Positions 1 to 64,000 of a DNA stretch of 64,000 nt are shown in pieces. Made by a program: the position numbers and the translations under genes. The DNA is taken from the NCBI RefSeq assembly GCF_008369165.1, contig NZ_VOBA01000001.1, positions 1,357,630 through 1,421,629 on the forward strand. The letters are read 5' to 3'. Each line of letters starts with the position of its first letter. Positions within the stretch are counted from its first letter, which is position 1. Origin of the DNA: Dietzia sp. ANT_WB102. GTDB taxonomy: Bacteria > Actinomycetota > Actinomycetes > Mycobacteriales > Mycobacteriaceae. Below the pieces are notes generated by a model, which did no database searches, was not told the origin of the DNA, and saw only the letters and a program-made list of their open reading frames with translations.

Positions 1-808
1 ATCCCAGCAGTGGCCGGATTTCGTTTCGCCAGTTCTCCAGGACCGGCACGATCCAGTCCATTTCCGGGACGGTCAGCACGGTGCGACGTTTAGCCGCCCC
101 TCCCCTGCTGGCTTTGCCGAACCGGACGAACACAGCACCACAGTTGCGGTAGCCCGGCGTCGTGGGGTTGTGCCGCAGGTCGGCTATATCCAGGCCCCAC
201 GCTTCCTGGCGACGGAGTCCGAACGCGTAGATCGTTTTCAAAAGCGCCGCGTCGCGTTGCGCAGTCAGCGCGCCCTTGCGTCCGGTTCCCGGGATCGCTT
301 CGGCGCGTCCGTCGGCGGCATCGAACAGTGCCTGCACTTCGTCGTAGGTCAGTGGTCGGCGGCCGGGGGCGCCTTCGTAGTCCGTGGTGTGGACGATGGT
401 GTTCCACTCATGCAGGATCTGCTGCGGCACCGCGTCGAAGAGTTGTTGGCACGTCGAGGCCCAGCCGTAGCGGGGATCGGTGATGTAGGTCAGGAACATT
501 CGGATGGTGATCTCGTACATCCGCGCGGTCGACATCGCGATCGGGTGCTCTGCTTGCCGGTGGTCGGAGATGAACGCTTCGACGTCTGCGCATGTCCACG
601 ACCACGGGTAGTCGTTGCTGAAAATGGCGAAGCGTCGAATCAAACCAAGGCGCACCTCGATCGTCTTGGCTTTGAGGAATCGGGCACGTTGTTGCATCGC
701 CCAGCCGTCGAGCATTGCCTCGAACACGGCGGGTTCGGCGTCGAGGAACGTCACGCCGTCCGGTAGGGCCTGGCGTGCGGAACCGGGGAGTTCACCCCTC
801 ACAACCAT
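1..808 (-). CDS. Tyrosine recombinase (phage-type integrase), 3' end beyond window
   Basis: An uninterrupted minus-strand frame runs from an ATG at 808 to the left edge (269 codons, no stop), so the gene continues outside the window. Residues about 30-120 look like the helical core-binding domain of tyrosine recombinases. The catalytic domain begins with YAFGLRRQEAWGLDIADL (about 194-211), which carries the conserved first catalytic arginine. It is followed by the beta-hairpin region GKASRGGAAKRRTVLTVPEM, which normally holds the catalytic lysine. The HxxR and tyrosine boxes would lie off the edge. Such enzymes catalyse site-specific integration, excision or transposition of mobile DNA. Stronger than any overlapping frame because amino-acid composition and motif order fit the family. 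Whether it belongs to a phage, an integrative element or a transposon cannot be decided here. Confidence 0.75.
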   Translation of the reverse strand, partial: MVVRGELPGSARQALPDGVTFLDAEPAVFEAMLDGWAMQQRARFLKAKTIEVRLGLIRRFAIFSNDYPWSWTCADVEAFISDHRQAEHPIAMSTARMYEITIRMFLTYITDPRYGWASTCQQLFDAVPQQILHEWNTIVHTTDYEGAPGRRPLTYDEVQALFDAADGRAEAIPGTGRKGALTAQRDAALLKTIYAFGLRRQEAWGLDIADLRHNPTTPGYRNCGAVFVRFGKASRGGAAKRRTVLTVPEMDWIVPVLENWRNEIRPLLG

Positions 809-826
809 GTTGCACACGATGCAACA
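808..826. promoter_or_regulatory. Perfect 7-bp inverted repeat at the integrase start codon
   Basis: TGTTGCA-CACGA-TGCAACA reads as a perfect dyad with a 5-bp spacer and overlaps the ATG of the integrase gene. Its position suggests an operator (possibly autoregulatory) or a recombinase/excisionase site. Binding protein unknown. Confidence 0.4.
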
Positions 827-977
827 TCGAGTCGTTTAATGCAATGGCTAAAGTGGAGGTCCAGCGACGCTGGTGTGATTGGAAAGCGCGTTCCGATTGT
901 CGTCCAGCGGGTTCACGATGAGGTCGAATAGTCGACCAGATGCAACTTCGCTCGGTTCGAGCCGTAAGCCGTATGTC

Positions 978-1018
978 TCGAGCCGGGCCAGCCCAAACAA
1001 TGGGTGGGCCCGGCTCGA
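978..1018. terminator. Strong bidirectional hairpin
   Basis: TCGAGCCGGGCC (978-989) is exactly complementary to GGCCCGGCTCGA (1007-1018), a 12-bp stem. The loop contains a further CCCA/TGGG pairing. No U-tract follows on either side, so it could be a factor-assisted terminator or a structured element at the border between the integrase gene and the polysaccharide locus. Confidence 0.45.
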
Positions 1019-1755
1019 TTGCGGCAGCGATGTCGCGATAGTGCTGATGCTGCCGACGTTGTTGTGGCTGGATGAGATCCGCCCGGCGAGCCTGGAGGGG
1101 TTGGATACGGGGGCAGGTCCGGCTCTGGTCGATCTCGATATCGATGAAGCCCACCCCCGGCTGTGGGCGGAGCGCTTTTACTCACTGGTTACGTTCTTGG
1201 CTGCGCCAAAAGCGGGTGTGGCCTTCGAGATTTCGACCTGTAACCGACTGCGGTGCGCTCGGTAGCGCGGGTACAGAACATGCGAAGAGCGCTTGGTGGT
1301 CGGCCAGTTACGCGTGGCGGACGCATGGCGAGGATGCGGTCCGCCGCCGCTCGTTAAGCAAGGTTTCAGGTATCGTCAGATCGGCTGCGGCTAGGCCTGC
1401 TACCACCACGATTGTGATCGTATGGACTACTGGGCGCACCCTAAATTGAGCAACAAGACTGCCAGCCAGGAGGAGTTTCGACCCCGCTAACTGCAAACAT
1501 GGTGTCGCAACAACAATTGCTGGGTAGCGCTGGCGCTGCCTGCGTCTCTCCAGGGACGAAGTTGGGGGGTGCGACTCGAGGGAAAGTTGCGGCGGTGGTG
1601 ATCGTGAGAACTGTGCGCATCCGTTAATCCATGTTCATTGTGTGAACGACGGGTGTTGAGGAATGCCTCAGCAAAGTAGTGTCATCGTTCGGCCCGGTTC
1701 GCATCTGCGGAACCGGGTCACTTCTGTGCGACTGCCTCGAGGAAAGGACCCTGGA
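1019..1755. other. Gene-poor leader of the polysaccharide locus
   Basis: No frame here has convincing actinobacterial codon usage or a recognisable domain; overlapping short frames on both strands look like noise. The promoter of the downstream polysaccharide operon should lie here, but I cannot place it. An in-frame ATG at 1663 could extend the next gene upstream. Confidence 0.4.
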
Positions 1756-3150
1756 GTGGATCTGCGGGATCTGTTGTCCGTACTCCGTGCCCGCTGGATC
1801 GCCATTGTGGCTGCGACCCTTCTCGGAGGGCTCCTGGCGCTGGGAATGAGTCTTCTTACTACGCCGACCTACCAAGCGAAGCTGCAGTTCTACGTCACGG
1901 TCGCCGGGGGAGACTCCGCCGCGGCGGCCTACCAGGGTTCGCTGGGTGCCCAGCAGAGGGTGCAGTCGTACGCAGCGCTGGTCAAGAGCACGGATATTGC
2001 GCAGAAAGTCGCCGACGCCTCTGACGTCGATCTCAGCGCCACCGAGGTCGCGGGAAGGGTCACAGCCACCGCTGACGCCAAGACCGTGCTGCTCAACGTC
2101 GTGGTGTCAGACGCTGATCCCCAACGGGCGCTAAAAATGGCTGAGGCGTTCGGAGACGTCCTGCCCGAGGCGATCCAGGGCCTCGAGACCCCGGACGGCG
2201 GCGGACCGGCACTTGCCAAGCTAAGTGTGGTCAATCCCCCCGCGCTCCCCACAGTGCCGGTGGCCCCCAAGACCGAGCAAAATATTGCAATCGGCCTGGC
2301 ACTGGGTCTTCTAGCCGGAATCGGCATTGCACTTCTCGCAAATGCTCTTGATCGTAGAGTGAAGTCCACGGAGCAGTTGGAAGCGATTAGCGGTAAGCCC
2401 GTCGTTGGCTCGATCCCGTTCCGCAAGAACGAGGATAGGAATAAGGACGCCGCCCACATCGTGCCCTTCCGGGAGGGGCACTCCCCGGCGGCCGAGAGCT
2501 TCCGTCGGCTGCGCACCAACCTGCAGTTCCTCAACGTGGACAATCCTCCGCGCGTAGTTGTGCTCACCTCGTCAGTCGCAACTGAGGGCAAATCTGAGAC
2601 CGCGATCAACCTTTCGCTCGCGCTCGCAGAGTCAGGCAATCGGGTCCTCATCGTTGAGGCAGACCTCCGCCGGCCGCTGGTGGTCAGTTACATGTCCATG
2701 CCGGACAAAGTCGGCCTCACCAACATTCTCTCCGGCCAGGCCGATTTTGCGGACGTGGTACAGGAGACGCGACACGACGGTGTTGACCTGTTGGCATGCG
2801 GTCCGCTGCCGCCCAACCCCTCCGAGTTGCTGGCCTCGGATATGGCGCAGCATCTCTTCGAGGACCTTCGCGGCAAGTACGACTACGTCATCATCGATTC
2901 CCCGCCGCTACTCCCCGTGACAGACGGCGCGTTGCTGGCGAGGATCACCGACGGCGCGCTGCTCGTGGTGCGCTCCCGCAGGACCACCGCAGATCAGGTC
3001 GCGCAGGCCGTAGATAACCTGGCTAAGGCGGACGCGCCCCTTCTCGGTCTGGTGACTGTCGCAAATAGACCCGCTAAAAAAGGTTCTGCGGGCTACTACG
3101 ACTCGTATTATTACTCGTCCAAGAATTCTTCGATGGTTGAGCAGTCTTGA
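1756..3150 (+). CDS. Polysaccharide co-polymerase / BY-type tyrosine autokinase (Wzz-Wzc like)
   Basis: Controls chain length and export of the surface polysaccharide as a membrane-anchored tyrosine autokinase. The N-terminal Wzz domain starts with VDLRDLLSVLRARW and a membrane helix (about 14-34). A second helix at about 176-197 leads into the cytoplasmic kinase domain: Walker A SSVATEGKS (272-280), Walker A' VLIVEADLRRP (297-307), Walker B VIIDSPP (378-384). A C-terminal tyrosine cluster GYYDSYYYS (about 446-454) is the expected autophosphorylation tail. I chose the GTG at 1756 because GGAAAGGA lies 7 nt upstream and homologues begin with this Wzz motif; an in-frame ATG at 1663 would add 31 residues. 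First gene of a run of closely spaced same-strand genes. Confidence 0.88.
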   Translation: MDLRDLLSVLRARWIAIVAATLLGGLLALGMSLLTTPTYQAKLQFYVTVAGGDSAAAAYQGSLGAQQRVQSYAALVKSTDIAQKVADASDVDLSATEVAGRVTATADAKTVLLNVVVSDADPQRALKMAEAFGDVLPEAIQGLETPDGGGPALAKLSVVNPPALPTVPVAPKTEQNIAIGLALGLLAGIGIALLANALDRRVKSTEQLEAISGKPVVGSIPFRKNEDRNKDAAHIVPFREGHSPAAESFRRLRTNLQFLNVDNPPRVVVLTSSVATEGKSETAINLSLALAESGNRVLIVEADLRRPLVVSYMSMPDKVGLTNILSGQADFADVVQETRHDGVDLLACGPLPPNPSELLASDMAQHLFEDLRGKYDYVIIDSPPLLPVTDGALLARITDGALLVVRSRRTTADQVAQAVDNLAKADAPLLGLVTVANRPAKKGSAGYYDSYYYSSKNSSMVEQS

Positions 3151-3197
3151 TGCACGCTCCGTCCGCAGCGAAGTCACTGATTTGGGAGGAATCGCAG

Positions 3198-5069
3198 ATG
3201 ACCTCCGGTGCTCGGGTCAGACAGCGTGGAATGCGAGACCGTCGAACGGTAGGGCTCGGTACTTCGCAATGGACCGTCGTCGACTCTGTGCTATGGGCGG
3301 CAATGTTCGTCGTCGCTATATGGCTGCGATTCGATTTCTCGGTGGATCGTCTCGCGCAGTCCCTGAGAATGGGAAGCGCGTACTTCGTACTTGCTGCGCT
3401 CATAGTGCTGACGTGGGTCCTAGGTTGGTTGGTTGGGTTATACCGTGGACGGTTTGTGCCCGGCAGCGTTCTTGAGTCCAGTGTCATCACCTTCGTATTT
3501 TCGACTGCCACATTTACTGTATTTCTCGGCCACATCGTCGGAGGTCAGTACGGAGGGGTCCCGCGCTCCACGCCCATCGTGACCGGCGCATTTACCATCC
3601 TCGCTGCACTGGTCCTCAGGTCACTGGTGCGGCGGAAGAAACTGTTCGGTGCAGGCGGGACAAAGAATGCGGAGCGTGCGCTGGTCTTTGGAGCCGGCGA
3701 TGGCGGTATGCAACTCGTTCGCCAACTCCGTCGTTCAGAGGTCTCCCACTTCAATCCGGTCGGGATCTTGGATGACGACGCAGCTAAGCGCCACATGGTG
3801 ATCGAGGGTGTTCGCGTGCATGGTGGACGCGACATTCTCGAAGAATTGGCCAAGAAGACGGGGGCTTCTACCCTCCTGTTGGCGGTACCGAGCCTGCCCG
3901 CCGACGAGCTTATCGAGATCCGAGACCGTGCCGAATCCGCAGGTCTACGGGTGCTGATGTTGCCGCCACTCGATTCGATGATGCGGGGTCGCGTTGCTGC
4001 GGATGAGCTTCGCGAGATCAACGTGAATGATCTGTTGGGACGTAAGCCCGCGCAACTCAATCAGACGCAGATTGCCGAGTACCTCCGCGGAAAGCGGATC
4101 ATGGTGACCGGCGCCGGAGGCTCAATCGGGTCCGAATTGTGCCGCCAGATCAGCAGGTTTCGTCCAGCTGAACTCATGATGCTGGACCGAGATGAATCTG
4201 GCCTGCATGCAGTCCAGCTTTCAATTCACGACCAGGCCATGCTTGATGGGGAGGATACGGTCCTCGCGTCGATCCGCGACCGGAGTTCGATCCAGGAAAT
4301 TTTTGCCCTGCGTAAGCCCCAAATCGTGTTCCACGCAGCAGCGCTCAAGCACATGCCGTTGCTCGAGCACTATCCGCTTGAGGCACTCAAGACAAACGTC
4401 ATGGGCACCCTGAACCTGCTCGAGGCAGCCTCGATGAGCGGCGTGGAGACCTTTGTCAACATCTCCACGGACAAGGCAGCCAACCCGAGTTCGGCGCTGG
4501 GCACCAGCAAACGGATTGCGGAAAGACTCACGGCCGCGGAAGCCAAAAAGAACGAGCGCGCCAAGTACGTATCTGTGCGCTTTGGAAATGTTCTCGGTTC
4601 CCGCGGCTCTGTGCTCACAGTTTTTGAGAAGCAGATCAAAGATGGCGGTCCTCTGACTGTGACCGATCCCGACGTCAATCGCTTCTTCATGACCATCCCT
4701 GAAGCCTGTCAGTTGGTACTTCAGGCTGCGGCCGTCGGGTCGAGCGGCGACACCCTTGTCTTAGACATGGGGGAGCCGATCAAGATTGCCGACGTTGCAA
4801 AAACTCTTATCGAACAGTCCGGAAAGAAACTCGAGATCGTCTACACCGGCCTACGCGAGAACGAGAAGATGTCGGAGGAACTGTTTGACGACACGGAAGA
4901 GCCGGAAGTCAGCTCCAAACACGAAGCTCTCTACGAAGTTCGAGTTCCCCCCATCGCGCTGGATCTAATGGAGATCGCTGAAATTGCGGATCACGACGAG
5001 GCTCGGGACTGGCTCGCGAGCCACGCGTATCCCTCGTTTGAGCCTTATCTGACTGAAAGTAATAGGTAG
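3198..5069 (+). CDS. Membrane-bound UDP-HexNAc 4,6-dehydratase (CapD/WbpM family)
   Basis: Converts UDP-GlcNAc to a 4-keto-6-deoxy sugar nucleotide, the precursor of QuiNAc/FucNAc-type residues. Four membrane helices occupy about residues 27-146. A first Rossmann-like domain (GAGDGG) follows, then the catalytic extended SDR domain with VTGAGGSIGSE (about 303-313), AALKHMPLLEHYP, NISTDKAANPSSALGTSKR. The usual Tyr of the SDR triad is replaced, as in WbpM-type enzymes. Full length (about 620 aa) for the family. GGGAGGA at 3184-3190 supports the ATG at 3198; an ATG at 3150 overlapping the previous stop is possible. With the reductase at 27.2 kb it could supply the initiating sugar. Confidence 0.9.
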   Translation: MTSGARVRQRGMRDRRTVGLGTSQWTVVDSVLWAAMFVVAIWLRFDFSVDRLAQSLRMGSAYFVLAALIVLTWVLGWLVGLYRGRFVPGSVLESSVITFVFSTATFTVFLGHIVGGQYGGVPRSTPIVTGAFTILAALVLRSLVRRKKLFGAGGTKNAERALVFGAGDGGMQLVRQLRRSEVSHFNPVGILDDDAAKRHMVIEGVRVHGGRDILEELAKKTGASTLLLAVPSLPADELIEIRDRAESAGLRVLMLPPLDSMMRGRVAADELREINVNDLLGRKPAQLNQTQIAEYLRGKRIMVTGAGGSIGSELCRQISRFRPAELMMLDRDESGLHAVQLSIHDQAMLDGEDTVLASIRDRSSIQEIFALRKPQIVFHAAALKHMPLLEHYPLEALKTNVMGTLNLLEAASMSGVETFVNISTDKAANPSSALGTSKRIAERLTAAEAKKNERAKYVSVRFGNVLGSRGSVLTVFEKQIKDGGPLTVTDPDVNRFFMTIPEACQLVLQAAAVGSSGDTLVLDMGEPIKIADVAKTLIEQSGKKLEIVYTGLRENEKMSEELFDDTEEPEVSSKHEALYEVRVPPIALDLMEIAEIADHDEARDWLASHAYPSFEPYLTESNR

Positions 5070-5075
5070 ACGCAC

Positions 5076-6392
5076 ATGAAGATCACCGTCGTAGGCCTGG
5101 GGAAAATCGGACTTCCCCTAGCGGTGCAATTCGCAAGGTCCGGACATCATGTGTTCGGTGCAGATGTCAACCAGAATGTCGTAGATCTGGTTAATAGTGG
5201 GACCGAGCCATTCCCGGGCGAGGAACACCTGGCTGAATACCTCTCCGAAGCAGTGGCTGCAGGCCAGCTTACTGCGCAAACGAATACCGCTGACGCAGTC
5301 GCAAAAAGCGACGCCGTTGTAGTTGTGGTACCCCTTTTCGTTGACGAAGATGCCCGCCCCGACTTTGCATGGATGGATTCCGCGACGAGCGACATCGCGG
5401 GTGGTCTGCGTAAAGAAAACTCGACCCTCGTTATCTACGAGACGACGCTGCCGGTGGGCACAACGCGGAACCGGTGGAAGCCGAAGCTCGAGCAAGAGTC
5501 CGGCCTCACTGAGGGCCAGGATTTCCATGTCGTCTTCTCGCCGGAGCGGGTGCTTACCGGACGGGTCTTTGAGGACTTGCGTAAATACCCCAAACTTCTT
5601 GGAGGGCTGGGTAACGAGGGCGCACGTCGCGCTACAGAGTTTTACGAGCAGGTGCTCCAGTTCGACCAGCGCCCGGATCTCGAGCGAGGCAACGGCGTAT
5701 GGGATCTGGGTTCGGCCGAGGCCGCGGAGATGGCAAAGCTCGCCGAGACCACGTACCGGGACGTCAACATCGGACTGGCCAACCAGTTTGGTGTGTTTGC
5801 AGCGAAGAACGGCATTGACGTCTACGAGGTCATTGAGGCGAGCAACTCGCAGCCGTACAGCCACATCCACCGACCGGGCATCGCTGTGGGCGGGCATTGC
5901 ATTCCCGTGTACCCGCGGCTGTACCTGTGGAACGATCCTGACGCGACAGTGGTCCGCGCCGCGCGCGAGGCCAATGCGGCGATGCCAAGCTACACCGTCG
6001 GCCTGGCTGTCGGCGCCGCCGGCGGGTCACTTGCGGGCAAGAAAGCAGTCGTTCTTGGCGTCGCCTACCGGGGTGGTGTGAAGGAAACCGCTTTCTCTGG
6101 CGTTTTTGCCACAATCGAGGCCCTGCGCGAGGCTGGCGCCGAAGTCACCGTGCACGACCCCATGTACTCCGACGAGGAGTTGCGTGGGTTCGAGTGGGAG
6201 CCCTACGCCCTGGGAGATCACGTCGACGTTGCGGTCCTGCAGGCTGATCATGCCTCCTACCGCGAGCTCTCCGCCGACGACCTTCCCGGGGTGAGCATCG
6301 TCGTGGACGGGAGGCGTGTCCTAGATGCCGACCGGTTCGGCTCGGCGACGTTCCTCGTCGTGGGGCGACCGGCCGAAGGGTCCGACGACTGA
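5076..6392 (+). CDS. UDP-N-acetylhexosamine 6-dehydrogenase (WbpA/WecC type)
   Basis: NAD-dependent two-step oxidation of C6 of a UDP-HexNAc to the uronic acid. Rossmann motif VVGLGKIGLP at 5-14, catalytic-lysine region AEMAKLAETTYRD (Lys221), and active-site cysteine in VGGHCIPVYP (Cys275). 438 aa, typical for the family. It sits 6 bp after the dehydratase gene and overlaps the acetyltransferase by one base (TGATG), so translation is coupled. With the next three genes it matches the WbpA-D-E-B set of the UDP-GlcNAc(3NAc)A pathway, which makes UDP-GlcNAc the likely substrate. Confidence 0.9.
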   Translation: MKITVVGLGKIGLPLAVQFARSGHHVFGADVNQNVVDLVNSGTEPFPGEEHLAEYLSEAVAAGQLTAQTNTADAVAKSDAVVVVVPLFVDEDARPDFAWMDSATSDIAGGLRKENSTLVIYETTLPVGTTRNRWKPKLEQESGLTEGQDFHVVFSPERVLTGRVFEDLRKYPKLLGGLGNEGARRATEFYEQVLQFDQRPDLERGNGVWDLGSAEAAEMAKLAETTYRDVNIGLANQFGVFAAKNGIDVYEVIEASNSQPYSHIHRPGIAVGGHCIPVYPRLYLWNDPDATVVRAAREANAAMPSYTVGLAVGAAGGSLAGKKAVVLGVAYRGGVKETAFSGVFATIEALREAGAEVTVHDPMYSDEELRGFEWEPYALGDHVDVAVLQADHASYRELSADDLPGVSIVVDGRRVLDADRFGSATFLVVGRPAEGSDD

Positions 6393-6988
6393 TGGCGGTG
6401 CGGGTGGTGGATTCCGCAGACGTCGCGGAGACGGCGACGATCGGTGACGGATCCTCGGTGTGGCACCTAGCCCAGGTGCGCGAGGATGCGCGAATTGGCG
6501 AGAACTGTGTTATCGGACGAGGCGCGTATGTGGGCACCGGGGTGACGATGGGCGCCAATTGCAAGCTTCAGAATTACGCCCTCGTGTACGAACCGGCCGA
6601 GTTGGAGGACGGGGTGTTTATTGGACCCGCCGCAGTTTTCACCAATGATCACTACCCAAGGTCGATCTCCCCGGACGGGTCTCTTAAGCGGGCAGACGAC
6701 TGGGACGCGGTGGGCGTCACGTGTCGGACTGGTGCCTCTATCGGGGCTCGCGCGGTGTGCATTGCTCCGGTCACCATCGGGCGGTGGGCGATGGTTGCGG
6801 CTGGATCGGTCGTGACCAAGGACGTCCCTGACTTCGCCCTCGTCGCGGGAGTTCCCGCTCGCCGCATCCGTTGGGTCGGCCGGGCTGGCGTGCCACTCGA
6901 GGACTCCGGCAACGGAGCGTGGATCTGCCCGCAGACCGGCGACCTGTTCCGCGAGACTGGAAACACCTTGATCGAGGAGACAACCTGA
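6392..6988 (+). CDS. Sugar 3-N-acetyltransferase, left-handed beta-helix (WbpD/WlbB type)
   Basis: Acetyl-CoA-dependent N-acetylation of the 3-amino group of a UDP-2-acetamido-3-amino uronic acid. The 198-aa protein shows hexapeptide repeats (ATIGDGSSVWH, ARIGENCVIGRGAYVGTGV, ASIGARAVCIAPVTIG) and the FTNDHYPRS loop seen in WbpD-like enzymes. Starts at the A of the preceding TGA and overlaps the aminotransferase start by one base. Order dehydrogenase-acetyltransferase-aminotransferase-oxidoreductase supports the substrate. Confidence 0.88.
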   Translation: MAVRVVDSADVAETATIGDGSSVWHLAQVREDARIGENCVIGRGAYVGTGVTMGANCKLQNYALVYEPAELEDGVFIGPAAVFTNDHYPRSISPDGSLKRADDWDAVGVTCRTGASIGARAVCIAPVTIGRWAMVAAGSVVTKDVPDFALVAGVPARRIRWVGRAGVPLEDSGNGAWICPQTGDLFRETGNTLIEETT

Positions 6989-8073
6989 TGGACTACATTC
7001 CCCCCGCCAAACCGCTCATCGGTGATGATGAGCGCGCCGCGGTCGACCGCGTGATGCGCAGCGGAATGATTGCGCAGGGTCCGGAGGTACGAGCGTTCGA
7101 GGAGGAGTTCTCAACTCACTTCGGTCTGGGCCGCGAGTGCGTAGCAGTGAACTCCGGCACCTCTGGCCTGCACCTCGGGCTGCTCTCCAGCGGGATCGGT
7201 CCCGGAGACGAGGTCATTGTGCCGTCGTTCACCTTTGCGGCGACCGCCAACTCCGTAGCACTCACCGGCGCCACCCCGGTGTTTGCGGACATCGACCCCC
7301 ACTCGTTCTGCCTGTCGCCGGCTGCAGTAGAAGCCGCGATCACTGAGCGGACGCGAGCGATCATGCCGGTGCACCTTTACGGACATCCGGCGGACATGCC
7401 AGCGCTCCTCCGGCTAGCCGAATCCCACGGTCTTGATGTGTTCGAAGACGCGGCCCAGGCACACGGGGCATCCCTTGACGGGACTCCGGTCGGGGCCTTC
7501 GGTCGGTTCGGCATGTTCTCGCTCTACCCCACCAAGAACATGACAGCTGGTGAAGGCGGAATGGTGTCTGTGGCGGATGCTGAGACCGCGCGCAAGCTGC
7601 GCCTCTACCGCAATCAGGGCATGGAGAAGCAGTACCACAACGAGGTCGTAGGAATGAATAACAGGATGACCGACATCCATGCCGCGATCGGGCGGGTGCA
7701 GCTCAAAAAAGTCGACGCGTGGACGGAGACCCGTCGGTCCAACGCAGCGCACTTGGACGCTCATCTCGAGGGCGTCATCGTGCCGCCCGTGGCGACCGGC
7801 GCTCGGCACGTCTACCACCAGTACACCGTGAGGATCGCAGAAGATCGCGACGGTTTTGCTGCGGCGCTCAAGGACGAGTACTCGGTGGGGTCGGGGTTGT
7901 TCTACCCAGTACCGAATCACAGGCTTGCCCCGTTTGCCGTCGATATTGATCTGCCGGAGACGGCAACCGCGGCAGGGGAGTGCTTGTCGCTCCCAGTGCA
8001 CCCGTCGATTGGTGAGGCAGAACTGGACAGGATCGTCACGGCGGTCAACAAGTTGGCAAAGGCGGGGAGTTAA
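6988..8073 (+). CDS. PLP-dependent sugar aminotransferase (DegT/DnrJ/EryC1 family, WbpE-like)
   Basis: Installs the amino group at C3 of the 3-keto uronic acid nucleotide using glutamate as donor in WbpE-like enzymes. N-terminal PPAKPLIGDDE, cofactor-pocket NSGTSGLHLGL, FEDAAQAHGA (PLP ring aspartate), and the Schiff-base lysine in LYPTKNMTAGEGG (Lys183). 361 aa, full length. A longer upstream in-frame start exists, but the ATG at 6988 overlaps the previous stop and matches family N-termini. Confidence 0.9.
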   Translation: MDYIPPAKPLIGDDERAAVDRVMRSGMIAQGPEVRAFEEEFSTHFGLGRECVAVNSGTSGLHLGLLSSGIGPGDEVIVPSFTFAATANSVALTGATPVFADIDPHSFCLSPAAVEAAITERTRAIMPVHLYGHPADMPALLRLAESHGLDVFEDAAQAHGASLDGTPVGAFGRFGMFSLYPTKNMTAGEGGMVSVADAETARKLRLYRNQGMEKQYHNEVVGMNNRMTDIHAAIGRVQLKKVDAWTETRRSNAAHLDAHLEGVIVPPVATGARHVYHQYTVRIAEDRDGFAAALKDEYSVGSGLFYPVPNHRLAPFAVDIDLPETATAAGECLSLPVHPSIGEAELDRIVTAVNKLAKAGS

Positions 8074-8074
8074 C

Positions 8075-9076
8075 ATGGCGGATCTCAGAGCAGGACTAAT
8101 TGGCCTAGGAATGATGGGGCGTCACCACGCACGCGTGCTTGGGACCCTCGAAGGTGTCGAACTTGTGGCAGTCGCAGATCCTGCGGGCGACCACTTCGGC
8201 GCAGCCAAGGGGCGGCTTCTGCTCTCTTCAGTGTCCGAGCTCATTGATCAGGGAATAGACTATTGCGTGGTCGCAGTGCCAACGGGCTCTCACGAGGATG
8301 TGGCCTTGGAGCTTGCCGACGCTGGCGTCCACGCCTTAATAGAGAAGCCGCTTGCACATGACAGCCAGTCTGCACGAAGAATATTTTCCGCTTTCACAGA
8401 GCGTGGCCTTATCGGCGGCGTGGGGCACATTGAGCGATACAACGCTGCGCTGCAGCAAGCACGCATGAGAATTGCACAGGGCGACTTAGGCGAGATATAC
8501 CAAGTGGCCACGCGCCGGCAGGGCCCATTCCCGGGACGTATAGCCGACGTAGGTGTGGTCAAAGACCTAGCAACGCACGACTTCGATCTCACCTCGTGGG
8601 TAACCCAGCAATTTTACACATCGGTGTCGGCGCAAACCGGCCATAAGTCGGGCCGCGTGCATGAAGATCTCGTGGCCGTAATAGGGCAGCTTGATAACGG
8701 GACGGTAACTAGCCACCTGGTCAACTGGCTTTCTCCGCTGAAGGAGCGTTCAACCATTATCACCGGAGAACTGGGAACGTTCGTCGCGGATACTCTCACA
8801 GCAGATCTGACCTTTTATGGAAACGGAAGCGTGCCGACTACATGGGACGAGATTTCGCGCTTCCGTGGGGTGTCCGAAGGTGACGTACTGAGATACGCTT
8901 TTCAAAAGCCCGAGCCGCTTCGAATTGAGCACGAGAACTTCCGGGACGCCGTAAAAGGTGCGGAGTCCGACATTGTTAATTTCAAGGCCGGTTTAGAGGT
9001 AGTTAAAGTCGCTGAAGCTGTTATCCGATCATCTGCAACCAGTGAGGTGGTTCATCTTGACCCGCTCAGCCGGTAA
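8075..9076 (+). CDS. Gfo/Idh/MocA-family sugar-nucleotide 3-oxidoreductase (WbpB/WlbA-like)
   Basis: Oxidises C3 of a UDP-HexNAcA so that the aminotransferase can act. N-terminal Rossmann motif GLIGLGMMGRHHA, the family motif LIEKPLA, then the alpha/beta C-terminal domain with GHIERYNAA and DLATHDFDL (His/Asp pair). 333 aa. The ATG at 8075 follows the aminotransferase stop by one base; upstream in-frame extension is rejected because it would overlap the aminotransferase by over 200 bases. Confidence 0.87.
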   Translation: MADLRAGLIGLGMMGRHHARVLGTLEGVELVAVADPAGDHFGAAKGRLLLSSVSELIDQGIDYCVVAVPTGSHEDVALELADAGVHALIEKPLAHDSQSARRIFSAFTERGLIGGVGHIERYNAALQQARMRIAQGDLGEIYQVATRRQGPFPGRIADVGVVKDLATHDFDLTSWVTQQFYTSVSAQTGHKSGRVHEDLVAVIGQLDNGTVTSHLVNWLSPLKERSTIITGELGTFVADTLTADLTFYGNGSVPTTWDEISRFRGVSEGDVLRYAFQKPEPLRIEHENFRDAVKGAESDIVNFKAGLEVVKVAEAVIRSSATSEVVHLDPLSR

Positions 9077-9090
9077 TTCCTTGTCTGCAG

Positions 9091-10395
9091 ATGTTTAAAA
9101 CGAAAACGCCCAAACCGGGCCGACTGCTTAAGTCCGTGTTGACCCTCGCCGGTGGCACGGCGGCCGGTCAGGTCGTGACACTAGGTGCATATCCGGTTCT
9201 GACTCGGATATATTCCCCAGAGGAAATGGGCATATTCGCAGTATTTTTTGCCCTCGTATCGATTTTAGGAATAGCCGTCAGCGGACGTTACGAGCTGGCA
9301 GTGCTTCTTCCTGAATCGGACGACTACGCAGTGAAAGTCGCGAAGACTGGAGTTCGCGTCGCCGCGGCAATCTCGATATTACTGTTCGGTGTTGTCTTAG
9401 TTGCCAGCTCGCCAATAGCTGGGGTACTTGGCGAACGACAACTTGCTGGATGGCTATTCCTGATACCTCCTATCGCGTTTCTGACGGGGCTGTTCAATGT
9501 CCTCAATTTCTTGAACAATAGGGCCGAGCTTTACCCTGCGCTAGCGCGAGTACAGTTATCCAGGTCTTTCGTCGTGGCAACATGTCAGGTTTTGCTTGGA
9601 TTAGCCCATGCCGGGCCGGCCGGCCTGATCGTGGGACAAGCGGTTGGTGTACCGGTTGCGACCCTCCACCTTGCGCGATCGGCATCGAAAGCAAAAATCC
9701 GGGACGTTGAAACAACGTGGCGCGATTCGATTGAAATTGCGAGGCGGTACCGACAGTTCCCTCTTTACTCCGCGCCAGCGGCTTTGGCAAACACTGGATC
9801 GGTGCACATCACGAATATTCTGGTAGGTTCAATATTCTCAACTGTAACTCTCGGGTTCTTTTCGCTTGCTCAACGCGCCCTCGGATTGCCCACTATGCTT
9901 GTTGTGCAGGCGATTAGTCAGGTGTTCCTTCGAGAGGCTACGAGACGGCGTCACTCAAGCGAACCACTTACGCCTCTTTTCGACCAGTTCGCTAAGCGCT
10001 TGGGTCTGCTGGCGGTGCCGCTATTCGTTGCGCTATTTTTCATTTCTCCCTCTCTTTTCGGTTTCGTCTTTGGGAGTGAATGGCGAGTCGCGGGCGAGTA
10101 TTGCCAACTGTTGGTACCACTTTTTGCGGCAAGGTTTGTAGCAAATGGTCTTGCAACGGTCACCGCTGTTCTCGAACGACAAATTGTGGCCTTGTCATGG
10201 CAGGTGGCCATCTTACTTATCGCAGTGTCGTGTGCGGCAGCGGTAGCGTACGCACAGGGCTCGATTGAACTCTTTCTAGTTCTTTTTTCGATCTCGGGAG
10301 CCGTAGCGCAGTTCTCTCTACTAGTTACACTTCGGAAATTGTGTGTAAGTCACGATGGCGACACACAGATGAAGGATAGCAATGCTACTGAATGA
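9091..10395 (+). CDS. Wzx-type lipid-linked oligosaccharide flippase
   Basis: Polytopic membrane protein (434 aa, roughly 12 predicted helices). The N-terminus resembles polysaccharide-synthesis flippases: TLAGGTAAGQVVTLGAYPVL followed by TRIYSPEEMGIFAVFF. It would flip undecaprenyl-linked repeat units across the membrane for Wzy polymerisation. Base composition is visibly more AT-rich than the preceding biosynthetic genes, a common sign of exchange of serotype-specific genes. Its 3' end overlaps the next gene by 14 bases. Confidence 0.85.
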   Translation: MFKTKTPKPGRLLKSVLTLAGGTAAGQVVTLGAYPVLTRIYSPEEMGIFAVFFALVSILGIAVSGRYELAVLLPESDDYAVKVAKTGVRVAAAISILLFGVVLVASSPIAGVLGERQLAGWLFLIPPIAFLTGLFNVLNFLNNRAELYPALARVQLSRSFVVATCQVLLGLAHAGPAGLIVGQAVGVPVATLHLARSASKAKIRDVETTWRDSIEIARRYRQFPLYSAPAALANTGSVHITNILVGSIFSTVTLGFFSLAQRALGLPTMLVVQAISQVFLREATRRRHSSEPLTPLFDQFAKRLGLLAVPLFVALFFISPSLFGFVFGSEWRVAGEYCQLLVPLFAARFVANGLATVTAVLERQIVALSWQVAILLIAVSCAAAVAYAQGSIELFLVLFSISGAVAQFSLLVTLRKLCVSHDGDTQMKDSNATE

Positions 10396-10966
10396 GCGTG
10401 CAGTTCTATTTCGTGTCCGCTATGTTATCGAGTACGCAAATATGCCGGAACCGCCGAGCGATCGCACTGTAGTGTCACTTCCGCTAGAAACAGATACGTT
10501 ACAACGGTTCCGAACGCTCCCTCCCGAACTGGAAAATCTTGTTGCCCGGCGATTGGGCGGTCCCTGGCGATTGTTCGTATACGAAGCAGAAGGAACTCCA
10601 GTGGCGTGGTCTTTCCTGCATCTCCCAGAGCAGAAAGAATGGCTCGACTCAGTTCCTACCTTACCCGGAGAATGCAGGGAAACGTCAACTTTCGTCATGC
10701 CGGAACAACGGGGCAAGGGCTTGCGCGCGAAGCTGCTGGAGGCTCAGTCCGCGTTCTGTACCGATATGGGACTGAGGCGCCACTGGGCAATTGTCGAAAA
10801 GCGGAATGGAGCATCGATTTCTTCGAGTCTGCGGGCGGGCGGGCGGATTGCTGCGAAGAGTTTAGTCATTAAAATGCTTGGTCGCAATATTGTAGAAGTG
10901 CGAATAACGCCAAATGGGAACCCTCGACCTTCAATTCTTTTTCGACGTCGACGAGAAGTGCGGTAG
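10382..10966 (+). CDS. GNAT-like N-acyltransferase
   Basis: 194-aa cytosolic protein. The segment STFVMPEQRGKGLRAKLLEA (about residues 100-119) fits GNAT motif A, the acyl-CoA pyrophosphate-binding loop (R/Q-x-x-G-x-G/A). It is followed by a segment like motif B (RRHWAIVEKRNGASI). AAGGA 5 nt upstream supports the ATG at 10382. Located between the flippase and an ATP-grasp gene, it probably acylates a sugar amine or an amino compound attached to the polysaccharide; the substrate is inference. Low GC like its neighbours. Confidence 0.6.
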   Translation: MLLNERAVLFRVRYVIEYANMPEPPSDRTVVSLPLETDTLQRFRTLPPELENLVARRLGGPWRLFVYEAEGTPVAWSFLHLPEQKEWLDSVPTLPGECRETSTFVMPEQRGKGLRAKLLEAQSAFCTDMGLRRHWAIVEKRNGASISSSLRAGGRIAAKSLVIKMLGRNIVEVRITPNGNPRPSILFRRRREVR

Positions 10967-10977
10967 TGTGACGAATT

Positions 10978-12048
10978 ATGAATAGACCGAGCCAGAGGCC
11001 CGAACTTAAATTTGCAATCTTGGATCCCTTTTCTGATCAGGGGATCGGCTTGATCCGATCCCTTCGCCGAGTGCCTGGTGTGACGGTCCGTCCAGTGTTA
11101 GACGGCGGCCGCGGAGTATTTATAGAAGCCGCAGCGCGCTTCTTGCTAGGTAACACATTGACGACAAAAGAGGCCTTGAATCTCGACTTCTCGGTAGTTC
11201 CTACGACTCATCGAACTACGACGATGGCGCTAACTATGTATGAGTCGCACTGCGCTCGCCTGGGGTTGTCTCGGACCATGTTGGAGGTGGGCGATAAGCG
11301 CGAAATATTGGCGTTGGCCGAAAGTGTCGGCGTGCCGGTTCCAGCCCAGTATACTCGCGATGAACTTTCGTCCGGTCTCGTTGCGTTCCCGGTGTTTTAC
11401 AAAGAGCAGCACGAGCAAGGGGGCGGTCGGAGGGGGGTTGCCCGCAAGGTCGCCGACATTCCGACGAACGGCGATGACCTACTGATCGAAGAGTTTATTG
11501 AGACACAGGGGACCTACGGTCTCGGTTTCTTTGCCCGGGATGGGGTGATCTGCTCGTCTGTTGCGCACTTCGAGAGATTGAGTTCTCCCAACACGGGGGG
11601 TTCTGCGGTTGTTTTAGAACGATTCTCTGATCCGCGCTTAGAGGAACTGACAGCAAAGCTGTTGAGTAAAATATCGTATTCCGGCTGGGGCCTCGCGGAA
11701 TTTAAACGATCCGCTAAGGATGACGATTATGTGCTTATGGAGATTAATGGAAAACTGTGGGCTTCGAGCGAATATTCTTGGTTAGCCTCACCGGATTTGC
11801 TGCAAACCTGTTTCGGGCTCCCGCCGCTAACTGCGCGCCCGTTCGATAGGCCTGGACTATTTCTGCATCGAGTTAACATTGCCGCTATTTTCGCACTTAT
11901 GTTTAGCGGGATAGGTGCGCGGCCGAGGGTGTTCATCTATGCGACGGCTTTGGCGATCGGCCTTGGCGGCGTAGTCCGGATAGGCGTAGCCAAGCTGGGA
12001 CAAGTGTGGCGACGTGTTACGCCGTATGACAACGATTGCAAATTTTAG
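10978..12048 (+). CDS. ATP-grasp ligase-like protein (carboxylate-amine ligase type)
   Basis: 356 aa. The central region has ATP-grasp features: an N-terminal pre-ATP domain, LEVGDKREILALAESVGVPV, a lysine strand FYKEQHEQGGGRRGVA, DLLIEEFIETQGTYGLGFF, and the metal-binding strand YVLMEINGKLWAS (Glu/Asn). The C-terminal part after about residue 300 is hydrophobic and ends with a basic tail, suggesting membrane attachment. ATP-grasp enzymes activate a carboxylate as acyl-phosphate and join it to an amine. In a locus that builds a uronic acid, amidation or aminoacylation of the sugar carboxylate is a reasonable but unproven role. Confidence 0.65.
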   Translation: MNRPSQRPELKFAILDPFSDQGIGLIRSLRRVPGVTVRPVLDGGRGVFIEAAARFLLGNTLTTKEALNLDFSVVPTTHRTTTMALTMYESHCARLGLSRTMLEVGDKREILALAESVGVPVPAQYTRDELSSGLVAFPVFYKEQHEQGGGRRGVARKVADIPTNGDDLLIEEFIETQGTYGLGFFARDGVICSSVAHFERLSSPNTGGSAVVLERFSDPRLEELTAKLLSKISYSGWGLAEFKRSAKDDDYVLMEINGKLWASSEYSWLASPDLLQTCFGLPPLTARPFDRPGLFLHRVNIAAIFALMFSGIGARPRVFIYATALAIGLGGVVRIGVAKLGQVWRRVTPYDNDCKF

Positions 12049-12412
12049 TGGGATCAAAGCGCTGCCTGCGTCGAGCTGACTTAGTTTCATCTTTGTTACC
12101 GCGAAACGTGCGAACGCTATCGAATTAATTACTAGCCATGAGCTTCAAGATCCCCGTGGCTGGCGCACGAACAAGTCCATAGTCCGCCACCTAGCTCGCT
12201 TAGCATCGGCTAGGATGGATCAGATCGAAGGCTAGGCGTATACGGAATCGCCGTAAGTTTATGGTCAGGTGCCGCGCAAGAGCCAGGTCGCCCGGCACAC
12301 ATGTGCCGGCATCATCGCGCGCGAAGATCTTGCGGACGGGAGGAGGCCGCCGCACTCATAATTATTTGGGCCGTTGTATGTGAGGGTCCGCCGAGCCGAA
12401 GGAGCCCTAACC
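12049..12412. other. Intergenic region, nothing recognised
   Basis: About 360 bp between the ATP-grasp gene and the ceramidase-like gene. No frame with coding character and no clear RNA structure. A promoter for the next gene may be present. Confidence 0.4.
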
Positions 12413-13675
12413 TTGAGCATAAGAATGTGTGGGTCATCAGTAGATATTACTCCGTTACAGCCGTGCCCTTTGGGGGCGTCCCGCTATCCCGAGAGGAACT
12501 TCACTGAAATCCATTCCCGCCTTGAAGCAAACCTTATTCGCGTAGCCAGCGAGCGGGAGGAGATTGTATTTTTAATTTCGATTGATGTGTTATATGTGGG
12601 GCCGCGGTTCATTGACGCAATCGTTGAACGAACTGACTACCCGCGAAACAAACTAGTTTTTCTCGCCTCGCATACGCATCAAGCACCCGTTCTCGACGAG
12701 ACGAAGCCGCGCCTCGGAAGAATAGATCAGGCACATTTCATTAGAGTAGTTGACATTATTAGCCGCGAGATAACCGCGCTACTTGGTCGCCCAACCTCCG
12801 CGGTGGAAATAACGTCAGCTTCCGGTCAGTGTAATCACTCCATAAATCGGCGGCGCATTTTTAGGAAGAATGTGCGGCTGGCTCCGAACGCCGCGGGCGC
12901 CCGCGATGAGACTGTCACCTTCGCGCTCATTCGTGAAGTAGGCGGGCCTCCCGTCGCTGCGATATGGAACTACGCGTGCCATCCGGTCGCCTATCCACAC
13001 CACTCTTCAGTTTCTGCGCACTTCCCGGGGATCGTCAGGGATAGTGCTAGGCAGCTAGTTAATCGTCCCGAGCTTCCAGTGGTATACGCTCAGGGATTTT
13101 CTGCGAATACTAGGCCCATGATTACCCGTTACCCCCAGTCACTTAGGGGGCTCGCCGCTAGGCTGATTAAGGGGCCGCGATTCTATACAATGAGCCGCTT
13201 TGGCTATAGTTTTTGGACTCGGTCACTGAATAGAGCGATCAATCGGGTTATCTTGCGAAGCATTTCGATGCCTAAAGCACGCCTTGAGACGGCCTCATTA
13301 CGCGCTGTAGAAATTCCGTTTTCGCGCGTAGCGGAGGCGGCCGAACCGCGCGGGCCTCTTGCTGTAAAGTATGTCCGGTTTTTCTCGTCCCAGAAGTCGG
13401 TAGGGCTACTAGCATTCCCTGCTGAAGTGCCAGCCGAACTTGCGATCATACTGCGGAACGGCTCACACGACGACCTTCTTCTATTGGCAGGCTGTGCCGA
13501 CGCTACCTTTGGTTACCTCCCATTGCGATCCTGGTTCGCCGAAGGAGGGTACGAGGTAACGGGTTTCTTGAAGCCGTTCTCGCTTAAGTCAGTGTCAACC
13601 TCCGCTGTCGATGAACTGGTGTCGACCGCAACTAGTATGTTTGGCGGACTTTGGGATAGCTCATCGGATAAGTGA
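12413..13675 (+). CDS. Neutral ceramidase-like amidohydrolase domain protein
   Basis: The 420-aa product resembles the catalytic half of neutral/alkaline ceramidases. It has an N-terminal VDITP strand, the metal-site motif FLASHTHQAPV, IWNYACHPVAYP (equivalent to the second metal-binding His region), VYAQGFSANTRPM near the usual nucleophile loop, and FPAEVPAEL. No clear signal peptide. I chose TTG 12413 because AAGGAG lies 8 nt upstream and the product then begins just before the VDITP strand; an ATG at 12425 is an alternative. Ceramidase-fold enzymes cut amide bonds of N-acyl compounds. Beside an ATP-grasp and a GNAT gene it may remove or trim an amide-linked decoration. Function unproven. 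Confidence 0.6.
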   Translation: MSIRMCGSSVDITPLQPCPLGASRYPERNFTEIHSRLEANLIRVASEREEIVFLISIDVLYVGPRFIDAIVERTDYPRNKLVFLASHTHQAPVLDETKPRLGRIDQAHFIRVVDIISREITALLGRPTSAVEITSASGQCNHSINRRRIFRKNVRLAPNAAGARDETVTFALIREVGGPPVAAIWNYACHPVAYPHHSSVSAHFPGIVRDSARQLVNRPELPVVYAQGFSANTRPMITRYPQSLRGLAARLIKGPRFYTMSRFGYSFWTRSLNRAINRVILRSISMPKARLETASLRAVEIPFSRVAEAAEPRGPLAVKYVRFFSSQKSVGLLAFPAEVPAELAIILRNGSHDDLLLLAGCADATFGYLPLRSWFAEGGYEVTGFLKPFSLKSVSTSAVDELVSTATSMFGGLWDSSSDK

Positions 13676-13681
13676 ACGGTC

Positions 13682-13694
13682 TTGACTTAGTCAA
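13682..13694. promoter_or_regulatory. Short perfect palindrome downstream of ceramidase-like gene
   Basis: TTGACT-T-AGTCAA is a perfect 6-bp-arm palindrome 7 bp after the stop codon; TTGACTAA recurs 11 bp later. Could be a weak terminator stem or an operator. Role unknown. Confidence 0.25.
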
Positions 13695-14340
13695 TACGGA
13701 AATAGTTGACTAAAAGATACACAAGGGCCCTCTTCAAAGCAATCTCTGCGAGAGGTGACTACAATCCGTTTCGCAGGCCAGTATGCGAAATCGAGGGTAG
13801 CGATGGGGTTGCGCTGTAGGATTTCGAGTCAAGCTGCGGTAGGTACCGCCGGCGCTGATTCGGATTAGCAGTAGGACTCGCCGTTGGTCATCGGTGCATA
13901 GTTGATTGTTTGGCGTCGTACCGGTCGCATCAAGGCGGCGTCATGCTTATTTCCTTCGGCTCATTGTCGCTGGCTTGAGCTGCACATGGTTAGTGGCCCT
14001 TTTGGTTTCGGAGTGCGTATCTGGGGTTCTCCGGTGGTGCGGTGAGGCACAGGATGTAGGTCCTGGGGCGTTTGAAGATACAGTTCGAATCGCACAGGGT
14101 CTGATGGAGGCTCGGCCTATTGGATTCCGACCAGGGTCTGGTCGGCCTGTTTCGTAGCCTAGCCTCGATGTTCATCGGTCGGGCGAGCGGTGTGAGCCGG
14201 TTTTCAAGATGTGATTCTTCCGGATTTTCGGTGTGTAGGCGTGGTGATTCGTCCGGTGTCGCCCGGCTGGGCGGCGGGGTTCCACATCTCCCGCAGGTAC
14301 TACTTCTGTTGAGAGCTGGCAATTGGTTGATGCTGGTGGA
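13695..14340. other. Intergenic region, includes the left end of a decayed IS1380 element
   Basis: About 650 bp without a convincing gene. The terminal repeat of the IS1380-family element should lie just left of 14341, but I cannot identify it with confidence. Confidence 0.35.
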
Positions 14341-15170
14341 CTATCCGGGTGCGGCTAAACGGGTCAGTCCGGCAGTGATCAGGTGAGCCCATGCGGCGGA
14401 TCTGTCCAGGTGAAGGATGATTCTTCGTGCATGCCGAGTAAGTTTGGCTGCAAGTGAGAGCAGTCGCAGTCGCAACCGTTTGGGTTCCCAACCCTCGGCC
14501 GGAGTGCCCGCGAGAGCGGTGATCTGCGACCACGCGATCAGTAGTTGCGCGAGCTGGGAGATCAAGATCCAGATCCGATTTCCGGCGGTGGACTGCAGGG
14601 GCAGGTTGGCCAGCCCCGTGTCCTTGGCGGCGCGGATGCGATCCTCGCATCGGGCACGTTGGCGGTGACGCACTTCCAAGTCTTGGATCTGGCCGCGACA
14701 TGTGTTGGTGACAAAGGCGGTTAGGCGCCGCCCGTCGGCGCCGGTGAACCGGAGTTGAGCACCTGGGTGCGGACGCTCTGCTCGAACGATTAGGCGCATT
14801 CCTGCTGGCCAGCGGCCCAGATCGGCCACGCCAGTCAGCTCGACGACCTCGGCGCCATCTCGGATGCCGCCGCCTGAGGTCAGGGCGGATTGCCATGCTG
14901 CGGCGGGCATCTGGTTGACCCATGCGGCCAGGGCCGGGGTGAGGGCGAATCCGACGGAGTACTGAACACGATTGCGGTGCAGATGCTCGAGGAAATCGTG
15001 GCTGGCGCCGGCGCCGTCGGTTCGTACCAACACACACCTCCCCGGCCGCGAGACATCAATGCCCGGGATCGATTTAAGCGCGGCGGCCAGCACGTTCTTG
15101 TGATCAGTGGCGGTATTGGCGCCCGCGTTTCCTGGTCGCAGCAACGCAGCAAGAGGTTCGCCACCGCCAC
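14341..15170 (-). pseudogene. IS1380-family transposase, C-terminal part
   Basis: Encodes the region from GGGEPLAALLRPGNAG through LVRTDGAGASHDFLEHL (second catalytic aspartate) to the C-terminus ending TRLAAPG, characteristic of IS1380 DDE transposases. The frame is cut at 15170 by insertion of an IS21-family element. The missing upstream coding part continues at 17769. Removing the IS21 element and one 5-bp duplication rejoins the two parts in frame (CDHGLGGGGEPLA). The reconstructed gene still lacks its first roughly 100 or more codons, so the element had probably already decayed. Confidence 0.88.
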
Positions 15171-15291
15171 TGAGTATTTGAGGGTTTGGGAGCCACCGGA
15201 TATTGAGGTTCGGAGCCACCGTTATTGGCGTTGAGAGCCGGTGGCCGATGGCGTGGGAGCCACCGGCTCTCGTGCGCTGGTCCCGGGGGGG

Positions 15292-16035
15292 TTAGTTCAC
15301 GGCGGTGTGTTCGCGCATGTTGAAGGTGCCGGTCTCGATCCAGAGGGTGTTGTGCACGATGCGGTCCATGATGGCGTCGGCGTGTACGGCGGAGCCGAGG
15401 CGCTGGTGCCAGTCCTTCTGGGCGTATTGGGTGCAGAACACCGTCGAGGCGTGTCCGTACCGGCGCTCGAGGAGTTCGAGCAGCATGCTGCGCATGCCTT
15501 CGTCCGGCGGGTTGAGGAGCCATTCGTCGAGCACGAGCAGCGTGAAGGCGGCGTACTTCTTCAAGAACGTCGTCTTGCCGTTCGGCTTGTCTTGCGCCAA
15601 TGCCCACGCCTCGGCCAGATCCGGCATCCGAATGTAGTGCGCCCGGATCCGATGGGTGCAGGCCTGCTTGGCCAGAGCGCACCCGAGATAGGACTTGCCG
15701 GAGCCGGTGAAGCCCTGGAAGACGACGTTCTGGTGCCGGTCGATGAACGAGCAGGCGCCGAGCTGAGCGATCACGCCCTGGTCCAGGCCGCGCTCGTGGA
15801 GCATGTCCAGCCGGCGCAGATCGGCGTTCGGGTAGCGCAGGCCAGCTCGCCGGATCAGTCCCTCGACCTTGGCGTGTGTGTACGACGAGTGGGCCTCGTC
15901 CACGACGATCTTGACCTGGTCCTCGAAGCCCATGCCCAGCACGAGGGTCTCATCGCGAGCCTCGAACGCCTCCAGCAGAGCGGTGGCACCCATCTCGCGT
16001 AGCTTGCGACGGGTCTCGGGGTCGAGCCGGGTCAT
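15292..16035 (-). CDS. istB: IS21 helper ATPase IstB (copy 1)
   Basis: 247-aa AAA+ ATPase that assists the IstA transposase in target capture. Walker A GFTGSGKSYLGCALAKQA, Walker B LLVLDEW, and the IstB-typical ERRYGHASTVFCTQY. The start at 16035 gives an ATGA overlap with the istA stop. An upstream in-frame extension to 16383 exists but overlaps istA and is rejected. Confidence 0.9.
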   Translation of the reverse strand: MTRLDPETRRKLREMGATALLEAFEARDETLVLGMGFEDQVKIVVDEAHSSYTHAKVEGLIRRAGLRYPNADLRRLDMLHERGLDQGVIAQLGACSFIDRHQNVVFQGFTGSGKSYLGCALAKQACTHRIRAHYIRMPDLAEAWALAQDKPNGKTTFLKKYAAFTLLVLDEWLLNPPDEGMRSMLLELLERRYGHASTVFCTQYAQKDWHQRLGSAVHADAIMDRIVHNTLWIETGTFNMREHTAVN

Positions 16036-17606
16036 CGGGCACCTCCGGTGGCGTAGTAGTCGGCCCCACGCACGTACCCGCCGGCGTCCTGGGCGGGCCG
16101 GTCCTGGCCGGCCCTGCCGGTCGGTGGTGCGGGTCTGTCCTGCCCGGTTTCCAGAATCGGGCGCAGGTGGGCGTACCGCGGAGATCGGATCGGCCCAGCC
16201 AACGCGATCCGGCACGCGGCCTCGACCCGCTCGGCCGAATAGCGGCGGGTCAACCGCAGCACCGCCAGCTCCGGGTTGATGCCCTGCTCGGCGACGGGCA
16301 CCGATTCGAAGATCCGATCGGTCACGACCAGGGCCGAGGGGCCGACTCGCTCGGCCCATTCCCTGACTCTGCTCTGGTCCCACTGCCGGTACTTCGGCCC
16401 GGCCGGCAGATCTGCATCGTTCGTGCGGTATTCGTTGACCACGGTCTCGGGCAGCAGCACGTGGCTGGCCAGTCGTTGGTGGCCGCGGTGCACCTCCAGC
16501 GTCGATGCGGTGATCCTCAGGTCGACCTTGGCGCCCACGTGCGGGTACGGCACGGAGTAGTAGTTGCGGGCGAAGGACACGTGACCGTTGCGCCCGACCT
16601 TTCGGCCGTAGACCCAGCGGCTGATCTCGTACCCGGTGGCCGGCAGTGGCCGCAGCAGCTCCTTCTCCTCCGAGGTGAACATGCTGGCCCGTGAGCCGGC
16701 CCGTTTCTGGAACGGCTCAGCGTTGTAGGCGTCGAGTTGGTCGACGATCGCGGCCTTCAACTCCGGCAGCGTGGCGAACGTCCGCGTCCGTAGGGCGGCG
16801 ATGATCCAGGTGGCCACGTGCGCCACGGTGTTCTCCACGCTCGCCTTGTCTTTGGGCTTGCGCACCCGGCCGGGCAGGACTGCGGCCGAATAGTGGGCGG
16901 CCATCTCCCGGTAGGCGTCATTGAGGACGATCTCGCCCTCGCGGGGATGGGTGATCACGCCGGTCTTGAGGCTGTCACAGGCGATCCGCGGCACGGAGCC
17001 GCCGAAGAACTCGAACATCGCCACGTGGGCCCGTAGCCAGGTGTCCTGCTTCATGTCCAGGGTCGGTTCGACGAAGGCCTACCGGGAAAACGGCAGGCAC
17101 CCAACGAACAGATACACCCGCCTCGCCTCGCCAGTGACGGGGTCGGTCAGCTGCATCGTCGGGCCAGACCAGTCCACCTCGACGGTCTGCCCGGCCTTGT
17201 GCCCAACCCGGGAGGCCAGCCCGGCGACCAGTACATGCTGCTGGTACTGCTTGCAAAAGCGGTCGTAGCCCATCGCCGGGGCCCCTGCGACTGCGCACCT
17301 GTCGGTGTACTCGCCGTGCAGAAGCTTCATCGTCACCCCGACCCGGGCCATCTCCCGATGCACCTCGGCCCAGTCGGGCTCGGCGAACACGCTCTCGTGC
17401 TCACCCCGGCCCGGGAACAACAGCGAGTACACCTCGCCGTCCGGCAGGTCTGCGACGTCGTCCCAGCTGAGCTTGGCGGCATCGGCGGCCTCCAGCACCG
17501 CCGCGACGCTATTGCGCGAGATCTGCTGCGAGGCCGCGATCGCCCGCCCCGACAGGCCCTCGGCCCGCAACTGCAAGACGAGTTTCGCCTTGATCTTCCT
17601 TACCAT
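16032..17606 (-). pseudogene. istA: IS21 transposase IstA (copy 1) with in-frame amber stop
   Basis: About 524 codons from ATG 17606. N-terminal helix-turn-helix (MVRKIKAKLVLQLRAEGLSG), the DDE catalytic core from VEVDWSGPTM through FFGGSVPRIACDSLK to the glutamate region KDKASVENTV, and a C-terminal beta domain (RKVGRNGHVSFARNYYSVPY). The reading frame is broken by a TAG at 17079-17081 in ...LPFSR-stop-AFVEP, where the family normally has a tyrosine; TAC to TAG is one base change. No shift of frame occurs. IstA is therefore probably truncated before most of the catalytic core. Confidence 0.88.
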
Positions 17607-17768
17607 TGGGAACTGCTCCTTCCGCCAGGTGCCCGTTACACCCAGCGGAAGGAGCCTAAGAAGGTGGCTCTGAACGGGAATAACGATGGCTCCGACGACG
17701 TCCAAAGCGTCAAGCTGCTACCGGCTCCCAGACCCAATATGACTGGCCCTCAGAAGACCGAATACTCA

Positions 17769-17987
17769 GCCACCGAGTCCGTGATCGCAGAACGCCAGCA
17801 AAGGATGGTGTCCGTAGCCCTTCTTATACGTGGGCGCGGCGTCCTGCTTGTCCGAGTGCGCGGTGACCAATGTGGCGTCGATATCGATAATGATCGGGGC
17901 TTTTGTGCTCGGGGCTCGAAGAGCAGGCCGGTCATCGGTGGTTGCCCACACGAGTTTCCGCGCGTCGTGTATCGCCTGGTGGACGAC
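17769..17987 (-). pseudogene. IS1380-family transposase, central/N-terminal part
   Basis: Encodes KLVWATTDDRPALRAP, then the first catalytic motif IIIDIDATLVTAHSDK, then KKGYGHHPLLAFCDHGLGG, which is typical of IS1380 transposases. The IS21 insertion at 17768/17769 follows directly. A stop codon at 17988-17990 closes the frame upstream, so the normal first part of the transposase is absent or badly decayed. Confidence 0.87.
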
Positions 17988-18228
17988 TCATATACGTGAA
18001 CATACTGCCTTTAACCAGAATTTAATCACTCCGGAGGGGCCGGTGGCCCAGACTAACGAGATCGCTGGCCCCAGCAAAACTGCTAGCTCTCAGACGCAGA
18101 ATCCGGTGGACCTCTAGACGCCAATTACTCACAAGGGAATAACGCAGCGGGTGGTTGGAAGAGTGCCCTCGTTCTCGGCTAGAGATTATGAGCCAAGTTC
18201 GACAACTTTCACGCTATAAGTAAGTGAT

Positions 18229-19581
18229 CTACGTTAACGATCTGGTTTCAGGTATCGCAGTTACCGGCCGACGGCGTGCCCGAGTCGATAGCGGTTGAGA
18301 ACTAGTGCCCTGGGCTATTCTGCGGGGACGCGTGCCGATGTATGCGAGAACCATGAACGGAACGATCCCAAAGTTTAGTAGGTAGGTTGGGTCCCCTGCC
18401 CTCCACATTCCACAGACGACCGAAACGCCTGCAATGCCGATCATGCCGAGCGCGTCGACCTCGTAAAGGGAACGGATCCATGCACTTGCTGCCACGAAGA
18501 TAGCCGCCAAAATGATTGGTACCAAAATAGTACCAATCACGCCAAAGTTGTAATGGACAGAGCCCCAGAGGGACGGTGGAGCCGTGCCTCGATCGCTCCC
18601 GTAGGTCATTTCAAAAACTGCGTGTGAAAGATTTGACCCCTCAACGCCGGGAAGTAAGCCTTTCAGGGATTGGAGCCACTCAAGTCCGTGTTGTGTGGGG
18701 AAGCTGTGCGTGTAATGAAAAGCATTTATTCCAGAGAACTGATTATCTACAAGAACGCGCTGCTGCAACTGGTCTGCCAAAGCGCCAACAGCTTGCAAGG
18801 GGGACTGGTTTTGACTTATGTCTGTCCGACCGTTCGCCAAAGTTGCGACGAACAAAAGCGGAACGAATGCTGTAAAGAATGCAGCGACGTACCGTAGGGC
18901 GCGACGGCCGAAAGAGTTGAAGAGGTATGCGATTACCATCAGGGCGGCCAAAATCGAGGCCCCTCGCTGACCGGTTCCGAGGAGCATGAGCGCCGCAAAA
19001 GCAGCGGCTACCGGCCCAGCTACGTACCTTAGGGGAGACTTACTCTGAATGAGCCAATGGACAAGAACGATGGTTAGCGCTGGCAGAAGAGCATTCTTGA
19101 ATTGGTTAACGTACCCCGGAAAGAGATATCGCGATCCGCTATAGGACTCGATCCTGAGCGTGGCGACGTCTACGTCTGCGCCGGAGAGAAATGATTCCAA
19201 ACTGACCAGTAGGGTGTTGTACCCGATCGCTTGAAAATACGCAACCGACACTAGGGCAGACAGGGTGAACCAAAAGTAAAATGTCAACCGCGGAGCGGAG
19301 ACGGCCCGGACGTTCACCTTTGGTCGTGACCAAATCCGTCTGGGGATGAGGGTGCCGAAAGCTAAGCTGGCCGTGACATAGCAAGCAAAAGCGGCGGTGA
19401 CGAGATAGGTGTACTGCACCTCCGTCGGATTATCTGGATTGACAAGAAGTGCAGTTCCAACCACCATGGTCAATTGTAGTGGTACAAAGATACTGTCCGG
19501 CGTCCACATGCCAAGTTTGCGGCTGTTTATTACATAATGGGCGATTGTCAGAGCTGCCGAAAATGTGATGATGAGCAGCAC
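18229..19581 (-). CDS. Wzy-type polysaccharide polymerase (O-antigen polymerase-like)
   Basis: 450-aa polytopic membrane protein with about 10-12 hydrophobic segments and a long extracytoplasmic region (about 265-345, containing NQFSGINAFHYTHSFPTQHG). This layout is typical of Wzy polymerases, which join flipped repeat units at the outer membrane face. Sequence is otherwise divergent, as expected for this class. AT-richer than the core biosynthetic genes. It is on the opposite strand to the flippase and is separated from it by the nested transposon. Confidence 0.72.
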   Translation of the reverse strand: MLLIITFSAALTIAHYVINSRKLGMWTPDSIFVPLQLTMVVGTALLVNPDNPTEVQYTYLVTAAFACYVTASLAFGTLIPRRIWSRPKVNVRAVSAPRLTFYFWFTLSALVSVAYFQAIGYNTLLVSLESFLSGADVDVATLRIESYSGSRYLFPGYVNQFKNALLPALTIVLVHWLIQSKSPLRYVAGPVAAAFAALMLLGTGQRGASILAALMVIAYLFNSFGRRALRYVAAFFTAFVPLLFVATLANGRTDISQNQSPLQAVGALADQLQQRVLVDNQFSGINAFHYTHSFPTQHGLEWLQSLKGLLPGVEGSNLSHAVFEMTYGSDRGTAPPSLWGSVHYNFGVIGTILVPIILAAIFVAASAWIRSLYEVDALGMIGIAGVSVVCGMWRAGDPTYLLNFGIVPFMVLAYIGTRPRRIAQGTSSQPLSTRARRRPVTAIPETRSLT

Positions 19582-19917
19582 TTTACAGCCTCCGTTGCGT
19601 TGCCGTGACGCCCTATGCTGTCTTATTATAGTGTATGATAATGACTATCGCGACTCCGGCGCGCCCTTCGGAGCTCTTCACGGCCTGTTCGGCGGGGGGG
19701 AATAATTTTACCAATTTGGGCAAGCTGCTCGAGTGGTGAAGCCGGAACCATTGACCCTGATGGCGGCGCCTCGACTGAAGTTTGACTCATAAGTGCCTTT
19801 TGCCCTCGGTGCTTTGGCGTGTATGGACGATTGGTACAATCGAATGCTTGTATGTGTGCCCGGATTTTATAGCCAAATTTCCGCGAATAACGACCATCTC
19901 GCTGTACCCTTCTTTAT
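19582..19917. promoter_or_regulatory. AT-rich divergent promoter region
   Basis: 336 bp between two divergent genes (polymerase and acyltransferase). It contains the most AT-rich stretch nearby (TTATTATAGTGTATGATAAT at about 19623-19642), with several sigma-70-like -10 candidates. No gene seen. Exact promoter elements cannot be assigned. Confidence 0.4.
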
Positions 19918-20499
19918 ATGAGCCTTTATGTGAGCGGAGCATGGATGAAGATTAAGAAGATGGTTTTCTTCCCGATCCTAGCCGTGGTGGGAAAGTTGCG
20001 TCCACGACTCGGGACACGGCTCGCGATCTGGTTCTATCGAATGGCGGGGATGAACTTTGTCGGCACGCCGACCTTTGTCTCGACAGACGTATGGTTCGAT
20101 GGGAGCCAAAACTACAAACTCATAACTTTGCATGAGGGCTGCAATATTAGCAGCGGGGTAAGGGTATTGACTCACGACTGGTCGCCCTACTGTACCCTTC
20201 GCGCCCTAGGGCGTTCTGAAAAGTCTGCGGTGGGTCGTCTTCTTCCAGTGGAGGTCGGTCCTCATGCTTTCATTGGTATGGGCGCAATTCTTATGCCGGG
20301 TGCGAAGGTGGGCAGAGGCGCTATCGTGGGTGCCGGCGCAGTGGTGCGCGGGAACATCCCCGATTTCTCGGTCGTGATCGGCAACCCAGCTAAAATAATC
20401 GGAGATTCTCGAGACTACGTAAGTCGCAAATTTCCGAAGGAATGGTCAGAATTACCTAGCGATTCCCAGATTAAAGAAGTTGGGCAGATGCTGCTCTAA
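19918..20499 (+). CDS. Hexapeptide-repeat acyltransferase (LbH family, maltose/galactoside O-acetyltransferase-like)
   Basis: 193 aa. A hydrophobic N-terminus (VFFPILAVVG) precedes left-handed beta-helix repeats: ITLHEGCNISSGVRVLTHDW, VGPHAFIGMGAILMPG, AKVGRGAIVGAGAVVRGNIP. The pattern ends with FSVVIGNPAKIIG, the standard C-terminal signature of sugar O-acetyltransferases. Probably O-acetylates a sugar of the repeat unit using acetyl-CoA. Only gene on this strand between polymerase and glycosyltransferase. Confidence 0.8.
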   Translation: MSLYVSGAWMKIKKMVFFPILAVVGKLRPRLGTRLAIWFYRMAGMNFVGTPTFVSTDVWFDGSQNYKLITLHEGCNISSGVRVLTHDWSPYCTLRALGRSEKSAVGRLLPVEVGPHAFIGMGAILMPGAKVGRGAIVGAGAVVRGNIPDFSVVIGNPAKIIGDSRDYVSRKFPKEWSELPSDSQIKEVGQMLL

Positions 20500-20583
20500 G
20501 GACTTGCGCAACCGGTTTAGATATTGAGCGCGTCCGGCGACTCGCTTAGCGATCTTGAACAGGCGGCTGAGGGTCTTGTAGCA

Positions 20584-21486
20584 TTATCTTCCCCGCCATC
20601 CGGAGAGTAGGGTGTAGTATCTCGAGCGGATTGAATAGAGCCTAGCGTTTGCCATTGACAAGTAGGCTAATCTTTCCACAATTGATGCTGAGGGGTAGAA
20701 GAGGATTGAGAGAAGTGCACTTCTCCTTCTGAGGAACTCCAAGTCGCGCTGTGTCACCAGGTCTTTACGTGCCTGCGCGTCAAACGTGATTTGGGAGGAA
20801 TTTAGCAACTCTTCCCATGCTCGGTGTCTTGCGCTCATGGCTGCGCTCATCTCTGCGAAGGATTGCCTCCTGGGGTTTGAGTTATTTTCGTGTATGCGGT
20901 ATTCGAGTCCGGGCACCGGTATATCGGCAATGTGCTCAGATAAAGATTCAACGGCACGGGTCAGCCACAAGTCTTCCGAGACCAGTGTCTCAGGTATGGG
21001 AAATGCCACAGACGCCGCGTATCGATTCATCGCGATGGTGCCACCTGAGTGGGCTGCGCTTTTGCCCCTGGGAAGGATTTGGCCGTCGAGTTTAGGTTCC
21101 TCGGACATGGTCTTAAGTTTGCAGAATGTAGCAGCTGCCTTATCGGGGTGGGTTAGTGACCATTTCTCAAGTGGATGTATGCGCATCGCTAGGGAATCCG
21201 GCGGCAGAGTGTCGTCTCCAGCCAAGAGTATAATTACGTCGCCGGCCGAGTAGCGCATCGCGAGGTTGAAGGCGGCGACTTTCCCAATTTTCTTCCCGTC
21301 GCCGACTAGTTGGATTCGACTGTCGGCTTTTGCGTTTTGAAGAATTAGGTTTTCTGTCTCGTCAGTCGAGCCGTCGGATACGAAGAGTATTTCCCAATCT
21401 TGGTGCGTCTGCGCTAGTACGCTGTCGATCATCGCTTGGATGTATTGGGCTTCGTTGTGAACGGCAGAAAGGATCGAGACCTTCAC
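20584..21486 (-). CDS. Family 2 glycosyltransferase
   Basis: GT-A fold transferase (300 aa) that adds a sugar from a nucleotide donor to the lipid-linked repeat unit. VSILSAVHNEAQYIQAMIDS at the N-terminus, FVSDGSTDET, and the metal-binding region VIILLAGDDTLP in place of a DxD. The GTG at 21486 overlaps the stop of the 2-epimerase gene (GTGA), as at the preceding junctions in this operon. An ATG at 21504 would add six residues. Last gene of the capEFG-containing minus-strand operon. Confidence 0.85.
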   Translation of the reverse strand: MKVSILSAVHNEAQYIQAMIDSVLAQTHQDWEILFVSDGSTDETENLILQNAKADSRIQLVGDGKKIGKVAAFNLAMRYSAGDVIILLAGDDTLPPDSLAMRIHPLEKWSLTHPDKAAATFCKLKTMSEEPKLDGQILPRGKSAAHSGGTIAMNRYAASVAFPIPETLVSEDLWLTRAVESLSEHIADIPVPGLEYRIHENNSNPRRQSFAEMSAAMSARHRAWEELLNSSQITFDAQARKDLVTQRDLEFLRRRSALLSILFYPSASIVERLAYLSMANARLYSIRSRYYTLLSGWRGR

Positions 21487-22616
21487 TTTCTGATTCCCTC
21501 CCATTGGTAGTAGCGATTAGCTGTCGAAAGAATGAAGTTCACTGCGCGTTCGCTAGAGTTATTTATAAGGTAATCATCGGGAGTCGATTGGGCTACACCA
21601 TCCCTGGATCGAACGGTGTCCATTGCAACCTGAATGGCGGTCACTACATCTGCGGCGTTAAGTCCAGTCATGATGATTCCACCGGTGTCCAGCGCTTCTG
21701 GACGTTCGATGGAATCTCGCAGAGTAATAGCAGGGAACCCAAGTATCAAAGATTCCTCCGCGATAGTTCCCGAATCAGACAAGCAACACGCCGACGAAAG
21801 TTGAAGCTTGTTATAGTCGTGGAAGCCGAGGGGTTCCGAGAACGTTATCCCCTCGGGTTGTGTCCAGTTCGGAAGTGCTTCCAGTCGTTTGCGCGTTCTA
21901 GGGTGGGTGGAAACGAACACGGGCATCCCGAAGTGCGTGCGCACGGCGGTGAGGCAGCCGAGGAGCATGCGTAGGCGATCGGGGGAGTCTACGTTCTCCT
22001 CACGGTGAGCTGATACAAGGAAGTAGCCTTTCTCGCTCAGTCCCTTACTAGAAAGGACGGTTGAAGCATCGATCTGTTCGCGGTAAGCGTCGAGGACCTC
22101 TCGCATTGGTGATCCGGTTTTTATGATCTTACGCGGATGGAGTCCTTCAGCGAGAAGATTGCGGCGCGCGTGCTCGGTGTAAACTAGGTTGAAGTCCGAA
22201 ACATGGTCGACCATGCGGCGGTTGGTTTCCTCCGGCACATTTAGGTCGAAGCAGCGGTTGCCAGCTTCCATGTGATAAGTCGGGATCTTCATTCGTCGGG
22301 CCATGAGGGCCGCGATACAGGAGTTCGTGTCACCAAGAACTAGGACAGCGTCGGGCCGTTCTTCCTGGAGTGCCTTCTCGACCGCGATGAGGGTTCCGCC
22401 CAGGACTGCACCAAGGCTCGAGGTGTCTACTCCGAGCATGTGGTCTGGTTCACGAATCCCGAGGTCATCAAAGAAGACTTGATTGAGTGTGTAGTCGTAG
22501 TTTTGTCCAGTGTGGACCAAGACGTGGTCGATGCCGGCGGTCGCATCGAGTCTGTGAATAACCCTAGCTAGACGGATGAGTTCGGGTCGGGTCCCAACAA
22601 CGGTCATGACCTTCAC
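21483..22616 (-). CDS. capG: UDP-HexNAc C2-epimerase (CapG/WbjD/FnlC type)
   Basis: Non-hydrolysing UDP-GlcNAc 2-epimerase family (377 aa). In a capE-capF-capG set the enzyme converts UDP-2-acetamido-2,6-dideoxy-L-talose to UDP-N-acetyl-L-fucosamine. Motifs: TVVGTRPELIRLA, VLVHTGQNYD, VLGDTNSCIAA, YHMEAGNRCFD, LVSAHREENVD, LSDSGTIAEES. The GTG at 22616 overlaps the capF TGA, so translation is coupled. A longer frame to 22697 would overlap capF and is rejected. Confidence 0.88.
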   Translation of the reverse strand: MKVMTVVGTRPELIRLARVIHRLDATAGIDHVLVHTGQNYDYTLNQVFFDDLGIREPDHMLGVDTSSLGAVLGGTLIAVEKALQEERPDAVLVLGDTNSCIAALMARRMKIPTYHMEAGNRCFDLNVPEETNRRMVDHVSDFNLVYTEHARRNLLAEGLHPRKIIKTGSPMREVLDAYREQIDASTVLSSKGLSEKGYFLVSAHREENVDSPDRLRMLLGCLTAVRTHFGMPVFVSTHPRTRKRLEALPNWTQPEGITFSEPLGFHDYNKLQLSSACCLSDSGTIAEESLILGFPAITLRDSIERPEALDTGGIIMTGLNAADVVTAIQVAMDTVRSRDGVAQSTPDDYLINNSSERAVNFILSTANRYYQWEGIRK

Positions 22617-23731
22617 TGTGAGAACTCCTCGGCTGCGGGGTGGACTGGCTCGGCAAACGTGTCGGGGGCGCCAGGTCTGAACAACTCGTGACTCCAAAAC
22701 TGAGTGAGAAGGACTCCCTGTCCGGTGTTAGTGATGTTGTGAACCCATCCCACCGGCATGTCGATCGCTACGGGGCGATCGCCACTAACGTCGAAATTTA
22801 AGACGTCGTTGTGGAACATCTTTCGGAGGCTGATTCGGGCGTCGCCCTGGATTACAGCGAAGCGCTCAATCTTCTTCAGGTGGTAATGCTCGCCGCGAGT
22901 GACGCCCGGGACCGTCGTACTGAAGGATGACTGTCCTTCGCCTCCGCGGCACCGGACTGTCTCGACGAACGATCCCCGGGAGTCGGAATGAGGCACGAGG
23001 TTAATGGGGTAGCGCTGAGGAAACAAACTTGCTCGATAGCTGTTGAAGAGATCAACCCGAAACTTGGAACTGAGATCGGGGATCTCGCCTATCGGGTAGT
23101 ACGAATGGTGAAACTCCTGAATGAGCCGCCACACGTCTGCCACGCCAGTCTGCACTCCGGTGGGACGAAGACGGTCTCTATCGGAGTCAAGGGCGTCGAT
23201 GAGAACTTGGGCAGCGTCTTGGGCGTGCAGTAGCTCCACTGAGTTGTCGTTGATCTCCGGGGTGTAGCCATCGATAGTTGCTTCGACAAACGTTGCTACA
23301 AACGAATTGTACCTCGGAAGACTATGTTCACCGAAGAGGTTCGGCAAACAAACGTCGACAAAGGTCCCGCCAGTGGTTGTGGTTGCTGCAGCGATAGCGC
23401 GTTGAGCTTTGCGTTTGCCGCGGCCGTATGCGTTGTCTCTTTCGACTTGGATGGTTCCCGACATGACGACTCGCAGCGGACGACTCGCAGCGGAAATGGC
23501 GCGCGCCACATCAGTCCCAAGATCGACATTTCCATTCTCGACCTCGTCATCAGTGGCAGCTCGGTTTACTCCAGCAAGGTGGATGAGAGAGTCAGCCTCG
23601 GCGATGAGGTGTGGGAGTTCGGTCCAGTTTTCTCGAGTAACAGGGATTACCTCGTGCTCAGTGAGTGCAGCGAGGCGCAGTCGAGTGTGCCAGCCCAGGA
23701 AGCCCTGAGCGCCAGTGAGGACGATCTTCAT
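22613..23731 (-). CDS. capF: Bifunctional NAD(P)-dependent reductase with C-terminal cupin (CapF/WbjC/FnlB type)
   Basis: 372 aa. The N-terminal SDR domain (LTGAQGFLGWHTRL, residues about 4-17) reduces the 4-keto intermediate. The C-terminal cupin (GEHYHLKKIERFAVIQG, then MPVGWVHNITNTG and LTQFWSHELF) performs a C3 epimerisation step in characterised CapF. Ends in EEFSQ at the GTGA junction with capG and overlaps capE by 4 bases, forming a tight capE-capF-capG unit for UDP-L-FucNAc. Confidence 0.88.
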   Translation of the reverse strand: MKIVLTGAQGFLGWHTRLRLAALTEHEVIPVTRENWTELPHLIAEADSLIHLAGVNRAATDDEVENGNVDLGTDVARAISAASRPLRVVMSGTIQVERDNAYGRGKRKAQRAIAAATTTTGGTFVDVCLPNLFGEHSLPRYNSFVATFVEATIDGYTPEINDNSVELLHAQDAAQVLIDALDSDRDRLRPTGVQTGVADVWRLIQEFHHSYYPIGEIPDLSSKFRVDLFNSYRASLFPQRYPINLVPHSDSRGSFVETVRCRGGEGQSSFSTTVPGVTRGEHYHLKKIERFAVIQGDARISLRKMFHNDVLNFDVSGDRPVAIDMPVGWVHNITNTGQGVLLTQFWSHELFRPGAPDTFAEPVHPAAEEFSQ

Positions 23732-24759
23732 CGGGCAATCTCCGCCAGGGCTCGCTGCATCTCAGGTAGTTCCGCGATGAGCTGGGCCGTCTGGTCAACG
23801 CTCATCTGTTCGGTGTTATTGGAGTCGAAGTCCTCAGCGTGCTTGACTTCAGAATCCCCCTCGTCGACGAACACCGAGTATTGGAGAGATCGGGCGTCGA
23901 GCGGCACCTTGAAGTAGTCCCCCTGATCAGAGGCCTTTGCCATCTCTTCACGGGAGAGGAGGGTCTCGTACATCTTCTCACCGTGTCGGATACCGATTCG
24001 AGCGATATTTGGGTTGTCGATGCCCATAACCTTGGCGGTGGCTCGGGCGAGTGTGTCGACAGTGCAGGCGGGTGCCTTTTTCACAAAGAGGTCGCCAGGC
24101 TCAGCGTTGAAGAATGCATGTTCGACCAAGTCCACTGACTCTTGCAAGCTCATGAGGAAGCGGGTCATGGATCCCTCGGTGAGAGTAAGGGGCTTGCCCT
24201 CGCGGATCTGCCGAACGAAGAGCGGTATAACAGACCCGCGCGAGTACATCACGTTGCCGTAGCGAGTCACGGACACGGTGGTTCGAGAGTCGGGGTTGTT
24301 TCGCGCGAACGCTTGGGCCATCTTCTCCATTAGTGCTTTCGACATGCCCATGGCGTTGACCGGGTATACCGCCTTGTCCGTCGACAGGCACACCACAGAC
24401 TTCACGCACAGCTTGTGGGCCGCCGCGATGACATTCCGGCTTCCGTCCACATTGGTCTTCACGGCCTGATCAGGAAAGAACTCGCAGGAGGGGACCTGCT
24501 TGAGTGCGGCGGCGTGGAAGACGTAGTCAGTGCCGACAAGAGCGTTCTCAACGCTCTCTCTGTCACGAACGTCGCCGACGAAGAACTTGAGGCGGGGTTC
24601 GTCCATTCGCGACCGCATGTCGTCCTGCTTGGCTTCGTCGCGGCTGAAGACATGGATTCTTGCCACGCCTTGGTCGAGGAGGTGCCGGGCCATAGTTGAC
24701 CCGAACGAGCCGGTACCTCCGGTGATCGCGATGGTTGCACCGGACAAGCGAGGTGACAC
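23728..24759 (-). CDS. capE: UDP-GlcNAc 4,6-dehydratase/5-epimerase (CapE/WbjB/FnlA type)
   Basis: First enzyme of UDP-L-FucNAc synthesis, cytosolic SDR of 343 aa from GTG 24759. Motifs: TIAITGGTGSFGSTMARHLL at the N-terminus, HAAALKQVPSCEFFP, CLSTDKAVYPVNAMGMSK (catalytic region with Met in place of the SDR Tyr), and TEGSMTRFLMSLQES. AGGAG lies 9 nt upstream of the chosen start. An in-frame ATG at 24858 would add 33 residues that do not match the family. Confidence 0.88.
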   Translation of the reverse strand: MSPRLSGATIAITGGTGSFGSTMARHLLDQGVARIHVFSRDEAKQDDMRSRMDEPRLKFFVGDVRDRESVENALVGTDYVFHAAALKQVPSCEFFPDQAVKTNVDGSRNVIAAAHKLCVKSVVCLSTDKAVYPVNAMGMSKALMEKMAQAFARNNPDSRTTVSVTRYGNVMYSRGSVIPLFVRQIREGKPLTLTEGSMTRFLMSLQESVDLVEHAFFNAEPGDLFVKKAPACTVDTLARATAKVMGIDNPNIARIGIRHGEKMYETLLSREEMAKASDQGDYFKVPLDARSLQYSVFVDEGDSEVKHAEDFDSNNTEQMSVDQTAQLIAELPEMQRALAEIAR

Positions 24760-24860
24760 TGAATAGACTCCTGAGCAGGTTGGTCGGCTGTCGATCGACT
24801 TGTATGAGTCTAAAGTGTTGACGGTTCGAGAGGAGGGCCGCGTCTGAATCTCAACCAAGT

Positions 24861-24875
24861 GGGGGTACTACCCCC
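24861..24875. promoter_or_regulatory. 15-bp perfect palindrome in divergent promoter region
   Basis: GGGGGTA-C-TACCCCC lies between the divergently transcribed capE operon and the initiating-transferase operon. It is flanked by CAAG/CTTG that extend the symmetry. Position suggests an operator controlling both operons, or a terminator/antiterminator stem. Regulator unknown. Confidence 0.45.
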
Positions 24876-24936
24876 TTGAAGCGGATAAAGTTGGCGCCGC
24901 TGCCTGCCGCACTGCTACTTGTGAGAACCTTTTGCC

Positions 24937-25932
24937 ATGAAGACCCGTAGTCTCGACATGCTCATGGTCTCCGCGCTATCCACCGCTGTGGTGGCGCCCC
25001 GGGTGAGGTCGTGGCTTCGTCGCCGCCAGAGTCTTGACCACCCTAATGGCCGGTCGTCCCACACTGTCCCAACGCCGCGTGGCGGTGGTTTGGCGTGTGC
25101 GGCGGGTGCGCTCGCAGGCTCGCTGGCAGGGCGTCGATTCGGGAACGGACCGTCTGCAGAATGGATTGGCGCCAGCGCCGCGCTGGGGGCGGTGGGGCGG
25201 CTAGACGATATGGTGGGCTTGGGGCCTTTGCCTCGGTTAGGCGCTCAGGCCGTCGCCGGCGTGTTGGTCGGCGCAAGGGCGGGCGGTCTGGCAGGAGCAG
25301 CGTTTGGGATCGTTGCGCTTCCAGCAATCATCAATGCGTTCAATTTTATGGACGGCATTAACGGGATTTCCGGCGGGACAGCCGCCGCATGGGGGTTGTC
25401 AGTCGCCACTCACCCGACGCTATCGCCGCAGCTCCGAGCTCAGGGAGCTCTCTCGGCAGGAATGGGCCTAGGTTTTCTTCCGTACAACGTCCCGAAGGCG
25501 TCCATGTTCCTGGGGGATGTGGGTAGCTACCTGCTCGGATCTGGTATCGCGGTGACGGTGGTGGGGGGCTCGTTCCGGGAGATGAAGCCCGATCCACGGG
25601 GCGCCCTCAGCGTGCTTGCTCCTCTCGCTCTGTACCTCGCGGACACCGGAAGCACCATCCTCCGTCGAGCGCTTCGGGGCGAGTCAGTGACCGAGGCTCA
25701 CCGTGAGCATGCCTATCAACAACTTGTGCATGAGACTGGGTGGCCGCACTGGGTGGTTTCTGGTTTCGTGGCTGGCGTCTCCGTAGCCTGTGGTATGGCT
25801 GGGCGATCAAGTTACAGCGCTGCCGCAATTGCGCCTATCGTGGCGGGCTATCTCGCTGCGCCCGGGCTTCTGAAACGTTTCGGATCCTTAGAGCCTGAAT
25901 CAGCGCAGTCGTCGGTCGGAGGTCGCGCATGA
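24937..25932 (+). CDS. Polyprenyl-phosphate HexNAc-1-phosphate transferase (WecA/WbpL/MraY superfamily)
   Basis: 331-aa polytopic membrane enzyme that starts the repeat unit by moving a HexNAc-1-phosphate onto undecaprenyl phosphate. Conserved loops: RSSHTVPTPRGGG, GRLDDMVGL (second aspartate pair), INAFNFMDGINGISGG, MFLGDVGSYLLG and the C-terminal cytoplasmic REHAYQQL motif. It lacks a DDxxD motif in its most common form. Followed by a WbuB-like transferase and a reductase, as in loci that initiate with QuiNAc or FucNAc. Confidence 0.85.
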   Translation: MKTRSLDMLMVSALSTAVVAPRVRSWLRRRQSLDHPNGRSSHTVPTPRGGGLACAAGALAGSLAGRRFGNGPSAEWIGASAALGAVGRLDDMVGLGPLPRLGAQAVAGVLVGARAGGLAGAAFGIVALPAIINAFNFMDGINGISGGTAAAWGLSVATHPTLSPQLRAQGALSAGMGLGFLPYNVPKASMFLGDVGSYLLGSGIAVTVVGGSFREMKPDPRGALSVLAPLALYLADTGSTILRRALRGESVTEAHREHAYQQLVHETGWPHWVVSGFVAGVSVACGMAGRSSYSAAAIAPIVAGYLAAPGLLKRFGSLEPESAQSSVGGRA

Positions 25933-27179
25933 AGATCGGATACGTCACGCAGTGGTTCGATCCCGAGACTGGCTCGGCCGCCACCCCGGGAATCATTGCT
26001 CGTGCGCTTAATGCTCGTGGGCACGACGTCGAGGTTCTGACTGGCCTCCCGAATTATCCGGAAGGGCGTCTGTATGACGGGTACGGGTTAGTGCCGTATC
26101 AGCGTGAGGAACGCGACGGTATGACGGTGCACCGGTCGCCCCTCATTCCGACTCACGAGTCGAGGGCAATTTCGAGAATTCTCAACTATTCCAGCTTCGC
26201 TGCAGGAGCGACGGCGGTGGGTGCACGAGTTCTTCGCCACGCCGACGTCGTGCTGGTGCACTCCACTCCTGCCACCGTCGCCGTACCTGCACTTGCAGCA
26301 AAGGCCCTATATGGGGTGCCGTTCGTTCCCATGATCCAAGATCTCTGGCCAGACACCGTCACTTCCAGTGGCTTCCTCGCCGACAGTTCCACCTCTGGTG
26401 TTGAGCGGACTCTACATCGGTTCTGCGACACTGTGTATCGGCAGGCGGCGCGCATCGCTGTCATTTCGCCAGGTATGTCCGATTCAATTCAAAGGCGAGG
26501 TATACCGCCAGAGAAGATTACTTTCACGCCCAACTGGGTGGACGAGACAACCTTCTATCCGGAGTCGAAGGACGACGAACTTCGGCGCTCCTTCGGCCTC
26601 ACCCGAGATTTCGTCGTGATGTACGCGGGCAACTTCGGCGAGTTTCAGGCACTTGACCTTGTGTTGGCTGCGGCCGAGCGCCTGCGGACACGGTCGGACA
26701 TTCAGTTCGCCCTTGTGGGAGGCGGAGTGATGGAGCAGGCTCTCAAGCGAATCAGCGCCGAGAAGCAGCTCGACAACGTCGTTTTTGTCCCATCGCAACC
26801 GTTTTCGGCGATGACGAAGGTGCTCGCACTGGGGGATCTGCACCTCGTATCATTGCAGGATCTGCCGCTGTTCCGCATTACGTTGCCGAGTAAGTTGCAG
26901 GCGACACTGGCGGCGGGCAGGCCGTTGGTCGGCACCGTTCGCGGGGACGCCGCCACTGTCATCGAGGATTCCGGGGCCGGACTTACTTCTACTCCCGAGG
27001 ACCCAGACGATCTCGCTAGAGCTGTGGCTCAGATGGCCGACGATCCGGAAGGGACGGCGGCAATGGGGCGGGCCGGTCGCGAATATTATGAGCGAGTCTT
27101 CTCCGAAGACTCGTCGGCAGGACGCCTTGTGTCGGTGTTGGAAATGGCTGCCAGCGAACGAAAGCGAGGGCGTCGATGA
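25929..27179 (+). CDS. Family 4 glycosyltransferase (WbuB-like)
   Basis: 416-aa GT-B transferase. N-terminal KIGYVTQWFDPETGSAATP, central PMIQDLWPDTVTSSG (typical of WbuB/L-FucNAc transferases), and the donor domain with MYAGNFGEFQALDLVL, VVFVPSQPF and the LPSKLQATLAAGRPLVGTV segment holding an E/D-like donor site. Since UDP-L-FucNAc genes lie next door and WbuB family members transfer FucNAc, that donor is likely. Overlaps neighbours by 4 bases on each side. Confidence 0.82.
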   Translation: MKIGYVTQWFDPETGSAATPGIIARALNARGHDVEVLTGLPNYPEGRLYDGYGLVPYQREERDGMTVHRSPLIPTHESRAISRILNYSSFAAGATAVGARVLRHADVVLVHSTPATVAVPALAAKALYGVPFVPMIQDLWPDTVTSSGFLADSSTSGVERTLHRFCDTVYRQAARIAVISPGMSDSIQRRGIPPEKITFTPNWVDETTFYPESKDDELRRSFGLTRDFVVMYAGNFGEFQALDLVLAAAERLRTRSDIQFALVGGGVMEQALKRISAEKQLDNVVFVPSQPFSAMTKVLALGDLHLVSLQDLPLFRITLPSKLQATLAAGRPLVGTVRGDAATVIEDSGAGLTSTPEDPDDLARAVAQMADDPEGTAAMGRAGREYYERVFSEDSSAGRLVSVLEMAASERKRGRR

Positions 27180-28096
27180 AGGTCGCAGTAGCAGGAGCGT
27201 CGGGATTCGTTGGCTCGGCAGTCAGTAGGGCTCTGTCTGAGCAGGGACACGATGTGTCCGAGGTACGTGCGCCGCGTGTGGCGCACGCAGACGCGGCCCG
27301 CGGTCTTGGTGCGCAGGGTGCGGCTGTCGAGGAACTGACAGCTAAGTTCGAGGGGCTAGATGCGGTGGTGAACTGCTCAGGCAACCCAGATGCATCCGAG
27401 CAAAACGCCGACGAACTGATTGCCGCCAATTCAATCTCCCCTGCCGTAGTGGCTCGGGCGGCAGAGTGCGCGGGGGTCGGTCGTCTCGTTCACGTGAGTA
27501 GCGCCGTCGTTCAAGGGAGACGCCCAAAGCTCGACGAGACGGACTCCACTGACGAGTTCTCGGCGTATGCGTACTCGAAGGCCGAGGGCGAGCGTCTAGT
27601 CCGGCAAGAATCGCCGACCGCGACGATTTATCGACCTCCTAGCGTCCACGCAGTGAGTCGCAGAGTAACGGCGATGACGGCCAAGATTGCCGGTTCGCCC
27701 TTTGCAACTGTGGCAGCCCCTGGGAGTCAGCACAGCCCACAAGCACTCATCGGCAACGTCGCGTCAGCGATCGCGTTCTTGGCCACCACGGATATGAATC
27801 CGCCAGCCATCGTCATTCATCCTTGGGAAGGATTGACGTCGTTTGATGTTTTGGAGTTGCTTGGAGACAAGCGGCCAGTCATCGTTCCCCGTGCAGTCGC
27901 CCGAGGTGTGTGTGATGGGCTCGAGCTCGCTGGAAGAAAGATCCCGGTGGTTGCGGCCAACGCGAGGCGGGTCGAGATGTTGTGGTTCGGTCAGAACCAG
28001 GCCGATTCGTGGCTGACGTCAGCTGGGTGGACGCCGCCGTACGGGCGCGATGCATGGCGGGAGCTCGGCGAAATCGTCAGGAGCCATCGGGGGTGA
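27176..28096 (+). CDS. NAD(P)-dependent sugar-nucleotide epimerase/reductase (SDR family)
   Basis: 306 aa. Rossmann motif VAGASGFVGSAVSRAL and catalytic YAYSKAEGE (Tyr-x-x-x-Lys), with HVSSAVVQG as the serine strand. Comparable proteins next to a WbpL-like transferase (WbpV class) reduce UDP-4-keto-6-deoxy-HexNAc made by a WbpM-type dehydratase, giving UDP-QuiNAc or UDP-FucNAc for initiation. That assignment is inferred from context. The stop is overlapped by a GTG that may start a decayed next gene. Confidence 0.75.
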   Translation: MKVAVAGASGFVGSAVSRALSEQGHDVSEVRAPRVAHADAARGLGAQGAAVEELTAKFEGLDAVVNCSGNPDASEQNADELIAANSISPAVVARAAECAGVGRLVHVSSAVVQGRRPKLDETDSTDEFSAYAYSKAEGERLVRQESPTATIYRPPSVHAVSRRVTAMTAKIAGSPFATVAAPGSQHSPQALIGNVASAIAFLATTDMNPPAIVIHPWEGLTSFDVLELLGDKRPVIVPRAVARGVCDGLELAGRKIPVVAANARRVEMLWFGQNQADSWLTSAGWTPPYGRDAWRELGEIVRSHRG

Positions 28097-28391
28097 ATCA
28101 TCGGACTCTCGACATCGTCGGAGTTTTGCGTTTGATCTACCGGGCGGCTCAGACGAACGAAGCCGAGGGATCGAGCTTTTCCACGGAAGTCGGTTAAAGG
28201 GTCTCATCGGGGGCACGAGTTTGTCGTGGCCCGTACTTCACTTCTGCACAATAACAGGGGGACACTCCGCGGTCTTCATCTCGCAAAGGAGTCTTCAGAG
28301 CAAGCTCCGTACAAGCGCTAACCCTCGGCAGTTTTGTCGTGGACTGTCGGAGTTCTGATTGTCGCCGCTGTGGCGCTACCTATGCTGCCGA
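28093..28391 (+). other. Possible truncated or frameshifted gene ahead of the IS3 element
   Basis: A GTG at 28093 overlaps the epimerase stop (GTGA) and opens a 34-codon frame. Nearer the IS3 border a different frame encodes a hydrophobic stretch, SWTVGVLIVAAVALPMLPT (about 28335-28391), that runs into the transposon end. This would fit the remains of a translationally coupled membrane-protein gene lost by frameshifts and IS3 insertion. No family can be assigned and it may be noise. Confidence 0.25.
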
Positions 28392-29315
28392 CTAAGTTGC
28401 ACTGGGTTTGATAGAGGCTCTGGTGTGTCCCGGGTTTCGCGTGGTCCGGATTCCTTGGATTCTCATGCCGCTGTGATGATGCGGTTGCGTTCGAATTCTA
28501 TCGGGCTGCCATCCGAGCTGACTATGACGGCGTTTGCGGTTGTACCAGATCTCGAGGTAGTCGAACATCGCGTTGGCCAGTTCGATGCAGGTGTTCCACT
28601 TCTGCCGACCAAGTAGTTCGACCTGCATGTGGGACCAAGACGACTCGATCATGGAGTTGTCGTAGCAGTCGCCGATACTTCCCATTGATGGCAGCAGGCC
28701 CGAGTCACGTGCTCTCTTAGTGAAGGCCCACGCCCCGAACTGGACGCCGTGGTCGGAATGAATGATCGTCTCTGAATCGGTGTCGTTGCCAAGCCGGCTA
28801 TCGATGGCCATCCCGAGTGCGTTCGTCACCAGCGCCGCCGTTGGTGAGGAATCGATCGACCAGCCGACGACTCGCCGGGAGTAGGCGTCCAGGATCACGC
28901 AGCAGTACACCGTGCCTTCGCAAGTCGGGTGCTCCGTAATGTCGGTGACCCATAGTTGGTTCGGTCCCTGACGTGCGAAGTCTCGCCTGACTAGGTCGGT
29001 GGAGATGTCGTTCGCTCTGATGCGCTTGAACTTGCGGCGCCCCGAGGTGCCCTTCAATTCAGCTCGGCGCATCAGCAGTTCGACCTGGTTGTGGCCAACC
29101 TCGGCGCCTCTGCCAAGGGTCAACTCAGCGTGCACGCGCCGAGCGCCGTAGGTACCGCGCGACTCGAGGTGGATCTGGCTGATGAGTTTAGTGAGCATGG
29201 CGTGCCGAACGCCGCGCTCGGAAGGTGGCCGCTTTCGGTTTTCGTAGAACCAGGCCTCGGATACACCCAGGACCCGGCAGGCGACCTGTACGGGACGCCC
29301 TTCCGCGGCGATCAC
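28392..29315 (-). CDS. IS3-family transposase OrfB (integrase domain)
   Basis: 307 aa. HTH_21-like N-terminus (GVSEAWFYENRKRPPSERG), then the DDE core: WVTDITEHPTCEGTVYC (first Asp), HSDHGVQFGAWAF (second Asp) and SMIESSWSHMQVELLG (Glu). Catalytic residues appear intact. Initiation at GTG 29315 overlaps the end of the orfA frame. In the family, active transposase is an OrfAB fusion made by -1 frameshifting, which is impossible here because orfA is split. Confidence 0.9.
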   Translation of the reverse strand: MIAAEGRPVQVACRVLGVSEAWFYENRKRPPSERGVRHAMLTKLISQIHLESRGTYGARRVHAELTLGRGAEVGHNQVELLMRRAELKGTSGRRKFKRIRANDISTDLVRRDFARQGPNQLWVTDITEHPTCEGTVYCCVILDAYSRRVVGWSIDSSPTAALVTNALGMAIDSRLGNDTDSETIIHSDHGVQFGAWAFTKRARDSGLLPSMGSIGDCYDNSMIESSWSHMQVELLGRQKWNTCIELANAMFDYLEIWYNRKRRHSQLGWQPDRIRTQPHHHSGMRIQGIRTTRNPGHTRASIKPSAT

Positions 29316-29419
29316 TTCGACCGCCGCGTACCGACTTTTGGGGCGGTCTCCTCCTTCAATAACTCGACGGCTCGGTGGGCGACGGCTAGCTCAGTCTCAA
29401 GCTCGCGGATCCGTTTGTT
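29312..29419 (-). pseudogene. IS3 orfA, C-terminal part
   Basis: Encodes NKRIRELETELAVAHRAVEL, continuing LKEETAPKV to a stop at 29312: the leucine-zipper/frameshift end of OrfA. The upstream portion lies beyond the IS21 insertion (32054-32241). Joining the two across one copy of the 6-bp duplication leaves them in different frames by one base, so orfA also carries an older frameshift or was disabled before IS21 arrived. Confidence 0.75.
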
Positions 29420-29533
29420 CGCCTTTGGCAGATAGGGTTTGTCGGTACTGATGGTCCGATGAGTGGGTACCGTTGTTCCGGCGACCTGGAACCGGCCCGT
29501 GGGTGAGACGGGCCGGCACCGTGGCCGTCTGTG

Positions 29534-30301
29534 TTACTCCCAGTGGCCGGGAGTGGCGCGGGCTTGGTCGTCGCGCTGGCGGCGCATGTCGACCTCGCCG
29601 ATGTTGATCTCGCGGGCGTTGTTGGCTAGGCGGTTGACGATGGAGTCGGCGGCCACCCTGTCTGGCAGAGCGTCGAGCCAGTAGGCCGGCCGGGGCTGGG
29701 AGGCGATCATCGTCGGCAGGCGGTGCTCCCGGTTGGCCAGCACTGCGAACAGGTCGTTCGCGGCTTCGGGGTCGATGCCCACGGTCAGGAAGTCATCGAT
29801 GATCAGCAGCTCCACGTCGGATAGGTCATTGAGCATTTTCTGGTGGCGGATGCCGTCCCCGCGGGCGATGACCAGACGGCGAGCGAGCTCATCCATCCGG
29901 GCGTAGGTGACGGTGTGCCCGGTCTGGCAGGCAGCGATCCCGATAGCGCAGGCCAGATAGGTTTTCCCACCGCCGGTCGGCGAGATCACGAGCAGGTTGG
30001 TGGGGTCTTGCCTCCAGTGGTGCCCGGCGTAGCGTTTCATCCGCACCGGGGTGATCCCGCGTCCTTCCTGGTAGTTGATCTCGGCGATCGAGGCCTGCGG
30101 GATGGGGAACTTGGCTGCCCGGATGAGTTTGTCGATCCGGTGGGCCTGGCGTTGGTCGAGAGCGTCGTCGACGGCGGTGAGGAAGATCTGCTCCGGGGTG
30201 AGCTCGTCATTGGCCTCGTCGCTGATCAATTCCTCGAAGCGGTTGGCCACGTGCGTGATGCGCAGGTTGCGGAACTTCTGGTGATTGATCTCGGTGAACA
30301 T
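29534..30301 (-). CDS. istB: IS21 helper ATPase IstB (copy 2)
   Basis: 255 aa AAA+ ATPase. Walker A ISPTGGGKTYLACAIGIAAC, Walker B LLIIDDFL, and MIASQPRPAYWLDALPD in the sensor region. Starts at the A of the istA stop (TGATG). Only distantly similar to copy 1, so the two IS21 elements are different families members and not recent duplicates. Confidence 0.9.
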   Translation of the reverse strand: MFTEINHQKFRNLRITHVANRFEELISDEANDELTPEQIFLTAVDDALDQRQAHRIDKLIRAAKFPIPQASIAEINYQEGRGITPVRMKRYAGHHWRQDPTNLLVISPTGGGKTYLACAIGIAACQTGHTVTYARMDELARRLVIARGDGIRHQKMLNDLSDVELLIIDDFLTVGIDPEAANDLFAVLANREHRLPTMIASQPRPAYWLDALPDRVAADSIVNRLANNAREINIGEVDMRRQRDDQARATPGHWE

Positions 30302-31902
30302 CAGGCACCAGCTCCTGTGCGGCCGCGAGAGTAGTGATCGGCCGAACGAACCTGCACCGCGCCATCGTCCCTGGCCCCGGCCGGTGGCGGCGGTTTTCGT
30401 GTGGCCGCCGCCGGGACCACGGGCCGGGGCGCCTTGTCCTCGGAGTCGATGGTGGCCATGACACGTTTGAGCACGCTGTAGCTACCGGCGCTGTTCTGGT
30501 TGAGCAGCACCTGGCAGGCTGCCTCGAGTCGCTGGCGGCTCCTCTTGCCCAGGGTCTCGAGGATGTTCTGGCAGTCCAGATAGCCCTGGGCCTCGATCAC
30601 GTGACGATCCAGAATCTGGGCGATCACCTGCTCGGTGGCGGGGCCGAAACCCCGGGCACGGTCGGTGAACCACTGCCGGGACCAGAGCCCGTCGATTCCC
30701 TGGTGGGCTTTGGGGGCGTGGGCGAGCACGGTCGAGTACTGGCCCTTGCGGCCGTGGCGCCTGGGGTGCTCGCAGACGACCTGGTCGCCGTCGAAGATCG
30801 TCACCGACTGCGCGGTCAACCGGACTCGCAGCAAATGCCCGGCGAAGGTATATGGCACCGAGTAGTACTGCGAATCGCAGGAGACGTGGTAGTTCCGTCC
30901 GACCTTGAGCTGTTTCCACTCCACTGTGGCGAAGCCGTCGGCGGGCAGGCCCGCCAGCAGTGGCGCTTCGTCGGCTTCGAACCGCTCCCACCGGGTCGTA
31001 CCGTCAGCGCGGCGGATGGCGGTGTTGATCGCCGCGACGCGTTCGTTGATTGCGGTGTTCAGGGCCTCGACGGTGGTCCAGACCTCCTCGGCGAGGTAGC
31101 CGATCACGCGCTTGTTGACCACGCTCACCGCCGATTCCACGGCCGCCTTGTCGCGGGGTTTTCGGACCCGGGCGGGCACGATCGCGGTGCTGTAGTGGTC
31201 GGCCAACTGCTGGTAGCGGACGTTGACCGCTCTTGCCGCCTCGCCCTGCTTCTGCCGATGGGTGGCAGTGGTCGGATTGTCGGGCACCACCATCTGCGGT
31301 GTCCCGCCGAAGAAGGCGAACGCGGCGACGTGGGCGTCGATCCAGGAGGGGGACTTCATGTCGGTGAAGCCGCGGCAGAACACCACGCCGGAGTACGGCA
31401 GCACCGCCACGAACAGGTACAGCTTGGTGACCTCTCCGGTGACAGCGTCGAGGACTTCTAGGGTGTCGCCGGCCCAGTCGACCAGCATCGTCCGGCATGG
31501 TTCGTGATGCAGGGTCGCCACCACGTCCTTGATGCGGGCGTGCTCGGCGAACAGGGCGCAGTACTGCGAGTACCCGTACTTCTTACCGCTCCCAGCGGGG
31601 TCGGCGAGGTACTTGCCCCAGGCCTGCTGGATGGTGAAATGCCGGTTGAACTTCATCGACGCCAGCACTCGATCAAAGTCTGGCTGGGTGTAGTCCTCCG
31701 AGACGCGTTTGCGCCCATCGGGAAACCCCCCGGCGATCTCCGCCGGATTCATCGATGCCGCCTGCCCGGCGGTGATGCCGTACGCGGTGATCGTCTTCTT
31801 CACCGCCGCGATCTCTCGGCGCGAGCACCCGACGGCGGCGACGATCTCGCTGTAGCTATGCCCGGCCAGCGCCAACGTCATGATGGCCTTGTAGTCGGCC
31901 AC
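30301..31902 (-). CDS. istA: IS21 transposase IstA (copy 2)
   Basis: 533 aa, uninterrupted. N-terminal HTH (ALAGHSYSEIVAAVGCSRRE), catalytic core starting MLVDWAGDTLEVLDAVTGEV, second Asp in MVVPDNPTTATH, Glu in KPRDKAAVESAVSVV, then a C-terminal beta-barrel domain with YHVSCDSQYYSVPYTF. Catalyses cut/copy of the element with IstB. Intact catalytic residues suggest function. Confidence 0.9.
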   Translation of the reverse strand: MADYKAIMTLALAGHSYSEIVAAVGCSRREIAAVKKTITAYGITAGQAASMNPAEIAGGFPDGRKRVSEDYTQPDFDRVLASMKFNRHFTIQQAWGKYLADPAGSGKKYGYSQYCALFAEHARIKDVVATLHHEPCRTMLVDWAGDTLEVLDAVTGEVTKLYLFVAVLPYSGVVFCRGFTDMKSPSWIDAHVAAFAFFGGTPQMVVPDNPTTATHRQKQGEAARAVNVRYQQLADHYSTAIVPARVRKPRDKAAVESAVSVVNKRVIGYLAEEVWTTVEALNTAINERVAAINTAIRRADGTTRWERFEADEAPLLAGLPADGFATVEWKQLKVGRNYHVSCDSQYYSVPYTFAGHLLRVRLTAQSVTIFDGDQVVCEHPRRHGRKGQYSTVLAHAPKAHQGIDGLWSRQWFTDRARGFGPATEQVIAQILDRHVIEAQGYLDCQNILETLGKRSRQRLEAACQVLLNQNSAGSYSVLKRVMATIDSEDKAPRPVVPAAATRKPPPPAGARDDGAVQVRSADHYSRGRTGAGA

Positions 31903-32053
31903 ATGAACCTACTCAAATAGGAAAAGGCGGCGCAGTCGCGCCGCCTCACCCCGAGCAGACCACCCCACCCGACCCGAGGAGTACCGAGTCGCCGGAATCG
32001 AAGTACCGGATCGCCGGACTAGGAGTACCCACTGGCCCTATCTGCCACGCCTT

Positions 32054-32241
32054 CGCGAGTGGTTCTCAGCACTACTCAGACCAGGTGCCTCGCCGCGGTC
32101 GATCCGGTCCTGCCGGCGCCAGTTGCAGATCGACTGGTCACTGAGATCAAGGTCGTGCGCGACAGCAGCTACGCTGCGCCCCCACGCTAGCAAGTCGAGA
32201 ACCTTGCGTCTGAACTCGGCCGAATAGCTCTGTCGTCCCAT
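32054..32241 (-). pseudogene. IS3 orfA, N-terminal part
   Basis: Encodes MGRQSYSAEFRRKVLDLL and the following helix-turn-helix (SVAAVAHDLDLSDQSICNW), the DNA-binding part of IS3 OrfA. Cut at 32053 by the IS21 element (target duplication CGCCTT). A GGAGGA-type ribosome-binding site precedes the ATG at 32241. Confidence 0.8.
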
Positions 32242-32580
32242 CTGTTCCTCCCGGTGTTCGCCACCAGAATCCACAAATTCCGACTCCGTAGAACCCGGGA
32301 CACACCAGAGACTCCAACCAACCCAGTGCGACTCACTCGGTGTTGAAGAACGCGCGGCAGTGAAAACCAGGAGACGATTACCCAATGCGACGGAATGTTC
32401 GGTCTTCTTCGGGCGGACTGGAGCTGTGAGCGTGTCATGTCTCTTGCCCTCGCTAGATGCTTCTCGTGGCGGGGTGGCCGGGCGGGGAGAATCAAGTAGC
32501 GAAGAGGTCCTTTCTTGAAGTTAACCACTGTAATTTCGAATGCGGCACCAGTGGGCGCCTGAATATAGGAGATGAGCGCA

Positions 32581-33174
32581 GTGGGACGTCGGATTGGTCG
32601 AACATTGGCAGGAGTGGCGCTCGCCGCCGCGTTAGTGGCGGGGCTGGCACCCGTGGCGACCGCAGCTGAGGTGATGATCGGGCCGTTTGCGGTGCAGGTC
32701 CCGGACTTCGCGCCGATTCCCGTGCCGGTTCCCTTCGGGTCGGAGGCCGCGCCGTTGCCGCTGCTTCCGTACCCGCTGGAGTGGGACCGGCCCGCCCCTC
32801 CGCCTCCTCCGCCCTTCGACCCGTTCTCCGGTCGGACACTGGCGCTCGATTGTGGCGGCAATCCCGAACGTATGCTTTCCACGATCATCATCTTCTGTGG
32901 TGATGGCAACGGTCTGTTTCAAAACATCCGCTGGACTAGGTGGCAGGACGACCGCGCGGAGGGGACCGCAGACAAAGTTTGGGTGGAGTGCGTTCCTGCC
33001 TGCAACAACGGCATCCGCCGCAGTAAGCCGGCTCGCATTGTCCTCCACGACGTCCGGCGCACCTCGGTTGGGCCAGCCTTCGTCAAACTCACTTCCCACG
33101 ATGACCTCGGGGCCCGCACCACCGCCATGTCGAGCTTCCAATTCGAGCCTGGGGACCAAATCATCTTCCCCTAG
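32581..33174 (+). CDS. Secreted protein with PVPVP/LPYPLEW N-terminal module (paralogue A)
   Basis: 197 aa. Sec signal peptide (MGRRIGRTLAGVALAAALVAG ... ATA-A) followed by a mature N-terminus AEVMIGPFAVQVPD, a PIPVPVPFG stretch, GSEAAPLPLLPYPLEW and a polyproline run. The C-terminal part has four cysteines (LDCGG, IFCGD, VECVPAC), suggesting disulfides in an extracellular domain. The first half is nearly identical in design to the protein at 34.4 kb while the second half differs. GTG 32581 is chosen because it aligns with the paralogue start and AGGAG lies 9 nt upstream; an ATG at 32572 is possible. Function unknown. Confidence 0.75.
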   Translation: MGRRIGRTLAGVALAAALVAGLAPVATAAEVMIGPFAVQVPDFAPIPVPVPFGSEAAPLPLLPYPLEWDRPAPPPPPPFDPFSGRTLALDCGGNPERMLSTIIIFCGDGNGLFQNIRWTRWQDDRAEGTADKVWVECVPACNNGIRRSKPARIVLHDVRRTSVGPAFVKLTSHDDLGARTTAMSSFQFEPGDQIIFP

Positions 33175-33194
33175 CCGCCGGCGCGCGGCGGCAC

Positions 33195-33280
33195 GCTCAT
33201 CAGCCCAGACCGTCCCCGACGGGCGGTTCGTCGTGTACCTCAACCCGGTGGAGCATCCGATCTCCCTGTGCGAGGAGTGA
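33195..33280 (+). pseudogene. Coding-like remnant
   Basis: A short frame with strong third-position GC encodes TVPDGRFVVYLNPVEHPISL and ends CEE-stop at 33280, shifted relative to the preceding secreted-protein gene. It lacks a start. Could be the former C-terminus of the upstream gene or a leftover of another gene. Confidence 0.3.
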
Positions 33281-33329
33281 CGTAGAACGGCCCGGAGCGC
33301 ACTCCGGGTGGGCAGCCTCGCGGCCATGA

Positions 33330-33494
33330 CCGACCTGGTCGGATGGTGTCGACGCTGGTGCTGGGACGAACGGTGACGCAGGTGGTCCCGTGGCCGACGT
33401 CGAGATTCCGGAGACCAGATACAAGCTGCCCGTGGAGGCCCCGGACGAGCTGGCCAGCGCGATCGTCGACTGGCTCCGCGGACCCTCGGGCTGA
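33330..33494 (+). pseudogene. Coding-like remnant (C-terminal gene fragment)
   Basis: Frame without a start codon but with coding-like GC3. It encodes VADVEIPETRYKLPVEAPDE then LASAIVDWLRGPSG-stop, which looks like a genuine protein C-terminus (amphipathic final helix). No family recognised. One of several gene ends stranded in this region. Confidence 0.35.
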
Positions 33495-33580
33495 CCCGGC
33501 CGGTTCCGCGCCTCCCGGCGGCCGCGGGCCGGGCGGGTGAAGGTGGACCTCGTCGTCGTCCTCGTCGTCGTCGTCGCGGA
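33495..33580. repeat. Dispersed CCTCGTCGTCG intergenic element, copy A
   Basis: CCGGTTCCGC, then about 45 bp of GC-rich sequence ending in a GGGCGGG-type run, then CCTCGTCGTCGTC beginning at 33548. Similar layouts occur near 35.77, 38.03, 41.16, 42.63 and 45.92 kb. Confidence 0.4.
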
Positions 33581-33681
33581 TACTACCCACACCACGACGC
33601 ACAGGCGTGCCCCACCTGGCATTTGTCGGTGACTCGACGCGCGGCTCCACCACCGGTGGAACACGCGCGTACCGTCGATTC

Positions 33682-34254
33682 ATGACCGAGCAGCAGCCGT
33701 ATGAGGTGGTCGAGCGGTACCCGGAGTTCGAGCTGCGGCGGTACCCCTCCCACGCCGTGGCGGAGGTGTCCGTTCACGGGTCCTTCGGCAGTGCCGGCAA
33801 CCAGGCGTTCAGGGCGCTCTTCAGGTACATCACCGGTCACAACGAGTCGGCCGGGTCCATCGCCATGACCGCACCGGTGATCCGGGAGTCGCCTGGCTCG
33901 GAGAAGGTCGCAATGACCGCACCGGTGGTCCAGACCGAGGCCGACGGCGGCGAGCACGTCGTCGCCTTTGTCCTGCCGGCCTCCATGTCCGCCGCGACCG
34001 CGCCGGTGCCCGCCGATCCTCGGGTGCGGGTCAGGCAGGTGCCGGGCCGTGTCGCGGCAGCGGTGCGCTACTCAGGACGGTGGAGCGAGTCGGTCTATCG
34101 ACGTCACCTGGCCGACCTCGAGGCCGGTATCGCCCGGGCCGGGCTGGTCGCCACGGGGCCGCCCAGGTACGCCCGGTTCGACCCGCCCTTCAAGCCGTGG
34201 TTCCTGCGGCGCAACGAGGTCGTGCAGGACGTGGTGTGGCCGGGCGAGAACTGA
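33682..34254 (+). CDS. SOUL-family heme-binding-like protein
   Basis: 190 aa, cytosolic. Conserved SOUL/HEBP pattern: PYEVVERYPEFELRRYPSHA at the N-terminus, IAMTAPVIRE and VAMTAPVVQTE repeats, FVLPASMS, VRYSGRW, and the C-terminal YDPPF-like ARFDPPFKPWFLRRNEV. Members bind heme or tetrapyrroles, but the role in bacteria is uncertain. I chose ATG 33682 because the N-terminal motif begins there; an upstream in-frame ATG at 33607 adds unconserved residues. A 5'-truncated second copy lies at 42.7 kb. Confidence 0.85.
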   Translation: MTEQQPYEVVERYPEFELRRYPSHAVAEVSVHGSFGSAGNQAFRALFRYITGHNESAGSIAMTAPVIRESPGSEKVAMTAPVVQTEADGGEHVVAFVLPASMSAATAPVPADPRVRVRQVPGRVAAAVRYSGRWSESVYRRHLADLEAGIARAGLVATGPPRYARFDPPFKPWFLRRNEVVQDVVWPGEN

Positions 34255-34409
34255 GTCGCGTCATGCCTGAGGGCAGGCTCGTGGATGGAGCCTGTGCCAA
34301 GCCGCCCGCGATGGCACACGCTGCAGCGGAATGGGGTTCACGACCGCAAGTTAACAGTCATACTTGGCGAGAGGTTGGCTACAGGTATCTGAGCGAGGGG
34401 GCCGTAATC

Positions 34410-34991
34410 ATGGGATCTCGAACGAGGAAAGCATTGGCCGGAGTCGGTGCAATCGTCGCGTTGACGGCAGGGGCGACCCCCGCGGCGTCGGCGGCAGAGG
34501 TATTCATCGGGCCTTTCGCTGTCCAGGTACCGGACCTCGCGCCTGTCCCTGTGCCTGTGCCGGCAGGGTCAGAAGCCGCGCCGCTACCGGCCCTCCCGTA
34601 CCCGCTTGAGTGGTCGTATCCCGCGCCTCCGCCCCCGCCTGTCCCGAAGTACGTCGCCTCCAACTGGATCATCATGTACACCGCGTGCCCGGCTCCAGGG
34701 GAGTGGGCGTACACCGAGAATGGGACCCGTGCGTGGTGTGCGCAGCGTTTGCAGACGGACGCCTTCCACTGGGCGCCCAGTCAAGACCCGTTCCGACACC
34801 CGGAAGCGACCGACCGGAGCCGGATGACTCGAGTGGAGAACTCTCTCGGCGGCAAGCGGTGCGAGACCATCGGGGCTAGAGCCATCAACCCGTCCAACGG
34901 GCAAGAGGTCTACTGCGACAGGCAGGTGCTGGGACCGGACCCGGGCCCGATATGGCGGTTCGCCGACTACCTGAACTTCGTAACCCGATGA
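34410..34991 (+). CDS. Secreted protein with PVPVP/LPYPLEW N-terminal module (paralogue B)
   Basis: 193 aa. Signal peptide MGSRTRKALAGVGAIVALTA up to ASA-A, then AEVFIGPFAVQVPD, a PVPVPVPAG stretch, GSEAAPLPALPYPLEW and polyproline. This N-terminal half repeats paralogue A almost residue for residue. The C-terminal half is different, with cysteines in YTACPAP, RAWCAQ, GKRCETI and VYCDRQ. Long upstream in-frame starts overlap the SOUL gene and are rejected. Function unknown; export and a shared anchoring or interaction module are the inference. Confidence 0.75.
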   Translation: MGSRTRKALAGVGAIVALTAGATPAASAAEVFIGPFAVQVPDLAPVPVPVPAGSEAAPLPALPYPLEWSYPAPPPPPVPKYVASNWIIMYTACPAPGEWAYTENGTRAWCAQRLQTDAFHWAPSQDPFRHPEATDRSRMTRVENSLGGKRCETIGARAINPSNGQEVYCDRQVLGPDPGPIWRFADYLNFVTR

Positions 34992-35103
34992 CTTCGCTCA
35001 GCGGTGGCGATGCCCGACCCGCGAGAGGGACTTCGAGGAGTTTGCAGGCTGCTTACGGCCAACCAGACGCTCCGACCAGCCGGGCACCGAAGAAGGACAG
35101 GTA

Positions 35104-35691
35104 GTGATAGCGCCAACCCACCATCGGCTCCCCGCACTCTCCACATGGGGGACCGCCGGTTGTATTTCGTTCGCGCTTCTCCTCGCGAGCGGGTGTGGCA
35201 GTGGGTCGACAAGCGAGGTGCCGTCGGGCGAGAGCGCAACCAGTTCGAGTTCGTCGACGCGGACCTCCACGAGCAGGCCCTCGACCACCAAAACGATGTC
35301 GAGCACGACGTCCGCAGTGAGTACCGCCCCGACGGCGGCCAAACCGGCGACTGTCGGCCCCACGCTCGTGGAGTGCATCTACGGCGGTGGTGCGTGGACC
35401 GGGAGCGGACGGATGAGTGACGGCACATTTGGGGACCACCCGCAGTGTGCAGCTCTGCGTAATGAGCAACTGGCCCTGTACCCATACGTATGTCCGCGAA
35501 CTGATCACCACGTCGCAGATCTGTCCGAGTGCTTGGCCCCAGATACGATCCCGGGAAAACCCGCACCGCCGGCGGAGCCTCCTGAGCCGACTGAGCTGGA
35601 GGACCGAGTCGATCCGTCCGAGATTCCCGAAGTCCCGGTGGAACCGGCTGCGTCGCCCGAAGCTCCGGAGGCAGGCGACACAGGCCCTTAA
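35104..35691 (+). CDS. Putative lipoprotein with Ser/Thr-rich linker
   Basis: 195 aa from GTG 35104. Signal sequence ending in the lipobox LLASGC (acylated Cys at about position 31), followed by a low-complexity Ser/Thr-rich spacer. A compact middle domain contains cysteines (LVECIYGGGAW, HPQCAALRNEQ, YPYVCPRTDHH, SECLAPD), then an acidic Pro-rich tail. This matches surface-tethered lipoproteins of mycolata. No enzymatic motif seen. GGACAGG-type RBS about 8 nt upstream. Confidence 0.7.
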   Translation: MIAPTHHRLPALSTWGTAGCISFALLLASGCGSGSTSEVPSGESATSSSSSTRTSTSRPSTTKTMSSTTSAVSTAPTAAKPATVGPTLVECIYGGGAWTGSGRMSDGTFGDHPQCAALRNEQLALYPYVCPRTDHHVADLSECLAPDTIPGKPAPPAEPPEPTELEDRVDPSEIPEVPVEPAASPEAPEAGDTGP

Positions 35692-35699
35692 CCGCGCGG

Positions 35700-35785
35700 C
35701 TGCCCCGATCCCACCGGTTCTGCCCACCCCATCCCCGCGACTGCGGGTCGGGTCGGGAGGCGGGCACCTCGTCGTCGCCCCCAAA
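35700..35785. repeat. Dispersed CCTCGTCGTCG intergenic element, copy E
   Basis: CACCGGTTCTGCCCACC, then GGGTCGGGTCGGGAGGCGGG, then CCTCGTCGTCG beginning at 35767. Same layout as copy A. Confidence 0.35.
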
Positions 35786-35829
35786 TTATGCCCACCGGGG
35801 GAGGGGCTCGCCTCCGGAGACGGGTCGAG

Positions 35830-36045
35830 CTACTCCGCGTCCCGGGGCATGATGAGGGCGCCCAGATCGCGGCTCATCACGGCCAGCTCCAGCTCGCGCA
35901 GCGTGCGGGCGTCACGGAGGTCCGCGCCGATCGTCGAGCCGATCGTGTCCAACCGGTAGTACTCGGTGTTGGTGTGCACCGTCGGCGCCCTGGCCGCGGC
36001 GCCCACGTTGCCGCCGTGCTCCCACAGCGCGCGACCCGTGGCTTC
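35830..36045 (-). pseudogene. Unidentified C-terminal gene fragment
   Basis: A minus-strand frame with strong coding character but no start. It includes GFWEATGRALWEHGGNVGAA, then HTNTEYYRLDTIGSTIGADL, then RTLRELELAVMSRDLGALIM, ending PRDAE-stop at 35830. A stop closes it upstream, exactly where the cholesterol-oxidase-like remnant begins. I do not recognise the family. Looks like the stranded 3' end of a deleted gene. Confidence 0.45.
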
Positions 36046-36053
36046 CCAGAAGC

Positions 36054-36104
36054 CTCAGGAGTCCCATGCCTTCCCATCTCTCGCTGTCCCGTCGTCGCTT
36101 CCAT
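36054..36104 (+). pseudogene. 5' remnant resembling the cholesterol oxidase gene start
   Basis: CAGGAGTCCCATGCC, with its ribosome-binding site, and the encoded [12 protein letters not shown] match the beginning of the cholesterol oxidase gene at 61.73 kb ([27 protein letters not shown]). Homology stops after 12-13 codons and passes directly into the end of a luciferase-like gene. Confidence 0.7.
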
Positions 36105-36105
36105 G

Positions 36106-36159
36106 CGACACCCGCACACACTGCTGGCCGAGATGTTCGAGCTGGCGCCGCAGCGGTAA
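36106..36159 (+). pseudogene. 3' remnant of a luciferase-like oxidoreductase gene
   Basis: Encodes RHPHTLLAEMFELAPQR-stop, matching the last residues of the protein at 55.8-56.9 kb (RHSHTLLAEMFELAPRR-stop). It joins the cholesterol-oxidase-like 5' remnant without a gap, giving a chimeric scar of two genes. Confidence 0.75.
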
Positions 36160-36302
36160 ACGTAACGCTGGTCACATCGTGAAGTCAGCGGTATCATCAC
36201 GTGACTGCTGGCGGTAGTGCATCCGGGCGGACTTCGTCCGGGGGCGCCACAGCACCAGGCATCCCACGCGTGAACCGCCACCGCACCTGCAAAGGAAGCG
36301 CC

Positions 36303-37871
36303 ATGGATGCCAACGCGGTATATCCCACCACCCCGTCCGAGCACTCCGACCAGCGAGCGCGTACCCGGCCGGTGAACTGGGTCCTCCTCGTCGTCGGCGT
36401 CATCCTCACCACGCTCGGGCTCGCCCTCACCGCCGGGGGAGCGGTGCTCATGGCGGCCCAGGCCGCCCAGAGCGACGGCCACTACCTCACCACCGCCCCG
36501 CAACGGTTCCAGAGCACCGGGCACGCGATCACCACCACCTCAATCCTCATCGACGCCGAACAGGCCGGAATGCCCGGCCTCGGGGACCCGGCCAGCGTGC
36601 AGATCCGCGCCACCTCCGTCGTCCCGGGCCAGCCCGTCTTCGTCGGCATTGCCGACGACTCCGACGTGTCCGCCTACCTGGACGGCGTTCCCCACGCCGT
36701 CGTCAGGGAACTGCCCTGGACCGGTAACGACACGTTCCGGTGGGCCGGTGCGCCCAACACCGACGGCAACCTGCGCGAAGTCCCCGGCACCCGGACGCCC
36801 GCGGCCCCAGCCGACCAGAACTTCTGGGCGACCTCCGCCACCGGCGAGGGCGAACAGACCGTCACCTTCGATCTGCAGGACGGCCAATGGTCGCTGGTGG
36901 TGATGAACGCCGACGCCTCCGAACCGGTGTGGGTCGACGTCGACGCCGGAGTCCGCACCGAGCTCCTCGGCGTCGCCAACCCGGGCCTGCTCATCGCCGG
37001 CATCGTCGGGCTCATCCTGGGCGTGCCACTCCTGCTGCTCGGCGCCGCCGGACTGGGCCGCGACATCGACCGCGGGCCCACACCACGCGACGGCGAGACG
37101 CCCCCCGCCGGGTCCGCGTCCGACGCGTCCGCCCAACGCCGCGCCGACTGCTGCACCGACCCGCTGAGCATCACCGGGCACCTCGATCCCGGACTGTCCC
37201 GCTGGCAGTGGCTGTTCAAATGGCTGCTCGCCATCCCGCACTACATCGTCATCGGACTGCTGTGGTTCGCGCTGACCGTCACCACCATCGCTTCGGGCCT
37301 GACCATCCTCGTCACCGGCCGCTACCCGCGCTCCCTGTTCGCCTTCAGCGTCGGGGTGCTCCGGTGGAACTGGCGGGTCGGGTTCTACGCCTACGCCGCG
37401 CTGGGCACCGACCGCTACCCGCCGTTCTCCCTCGCCGCCGGCGGCTACCCGGCCGACCTCGAGGTGGACTATCCCGAGCGGCTCTCCCGCCTGCTGGTGC
37501 TGTTCAAGTGGTGGCTGCTGGCTCTCCCGCACCTGTTCATCGTCGGGATCCTCACCGGCAGCGTCGGCGTGTTCGGCAACGGAACCATGGCCAACAACAC
37601 CAACTGGGGCATACCGTTGGTTAGCCTGCTGGTGCTCATCGCGGCCGTGACACTTCTGTTCACCGCCCGCTACCCGCGCGGGCTCTTCGACCTGGTGTTG
37701 GGCCTTAACAGGTGGGTGTACCGCGTCGCGACCTACGTGCTGCTGCTGCGGGACCAATACCCACCGTTCCGGCTGGACCAGGGGGCGGAGGAACCGGTGG
37801 TGGGGGCGCCGGAGAATGGTGATCATATGCGCCCCGATGATCAGGGGCCTGTGGCACCGGGGCCGGAGTAA
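36303..37871 (+). CDS. DUF4389 domain integral membrane protein
   Basis: 522 aa. An N-terminal membrane helix (about 24-53) is followed by an extracytoplasmic beta-rich domain (about 55-225: IQIRATSVVPGQPVFVG-like, WATSATGEGEQTVTFDLQDG) and a second helix (LLIAGIVGLILGVPLLLLGA). The C-terminal part has two DUF4389 units: SRWQWLFKWLLAIPHYIVIG with RYPRSLFAFSVGVLRWNWRV, and RLLVLFKWWLLALPHLFIVG with RYPRGLFDLVLGLNRWVYRV. Function of the family is unknown. ATG 36303 has AAAGGAAG 7 nt upstream; a longer start at 36201 overlaps nothing but lacks an RBS. Confidence 0.8.
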   Translation: MDANAVYPTTPSEHSDQRARTRPVNWVLLVVGVILTTLGLALTAGGAVLMAAQAAQSDGHYLTTAPQRFQSTGHAITTTSILIDAEQAGMPGLGDPASVQIRATSVVPGQPVFVGIADDSDVSAYLDGVPHAVVRELPWTGNDTFRWAGAPNTDGNLREVPGTRTPAAPADQNFWATSATGEGEQTVTFDLQDGQWSLVVMNADASEPVWVDVDAGVRTELLGVANPGLLIAGIVGLILGVPLLLLGAAGLGRDIDRGPTPRDGETPPAGSASDASAQRRADCCTDPLSITGHLDPGLSRWQWLFKWLLAIPHYIVIGLLWFALTVTTIASGLTILVTGRYPRSLFAFSVGVLRWNWRVGFYAYAALGTDRYPPFSLAAGGYPADLEVDYPERLSRLLVLFKWWLLALPHLFIVGILTGSVGVFGNGTMANNTNWGIPLVSLLVLIAAVTLLFTARYPRGLFDLVLGLNRWVYRVATYVLLLRDQYPPFRLDQGAEEPVVGAPENGDHMRPDDQGPVAPGPE

Positions 37872-37874
37872 CCA

Positions 37875-37937
37875 GGCTACGACCAGTCCATGGACGGTGA
37901 CGGCGACGGCATCGCCTGCGAACGCGACAACCGCTGA
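37875..37937 (+). pseudogene. Excalibur calcium-binding domain remnant
   Basis: A short frame immediately after the DUF4389 gene encodes GYDQSMDGDGDGIACERDNR-stop. The DxDxDGxxCE pattern is the C-terminal signature of the excalibur domain found in secreted actinobacterial proteins and nucleases. No start or upstream part remains. Confidence 0.65.
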
Positions 37938-37971
37938 CTCGCCTTTCGTGGTGCGGCGCGCCGCTGGCTCG

Positions 37972-38050
37972 TTGACCTGGCCGGTTCCGCACCGCCCGGT
38001 GGATGCGGGTCGATCCGCGTCAGGAGCGGGCCTCGTCGTCGTCGGGCGGG
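37972..38050. repeat. Dispersed CCTCGTCGTCG intergenic element, copy B
   Basis: GGCCGGTTCCGCACCGCCCG, then GGATGCGGGTCG, then GCCTCGTCGTCGTCGGGCGG starting at 38030. Clear similarity to copy A in both ends. Confidence 0.4.
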
Positions 38051-38187
38051 TCGTGGTGCGCCTCGACCCGGCATGGAATCCGCCCTGCCTGAGCGTGGAG
38101 TGAGTTAATGCGGGCGAGTCGTGGCCACGGCAACATTCGGCGCGCGTCCGGGTGCAGGCAGTTCTGCGTCCGTTCGGCGCGAGGCGA

Positions 38188-38262
38188 GTTGCGGGATAAA
38201 CAACCGTCCATTTACAGTTTGTGACGACCGCCTCATCTGGTCGTGTGTCCATCCCGATCGGC
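38188..38262 (+). promoter_or_regulatory. Conserved upstream block of the WxL-like gene
   Basis: GTTGCG..AAACAACCGTC and TGTGACGACCGCC-n-TGGTCG...GTCCA recur almost unchanged at 43151-43216, in front of the decayed copy of the neighbouring DUF916 gene. Conservation in a noncoding position suggests promoter or 5'-UTR function for the surface-protein pair. Confidence 0.5.
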
Positions 38263-38334
38263 CGAGCCCCGGTTCCCCGTGTACCAGCACGGGGCGACGC
38301 CTGTCTCATCTCTGCAAGTACCTGAGGAAGTGCA

Positions 38335-38919
38335 ATGAACAAAAGGATCATCCGCGCGTGCGCGATTATGGCGGCGTTCGGTCTAGTTGCGCCAGCGGCA
38401 GCCGCCAATGCGCAACCCGCTGCGGATACCGCAGACACCACGGTCAATCTGACCGTCAGAGCGAACTCTGCTGGCTCACTGCGTTTTTCGGTCGCTCCGG
38501 AGGCGTCCACCAGCTTGTTCGTCGATTTCGGTGGCAACGCGGCGAACAGCGCGATGTTTGCCCCGAGCATTCGAGATGACCGAGCTGGCAACCCCAGGTC
38601 CTACGCACTGCGGGCGGACATCACCGACTTCGTCACCGACGGCGGCGCAACCATCGGCAACGAAAACGTCCGGATGTGGCTCACTGCGGTTACCGGCATC
38701 AACGGGACGACCACATCAGTGGGTAGCTGGGATGAGGCTACGAACATGAGCGAGCAGGTCGTTCTGCTCAACCGCACCGGGATCACCCTCCCTGACGTCT
38801 CCACCACCTACACGCCGAACCTCCGGGTGACGCTACCGACAGTGACCGAGGGGGACACGACCGTCGTTGACGTTCAGGCCGGGGAGTACTCGGCCACTCT
38901 GACGCAGTCGTTGTACTGA
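38335..38919 (+). CDS. WxL-like secreted surface protein
   Basis: 194 aa. Signal peptide MNKRIIRACAIMAAFGLVAP ending ANA-QP. The mature part is a beta-rich single domain with ADTTVNLTVRANSAGSLRFS at the start, VRMWLTAVTGINGT (W-x-L-like) in the middle, and a C-terminal AGEYSATLTQSLY resembling the WxL/fimbrial-like terminal strand. WxL domains bind peptidoglycan noncovalently in Firmicutes. The assignment rests mainly on the adjacent DUF916 protein and overall architecture. GAGGAAG lies about 6 nt upstream. Confidence 0.6.
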   Translation: MNKRIIRACAIMAAFGLVAPAAAANAQPAADTADTTVNLTVRANSAGSLRFSVAPEASTSLFVDFGGNAANSAMFAPSIRDDRAGNPRSYALRADITDFVTDGGATIGNENVRMWLTAVTGINGTTTSVGSWDEATNMSEQVVLLNRTGITLPDVSTTYTPNLRVTLPTVTEGDTTVVDVQAGEYSATLTQSLY

Positions 38920-39063
38920 ACCCGGCTGAATTATTAGGACGCAGTGGCCGCTCCCTCCCAGGGGCGCGAGCGGCCACTGCGATCACTTCACGCGGAGGAC
39001 GCGGCACCGCAGGACTCTGCGGGCCACGTTATTCCTGCTCAACCAAATCCGAGGGACCTGAAG

Positions 39064-40068
39064 ATGAGTCGCGCACTGTCAGCGATCACGGCACTACTGG
39101 TGGCCGTGGTACTAGCCATCCTTGTATCCAGCGGGGTGGCGCAGGCGCAGGAGGATTCCGGCGGTTTCGGCATCCGGATCGGCGAAGTGCCGGTGAATCT
39201 TGCCGACAATCCCCGGGCCGCGACTTACATCATCGACAATGTTCCACCAGGAAAACGCTTGGAGCGCCAGATCGTCGTCTCCAGCACGATGGCCGAACGC
39301 ACCACTTTCGACCTCTATGTCGGAGCCGCCCACGTCAATGACGAGGGATACCAGGCAGAGCCGCGAGGGGCCACGAATGCGCTGACCACATGGACTTCAC
39401 TCGACAAGACAGAGGTCACTCTCGACCCAGGCCAGGAAGAGGTGGTGACAGTCTCAGTCGACGTCCCCGCCGACGCGCCCGAGATTGAGCAGTACGCGCT
39501 GATCTGGATGTCCACGAAGGTGGATGAGAACAACCCCGACGCCGTGCAGGCCGTCAGTCGTGTTGGCATCCGCATGTACCTGTCCGTGGGCACGGGGGAC
39601 GGACCGCGACCGAGCTTCTCGATCGACTCTCTACTGCCGATCCGGCTGGGCGACGGAACAGCCGCGGTCAAAGCGGTTCTGGAGAATAGCGGTGCCAGAG
39701 CAGTCGAGGTATCCGGGACCCTCGATCTCACCGATGGGCCCGGTGGGCTTTCCGTGCCCGCCGTTGAATCCGGCGGAAAGACAATTCCCGCCGACTCCAG
39801 AGGGGAGCTGATCATCGAAGTCCCCAACAGCGGCGAGTTCCCGGCAGGCCCCTGGTCGGCCTCGGTGACGCTGGACAGCGGGTACGGCAAAGAAACCGCC
39901 GCCGCAGAGATCTCATTCCCGGACCAGGGGGAGGGGGAGCCGGTTCCTGTCAAGGGTGGGCTCTCGGCAGCGGCATGGATAGCCCTCGGGGTCGGTGCCG
40001 CGCTCCTGGTCGCGCTACTCGCACTGTGGCGGAGGCGGAGCTCCACATCGGCGGCGGACGCTGCTTAG
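39064..40068 (+). CDS. WxL-interacting-type protein (DUF916) with C-terminal membrane anchor
   Basis: 334 aa. Signal peptide (LSAITALLVAVVLAILVSSG, AQA-Q), then a DUF916-like domain (FGIRIGEVPVNLADNPRAAT, IVVSSTMAERTTFDLYVGAA, VTVSVDVPADAPEIEQYALI). A second immunoglobulin-like domain with AVLENSGARAVEVSGTLDL is followed by a C-terminal helix (AAWIALGVGAALLVALLALW) and an RRR tail. This is the standard layout of WxL-interacting proteins: surface exposed, anchored in the membrane, partner encoded immediately upstream. ATG 39064 follows GAGGGACC. A truncated copy lies at 43.2 kb. Confidence 0.75.
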   Translation: MSRALSAITALLVAVVLAILVSSGVAQAQEDSGGFGIRIGEVPVNLADNPRAATYIIDNVPPGKRLERQIVVSSTMAERTTFDLYVGAAHVNDEGYQAEPRGATNALTTWTSLDKTEVTLDPGQEEVVTVSVDVPADAPEIEQYALIWMSTKVDENNPDAVQAVSRVGIRMYLSVGTGDGPRPSFSIDSLLPIRLGDGTAAVKAVLENSGARAVEVSGTLDLTDGPGGLSVPAVESGGKTIPADSRGELIIEVPNSGEFPAGPWSASVTLDSGYGKETAAAEISFPDQGEGEPVPVKGGLSAAAWIALGVGAALLVALLALWRRRSSTSAADAA

Positions 40069-40135
40069 AGGGGAGCACTCCCGCGCCGACGGCGGGACCG
40101 GCTTCCCCGCGGGGGCCGATGTCGTCTAGGGTGGC

Positions 40136-40240
40136 CATCACCAGCTATCCAGAGCAGTCGAGAAACCTGGTTCGACGACACTGCAGCAACCCCCCGCGCG
40201 AGCGGGTGAGGGTGCTCCCGCCAGGAACGATGGGTGAGTG
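40136..40240 (+). ncRNA. SAM riboswitch (SAM-I/SAM-IV clan)
   Basis: The order ATCCAGAG - GTCGAGAAACCTGG - TTCGACGACACTGCAGCAACC - hairpin CCCGCGCGAGCGGG - AGGGTGCT - CGATGGGTGAG follows the actinobacterial S-box core (AGAG kink turn, GCAACC joining segment, GGTGCT). The closing stem is CATCACC (40136-40142) with GGTGAGTG (40233-40240), with a bulge. It sits 340 bp upstream of the OsmC gene, with a leader peptide between them. Assigned by eye, no covariance search. Confidence 0.7.
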
Positions 40241-40278
40241 AAAGTTCCGTGCTTCAAGGTGAACCGAGCATCGCGCTG

Positions 40279-40350
40279 GTGACGACGCGCGTGCACATCG
40301 ACCTGTGCCGCGTGACCGCGGCCAGAGGGCGAATGCTCATCGGCCGGTGA
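40279..40350 (+). CDS. Actinobacterial HIDLCR leader peptide (uORF)
   Basis: A 23-codon frame, GTG start, encodes TTRVHIDLCRVTAARGRMLI-GR. The HIDLCRV core is the hallmark of short leader peptides found upstream of sulfur and cysteine metabolism genes in Actinobacteria, where ribosome progress at the cysteine codon is thought to control attenuation. The stop codon lies inside a hairpin (40342-40360). A longer start at GTG 40249 is possible. No good Shine-Dalgarno sequence is visible. Confidence 0.65.
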   Translation: MTTRVHIDLCRVTAARGRMLIGR

Positions 40351-40360
40351 CCCACCGGCC
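40342..40360 (+). terminator. Attenuator-like hairpin overlapping the uORF stop
   Basis: GGCCGGT-GACCC-ACCGGCC, a perfect 7-bp stem with 5-nt loop, overlaps the last codons and the stop of the leader peptide. A translating ribosome would melt it. No U-tract follows, so it could act on translation or with Rho. Confidence 0.45.
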
Positions 40361-40573
40361 CGCCGCGGACGGGTAGTCGACACGTTCCGCCCGGATCCTT
40401 CCTTGTGGCCTGCGTACCGCAGGCGCCCCACCCGCTCGACCGCGACCGATCATGTCCGGGCGCGGACTCGCCAGTGTGCGGGCGGGGATCGGATCCGCCG
40501 TCGTGTTCTTCTCCCGTCCGGGGTGGCTCCCGCCGACCGCGCACCCTCCCTGAGCGAAACGAGAGCTTCTATC

Positions 40574-41077
40574 ATGACCATCACCGACACCACCACGACC
40601 ACCGCCGCTGACCAGGCCGCCGGGCAGCACGCCCTGCGCGTGCACACCCGCGCGGCCCTCGTGACGGGCACCGCGACCCAGGTGCGCATCGACGCCCGCG
40701 AGCACGAGTTCGTGATCGACGAGCCCGCCGACCTGGGCGGGAACGACGCCGGAGCCAACCCGGTAGAACACCTGCTCGCGGCGCTCGGCTCGTGCCAGGT
40801 GATCACCTATCAGGTGTGGGCCCAGAAGTTGGGCCTCGCGCTGGACAGCGTCGAGATCGACCTGGCCGGGGACATCGACCTGCGCGGATTCTTCGGCCTG
40901 GACCCCAGCGTGCGCGCAGGCTTCCAGACGATCACCGCGACGATCCGGATCACCGGCCCGGAAGAGCAGTCGCGCTACGACGAGCTGATCGCCACAGTCG
41001 AGAAGCACTGCCCGGTCGGCGACACTCTCGTCGCCGGGGTGCCCGTGCACGTGGCAGTGGACGTCGCCGCGAGCTGA
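40574..41077 (+). CDS. OsmC-family protein
   Basis: 167 aa. OsmC/Ohr fold with the two conserved cysteines: LAALGSCQVITYQ (peroxidatic) and VEKHCPVGDTLV (resolving). Also GGNDAGANPVEHLLAALGSC at the start of the central helix. Family members reduce organic peroxides or handle reactive sulfur. Control by a SAM riboswitch and a cysteine-type leader peptide points to a sulfur-metabolism role here. AACGAGAG about 8 nt upstream supports ATG 40574; an in-frame upstream extension would run through the leader structure. Confidence 0.85.
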   Translation: MTITDTTTTTAADQAAGQHALRVHTRAALVTGTATQVRIDAREHEFVIDEPADLGGNDAGANPVEHLLAALGSCQVITYQVWAQKLGLALDSVEIDLAGDIDLRGFFGLDPSVRAGFQTITATIRITGPEEQSRYDELIATVEKHCPVGDTLVAGVPVHVAVDVAAS

Positions 41078-41089
41078 CCGGCTGACCGG

Positions 41090-41172
41090 GCCGGCACGGC
41101 GGGTGCGGACCTCGGGCGTCCGTTACACCACCACCGCGACAGCCCCGGCGGGTCGTGCCCTCGTCGTCGTTG
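41090..41172. repeat. Dispersed CCTCGTCGTCG intergenic element, copy F
   Basis: Ends in CCCCGGCGGGTCGTGCCCTC followed by GTCGTCGTT (CCTCG from 41159). Weaker match than copies A and B on its left side. Confidence 0.3.
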
Positions 41173-41182
41173 GCATCGTTAC

Positions 41183-42226
41183 TCACGTCCCGTGGGGGGC
41201 GATCACAGCCCGGCCGCTGACCGCACCGTCGACGAGATTCTGGTAGACGTCCAGCGCCTGACCGAGGGGGTAGACGGAGACAGCGGGGGAGATCTTGCCG
41301 GCCCGGTACAGCTCCACCACCTCATGCAGGTCCTCGATGGTGCCCCAATAGGTAGAGGAGAAGTTGACCTCATAGGGCAGTCTAAAGGCGTTCCAGGCAA
41401 AGTCGCCGCCGGCTAGGCCCACCACCGTGAGCGAACCCTGCTGGGCTACGCTGGCGGCGGCGAGTTCGAGGGTCGTGGCGGCGCCGACGAAGTCGAACAC
41501 CGCGTTGACCCCCTGACCGCCGGTGAGTTCGGTGATCGTCTCGGCGGCGCCCTTGCTGGGAATGCCGATCGCGCCGTCGGCCTCGGCGGAGGCGATCGCG
41601 TCGGGTTTGGTGTCAGTCGCGTAGACGGTGGCGCCGGTCAGGGCGCGGATGATCTGCACCCCGACCAGGCCGAGCCCGCCCAGGCCGATACACAGGGCTG
41701 TCGCCCCCGGCGCGGTCAGGTGGGGCAGTGCCCGCTTGATCGCGTGATACGGGGTGAGGCCTGCGTCGGCGAGCGGGGCGGCGGCGATGGGGTCGGCGTC
41801 ACCCAGGGGAATGAGGTTGCGGGCATAGGTGGTCATGTACTCGGCCATGCCGCCGTCCCGGCCCAGCCCGGTGGCCATGTAGCCGACCGAGGCCACGTTC
41901 TGACAATACGTGTCCTGGCCCCGCGAGCAGGGCTTGCAGCGCCCGCAGCCGATCGGACCGTAGACCAGAAACGCCTCGCCCGGCGTGAAGCCGGAGACGC
42001 CGGGGCCCACCTCCTCGATCCAGCCCGAGACCTCATGTCCCAGAGTGAACGGCGGGGTGAGGAATCCCGTGGGGTCGGCGGGGAAGTCGTGGAACAGGCC
42101 CACGTCGGAATGGCAGGCGCCCGAGCCAGCTACCTTGAGCAGGACCTCGCCGGGTCCGGGGCTGGGCTTGTCCACGTCCGTGAGGACGGGAAACGTCTTG
42201 TAGCCCTCGAAGACAACTGCTCTCAT
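41183..42226 (-). CDS. Zinc-dependent medium-chain alcohol dehydrogenase
   Basis: 347 aa, NAD(P)-dependent MDR enzyme. Catalytic zinc ligands in GACHSDVGL and LGHEVSG; structural zinc cysteines in GCGRCKPCSRGQDTYC; cofactor motif IGLGGLGLVGVQ. Oxidises or reduces primary alcohols/aldehydes. Divergent from nothing obvious on its 5' side, where a decayed aldehyde dehydrogenase copy lies. No operon partners. Confidence 0.9.
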   Translation of the reverse strand: MRAVVFEGYKTFPVLTDVDKPSPGPGEVLLKVAGSGACHSDVGLFHDFPADPTGFLTPPFTLGHEVSGWIEEVGPGVSGFTPGEAFLVYGPIGCGRCKPCSRGQDTYCQNVASVGYMATGLGRDGGMAEYMTTYARNLIPLGDADPIAAAPLADAGLTPYHAIKRALPHLTAPGATALCIGLGGLGLVGVQIIRALTGATVYATDTKPDAIASAEADGAIGIPSKGAAETITELTGGQGVNAVFDFVGAATTLELAAASVAQQGSLTVVGLAGGDFAWNAFRLPYEVNFSSTYWGTIEDLHEVVELYRAGKISPAVSVYPLGQALDVYQNLVDGAVSGRAVIAPHGT

Positions 42227-42367
42227 GGCTGCGCTCCTAGATCCCGGGCCCGCGGAGGAGTGGCGCCCGTCACAAGTGTCCCATCGCGGTCAAGGCGACC
42301 GAAACCTCAGAGGTCAGGGCGTCAGCGCAGATCAGCGCGGCGTCGGGCGAATTCGCGCGAACCCGAC

Positions 42368-42555
42368 GCATGTCAAAACTGTAATGTCAGTCTCCGCCCC
42401 ATGCCCCTCGCTGCCCCGGTTGCTCGACCGCCTCCCACATCCTCGAGACCCAACACGCCGCGATACCGGCCACCGCGCCTGTACCCGCAGAAGATCGCCG
42501 GAACCGCATCCAGTCTGTGATCGACCTGCTGGTCCGCGCGCAGATCACGCCCTGA
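42368..42555 (+). pseudogene. Internally deleted copy of the aldehyde dehydrogenase gene
   Basis: GTCAAAACTGTAATGTCAGTCTCCG matches in pieces the leader of the aldehyde dehydrogenase gene at 50.9 kb, and the following roughly 40 codons match its start (ending CTGTGATCGACCTGCTGGTC). The sequence then jumps to GCGCAGATCACGCCCTGA, the last codons of the same gene (52346-52363). About 1.3 kb of coding sequence is missing, and the frame is not kept. Confidence 0.75.
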
Positions 42556-42584
42556 GAACCGTCAACCTCCCCGCAGGGCCGCTG

Positions 42585-42655
42585 GCCGCCAGTTCCGCAC
42601 CCCATCGACACCGCCGGCCCGCAGGCAGCGTCGACCTCGTCGTCGTCGATCAATA
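42585..42655. repeat. Dispersed CCTCGTCGTCG intergenic element, copy C
   Basis: CAGTTCCGCACCCCATCG, then CCGGCCCGCAGGCAGCG, then ACCTCGTCGTCGTCG (CCTCG from 42635). Lies between the aldehyde dehydrogenase remnant and the SOUL remnant. Confidence 0.35.
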
Positions 42656-42689
42656 ACCGCAGGCACGCGGTTCGGGGCCCCAGTCAGGA

Positions 42690-43052
42690 CCCGGCTCCGA
42701 GAAGATCTCCATGACCGCACCGGTGGCCCAGACCGAGGCTGACGGCGACGAGCACGGCGTCGCTTTTGTCTTGCCCGCCTCCCTGACCGCCGCGACCGCG
42801 GCGGTGCCCGCCGATTCTCGGGTGCGGGTCAGGCAGGTGCCCGACCGTGTCGCGGCAGCGGTGCGCTACTCGGGACGGTGGAGCGAGTCGGCCTTTCGAG
42901 GTCACCTGGCCGACCTCGAGGTCGGTATCGACCGGGCCGGGCTGGTCGTCACGGGGCCGCCCAGGTACGCCCGGTTCGAACCGCACTTCACTCCGTGGTT
43001 CCTGCGGCGCAACGAGGGCGTGCAGGACGTGGTGTGGCTCGACGGCGACTGA
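42690..43052 (+). pseudogene. 5'-truncated SOUL-family gene copy
   Basis: From CCGGCTCCGAGAAG onward the sequence parallels the second half of the intact SOUL gene (33.9-34.25 kb): MTAPVAQTEADGDEHGVAFV, VRYSGRWSESAF, then RFEPHFTPWFLRRNEGVQDV to the stop. The N-terminal half, including the start and first SOUL motif, is absent. Protein identity by eye is high, so the duplication or transfer is not ancient. Confidence 0.82.
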
Positions 43053-43150
43053 CCGCGTCACGCATGGGCTGATATATCGCTCGGCGATGCCGCCCACCGT
43101 TCGCACGCGGATGGAGCCTGTGCCCGTCGTGGACGGCTGACTCCGGAGAA

Positions 43151-43216
43151 GTTGCGAAACAACCGTCAATCCAGCGTGTGTGACGACCGCCCTATTTGGT
43201 CGCACGTCCACGATCC
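43151..43216 (+). repeat. Second copy of the WxL upstream block
   Basis: GTTGCGAAACAACCGTC, then TGTGACGACCGCCCTATTTG and GTCCACGATC, match 38188-38262. Here it runs straight into the decayed DUF916 gene copy; the WxL-like gene itself is missing. Confidence 0.6.
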
Positions 43217-43500
43217 GGCTGGACGACGGCACCGCCGCGATAGAAGCGATTCTGGAGAACACCGGTGCCAGAGCAGTCGAAGTATCCGGGACTCTCTATC
43301 TCGCCGAGGGGCCCGGTGGGCACTCGGTGCCCGCCGTGGAATCCGGCGGAAAGACCATTCCCCCCCGGATCCAGTGGCGAGCCGATCATCGAGGTGCCCA
43401 ATAGCGGCGCGTACTCGGAGGGGCCTTGGACGGCCGAGGTGACCCTGGACAGCGGGTACGGCAAAGAGACCGCCGCATCAGAGATCTCGTTCCCGGGACG
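43207..43500 (+). pseudogene. Truncated copy of the DUF916 (WxL-interacting) gene
   Basis: Encodes TIRLDDGTAAIEAILENTGA, RAVEVSGTLYLAEGPGGHSV and, after a frame change near 43365, SGEPIIEVPNSGAYSEGPWT and VTLDSGYGKETAASEISFPG. These match residues about 195-310 of the intact protein at 39.06-40.07 kb. The start, signal peptide, DUF916 core and membrane anchor are missing and a frameshift is present. Confidence 0.82.
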
Positions 43501-43551
43501 GGGGTGTCCCTATGGGGATTGTTCACGGCTTGGCCCCAGTTCGTCGCTAGC

Positions 43552-43758
43552 TCAAGCTGCGGCCGGCATCTGTTGTGGTGACGCGGGCTCGCGGTAAAAT
43601 TTGCGGTTGGTCGGCGTGGCGTAGATGACGTTGCTTCGACGTCGTGCCAGGCACATGACGGCGGAGTTGCGCTTCTTTCCCTCGTCGCGTTTGCGCTGGT
43701 AGTAGCGGCGTGATGGTTCGTGGCAGGTACTGGTGATCCAGGCGCTGCGGTCCGCCAC
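43552..43758 (-). pseudogene. IS110-family transposase C-terminal fragment
   Basis: HEPSRRYYQRKRDEGKKRNS followed by AVMCLARRRSNVIYATPTNR and KFYREP is the typical C-terminal end of IS110/IS1111-type (DEDD) transposases (consensus-like RxYYxRKRxEGKxHxxAxxxLARRxxxVxYAxLRDxxxY). The catalytic N-terminal domain and serine domain are absent. Confidence 0.75.
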
Positions 43759-43883
43759 CTCACGGCAGGCCGCTCAACTGCGGAGATCTGGGCTACAGAT
43801 GGGTACTTCTTGAAGTGCGCGCGAAAAGTACGCTGCTGGGAATCGCGACGATGTGGCCCCCAGCAGCGCTCGGACGTCCTGAC

Positions 43884-44663
43884 TTACAGACGCTCGCCTG
43901 GCTCTGGATCCTCTAAGTAGTCGTGTATCACGCGTCCCATAGAGTAGGTGAAGGTCACATCGCCGTATAGGAGTGAAGTGACGTTCAGGGGACTCGTAGG
44001 CGCCAACCTCGCGGCAGGATGCCCATCGGGGAACGTGAACCGGATGTCATCGACCGAAGCGTCAAACAGTTTGACAGTGAACGGCAGCGGCAGCTCAATG
44101 AGTTGACTCAGGGCCGCATACCCGCCGAACGGTTCGGGAATCTGGCGGTGAGAGTAGTAGTTGAGATGGCCCCCGAGGTTGCCCACGTGAGTGTCTGTGA
44201 CGTCCGCCTGGACTTCAATTACCGGGCTGCCGTCGACGCTTAGAGTCGAGGTCAACTTGTTGCCATCGCTAGTCGTGGAGCGCACTCCAGGCATGGCTGG
44301 GATCCCGGCGCCTTCCCGAGCGTACGAAATAACACGCGGCGAGCTGTTCCAGTAGTACGCAAAGTAGCGCCCCGGAATCGCCATGTTCCCGTCAGCCGCC
44401 AAGCTGTCGTGCCCCTCTATCTCGACCGTCAAGTAGGTCAGCGAGAAAGCGCCGAAGCCGCTGCTCTGATCGGGTTCGATCTCGTACATGTTCATCTGAA
44501 CGGTGTTGTTGGCGTGGGGGACCAAGCCCGGCGGCAGAATATCCTCCAGGGCAGCTCGGTCGGCCTCGTAACCGACGATGACCATGCGGGCCTCACGGAT
44601 GAGCTGCGGGGTTTCGGGAGCCCAAATGGTCGGGGGCATCCCGCGGTACGGAACTCTGCTCAT
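43884..44663 (-). CDS. Acetoacetate decarboxylase-like protein
   Basis: 259 aa. ADC-fold features: EARMVIVGYEADRAALEDIL then LPPGLVPH at the N-terminus, FGAFSLTYLTVEIEG, and LPLPFTVKLFDASVDDIRFT near the end. Family members are decarboxylases, aldolase-dehydratases or hydratases of keto acids; the Schiff-base lysine is not obvious to me, so the exact reaction is open. Lies 7 bp downstream of an alpha/beta hydrolase gene, an arrangement suggesting a small degradative or secondary-metabolite operon. Confidence 0.72.
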   Translation of the reverse strand: MSRVPYRGMPPTIWAPETPQLIREARMVIVGYEADRAALEDILPPGLVPHANNTVQMNMYEIEPDQSSGFGAFSLTYLTVEIEGHDSLAADGNMAIPGRYFAYYWNSSPRVISYAREGAGIPAMPGVRSTTSDGNKLTSTLSVDGSPVIEVQADVTDTHVGNLGGHLNYYSHRQIPEPFGGYAALSQLIELPLPFTVKLFDASVDDIRFTFPDGHPAARLAPTSPLNVTSLLYGDVTFTYSMGRVIHDYLEDPEPGERL

Positions 44664-44670
44664 GTCGCTA

Positions 44671-45432
44671 TCACTTCTCCTTGCTGGAAAGGGCGTCTTC
44701 CCAAAGGCGCACAGTTTGAATGGGTTGCTCGATCATCGGATAGTGGCCTGCATCTCGAATAGCCACCAGGTTCGCGTTGGGCAATGCGGATGCCGTCTCG
44801 GCCAGGTAGTCCTTCGTCACGAACGAGTCGCTGTCGCCGTATGCGAGGGTCACGGGTCCTTGGAAGTTCGCCAACTCGGAGCCGAAAGCGGCGCTGCTCC
44901 AGTTGGCCAAGTAGGCATCCCAGACCTCTTTGTTCAGGAGTAGTTGGGACCGTGAGGCGATGTTCTGGAGCTGAGCCGGGCTCAGGTGGGGCGCTAGACC
45001 ACCGAGGGTGGGCGCAGGGTCAGCATAAGCCGACTGGAACCCTGCGTAAGTGGCCTCGTCAAACGGTGTTCCGAAGGGGGATACCGGTGTCAGCGCCACG
45101 ACAGCTGAGACGCGGTCGGGCTCCATCGTCGCAACGCGAAGAGCGGTTCCGCCACCCATCGAATGACCAAGAAGTGCGAACGAATCCCACCCCAGCGCGT
45201 CGGCCGCAGAGAGCGCGCCTCTGGCCATCCCGTCGATACCCTCAGCAGAGTGGCGGCCGGTTGTCTCGCCCGGCCCATAGCCCGGAAAGTCGTAGTACGC
45301 GTAGGTGAACTCATCGAGATTTGTCTCGAGCTGGGTCGCTGCCCATACCGAGCTATCCAGCGCCCACCCATGCAGGACGAGTACTCGTGCTACGCCGGAG
45401 CCTTCCGTTCGAAGTGCAGGTGCTTCCGCCAT
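44671..45432 (-). CDS. Alpha/beta hydrolase
   Basis: 253 aa. VLVLHGWALDSSVW (oxyanion region), nucleophile elbow LLGHSMGGGTALR (Ser), acid in YGDSDSFV (Asp), and RDAGHYPMIEQP (His), giving a complete Ser-Asp-His triad. Substrate unknown; the co-transcribed acetoacetate decarboxylase-like gene suggests ester or C-C bond hydrolysis in a keto-compound pathway. AAGGAGAAGG lies 7 nt upstream of the ATG. Confidence 0.85.
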   Translation of the reverse strand: MAEAPALRTEGSGVARVLVLHGWALDSSVWAATQLETNLDEFTYAYYDFPGYGPGETTGRHSAEGIDGMARGALSAADALGWDSFALLGHSMGGGTALRVATMEPDRVSAVVALTPVSPFGTPFDEATYAGFQSAYADPAPTLGGLAPHLSPAQLQNIASRSQLLLNKEVWDAYLANWSSAAFGSELANFQGPVTLAYGDSDSFVTKDYLAETASALPNANLVAIRDAGHYPMIEQPIQTVRLWEDALSSKEK

Positions 45433-45971
45433 ACCTTCTCCTTAGGTCGGGCCGAGCGATCGCTCGGGCGGTGCGGTGGCACGACTATATGATTTTCATC
45501 ACAGTACATTGGCGGAATTGGCAATCTTGAGTCTTGCGTGCGCGAAAGGTTGGGAATCCGTCAGCTCGACAAGTCGTCGACTGGCCTCGGAGGCTGTCTG
45601 TGGTCAGCCCCTTTCTCTGGCGTGCGTCTTGGCGCTGCCCCACCGGCGGAAGGGCCGACGTAGTCGCAATTCGCCACACTGGCAGCACGAGCCGAGGCGA
45701 TCGCCGAGCGGAACATGCCGTTAGTTGCGACCCACTCACGACGGGCGTTGGTCGGCCGCGGGCTCTAGTCCTTCGCCCACGGCGGTCGAGTGCCGAAGCT
45801 GCCATAAACACCTCACACACCCGCTGCTTGCCGATGAGTCGATCCTGGATTGCAGATTGCCCGGGAGGCCGAGCGCGCGGTGCAGAACCCGACGCAGCGG
45901 GCCGGTGCGGGCTGGGCGCACCTCGTCGTCGTCGCCCCATCCCGAAGTGAACAGGGCGAGCTGTTCAGGAC
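45433..45971. other. Gene-poor region
   Basis: About 540 bp with no convincing coding frame. It contains the promoter side of the hydrolase operon and copy D of the dispersed element near its right end. Short open frames on both strands have no family resemblance. Confidence 0.4.
45865..45945. repeat. Dispersed CCTCGTCGTCG intergenic element, copy D
   Basis: GGGCCGGTGCGGGCTGGGCG followed by CACCTCGTCGTCGTCGCCCC (CCTCG from 45921). Lies at the 3' end of the siderophore-interacting protein gene. Confidence 0.35.
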
Positions 45972-46847
45972 CTACAGCGGCCCGCCGAGGCGCCAGTAAC
46001 CAGTGAACTGGACGCGATCGGGCTCCTGGCCGCGAGCGAGGAGATGACGGCGGACGGCCGCTACCATCCCGGACTCGCCGGCCACCCACGCAAACCCGGT
46101 GGGGAGTTCGGCCGCGGCCAGCGCGGCGATGAGCTCGTCCGCCGAGCCGGGTGCCGCCGCCACCACGCGAACCCGCACGCGGTCGGCGTCGGCGGGGGAG
46201 ACCGCGGGTAGGACAGTGCAGGGTAGTGCGGAGGGGTCGGGCACCGCGGCCAGCACGTCGAGGGGCAGCGATGGCGGCCGCTCCTCGATCAGCCGGGCCA
46301 GCGCGGGCAGGGCAGTGGCGTCCCCGACGGCGAGCATGCACTCCACCGCGGGAAGGGCGCGGCTCACGCGCGGGCCGACGATCGTCAGTTCATCACCAGG
46401 CCGGACCGCCTCGAGCCAGTGCGCTCCCGCGCCCGAGGCATGGCGGACCAGATCCACGCACAGCGCGCCGTCTCGCAGGGACCGCACGGTGTACTCGCGC
46501 ACCAGTGCAGCGCCTCCCGGCGGGTGACCCAGCCCGCCGCCCGGCGCGGGAACGGGGAGCGTGACCTCGCCCGTGGCGGGATCAGGCAGGCAGAAGACCA
46601 CGACGTCGTCGAAGGCCGGGCTGCGCACGGCGGGCACGAGGCCGGGGTCGCCGGCCGCTGCGGTGGCGGTGGTGTCTGCGGAGCTGGTGGCGGCGAACTC
46701 CCCGAGCTCGTCGCCCTCGAGCGTGACGCGCACCAGCTCGGGAGCGAGGGGCTCGACCGCGCGGACCCGGACCCGGCGCAGTGCGGTCGGCTGCCAGCTC
46801 TCCGCCCGGTGGGGGTTGCGCGGGCGCCGGGCCGTCTGGTCAGACAC
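45972..46847 (-). CDS. Siderophore-interacting FAD-binding protein (SIP family)
   Basis: 291 aa cytosolic flavoprotein that reduces ferric siderophores to release iron. FAD-binding region with VRVRAVEPLAPELVRVTLEG at the start and LVREYTVRSLRDGALCVDLV plus SGAGAHWLEAVRPGDEL; the NAD(P)H-binding domain includes MLAVGDATALPALARLIEE; C-terminal RVQFTGYWRLGG is the SIP signature. Overlaps the upstream permease gene by 8 bases, so it is the last gene of a permease-permease-SIP operon divergent from the binding protein and ATPase. Confidence 0.9.
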   Translation of the reverse strand: MSDQTARRPRNPHRAESWQPTALRRVRVRAVEPLAPELVRVTLEGDELGEFAATSSADTTATAAAGDPGLVPAVRSPAFDDVVVFCLPDPATGEVTLPVPAPGGGLGHPPGGAALVREYTVRSLRDGALCVDLVRHASGAGAHWLEAVRPGDELTIVGPRVSRALPAVECMLAVGDATALPALARLIEERPPSLPLDVLAAVPDPSALPCTVLPAVSPADADRVRVRVVAAAPGSADELIAALAAAELPTGFAWVAGESGMVAAVRRHLLARGQEPDRVQFTGYWRLGGPL

Positions 46848-47898
46848 GACGGCCCTCCCGCCACAGCAGACCCAGGAAGAACAGCCCGCCGAGCACTACC
46901 GTCACGACGCCCACCGGGAGCGGTAGGGCGAACGCGTGCTGGGCCACCAGATCCGAGGCCAAGAGCAGCACCCCGCCCAGCAGCGTCGCCGGGAGGACCC
47001 GATCGCTGCGGGTGAGCAGTCGTGACAGGTGCGGAGCCACCAGCGCCACGAACGAGATCGGCCCGGCCGTCGCCACCGCCGCCCCGGCAAGCACCGTGGC
47101 CGCCGCCAACAGAACCAGGCGCGTGCTCCGCAGTCGCACGCCCAGAGCCACCGCGACGTCGTCACCCAGCGCGAGCGCGCGCATGGCACGTGACCGACTC
47201 GCGATGACCACCGACGCCACGAGCAGCACCCACGCCAGCGGCCAGAGCTCGGACCAGCCGCAGCCCTGCAGCGAGCCCGTCAACCAGACCTGCGCGGTGA
47301 CCGCGCTGGCCACGAACCCTCGGGAAAGCAGGTGCGCCACATACGCCATCGCCAGGGCACCCAGGGCCACACCGAGCAGGACCAGGCGGGCGCCGCTGAG
47401 CCCTCGCCACCACGTCAGGGCCAGGATGAACCCGGCGGTGAGGGCCGCGCCGACGAGCGCTCCCGTGGCGACCTGTGCGATCCCGCCGCCCAGCACGAGG
47501 ATCACCGTCGCCCCGCCCGCCGAGGCGCCCTGGGTGATACCGATGATGTCCGGGCTGGCCAGCGGGTTGCGGGTGAGCGCGCAGAACAGCGCGCCCGAGG
47601 TCGCCAGCGCCGCACCGACCGCCACCGCGACCAGCGCCCGGGGCAGGCGGCGTTCATGGATGAAGAAGTTGGTGGTGCGATCGGGTGCGTCGCCGAGCAG
47701 GGTCGCGACCGCGTCGGGGATCGGGATGGTGAACTCGCCGACCACCAGCGAGGCGGCCACGAGGACCACGACGACGACGGCGAGGGCTGCGGTCACCCAC
47801 GCCGTTCGCAGGTGCAGCCGGACCGAGAAGCCGCCGGCGGTGAGGAGGAGCTCGCCGGTCGGCAGGGCCTGCCCGGTGTGCGGTGTGGTCGTCGTCAT
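46840..47898 (-). CDS. FecCD-family siderophore ABC permease (second subunit)
   Basis: 352 aa polytopic permease of ferric-siderophore importers. ERRLPRALVAVAVGAALATS and RNPLASPDIIGITQGASAGG are the FecCD signatures; GPISFVALVAPHLSRLL is the conserved segment contacting the ATPase. The ATG at 47898 gives an ATGA overlap with the first permease gene. A longer in-frame extension upstream overlaps that gene and is rejected. Ends in a basic GRRV tail. Confidence 0.9.
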   Translation of the reverse strand: MTTTTPHTGQALPTGELLLTAGGFSVRLHLRTAWVTAALAVVVVVLVAASLVVGEFTIPIPDAVATLLGDAPDRTTNFFIHERRLPRALVAVAVGAALATSGALFCALTRNPLASPDIIGITQGASAGGATVILVLGGGIAQVATGALVGAALTAGFILALTWWRGLSGARLVLLGVALGALAMAYVAHLLSRGFVASAVTAQVWLTGSLQGCGWSELWPLAWVLLVASVVIASRSRAMRALALGDDVAVALGVRLRSTRLVLLAAATVLAGAAVATAGPISFVALVAPHLSRLLTRSDRVLPATLLGGVLLLASDLVAQHAFALPLPVGVVTVVLGGLFFLGLLWREGRRV

Positions 47899-48986
47899 GC
47901 GACACCCACCCGTCGGCCCGCGGCGAGGTACGCCACCAGCATCGGCGCACCGATGAACGCCATCACCACGCCCGCGGGGGTCTCCGACCCGCCCGCGATC
48001 ACCCGGCCGACCACGTCGGCCACCAGCAACAACGCCGGGGCCACCACAATGGACAGCGGCACCACCCGGATCAGGCTCGGGCCGACGAGACCGCGGACGA
48101 GGTGGGGCACCACCAGGCCTACGAAGCTGATGGGCCCGGCCAGCGCTGTGGCGGTCCCGGCGAGCAGCGCGACGGCGACGAGCGACCACACCCGTACCCA
48201 CCCGGGCCGCACGCCCAGCGCCACCGCCGAGTCGTCGCCCAGGGCGAGCGCGTCCAGGCCGCGCAGGAGGAGCAGGGCGATCACCGCGCCAACGACGACG
48301 AGCGGGATCACGCCGGTGACCTCGTCGATCGACCGCGCGGTGAGCGAGCCGACCTGCCAGAAGCTGTACGCCTGGAGGACGGTCTCATCCAGCACGACGA
48401 ACGTCTGGCTGAGACCGGAGAGCACCGCCGCCAGCGCGACGCCGGCGAGTGTAAGCCGAACGGGGGAGGACGCCGCCAGCGCCGAGGTGCTGAGCAGCAG
48501 GATGATCGCGGACGCCACACCCGCGCCAGCCAGCGCGAACCACACCGTGGAGGCCAGGCCGAGGCCCCCGGTGAGCGTCGCTCCGGCGACCACGCCGAGC
48601 GCTGCGCCGGCATTGACGCCGAGGATCCCCGGGTCGGCGATCGGATTGCGGGTCACGGCCTGCATGAGTGCCCCCGACGCGCCGAGCGCCGCACCGCACA
48701 CCAGCCCGAGCACGGTCCGGTTGGCCCGCAGCTCGCCGACGATCCCCACCACGCTCTGCGTGCCCTGGCCGAGCAGCGCACTCACCACCTCGGCGGGCGG
48801 GATCGGGCGGGCGCCGATCGCGAGGCTGGACACGACGGCGGCCGCCAGGGCCAGGACCGTCACGATCAGCCCGGGGACCAACCCGGCACCGCGGTGGGGC
48901 GGCCGCATGCTCGGGGGCGCAGGCTCTGTGCCGGGCGCCGCGGGACGTGCGGCGGCGCCGGAGTCGGGGAGAGGTCGTGGGGCCAC
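47895..48986 (-). CDS. FecCD-family siderophore ABC permease (first subunit)
   Basis: 363 aa, about 10 membrane helices. ELRANRTVLGLVCGAALGAS, RNPIADPGILGVNAGAALGV and GPISFVGLVVPHLVRGLVGP are family motifs. It would pair with the downstream permease as a heterodimer served by the divergently encoded binding lipoprotein and ATPase. Start taken at GTG 48986; an internal ATG at 48908 is also reasonable because the first 26 residues are unconserved and Pro/Ala-rich. Its promoter shares the DtxR-type box. Confidence 0.88.
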   Translation of the reverse strand: MAPRPLPDSGAAARPAAPGTEPAPPSMRPPHRGAGLVPGLIVTVLALAAAVVSSLAIGARPIPPAEVVSALLGQGTQSVVGIVGELRANRTVLGLVCGAALGASGALMQAVTRNPIADPGILGVNAGAALGVVAGATLTGGLGLASTVWFALAGAGVASAIILLLSTSALAASSPVRLTLAGVALAAVLSGLSQTFVVLDETVLQAYSFWQVGSLTARSIDEVTGVIPLVVVGAVIALLLLRGLDALALGDDSAVALGVRPGWVRVWSLVAVALLAGTATALAGPISFVGLVVPHLVRGLVGPSLIRVVPLSIVVAPALLLVADVVGRVIAGGSETPAGVVMAFIGAPMLVAYLAAGRRVGVA

Positions 48987-49012
48987 GGTGAAACCCTAGA
49001 CGAGACTCATTG

Positions 49013-49031
49013 TTAGGTGAGCCTTGCCTGT
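49013..49031. promoter_or_regulatory. DtxR/IdeR-type iron box
   Basis: TTAGGTGAGCCTTGCCTGT fits the 19-bp DtxR/IdeR operator (consensus TTAGGTTAGSCTAACCTAA) with the left half perfect apart from one position. It lies between the divergent permease and binding-protein operons. Predicts repression of both when iron is plentiful. Confidence 0.75.
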
Positions 49032-49049
49032 GTGGTTGTATCTACATTC

Positions 49050-49985
49050 ATGACCAGAATCCTCCGACGGCGCCGCTCGGTGCCCACCCTGATCGCCGTG
49101 ACCGTCGCCTCCGCCCTGGCCCTGTCCGCGTGCTCCGGCAGCGGCGATACCGCCGAGGCCACCGGCGACGACGCTTACACCGTCACCCACGCGATGGGCG
49201 AGACCGTGATCGACGGGACGCCCGAGAGGGTCGTCGTCCTCGACTCCCCGCACCTCGACGCCCTCGTCGCCCTGGGCCACACACCCGTCGGCATCACCGA
49301 GTCCGGAGCCGGATCCGGCGCCCCGCCGTATCTCGGGGACGTGGACGCCGAGATCGTGGGCCTGACCTCCGAACCCGACATCGACGCGATCGCCGCCCTG
49401 GCACCGGACCTCATCATCGGCGCCAAGGTCCGCCACGAGGCAATCTACGACGAGCTCTCCGGCATTGCCCCCACCGTGTACTCCGAGAATTCCGGCACCG
49501 ACTGGCAGGAGCAGGCGCGGATCACCGCCGCGGCCATCGGCGAAGACGACGAGATGGAGCAGCTCATCGCCGATCTCGACACCCGCATCGCCGAGGTGGG
49601 CACCGAGGTGGGCGCCGAGGGCACCACCCTGTCGATCGTCCGGTTCCGCCCGGACAACTTCCGCCTCTACGGCCCCGAGACGTTCTCCGGCTCGATCCTG
49701 TCCCAGATGGGCTTCGACCTGGGCGAGCGCGAGTGGAACGAGTACTCCATGGCCGAGCTCTCCCCGGAGCTGTACGAGCAGATCACCGGCGACATCGTGT
49801 TCTTCACCAACCCCGGCGGCGACCCCACGGCCACGACCATGGCGACCGTGACCGGACTATGGGGCGACCTGCCCGCCGTGAAGGCCGACCAAGTCCACGA
49901 GGTCGAGGACGAGACCTGGATGGTCGGCATCGGCGTCCTCGGCGCCGGCGAGATCCTCGACGACGTCCAGGAGATCCTGGGCTGA
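49050..49985 (+). CDS. Fe-siderophore ABC transporter substrate-binding lipoprotein
   Basis: 311 aa. Lipoprotein signal with lipobox LALSACS, then a type III periplasmic-binding fold: VTHAMGETVIDGTPERVVVL, VALGHTPVGITESG, IAALAPDLIIGAKVRHEAIY and the C-terminal VEDETWMVGIGVLGAGEIL. Captures ferric siderophore at the cell surface for the FecCD permeases. The ATG at 49050 is just downstream of the DtxR box. The stop overlaps the ATPase start by one base. Confidence 0.92.
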   Translation: MTRILRRRRSVPTLIAVTVASALALSACSGSGDTAEATGDDAYTVTHAMGETVIDGTPERVVVLDSPHLDALVALGHTPVGITESGAGSGAPPYLGDVDAEIVGLTSEPDIDAIAALAPDLIIGAKVRHEAIYDELSGIAPTVYSENSGTDWQEQARITAAAIGEDDEMEQLIADLDTRIAEVGTEVGAEGTTLSIVRFRPDNFRLYGPETFSGSILSQMGFDLGEREWNEYSMAELSPELYEQITGDIVFFTNPGGDPTATTMATVTGLWGDLPAVKADQVHEVEDETWMVGIGVLGAGEILDDVQEILG

Positions 49986-50917
49986 TGCGCCCCACTTCCC
50001 TCGACCGTGATTCCCGCGCCGGCGCCCAGCTCGAGCGCGGTCACGGGCACGGGCACGGGCACGGACACGGCCGTAGCCGCGGTCTCGCGGTCGAGGGGGC
50101 GCAGCTCGCGTACGAGCGTCGCGTCGTTGCCACCGACCTCGACCTGGAACTGCCCACCGACGCGTTCACGGTGATCGTCGGCCCCAACGCCTGCGGCAAG
50201 TCGACCCTGCTCAAGGCGCTGGCCCGCGTGATCGCCCCCGTCGAGGGACGGATCCTCCTCGACGGCCGCGACCTGCATCGACTCCGAACCAAGGAGATCG
50301 CCCGCCGGATCGGCCTCCTCCCGCAGGGAGCCGTCACCCCGGAGGGGATCCGGGTCGACGACCTCGTGGCCCGTGGCCGATACCCGCACCACAGCCCGCT
50401 ACGCCAGTGGAGCCGCGCCGACGACACCGCCGTGACCGCCGCCATGGACTCCACCGGCGTGAGCGACCTGGCCACCCGGTTCGTCGACGAACTCTCCGGC
50501 GGCCAGCGCCAACGCGTGTGGATCGCCATGCTCCTCGCCCAGGAGACGCCTATCCTCCTGCTGGACGAGCCCACCACCTACCTCGACATCGCGCACCAGT
50601 ACGACGTGCTGGACCTGCTCCGCGACCAACACGAGACCGGACGCGCGGTGATCGCCGTGCTCCACGACCTCAACCAGGCCGCCCGCTACGCCACACACCT
50701 GGTCGTGATGAAGGACGGCCACGTGGTGGCCACCGGCGCCCCGGCCGACGTCCTCACCGCGGACCTGGTCGAGCAGGTCTTCGGCCTCTCGTGCCTGATC
50801 GCAGCCGACCCGGTCACGGGCACGCCCACCGTAGTTCCGCTCGATCGGCGTGGCCGGGGCTACACTGCGGACCCGATCGCGGGCTCGCACAAGTGCCAGA
50901 CACCCGTCAAAATGTGA
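49985..50917 (+). CDS. Fe-siderophore ABC transporter ATP-binding protein
   Basis: 310 aa. Walker A VGPNACGKSTLLKAL, Q-loop LLPQGAV, signature ELSGGQRQRVWIA, Walker B ILLLDEPTTYLD, H-loop VLHDLNQAARYA: a FepC-type ATPase. Unusual N-terminal His-Gly run (HGHGHGHGHG, about residues 19-28) ahead of the nucleotide-binding domain that could bind metal. Start overlaps the binding-protein stop. Completes the importer with the divergently encoded permeases. Confidence 0.92.
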   Translation: MRPTSLDRDSRAGAQLERGHGHGHGHGHGRSRGLAVEGAQLAYERRVVATDLDLELPTDAFTVIVGPNACGKSTLLKALARVIAPVEGRILLDGRDLHRLRTKEIARRIGLLPQGAVTPEGIRVDDLVARGRYPHHSPLRQWSRADDTAVTAAMDSTGVSDLATRFVDELSGGQRQRVWIAMLLAQETPILLLDEPTTYLDIAHQYDVLDLLRDQHETGRAVIAVLHDLNQAARYATHLVVMKDGHVVATGAPADVLTADLVEQVFGLSCLIAADPVTGTPTVVPLDRRGRGYTADPIAGSHKCQTPVKM

Positions 50918-50932
50918 TGCTAGTCTCCGTAA

Positions 50933-52363
50933 ATGTCCCTCGTTGATGACGTGCACACTTCCGCCGCTGACCTGCTGCAGCGCCAACAGGCCGCCCAGTC
51001 CGCCGTCGCCCCTCCCTCCGCCGACGAGCGCCGGAGTCGCATCCAGGCCGTGATCGACCTGCTCGTCCGCCATCATGACGAATTCGCGGACGCTCTCGAC
51101 GCAGACTTCGGCGGCCGCCACCGCGGCTACTCGCTCATGACCGACATCCTGGGCTCGCTCGGTCCCCTCAAGCACTCCCGCGACAACCTCGAGACCTGGA
51201 TGCAGCGCGACGAGCGCCCCGCCTACGCGCCGTACGACCAGATGGGCGCCCGCGCCGAGGTCCGCTACGAGCCCAAGGGGTCGGTGGCGATCCTGGGCAC
51301 CTGGAACGCCCCGCTGTTCACCCTGTTCGCACCGCTGGCCGGGGTGCTCGCCGCCGGCAACCGCGCCGTGCTCAAGCCGTCGGAGATCACCTCCCGCACC
51401 GCCGAGCTTCTCCAGCGCCTGGCCGCGGCCGAACTCGACCCGGAGGTCGTCTCCGTGGTCACCGGCGGTCCCGAGGTCGCGGAGGAGCTCACGCTGCTGC
51501 CGTTCGACCACATCGTCGTCACCGGTAGCGCCCCCGTGGGCCGAGCCGTGATGGCCAACGCCGCCCGCAACCTCGTGCCCGTCACCCTCGAACTGGGCGG
51601 CAAATCGCCCGTCATCCTCGGCCGCACGGCGGACATCACCGACGCCGCCACCAAGATCGCGGTGGCCAAAGGCACCAACGGCGGCCAGATCTGCGTCAGC
51701 CCGGACACGGTCTACGTGCCGCGCGAACACTGCGACGCCTTCGCCGACGCCATGTCCGAGGCCTTCAGTGCGCTGTACCCCGCCGCCGGCGAGAACGCCG
51801 ACGTGATTGCGGCCGTCAACGACCGGCACCTCAAGCGGGTGGACGGTTACGTCCGCGACGCCGCCGAGCGCGGCGCCCGCGTCGTGACCGCGCCGGCCGA
51901 GGACCCGTCCACCGACGGTCGGCGACGCCCCCTGCGGATCGTCGTGGACCCGCCGGCCGACGCCGCCATCCGCGCTGAGGAGATCTTCGGCGCCGCCATG
52001 GTCGTCCAGCCCTACGACACGATCGACGAGGTGGTGGCCGAGATCGCCGCCGGCCCCACCCCGCTGGCCCTGTACTACTTCGGTCACGACGACGACGAGC
52101 GCGAGGACGTCCTGGCCCGCACCCGCTCGGGAGGCGTCACGGTCAACAACGTGATGATGCACCCCGGCATGAACGACGCCCCCTTCGGCGGCCTCGGCAA
52201 CTCCGGCATGGGCCACTACAACGGTCGAGAAGGGTTCCTCGAGTTCTCCCATGCCCGCACCGTCTTCCACGCGCCCGACGCCGACCCGAGAGGGGAGTGG
52301 GGCATGCTCCCGCCCTACGGCGAGCACTTCACCGCGATGATGGCCGCGCAGATCACGCCCTGA
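50933..52363 (+). CDS. Aldehyde dehydrogenase (coniferyl aldehyde dehydrogenase-like)
   Basis: 476 aa NAD(P)-dependent enzyme oxidising aldehydes to acids. Cofactor and catalytic motifs: LGTWNAPLFTLFAPLAGVLA, VTGSAPVGRAVM, catalytic glutamate in TLELGGKSPV, and catalytic cysteine in NGGQICVSPDTVY. C-terminal PFGGLGNSGMGHYNGREGF. The ATG at 50933 sits 15 bp after the ATPase gene, but no clear functional link to iron uptake is seen. An internally deleted copy lies at 42.4 kb. Confidence 0.92.
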   Translation: MSLVDDVHTSAADLLQRQQAAQSAVAPPSADERRSRIQAVIDLLVRHHDEFADALDADFGGRHRGYSLMTDILGSLGPLKHSRDNLETWMQRDERPAYAPYDQMGARAEVRYEPKGSVAILGTWNAPLFTLFAPLAGVLAAGNRAVLKPSEITSRTAELLQRLAAAELDPEVVSVVTGGPEVAEELTLLPFDHIVVTGSAPVGRAVMANAARNLVPVTLELGGKSPVILGRTADITDAATKIAVAKGTNGGQICVSPDTVYVPREHCDAFADAMSEAFSALYPAAGENADVIAAVNDRHLKRVDGYVRDAAERGARVVTAPAEDPSTDGRRRPLRIVVDPPADAAIRAEEIFGAAMVVQPYDTIDEVVAEIAAGPTPLALYYFGHDDDEREDVLARTRSGGVTVNNVMMHPGMNDAPFGGLGNSGMGHYNGREGFLEFSHARTVFHAPDADPRGEWGMLPPYGEHFTAMMAAQITP

Positions 52364-52427
52364 CCGCCCCGATCGGCTGCGCGGTGCCTACGCTGGCCGG
52401 ACCGCATCCACCCACCTCGGGAGACTC

Positions 52428-52865
52428 ATGACAGCACTGCGCACGTCCACGGCCGTTGTCGGCGCCGCGATCACGGCAGGCATCGCGGCGAGCGTGCTCG
52501 GCGCGGCGCCAGCACACGCCCAGCCGGCCGCCCCGCCGATTCCCCGGGGCATGCAACAGGTGGTCACCGACGTGATCGGCCCGCAGGACCCCGGGTTCTG
52601 GAACCCGTCGGTCACCGGCACACGCGTGCTCACCCCGGTCGACCAGGGAGTCGAGGTGGCGTGCGCGACGGGCTTCGACCCGGTGATCTCGTGCTCGTCG
52701 CTCGATATGCGAGAGTTCAGCCCGCAGCGCAGCCTGGGCTTCGTCGACGTGCCGACGCTTGGCGGCCCGCCATTGCGCATGTGGTTCGACTACCCGCGGT
52801 GGGGAGACGGCTCGACCGGGGACATGAACAGGCGGGTGCTCGAGTGGTGGGCGAGCAGGGGCTGA
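52428..52865 (+). CDS. Secreted hypothetical protein
   Basis: 145 aa. Signal peptide TAVVGAAITAGIAASVLGAA with AHA-Q cleavage, then a small domain with two cysteines (VEVACATGFDPVISCSS), likely disulfide-bonded, and a Trp/Pro-rich C-terminus (MWFDYPRWGDGSTGDMNRRV). GGGAGACTC lies about 6 nt upstream. Family not recognised; resembles short secreted actinobacterial proteins. Confidence 0.65.
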   Translation: MTALRTSTAVVGAAITAGIAASVLGAAPAHAQPAAPPIPRGMQQVVTDVIGPQDPGFWNPSVTGTRVLTPVDQGVEVACATGFDPVISCSSLDMREFSPQRSLGFVDVPTLGGPPLRMWFDYPRWGDGSTGDMNRRVLEWWASRG

Positions 52866-52938
52866 GTCGTCGCGCGCTGCGGCGTGAGTGTACGACTGAG
52901 CCGCAACACTGACCGCAACGTGAGGGAGCGAGGACGCC

Positions 52939-53136
52939 GTGAGCATGAACGCAGCACACGTCGAAACGATCCGGAAAGGGGTCGGCCGGTTTGGCATCGA
53001 TGTCGAGGTGGTCCAGGAGCATGGGGAGACGACGGTGATCGTCCGCCAGGATGGGGCTGAAATAACAATCCCCCCCGAGCTGGTCCTCGATCTCGCCGAC
53101 GCGCTCCAGGACGCCGCCGACTACGCCGACCAATAA
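52939..53136 (+). CDS. Small hypothetical protein
   Basis: 65 aa from GTG 52939 (ATG three codons in is possible). Acidic, beta-rich start (VEVVQEHGETTVIVRQDGAE) and an amphipathic C-terminal helix (LVLDLADALQDAADYADQ). GAGGGAGCGAGGA upstream gives a ribosome-binding site. No known domain recognised. Confidence 0.5.
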   Translation: MSMNAAHVETIRKGVGRFGIDVEVVQEHGETTVIVRQDGAEITIPPELVLDLADALQDAADYADQ

Positions 53137-53304
53137 CCCGCCCCGCCGAGTGGTCACAAATGTGCGGTTCGCCAGACCGCGAACAGGGGAAACGTGAACG
53201 GAATCGACCGCGCGACGCGCGAGGAAGACCGGATGGGACACCTCGCGCCGGCGGGGGCCGTCGGCGTCGTTTGAGTCCGGTGCCTCGAGGTCAGGCGGAG
53301 GAGT

Positions 53305-53499
53305 TCACTCCTCGATTCGCAGAGCGGCCATCGGGCACTTCTCTACCGCCTTGCGGACGAGCCTAACGTGCTCGGCGGGGACGTCGTCTACGACAATGCG
53401 AACGATCTCGTCGTCGTCGTTCAGTTCGAACACTGCCGGCACCAGTCCCACGCACACCGCCTGGCCCTCGCAGCGGTTCGGGTCCACGATCACCCTCAT
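53305..53499 (-). CDS. 3Fe-4S type ferredoxin
   Basis: 64 aa. [20 protein letters not shown] has cysteines at 10 and 16; the third ligand is in [14 protein letters not shown]. The absent second-position cysteine implies a [3Fe-4S] cluster, as in ferredoxins that feed electrons to cytochromes P450 or other oxygenases. ATG 53499 is chosen; a longer frame to 53571 adds a non-conserved basic leader. Divergent from fdxA across a short palindromic promoter region. Confidence 0.82.
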
Positions 53500-53576
53500 G
53501 TCGATCCCCCTCACTCCCGGTGTGGCACGCCGTACTCGGCTCTGACTCGAACGAGTAGCCGCGTTCACCATTTACT

Positions 53577-53590
53577 CCAATGGGTATTGG
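53577..53590. promoter_or_regulatory. Palindrome in the ferredoxin divergent promoter
   Basis: CCAAT-GGGT-ATTGG sits between the divergent ferredoxin genes, followed by TATATTAT, a -10-like sequence for fdxA. Candidate operator for the adjacent SufR-like regulator or another redox regulator. Confidence 0.4.
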
Positions 53591-53628
53591 ATATATTATC
53601 ACCGTCACAGAGCCTCGAGGAGGGGAAC

Positions 53629-53970
53629 ATGACCTATGTGATCGCCGAACCCTGTGTCGACGTCATGGATCGCAGCTGCGTCGAGGAATGCCCGGTCGAC
53701 TGCATCTACGAAGGCGGCCGCGCCCTGTACATCCACCCCGACGAGTGCGTGGACTGCGGAGCCTGCGAGCCGGTCTGCCCCGTCGAGGCGATCTTCTACG
53801 AGGACGACCTGCCGGCCGAGTGGAGCGACTACGCGGCCGACAACGCGGATTTCTTTGAACAACCACTGCCTGGCCGGGACAGCGCACTGGGCTCCCCGGG
53901 CGGGGCGGCAAAGGTGGGGCCGGTGCCGGCAGACGCGCCGCTCGTGGCATCACGCCCTCCCGCCGAATAG
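53629..53970 (+). CDS. fdxA: 7Fe ferredoxin (FdxA type)
   Basis: 113 aa. [20 protein letters not shown] then [20 protein letters not shown] and [12 protein letters not shown]: the classic [3Fe-4S][4Fe-4S] actinobacterial ferredoxin A signature. Transfers electrons in central and stress metabolism. GAGGAGGGGAAC is a strong ribosome-binding site 4-10 nt upstream of ATG 53629; an in-frame extension to 53368 crosses the opposite ferredoxin gene and is rejected. The C-terminal 25 residues are a low-complexity tail. Confidence 0.93.
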
Positions 53971-53993
53971 GCCCGCTTCGGCCGGCCGGCCCG

Positions 53994-54677
53994 ATGCGCA
54001 TCCCGGCTAGGATCTCGGGCGTGGAAGGCCGAACGCGACTCCGGGTCCTGGCCGCCGTGCGCTCGGCGGCAGGGCCGATGAGGGTTGACGAGCTGGCGGA
54101 ACAACTGGCTCTCCACCCCAACACCGTCCGCTTCCACCTAGAGACGCTGCAATCCGACGGGACCGTTGAGCGCTCCGAACAGCACCACGGCGGCCGCGGG
54201 CGCCCCAGCGCGGTCTATACGGCTACTGCGCAGCCCGGCTCGCTCGGCCACCGGGACCCGGTGCTGCTATCCCGGATCCTCGTCGAAGGAGCCGAAAGCC
54301 GCGCCGCGGACGGTGACCACTCGGAGGTGTGGGAGGCCGGCCGACGCTGGGGCGAGAAGCGGTGCCTCGGCGCCGGCTCGAGCGACATCCATGAGGCGAT
54401 CGCGCGGCATCTCGACCAGACCGGGTTCGCGCCCGGGGCCGCGCGCCCAGACGACGACGGCAGCGGCCGTACGCGGATCTCGCTGCTCAACTGCGCATTC
54501 GCCGACCTGGCCGACACCCAGCAAGCCAGCGTGTGCGCCCTCCACGCCGGCATGCTCGAGGGGGTGCGGCAGGCAGTCGACACCCATGCCGCATGGGATG
54601 TGGAACTGCGCCCGTTCGTCACGCCGTCCGTCTGCGAGGTCACCATATGTTGCCGCAGAGCCGCCAGCGATCGGTGA
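53994..54677 (+). CDS. Helix-turn-helix regulator with conserved cysteines (SufR-like)
   Basis: 227 aa. N-terminal winged helix (LDELAEQLALHPNTVRFHLE-like segment VDELAEQLALHPNTVRFHLE) with HHGGRGRPSAVYT wing. The C-terminal sensor domain has SLLNCAFADLADTQQASVCA then LHAGMLEGV and VTPSVCEVTICC, i.e. cysteines spaced like those that ligate an Fe-S cluster in SufR-type repressors. Located 23 bp after fdxA on the same strand, so it may control ferredoxin genes and sense cluster status. GTG 54021 is an alternative start. Confidence 0.72.
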   Translation: MRIPARISGVEGRTRLRVLAAVRSAAGPMRVDELAEQLALHPNTVRFHLETLQSDGTVERSEQHHGGRGRPSAVYTATAQPGSLGHRDPVLLSRILVEGAESRAADGDHSEVWEAGRRWGEKRCLGAGSSDIHEAIARHLDQTGFAPGAARPDDDGSGRTRISLLNCAFADLADTQQASVCALHAGMLEGVRQAVDTHAAWDVELRPFVTPSVCEVTICCRRAASDR

Positions 54678-54706
54678 GCGCCACCGACATCCCCCGGAAG
54701 CGCGGC

Positions 54707-54720
54707 ACAACATTTGTTGT
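54707..54720. promoter_or_regulatory. ACAACA-TT-TGTTGT palindrome
   Basis: A perfect 14-bp dyad about 30 bp after the regulator gene and 100 bp before the epimerase-like gene. Likely operator or promoter-proximal site; binding protein unknown. Confidence 0.4.
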
Positions 54721-54822
54721 ACCCGCCGGGGATGGTGTGACGCGGGCCGTCAGAATGGGGTGCACCTGACCGTCCCCGCCCGGCCCGTCGTGGCTCGCGC
54801 ACCGTATGAAAGGCGTCCTGCC

Positions 54823-55749
54823 ATGAAGGTCCTCGTCGTCGGTGGCACCGGCATGATCGGTGCCCACGTGGCCACCCTGCTGCGCGAGAGGGGCGACGAC
54901 GTCACCGTCGCCGCGCGCGGGCCGGTGCCACACACCTCGCCGGTCGCCGACTTCCCGTTGATTACCGCCGACTACACGGTGCCCACCCTCACCGCCGACG
55001 ACCTGTCCGGGTTCGAGGGCATCGCCTTCGCCGCCGGGCAGGACATCCGGCACAAGACCCGTACCGACGACGACGAGGAGTTCTGGCGCACCACGCAGAG
55101 CGAGGGGGTCCCGCGGTTCGCGGCCCTGGCCAAAGCGGCAGGCGTGACTCGGTTCGTACAGGTCGGCAGCTACTACCACCAGTACGATCCGGCGCTCGCA
55201 GACGCCAACCCGTACGTGGCCGCGCGCCGGGACGCCGACGAACGGACGCGGGCGCTCGCCGACTCGTCCTTCGCGGCGTGCACGCTCAACCCTCCCTCGA
55301 TCCTCGGGGTCGTCCCGGGGGCCTCCGCCGAGAGGTATCGCAGGTTCGTCGCCTGGGCGGCCGGAGACCAGCCGGACATCCCGGACTTCGCTCCACCCGG
55401 CGGCACCAACTACATGTCCGCGCGGTCGCTCGCCCAGGCCGTCGCGGGGGCCCTGCACCGTGGTGAGCCCGGGGCCGCCTACCTCGTCGGGGACGAGAAC
55501 CTGACCTACCGGGAATTCTTCCAACGCATGGTGGACGCCGCCGGCGGTGGTCGCACGATCGTCGAGCGCGACGAACCGCATCCGCTGCTGCCCGACGCCG
55601 CGATTCTGCAGGGCCGGGGCAACACCATCGCCTATGAGACGGACGCCGAGACGATGCGCGTGCTCGACTACCGCCGCGGTGACTGCACCAGAGCGATCGG
55701 ACAGCTGGTCACGACGGTCCGCGACTACGAACGCACCGCCGGACGGTGA
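54823..55749 (+). CDS. NAD(P)-dependent epimerase/dehydratase-like protein (atypical SDR)
   Basis: 308 aa. VLVVGGTGMIGAHVATLLRE is the Rossmann motif. QVGSYYHQYDP replaces the usual Tyr-x-x-x-Lys site, and FAACTLNPPSILGV follows the family. Probably a nucleotide- or quinone-linked oxidoreductase of the extended SDR class; substrate unknown. ATG 54823 is chosen because the dinucleotide motif starts directly after it; a much longer in-frame extension overlaps the regulator gene. Confidence 0.8.
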   Translation: MKVLVVGGTGMIGAHVATLLRERGDDVTVAARGPVPHTSPVADFPLITADYTVPTLTADDLSGFEGIAFAAGQDIRHKTRTDDDEEFWRTTQSEGVPRFAALAKAAGVTRFVQVGSYYHQYDPALADANPYVAARRDADERTRALADSSFAACTLNPPSILGVVPGASAERYRRFVAWAAGDQPDIPDFAPPGGTNYMSARSLAQAVAGALHRGEPGAAYLVGDENLTYREFFQRMVDAAGGGRTIVERDEPHPLLPDAAILQGRGNTIAYETDAETMRVLDYRRGDCTRAIGQLVTTVRDYERTAGR

Positions 55750-55842
55750 CCCCGTGGGCCGCGCGCCCGACCAGGAGCCGAACCCACCAGGGCCCCCGTA
55801 CGGTGGGCGGCAGAGCAGCCGCCACCGCAGAGGAGAGTCCAC

Positions 55843-56874
55843 GTGAAGCTATCGATCGTTGACCTCGGGACCGTGGCTCCCGGGATCACCGAGAAGGAGG
55901 CGCTCGCCGATTCTTTGGAGGGCGCCCGTCATGCGGAGGCGGCCGGGTTTCATCGCGTGTGGTTCGCCGAGCATCACTTGAGTCGGTCGGGGGCCTCGCA
56001 TCATCCGGAGCTGCTGATAGCGGCGGCCGCCACGCAGACCTCGGAGATCCGGCTCGGGTCGGGGGCGGTGCTGATGAACCACTACAGCCCGTTCAAGGTG
56101 GCCGAGATGTTCAAGCAGCTCGAGGCGATGGCGCCCGGCCGCATCGATCTGGGGATGGGGCGCGCCACCGCCGGGCCGGTGCTGGACCTGGCGCTGCAGC
56201 AGAACCGTGAGCACCCCGCGCAGGTCGATCACCAGCAGCAAGTGCTGGAAACGCTGGCGTGGCTGTACGGGACGTTCCCCTCAGACCACCCGTTCGCCGG
56301 GCATCAGCTGATGGCGAGCGTGCCCGAGATCCCGCAGACCTGGCTGCTCGGCTCCAGTCCCAGTGGCTCCAACCTGGCTGCAGGCTTGGGTATCGGCTAC
56401 ACGTTCGCCGGGTTCATCAACCCGCGTGGCGCGGCCCCGGCGCTGCGCCACTACCGGGAGTCGTTCCAGCCGCAGGGTTTCGGGCTCGACACCCCGCGCG
56501 CGATCCTGGCGGTCAACGTCACGGTGGGGGACACCGCCGCCGAGGGCCTGCACCTGGCCAACTCGCCGAAGGGCTTCTACTCGCGTCTCGGCCGGGCCGG
56601 ACGCGCGGCGGGCCAGGTGACGGTGCCGTCGGCGGACGAGGGTGCGCGCGAAATGACCGATGCTGAGCGGGACGAGCCCACGTCGATCGTGGACGGGCAG
56701 TGGCCGCGCTTCGTGGCCGGCGGGCCCGACGAGGTGCGGGCGACGCTGGAGCAGATGCTCGACGAGTCCGGCGCCGACGAACTCATGATCCAGGACATGA
56801 TCGCCGACCCGGTCGCCCGGCGACACTCACACACCCTGCTGGCCGAGATGTTCGAGCTGGCGCCGAGGCGGTAG
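55843..56874 (+). CDS. LLM-class (luciferase-like) flavin-dependent oxidoreductase
   Basis: 343 aa TIM-barrel flavoenzyme of the bacterial luciferase family. VWFAEHHLSRSGASHHPELL, RLGSGAVLMNHYSPFKVAEM, DLGMGRA and WLLGSSPSGSNLAAGLGIGY are family motifs. Uses reduced flavin (FMN or F420) to oxygenate or reduce an unknown substrate. GTG 55843 follows GAGGAGAG by 6 nt. Its last 17 codons reappear in the chimeric scar at 36.1 kb. Confidence 0.88.
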   Translation: MKLSIVDLGTVAPGITEKEALADSLEGARHAEAAGFHRVWFAEHHLSRSGASHHPELLIAAAATQTSEIRLGSGAVLMNHYSPFKVAEMFKQLEAMAPGRIDLGMGRATAGPVLDLALQQNREHPAQVDHQQQVLETLAWLYGTFPSDHPFAGHQLMASVPEIPQTWLLGSSPSGSNLAAGLGIGYTFAGFINPRGAAPALRHYRESFQPQGFGLDTPRAILAVNVTVGDTAAEGLHLANSPKGFYSRLGRAGRAAGQVTVPSADEGAREMTDAERDEPTSIVDGQWPRFVAGGPDEVRATLEQMLDESGADELMIQDMIADPVARRHSHTLLAEMFELAPRR

Positions 56875-56922
56875 GCAATACCCTTTTCGGTCGATGTCCT
56901 GAGAGGGGACCGCCGCAGAAAG

Positions 56923-57849
56923 TTAGTGCGCCCCTGGGGCGGCGATCGGGGCGCGCTCGGCGGCCGACCCGGCCTCGTGCAGGTCGACCACGTCACCCTC
57001 GCAGATCGTGCCCGGGGTGACGACGCGGAGGTAGACGCCCAGTTCCATGCCGGTACTGGTTGCCAGGGCCCGCAGGATGGCCCGGTCGTGCGGGAGCTCT
57101 GCCTGCGGCAGGCCCACCATGATGCACCGCGCGATAGGCATCACCACGTCGCACTCGACCTCGCCGATCTGGAGCCGGCGGCCCACCCAGTCGAGCTCCG
57201 GACACCCGCCGCTTGCCGTCTCAATTCCGGCATCGGTCTCCAGGATGATGTTCTTGCGAAACCGTCGGGAGTCGATCGCCGAGTCCGGCGCCGCCCGACG
57301 GACGGTGGCCAGAGAGGCGGTCGTGAGTAGAGACAGGGGCATCGCATCGAAATAGGTGCCCGGCGGGGTCGCGAACCGGGACAGCTCGGCCAGCACGTCC
57401 TCGGGCAGGGCGGAGAAGTCCGGGAACTCCTCGTTCGGTCCCAGGTCGTGTTGGGCGAGCATCTCGCTCTTGCTGGTTCGCACCCTGCGGTAGTGCGCGT
57501 GGTCGTCCCGCGGCATGCGTGGCCACAGCGTCACGTCGCGGCCGACCGTCTTCGAGAGGGCCGCATGGATGTCGTCGTCGTCGCTGCGCCGCACCGACCC
57601 GTCGGGAAACGTGATCTCCACCGGCGGCGTCGAATCCCCGGCCGGCTCCTCGAGGTAGCGGGCGTGGAACTGCAACAGGGAGGTGATGCGTTTGGCGCCG
57701 CGGATCTCCCCGACGGTCTCGTCGCGCAGCCCCCACCCTCGGTCGCCGGGCACACCCCAGCGGGTGGTGATCTCCGCCGTGGACAGGCGATCACCCTGCA
57801 TCGACTTGACGGGATACCGCCACAGTTCACCGACCCGGCCCACTCGCAT
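56923..57849 (-). CDS. MOSC domain protein (molybdenum cofactor-linked)
   Basis: 308 aa. The N-terminal MOSC beta-barrel (VGELWRYPVKSMQGDRLSTA) is followed by the MOSC domain with SRRFRKNIILETD, PIARCIMVGLPQAELPHDRA and GVYLRVVTPGTICEGDVV. Related proteins move sulfur or bind molybdenum cofactor (YiiM/mARC-like). ATG 57849 matches the family start better than the upstream in-frame ATG at 57900. Convergent with the luciferase-like gene. Confidence 0.88.
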   Translation of the reverse strand: MRVGRVGELWRYPVKSMQGDRLSTAEITTRWGVPGDRGWGLRDETVGEIRGAKRITSLLQFHARYLEEPAGDSTPPVEITFPDGSVRRSDDDDIHAALSKTVGRDVTLWPRMPRDDHAHYRRVRTSKSEMLAQHDLGPNEEFPDFSALPEDVLAELSRFATPPGTYFDAMPLSLLTTASLATVRRAAPDSAIDSRRFRKNIILETDAGIETASGGCPELDWVGRRLQIGEVECDVVMPIARCIMVGLPQAELPHDRAILRALATSTGMELGVYLRVVTPGTICEGDVVDLHEAGSAAERAPIAAPGAH

Positions 57850-57946
57850 GCTTTCGTCACCTCGCCCGCCGGACCCCGTCGGCCCAGGCACAGGTCGCAC
57901 CGTAGCAATGTGTTGACACCTGTCGGCGCTATTCAGCGAGTCCGGT

Positions 57947-58012
57947 GCGCCCGGCCCCGCGCCCGATTGCGCCCGGCCCCGCGCCCGATAGCGTCCGGCC
58001 CGGCGCCCGGGC
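57947..58012. repeat. 22-bp tandem repeat, three copies
   Basis: GCGCCCGGCCCCGCGCCCGA plus two bases is repeated exactly at 57947 and 57969 (differing in the last base) and imperfectly at 57991. It lies at the 3' end of the short-chain dehydrogenase gene, just downstream of its stop. Possibly a hypervariable terminator-like region. Confidence 0.75.
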
Positions 58013-58017
58013 GCCGG

Positions 58018-58863
58018 TCAGTTCCCGCCGTGGCCCTTGAAATTGTCCATCGAGGAGTAGACCTTGAAGACCTTGTCGGCCAGCACGTCCCACACCCGCG
58101 TCGGCAGGATGCCGCGCAGGGCCATCGAGACCTTGACCGTCCACGGGCGGAGCACCACCGGCTGACGGTCGAGCATGCCCTGCCAGGCCGCGTCCGCGGC
58201 AGCCTCGGGGGTCATGATCGGCGTCATCAGCGGACCGCGGGCGCCCTCGAACATGCCGGTGGAGACGAAGCTCGGGCAGAAGGCCGTCACCGCCACGTGA
58301 GAGTTCCCGCTGCTCTCCATCTCCAGTCGGAGCGACTCGCTCCACCCGAGAAGCGACCACTTGGAGGCGGCGTACACGCTCATCCCCGGATTGGCGAGTG
58401 TGCCGGCCGCGGACGAAATGTTGAGGATGCGGTGCTCGCGGGACCGGTCGGCGATCATCGCCGGCAGGAACTCCCGCGTCACCAGCATGGGCGCCAGCGC
58501 GTTGATGGCCATCGTCGGTTCGATGTCGCGGGCGATGTCCTGATCGGCGAAGTAGCCGCCGCGCACGATGCCCGCGTTGTTGATGAGGATGGTCACCGAG
58601 CCGAGGTCGTCGCGGGTGCGCTGCGCGGTCGAGGCGATCGCCGCGGCATCCGCCAGATCGACACCGTACGCACGGACCTCGCATGCAGGGGTGGTTATTT
58701 CCTGCGCGAGCGTGGTGGCCGCGGGTAGGTCTACGTCCCACAGGGCCACGGCACGGGCCCCCTCACGCACCGCGCGACGCGCGTAAAGCTCTCCCATGCC
58801 GCGGGCGGCTCCGGTGACGACGACCGTCGCTCCACGGACAACGTTGTTCGAATTATCGCTCAT
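58018..58863 (-). CDS. Short-chain dehydrogenase/reductase
   Basis: 281 aa classical SDR. Cofactor motif VVTGAARGMGELYARR, ILINNAGIVRG, catalytic serine in LNISSAAGTLANPG, and Tyr/Lys in YAASKWSLLGW. NAD(P)-dependent oxidation/reduction of an alcohol; the C-terminal extension after residue 200 with TPIMTPEAAADAAWQGML is common in actinobacterial steroid- and lipid-related SDRs. A palindrome 70 bp upstream may control it. Confidence 0.9.
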   Translation of the reverse strand: MSDNSNNVVRGATVVVTGAARGMGELYARRAVREGARAVALWDVDLPAATTLAQEITTPACEVRAYGVDLADAAAIASTAQRTRDDLGSVTILINNAGIVRGGYFADQDIARDIEPTMAINALAPMLVTREFLPAMIADRSREHRILNISSAAGTLANPGMSVYAASKWSLLGWSESLRLEMESSGNSHVAVTAFCPSFVSTGMFEGARGPLMTPIMTPEAAADAAWQGMLDRQPVVLRPWTVKVSMALRGILPTRVWDVLADKVFKVYSSMDNFKGHGGN

Positions 58864-58932
58864 GTCTGCACTCCTTCTCCGGCGGACCGGGGCTTACGTT
58901 CACGGGGCGACGCATGGCAGCCCTGGAACGAC

Positions 58933-58952
58933 AGGTTACCCGCGAGTAACCT
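58933..58952. promoter_or_regulatory. 20-bp palindrome upstream of the SDR gene
   Basis: AGGTTAC-CCGCGA-GTAACCT, perfect 7-bp arms, 70 bp ahead of the SDR start, in the position of a TetR/MarR-type operator. A looser GGTTACC...GGGTAT motif occurs at about 61811, upstream of the cholesterol oxidase gene, hinting at shared control. Confidence 0.5.
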
Positions 58953-58988
58953 TCGGGTTGTGGATCGGAACCCTCGGGTCCCCGCCGT

Positions 58989-59857
58989 TCAGGCCGCGGA
59001 GGTCAGTGTTCGCAGCATCTCGTCCCAGTGGCGAAGCGGCAGGAGGTGGCCCTCTCCCTCGTAGATCTTCAGCGTCGCGTGGGGGAGATGCGCCGCCAAC
59101 CACTCGCCGTGGGAACGGGGCACCATCTGATCCTCGCTTCCGTGCCAGAGGTGGACAGGAACGGTGACGTCGTCGAGTCGGAACCCCCACGGACCGACAA
59201 AGGCGACGTTGTCCCACGCGATCGCCAGCGCTCCCTGCCGCAGTGCCTCGCGGAAAGAGACGAACAGTGCCCGCCTCGCCTCCGCACCTGCGGGTCGCTG
59301 TCCTGCCACATCCAGTCGATCCACGGCGCGGCATCGTCATCTATCACGGACACCATCGCGTCAAGCGTGTCCTTGTTGCCTGAGAAGAACAGCTCCGCGG
59401 CGCGGGGCGGGTCCGCAGGGAGGTGGGAGAGAGCCTCGAGATCGTTCGGGGTCAGGAACTGCTCTCCGTCCGGCAGCTCCAGGATAGGGGCGACTCCTCC
59501 GGCGACCCCGACCCGAGTGACTCGCTCGGGCATCCTGGCGGCGGTGGCCAGCGCGAACGCTCCGCCACCTGACCAGGCCGAGAGGGCCACACGATCGATC
59601 CGAAGGCGGTCCAGGATCGCTTCCGCGTCCCCCGCGACTTGCACCGCACGGATGGGGCCGGGATCGGATCTGCCATATCCGGGGCGGTCGAACGCCACCA
59701 CACGCACGTCCCTTCGTCGCGCGATGTCGGACCCAAAATCCATCTCGAGACGAGACCCCGGCGTCCCGTGGAAGTGCAGCACCGGCTCACCATCCGCAGC
59801 CCCGAAGTCCCGAACGGCGATCGCCCGATCGCCGACGTGCACGAGGTGCTCGGTCAT
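58989..59857 (-). pseudogene. Alpha/beta hydrolase with a frameshift
   Basis: Two overlapping frames give one hydrolase. The first (from ATG 59857) supplies VLHFHGTPGSRLEMDF, RPGYGRSDP, the nucleophile elbow SAWSGGGAFALA (Ser) and about 190 residues. The second frame (58989-59324) supplies VSFREALRQGALAIAWDNVA, the acid strand HLWHGSEDQMVP and the catalytic histidine in YEGEGHLLPLRHW. The switch lies around 59285-59310 in GACCCGCAGGTGCGGAGGCG, a GC-rich stretch where a one-base error is easy. Either a real frameshift mutation or a sequencing error. Confidence 0.8.
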
Positions 59858-59930
59858 GCCCGCCAGCCTAAGTGGTTCGAGGATCGCCGAGGTGCGCGTC
59901 ACGTTGAACCTGGATTACCCGGCGGGGTAG

Positions 59931-60095
59931 CGGTTAGCTGCTCGGTCCGCGCTGGCCGCCACGGCTTGCGCGTGGGGAATGGTCCCGACACGCAGCGTAA
60001 GTCGGTAGATTCGTGCATTCACCGCGCACAAGTCCCGGAGAAACCTCGCCGGAGGCGACCCGGCGGAGCTGGCAGTCATCGGCCGCCCGCCCGGC
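59931..60095. other. Intergenic region between hydrolase and cholesterol oxidase
   Basis: Short convergent/tandem gap without a recognised element; probably carries the cholesterol oxidase terminator. Confidence 0.3.
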
Positions 60096-62013
<1,918 letters not shown>

Positions 62014-62814
62014 TCACACCTCGCCCGGGTGCAGGACGGTTCGGCCGAGACGATGCGAGACCGCCGCGCCCCACGGCGGGTTCAGTCTGGCCGTGGCGAG
62101 CAACTCGCGGTCCCGCAGCACGTCGTGGGCTGGCCCGCGGGTGAGTCGGCCCCCCGAGAGCACGACAGCCTCGGTCGCCCAGGCCCACGCGAGGTCCACG
62201 TCGTGGGTGGCCATGACGATCGCCGTCCCCGTCTCGTGGAGCGCATCCAACGCGGCCACCAGGTCGTCGCACGCCAGCGGGTCGAGTCCCGCAGTCGGCT
62301 CATCGAGGAGCAGGACGCGGGGCCGCATCGCCAACGCTCCGGCGAGTGCCACCCGCTTGCGTTGACCGAAGGACAAGTGGTGGGGGACGCGGTCCGCGAG
62401 ATCGGTGATTGCTAGGGACTCCAACGCCTCGTCGACCCGTCGCGCCACCTCGTCGGAACCCAGGCCGAGATTGACGGGGCCAAACGACACGTCGGCGCGC
62501 ACGGAAGTGGCAAAGATCTGATCGTCGGGCTCCTGGAGCACCATCTGCACGGACTCCCGGAGACGGGTCCGGTCCGCCCGCCGGTCCCGGAGCCGCACAC
62601 CGTCGAGTTCCATCACGCCCGCCTCGAGGGGGGCCAGACCCACTAGCAGGCGCATCAGTGTGGTCTTGCCGCTGCCGTTCCCGCCGAGCAGCGCGATCCG
62701 CGCCCCGGCAGACACCGCCAGGTCGACGCCGTCGAGCACGATGTGCCGTCGCCCGCCGGGCGTGTCGGCCCGCCGGTAGGAGAACCGGCCACCGTGGAGG
62801 GCGAGGATCGTCAC
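62014..62814 (-). CDS. cbiO: Cobalt/nickel ECF transporter ATP-binding protein (CbiO)
   Basis: 266 aa. Walker A LLGGNGSGKTTLMRLLVGL, Q-loop QEPDDQIFATSV, signature HLSFGQRKRVALAGAL, Walker B VLLLDEPTAGLD, H-loop VMATHDVDLAWA. Energises the CbiMNQO metal importer. GTG 62814 overlaps the CbiQ stop (GTGA). Last gene of the operon. Confidence 0.9.
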   Translation of the reverse strand: MTILALHGGRFSYRRADTPGGRRHIVLDGVDLAVSAGARIALLGGNGSGKTTLMRLLVGLAPLEAGVMELDGVRLRDRRADRTRLRESVQMVLQEPDDQIFATSVRADVSFGPVNLGLGSDEVARRVDEALESLAITDLADRVPHHLSFGQRKRVALAGALAMRPRVLLLDEPTAGLDPLACDDLVAALDALHETGTAIVMATHDVDLAWAWATEAVVLSGGRLTRGPAHDVLRDRELLATARLNPPWGAAVSHRLGRTVLHPGEV

Positions 62815-63539
62815 GTCACGACCCCCAGGGCGGCGACGGCCACGAGGACCACCCCGATCACGGCCACGCGGGCGGGGGAGACCGGACGCGCCGGAGCGAG
62901 GACCGCGGTCTCGCCTCGTTCGGCCCGCATCGACATCGCGTCGTCGATCGCCCGGGCGCGAGTCACGGCCAGCACGAAGACCGAAGCGAACTGGGTGCCC
63001 ACCGAGCTGATCGCGGCGCGCGCGGTCCGGTTGCCCAGCCGGAGATCGTGGGCCTGGCGCAATGTGCGGGTGGTGCCGATGAGGATGCCGATCAGGCGAT
63101 ACGTGGTGTCCACGACGTGCGCGAGGGGGCCGGGAAGTCCCGCCCGCCGCCCGGCGGCCAGCAGGTCCGCGACCGGAGTCGTGCAGGCCAGCGTGATGGT
63201 GGTAGCGGTGGCCGCGCTCGCGCGACTCACCGTCCGCCACGCGGTGTCCACCCCGGCCGGGTCCACCACGAAACGCCAATCCACCAGATCCCAGATGAGG
63301 GGGCCGGTGCCCAGGAGGAGAAACACGACGGGCGCGAGTAGCGCCGGCACATAGACCCGGGCGGGCACCCGGGCCAGGACAAGCGCACACGCCGCACAGA
63401 TGGCCAGGATCACCGCGTGGCCTACCGGCGGCGGCACGAGAAGCGCCGCCACCAGCAAGCCACCGAAGAGCAGGAGCTTCTCCGCTGTGGGGAGGGCCGA
63501 CCAGCGGTTGTGGGAGGCCGCCAGTTCGATCGGATTCAT
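62811..63539 (-). CDS. cbiQ: Cobalt/nickel ECF transporter transmembrane protein (CbiQ)
   Basis: 242 aa with 5-6 helices. The cytoplasmic coupling region LPGPLAHVVDTTYRLIGILI then GTTRTLRQAHDLRLG, and ARAIDDAMSMRAERG, correspond to the conserved CbiQ Ala-Arg-Gly motifs that bind the ATPase. Starts directly after the cbiN stop, without a gap. Confidence 0.9.
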   Translation of the reverse strand: MNPIELAASHNRWSALPTAEKLLLFGGLLVAALLVPPPVGHAVILAICAACALVLARVPARVYVPALLAPVVFLLLGTGPLIWDLVDWRFVVDPAGVDTAWRTVSRASAATATTITLACTTPVADLLAAGRRAGLPGPLAHVVDTTYRLIGILIGTTRTLRQAHDLRLGNRTARAAISSVGTQFASVFVLAVTRARAIDDAMSMRAERGETAVLAPARPVSPARVAVIGVVLVAVAALGVVT

Positions 63540-63902
63540 CTAGTGCCCGGCGGGGGCCGCGCCGGGAGTGGCAGTGCCCGCGGCAGCGATCCCGCTGTCC
63601 CGGCGGTGCCTGGACCGGGTCCGCAGGACGCCGATGCCGTAGCCGACGATCCCGCCGCCGATCCCGGCCTGGAGCGCGAACAGTCCCGATTCGACTTCTC
63701 CCGGCAGTTCGGGCACCAGCGGCTCGAACCAGGGCTCGTACTGCGGCGACACCTCGCCGATCGTGCCCTCAGCCTGTCCGTCGGCCCCCTCGAAGGCGCC
63801 GCCCGCCCCGGTGCCGTAGATCAGGGAGAACACCGCGATCGCGCAAGCCGCGGCGATCAGCCCGACGAGCACCCACACGTTGACGTGCTTGCGGCCGGTC
63901 AT
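63540..63902 (-). CDS. cbiN: Cobalt/nickel ECF transporter small subunit (CbiN)
   Basis: 120 aa. Two membrane helices (WVLVGLIAAACAIAVFSLIY and FALQAGIGGGIVGYGIGVL) flank an extracytoplasmic loop with YEPWFEPLVPELPGEVESGL, typical of CbiN, which completes the CbiM substrate-binding subunit. ATGA overlap with the upstream cbiM stop. Confidence 0.85.
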   Translation of the reverse strand: MTGRKHVNVWVLVGLIAAACAIAVFSLIYGTGAGGAFEGADGQAEGTIGEVSPQYEPWFEPLVPELPGEVESGLFALQAGIGGGIVGYGIGVLRTRSRHRRDSGIAAAGTATPGAAPAGH

Positions 63903-64000
63903 CGCGACACCTCCGTGGTCCCGACCCGAGCCTGGGAGCCGCCGGCGCCACCGTCGGCCCCGGTGGCGACTGCCTCGTCGTCGTCGTTTTCGGGGTCCGA
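63899..64000 (-). CDS. cbiM: CbiM C-terminus (start beyond window)
   Basis: The last 33 codons plus stop of the gene preceding cbiN: a hydrophilic tail with SDPENDDDEAVATGADGGAG and ending TTEVSR. The acidic tail and position in a CbiM-N-Q-O order identify it as cbiM. The membrane part lies beyond the right edge. Confidence 0.65.
   Translation of the reverse strand, partial: SDPENDDDEAVATGADGGAGGSQARVGTTEVSR

Follow-up and report, generated by a model that had tools for sequence, protein, structure and literature searches.

The closest described system is the Wbp/Vim pathway of Porphyromonas gingivalis (WbpA, WbpB, WbpD, WbpE, VimE, VimA, and WbpS), in which, according to passages of the paper describing it (PMC7468200), an amine is exposed by VimE, a putative deacetylase, and presumably receives an amino acid from VimA. 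The section of that paper on vim gene association mentions PEP-CTERM/XrtA exopolysaccharide loci, where a FemAB (TIGR03019) GNAT-fold transferase and a deacetylase lie near polysaccharide genes. For the Campylobacter jejuni capsule, an excerpt of a further paper (PMC11800379) has the TupA-type ATP-grasp amidoligase Cj1438C amidating glucuronic acid.

The stretch of 64,000 nucleotides from Dietzia sp. ANT_WB102 analyzed here (the window) contains a polysaccharide locus in which genes for a GNAT-family acyltransferase, an ATP-grasp ligase-like protein, and a ceramidase-fold protein follow wzx. Like Wbp/Vim, it combines WbpA/B/D/E-like, deacylase-type, and GNAT-type genes with a possible amide-forming gene; it differs in that its deacylase candidate has a ceramidase fold, whereas VimE is of the carbohydrate-esterase-4 type, in that its PF00583 GNAT has no match to the VimA-related FemAB model, and in that an ATP-grasp protein stands where Wbp/Vim has the asparagine-synthase-type WbpS. 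The combination was not found in print in a literature search limited to open-licence papers. The original prediction described the three genes as able to form or cut amide bonds inside a locus that makes a carboxyl sugar. The ORFs were confirmed as real genes, their families support the amide-chemistry theme, and the locus is indeed predicted, from its nucleotide-sugar dehydrogenase, Gfo/Idh, DegT, and hexapeptide acetyltransferase genes, to make a carboxyl amino sugar; the interpretation as a whole is partly supported.

Results

All four WbpA/B/D/E enzyme types are present by family in the window locus (Table 1), together with Wzy-type genes (Pfam/NCBIfam), and the set is predicted to make a diacetamido uronic acid; because the specific equivalog models fall below cut-off, we only infer the identity of the sugar substrate.

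Table 1 Features of the polysaccharide locus, in window coordinates
Feature	Position	Strand	Details
CapD/PglF-like nucleotide-sugar 4,6-dehydratase	3147..5069	+	PF02719 E 1.4e-101
Nucleotide-sugar dehydrogenase, WbpA-like	5076..6392	+	TIGR03026 E 8.5e-91, above cut-off; 66% to G1109
Hexapeptide acetyltransferase, WbpD-like	6392..6988	+	NeuD-type model E 2.4e-23, below cut-off
DegT aminotransferase, WbpE-like	6988..8073	+	PF01041 E 5.6e-119; 65% to G1109
Gfo/Idh oxidoreductase, WbpB-like	8075..9076	+	NF040723 UDP-GlcNAc 3-dehydrogenase E 3.5e-57, below cut-off
Wzx-type oligosaccharide flippase	9091..10395	+	PF13440 E 3e-26
GNAT-family acyltransferase, directly after wzx	10382..10966	+	194 aa; PF00583 E 8.6e-5, above cut-off
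ATP-grasp ligase-like protein	10978..12048	+	356 aa; EFKR and MEIN motifs, hydrophobic C-terminal stretch
AAGGAG, likely ribosome-binding site of ceramidase-like gene	12399..12404	+	Sequence
Ceramidase-fold (neutral ceramidase superfamily) protein	12413..13675	+	420 aa; profile and alignment
HTH motif, His87 and His89, matching His97/His99 of 2zws	12671..12679	+	Alignment
NR motif, Asn145-Arg146	12845..12850	+	Alignment
His190, matching His204 of 2zws	12980..12982	+	Alignment
Glu338, matching Glu411 of 2zws	13424..13426	+	Alignment
Tyr368, matching Tyr448 of 2zws	13514..13516	+	Alignment

Judged by profiles and alignments, the third ORF is a member of the neutral ceramidase superfamily and retains the metal and catalytic positions. 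Of the listed starts, the one at 12374 gives the longest ORF, which stops at 13675, and the likely start is the candidate TTG at 12413. Two solved neutral ceramidases, 2zws from P. aeruginosa (E 9.3e-25) and 4wgk (E 3.7e-21), were matched by a 10-row family profile (A3); a 4-row subfamily profile alone reached just 0.15 and 0.059, respectively, and the single sequence matched no neutral ceramidase in the PDB at E 1. Looked at by alignment, the active-site residues that the original prediction presupposed are present: H87, H89, N145, R146, H190, E338, and Y368 are kept in 10/10 A3 rows and in 8/8 rows of a second alignment, which takes in the protein of genome G1394 and the organism's own canonical ceramidase. 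Positions H97, H99, H204, E411, and Y448 (2zws numbering) are those that we take to be metal and catalytic, including zinc-ligand roles.

The window protein had no ceramidase match in Pfam and no match at all in NCBIfam, including the VimE deacetylase model NF053580. PF04734 (Ceramidase_alk) was unmatched by it, by the Azospirillum (AZO) and G1394 proteins, and by a fusion protein of genome G766. That the window gene is the organism's ordinary ceramidase was ruled out, as the sole PF04734 match in its genome is another gene, a canonical ceramidase encoded elsewhere. A hydropathy scan found no signal-peptide-like N terminus in the window, AZO, G766, and G1109 proteins. The window protein thus resembles the neutral/alkaline nonlysosomal ceramidases 2zws and 4wgk in superfamily and catalytic positions and differs from them in its length of 420 amino acids, the missing PF04734 match, its N terminus, and its place in a polysaccharide locus. 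A tblastn search with it gave 11 plasmid records, 4 of which are annotated as neutral/alkaline ceramidase N-terminal. Structure models of this protein with one relative (mean pLDDT, 33) and of the ATP-grasp protein alone (mean pLDDT, 37) were poor and were not used for fold searches.

The GNAT start ATG overlaps the end of wzx. The protein clears the PF00583 gathering score (23.2 bits versus 20.7), and its remaining matches are a subthreshold one to PF13508 in Pfam and an irrelevant one in NCBIfam; no VimA- or FemAB-type model in these collections (TIGR03019, PF13480) matched it. It is 28% identical to the G766 GNAT over 86 amino acids (BLASTP E 2e-7). Since the four GNATs of the loci compared below sit in their own profile, only leave-one-out values count: these were 0.0018 for the window, 7.5e-24 for G766, and 7.6e-23 for G1109, and the G1394 protein was not recovered at E 0.01. 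Among 120 genomes of the family of G766, the GNAT profile gave six matches, namely, G766 and five weak ones, and the four weak loci examined had no other polysaccharide-profile match around them.

As a single sequence, the ATP-grasp protein matched nothing in the PDB at E 1. A 4-row profile, with relatives as three of its rows, matched carbamoyl-phosphate synthase (E 8.5e-13) and D-Ala-D-Ala ligase B (E 1.8e-12) in the PDB, and E255 and N257 of the MEIN motif, presumably metal binding, are invariant in 4/4 rows and align with E and N of carbamoyl-phosphate synthase. Among the 20 matches listed of 26 plasmid records found by tblastn (lowest E, 4e-7), 11 are annotated as ATP-grasp and 8 as carboxylate-amine ligase. 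Like Cj1438C, as portrayed in the excerpt cited above, the protein lies in a polysaccharide locus and may form a uronic amide; its only Pfam match is PF02786 (E 0.042, below cut-off), and the likeness to TupA is one of locus context.

In a 25-row tree, five ceramidase-like genes (from the window, Azospirillum, G766, G1109, and G1394) form one group with support of 100/99, and the organism's own canonical ceramidase falls outside this clade. All five clade loci contain further polysaccharide genes and a Wzx gene no more than 4.3 kb away; G1394, which was located only after this linkage pattern had been set down, fits it. The clade has four members in the class to which the window belongs, and in each of them a GNAT gene lies next to Wzx, of the PF00583 type in the window, G766, and G1109 and of the PF13480 type in G1394, where it is preceded by a protein with a weak resemblance to PF00583 (E 0.028, below cut-off). 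The ceramidase-like part is fused in G766 to a second GNAT domain (PF13480 at 599-712, E 8.2e-12), to which the G1394 PF13480 protein is 55% identical; G1109 and G1394 carry the PF13480 protein as a separate gene of the same locus. Weak TIGR03019 matches in G766 and G1109, though below cut-off, recall the PEP-CTERM/XrtA loci. No GNAT was recognized in the Azospirillum locus.

ATP-grasp genes were found in only two of the five clade loci (window and Azospirillum), which means that the trio as such is not conserved; their products share 25% identity along part of the chain (E 0.001). As a conserved operon, the trio was ruled out by the three loci that have the ceramidase-like gene without ATP-grasp. 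The expected co-occurrence elsewhere therefore holds for ceramidase-like genes with GNATs in polysaccharide loci and fails for ATP-grasp and for a GNAT in Azospirillum. The expected tie to uronic-acid loci is borne out in part as well. Nucleotide-sugar dehydrogenases, the mark of a uronic-type sugar, gave a profile match in 3/5 clade loci, whereas G766 and G1394 have CapD and DegT matches in their place, a gene content as for a bacillosamine-type sugar.

The control set comprised 18 loci: 7 plasmid records, 8 of 22 other matched genomes, and 3 of 4 intermediate genomes. Eight of the 11 tblastn plasmid records were opened, one being the clade member Azospirillum, and H2, H3, and H5 were left out, as were further plasmid records from later searches; the weak matches G1206 and G988, the short phylum-sample loci, and the 4.8-kb contig L011 were omitted, as the set was confined to loci with a long retrieved flank. 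Wzx was found in 1 of these 18 other family loci versus 5/5 clade loci (Fisher P = 1.8e-4, post hoc). DegT was present in 5/18, and in L063 the gap to a nucleotide-sugar dehydrogenase gene is 11 bp. The comparison covers Wzx and sugar genes; Natronococcus (L016), outside the clade, has a GNAT of another type (PF13527) ∼2.6 kb away.

Within the organism's own family, the ceramidase-like and ATP-grasp proteins each had a match at E 1e-5 in 1 of 251 genomes, the window's own. In the phylum sample, a search with the single ceramidase-like sequence at E 1e-3 gave matches in 6/396, of which five were weak; a profile (A1) search of genome contigs gave one distant Verrucomicrobia locus, and a viral sequence search gave no match. 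A search of 34 genomes for Wzx yielded one besides that of G766, in G997, with no GNAT-profile match in 20 kb. Related Wzx proteins are encoded in eight plasmid records, and an annotated GNAT lies nearby only in Massilia among the six opened, a small base rate from incomplete annotation, in which Azospirillum is a clade member and UR115 was left out. Two PF13480 GNATs come after the Massilia Wzx, which is the best plasmid match to that of the window, together with a protein that the VimE deacetylase model matches below its cut-off (E 3.3e-43), an arrangement like that of Wbp/Vim. Wbp-like genes and Wzx also occur in Diaphorobacter and Deinococcus, with no ceramidase-like profile match or annotated GNAT within ∼6 kb, which argues that the module is accessory; in Diaphorobacter, transposases come after Wzx.

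Discussion

The repeated linkage of ceramidase-like genes with acyltransferases suggests an unrecognized group exchange on amino sugars. In our preferred reading, to which we give a probability of roughly 0.45, the cluster is an acyl-exchange module that deacylates a diamino sugar and then re-acylates it; we infer its enzyme activity, substrate, and reaction order as follows. The WbpA/B/E/D-like enzymes would, by their families, produce a UDP-2,3-diacetamido uronic acid. The ceramidase-fold protein, by homology a putative cytosolic zinc amidase, would act on the sugar nucleotide or on the sugar bound to lipid, stripping a single N-acyl group to leave a free amine, onto which the GNAT, by analogy with VimA, would load a new acyl or aminoacyl group. 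In loci that have it, the ATP-grasp protein would form a further amide, either by amidating the C6 carboxylate as WbpS/Cj1438C do or by adding an amino acid to the amine, and Wzx would export the finished unit last. More tentatively, the ceramidase fold may have been recruited as an N-deacylase of nucleotide- or lipid-linked diamino sugars, a nonorthologous replacement of VimE yielding amino-acylated sugars that resemble the one linking proteins in Porphyromonas, and ATP-grasp may in turn stand in for WbpS.

Cutting before re-acylating follows the Porphyromonas Wbp/Vim precedent and therefore reverses the order originally predicted, in which the ATP-grasp protein couples the uronic carboxylate with an amine or an amino acid, this amine is acylated by the GNAT, and an N-acyl group is trimmed off by the ceramidase-fold protein. 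The activity of Cj1438C and the uronic-type gene set of the window would suit that order, but three clade loci have the ceramidase-like gene and GNATs without ATP-grasp, so the conserved part cannot begin with that enzyme. Because the described pathway is, in the passages cited, proposed to deacylate first on the same kind of sugar, amidation, acylation, and then trimming is less likely than deacylation and re-acylation, and we regard it as quite improbable.

It is also unlikely that the ceramidase-fold protein takes off O-acyl groups or acts on a lipid (a carrier or a ceramide-like one) and not on an amino-sugar amide. Its solved relatives are ceramidases and a canonical ceramidase is present elsewhere in the organism, but the linkage to Wzx and DegT amino-sugar genes, the shorter chain (420 amino acids versus 646 in 2zws), and the lack of a signal-peptide-like start all point away from such a substrate. 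Canonical members of the family hydrolyze a lipid, and the possibility of ester or lipid substrates was counted against the module. Salvage, in which N-acyl amino sugars are recycled and the polysaccharide cassette, acquired horizontally, contains the gene only by coincidence, appears very unlikely: the location of all five clade members in polysaccharide loci and the fusion in G766 speak against it, even though relatives that fall outside the clade have catabolic-looking surroundings (in Devosia, a sugar ABC transporter and glucosamine-6-phosphate deaminase; the f115 group, named from sequence, is another case) and, from wzx through the ceramidase-like gene, the GC content of the window genes is 0.53 to 0.54. 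Transposase ORFs lie 3′ of the ceramidase-like gene, so the window locus may be decaying.

If the acyl-exchange reading is true, it would assign a role to a branch of the neutral ceramidase superfamily that has had no annotation and would add a second fold for the Wbp/Vim-type deacylation step, and acyl-exchanged or amino-acylated amino sugars would be expected in the surface glycans of bacteria of the window's class. In Porphyromonas, proteins are known to be attached to such a sugar, which makes the idea directly testable by mass spectrometry. The labels "hypothetical protein" and "ceramidase" would then conceal a candidate role for these genes.

Arrangement of the three genes

The original prediction of a GNAT, an ATP-grasp and a ceramidase-like gene lying side by side was confirmed, and all three are open genes. 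The GNAT gene starts inside the 3' end of wzx, and the two are therefore probably translated together. For the ceramidase-like gene, an upstream AAGGAG at 12399-12404 favors TTG 12413 as the start over that of the longer ORF. The wzx, GNAT, ATP-grasp and ceramidase-like genes have a GC content of 0.53 to 0.54, against 0.68 for the window beyond 30 kb, which suggests a horizontally acquired cassette. Plasmids of Rhodococcus ruber and Dietzia kunjamensis carry copies of the downstream IS21-type genes, with ∼91% identity across two thirds of the query.

Features of the window (positions in nucleotides)
Feature	Position	Strand	Remark
GNAT	10382-10966	+	Open gene
ATP-grasp	10978-12048	+	Open gene, after GNAT
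Intervening segment	12049-12412		364 bases, no convincing ORF; might be a decayed gene remnant
Ceramidase-like gene	from 12413	+	ORF; TTG likely start
IS21-type istA/istB and another transposase-like ORF	14341-17705		Right after the ceramidase-like gene; transposase-like ORF named from sequence
WecB-like epimerase, CapF-like and CapE/FnlA-like genes	21483-24858	-	Fits an N-acetylfucosamine sugar; named from sequence
CapD-profile match	23728-24858	-	Within the preceding set
IS3-like gene	28392-29315		Named from sequence
Second IS21-like pair	29534-31902		Named from sequence
Two small secreted-looking proteins	32572-33174; 34080-34991		Common segment AEVxIGPFAVQVPD...PLPYPLEW; apparent paralogues
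Segment of skewed composition	46001-50000		GC 0.72-0.75; strongest AT skew among 2 kb steps (0.27 and 0.19)

Protein families and active-site positions

As a single sequence, the ceramidase-like protein matched no PDB chain, no ceramidase model in Pfam and no model at all in NCBIfam; tblastn returned 11 plasmid records, 4 of them annotated as neutral/alkaline ceramidase N-terminal. The 10-row family alignment matched the Pseudomonas aeruginosa neutral ceramidase (2zws; E = 9.3e-25) and the human enzyme (E = 3.7e-21) in the PDB. The 4-row subfamily profile alone gave no significant match to solved ceramidases (E = 0.15 and 0.059), so that the tie to them runs via intermediate family members. 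His87, His89, Asn145, Arg146, His190, Glu338 and Tyr368 are invariant in 10/10 rows, and His87, His89, His190, Glu338 and Tyr368 align with His97, His99, His204, Glu411 and Tyr448 of 2zws (counted from the printed alignment), positions that include zinc ligands. The same seven residues are kept in 8/8 rows of a second alignment, which included a held-out relative (genome G1394) and the canonical ceramidase encoded by the window's genome, a separate gene ∼1 Mb away (PF04734, E = 4.7e-146). By alignment, then, the active-site residues that the original prediction had proposed to check are present. For human neutral ceramidase, a review names His196, Arg257, Tyr579 and Tyr591 as critical (PMC6952831).

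A simple hydropathy scan found no signal-peptide-like N terminus in the window protein or its relatives from Azospirillum and genomes G766 and G1109 (best 19-residue means, 0.5 to 1.3), and these proteins are therefore likely to be cytosolic; a Caulobacter relative outside this clade reached 2.1.

The window GNAT scored above the PF00583 cut-off in Pfam. The ATP-grasp protein, as a single sequence, fell below the Pfam cut-off and matched no PDB chain; its 26 plasmid records in tblastn support the family assignment, and a 4-row profile matched carbamoyl-phosphate synthase and D-Ala-D-Ala ligase in the PDB.

A rare clade next to Wzx flippase genes

The best plasmid match of the ceramidase-like protein by tblastn E-value was in Azospirillum ramasamyi (33%, E = 2e-27). 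At an E-value threshold of 1e-6, the genome-scan profile A1 found a family member in 24 of 394 genomes of the window's class, with only the window's genome and G766 below 1e-50. Matches at 1e-15 or better occurred in 4/249 genomes of the G766 family (two strong, G766 and G1109), and at 1e-25 or better in 6/297 of its order (two strong, G766 and G1394); in the genus of G1109, it was 1/5. The window, Azospirillum, G766, G1109 and G1394 proteins form one group in a 25-row tree (support, 100/99), the Azospirillum row being flagged as long. Clade members were few and scattered among the sampled genomes. Elsewhere in the family, one locus (L068, 8242-16253; 2.2-Mb genome G725) holds at least four ceramidase-family ORFs in 8.1 kb.

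The Azospirillum gene begins 50 bases past a flippase gene, in a locus with nucleotide-sugar dehydrogenase, Gfo/Idh, DegT and ATP-grasp genes, where no GNAT was recognized. The same locus (L009, 11051-11812) encodes a protein with an HDVD motif resembling that of polysaccharide deacetylases, and no relevant Pfam or NCBIfam match. In G766, a single gene next to Wzx encodes both the ceramidase-like domain and a PF13480 GNAT domain in fusion, and after Wzx comes a PF00583 GNAT (28% identity over 86 amino acids to the window GNAT, E = 2e-7). This locus (L060) also contains a HisF-like gene (2833-3618; PF00977, E = 2.6e-51), as acetamidino-sugar loci do. The ceramidase-like gene of G1109 has a PF13480 GNAT on one side and Wzx on the other, and a PF00583 GNAT comes after Wzx; the locus also encodes close relatives of the window dehydrogenase (66%) and aminotransferase (65%). 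The G1394 locus has Wzz/kinase, CapD and DegT profile matches and a Wzy_C protein. Next to Wzx it encodes a PF13480 GNAT that shares 55% identity with the GNAT domain of the G766 fusion; a small protein with just a weak PF00583 match (E = 0.028) comes before this GNAT, and a Mutator-type transposase gene separates the GNAT-Wzx block from the ceramidase-like gene.

In 5/5 clade loci, at most 4.3 kb separates Wzx from the ceramidase-like ORF, against Wzx in 1/18 other family loci (post hoc Fisher P = 1.8e-4, the controls being not independent, a subset of those obtainable, with 5.7 to 9.9 kb of flank each side). Four of the five clade Wzx proteins were part of the Wzx profile; the held-out G1394, itself found only after the Wzx/GNAT pattern had been seen, gave P = 0.11 alone. 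ATP-grasp genes occur in 2/5 clade and 0/18 control loci. Since DegT genes (5/5 clade loci; 5/18 controls: L014, L016, L061, L086 and L088), a nucleotide-sugar dehydrogenase match (11 bp off in L063) and a GNAT of a different type (∼2.6 kb off in L016) also lie near control genes, the amino-sugar link may be wider than the clade, and the Wzx link is the clade's mark. A ceramidase-family gene of Devosia (L012, 4383-13803) is flanked by an amidohydrolase gene and by genes for a sugar ABC transporter, with glucosamine-6-phosphate deaminase nearby, a hint at a catabolic role of other family branches on N-acyl amino sugars.

Proposed order of reactions

In the Wbp/Vim pathway, as one report presents it (PMC7468200), a di-N-acetylated uronic acid is the product of WbpA/B/E/D. 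Its C-2 acetyl group is taken off by VimE, a putative deacetylase; the putative N-acetyltransferase VimA then presumably attaches serine or glycine to the amine, and the uronamide is formed by WbpS. The same authors point out that relatives of vimA neighbor polysaccharide deacetylase genes at other loci. An ATP-grasp enzyme, Cj1438C, is known to amidate a uronic acid (PMC11800379). In Massilia litorea, whose Wzx is the best plasmid match to that of the window, the genes after Wzx encode two PF13480 GNATs and a VimE-like protein (E = 3.3e-43 and 148 bits against the VimE model, cut-off 440).

On these precedents, we prefer an order in which the ceramidase-fold protein would deacylate first, on a substrate suggested by the neighboring genes, re-acylation would follow, and the ATP-grasp protein would add an optional further amide. 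The window GNAT would be a putative counterpart of VimA. The original interpretation is partly supported. It had the ATP-grasp protein couple an amine or amino acid to the uronic carboxylate, the GNAT acylate that amine and the ceramidase-fold protein trim the N-acyl group; recurrence with GNATs in polysaccharide loci supports the association of the ceramidase-like gene with GNATs, whereas the ATP-grasp gene was found in just two of the five clade loci and the predicted order is less preferred. We found nothing relevant on such a gene combination in the open-licence literature searched. Given the Wbp/Vim precedent and the Massilia locus, the window appears to share the Wbp/Vim logic but with another deacylase fold.
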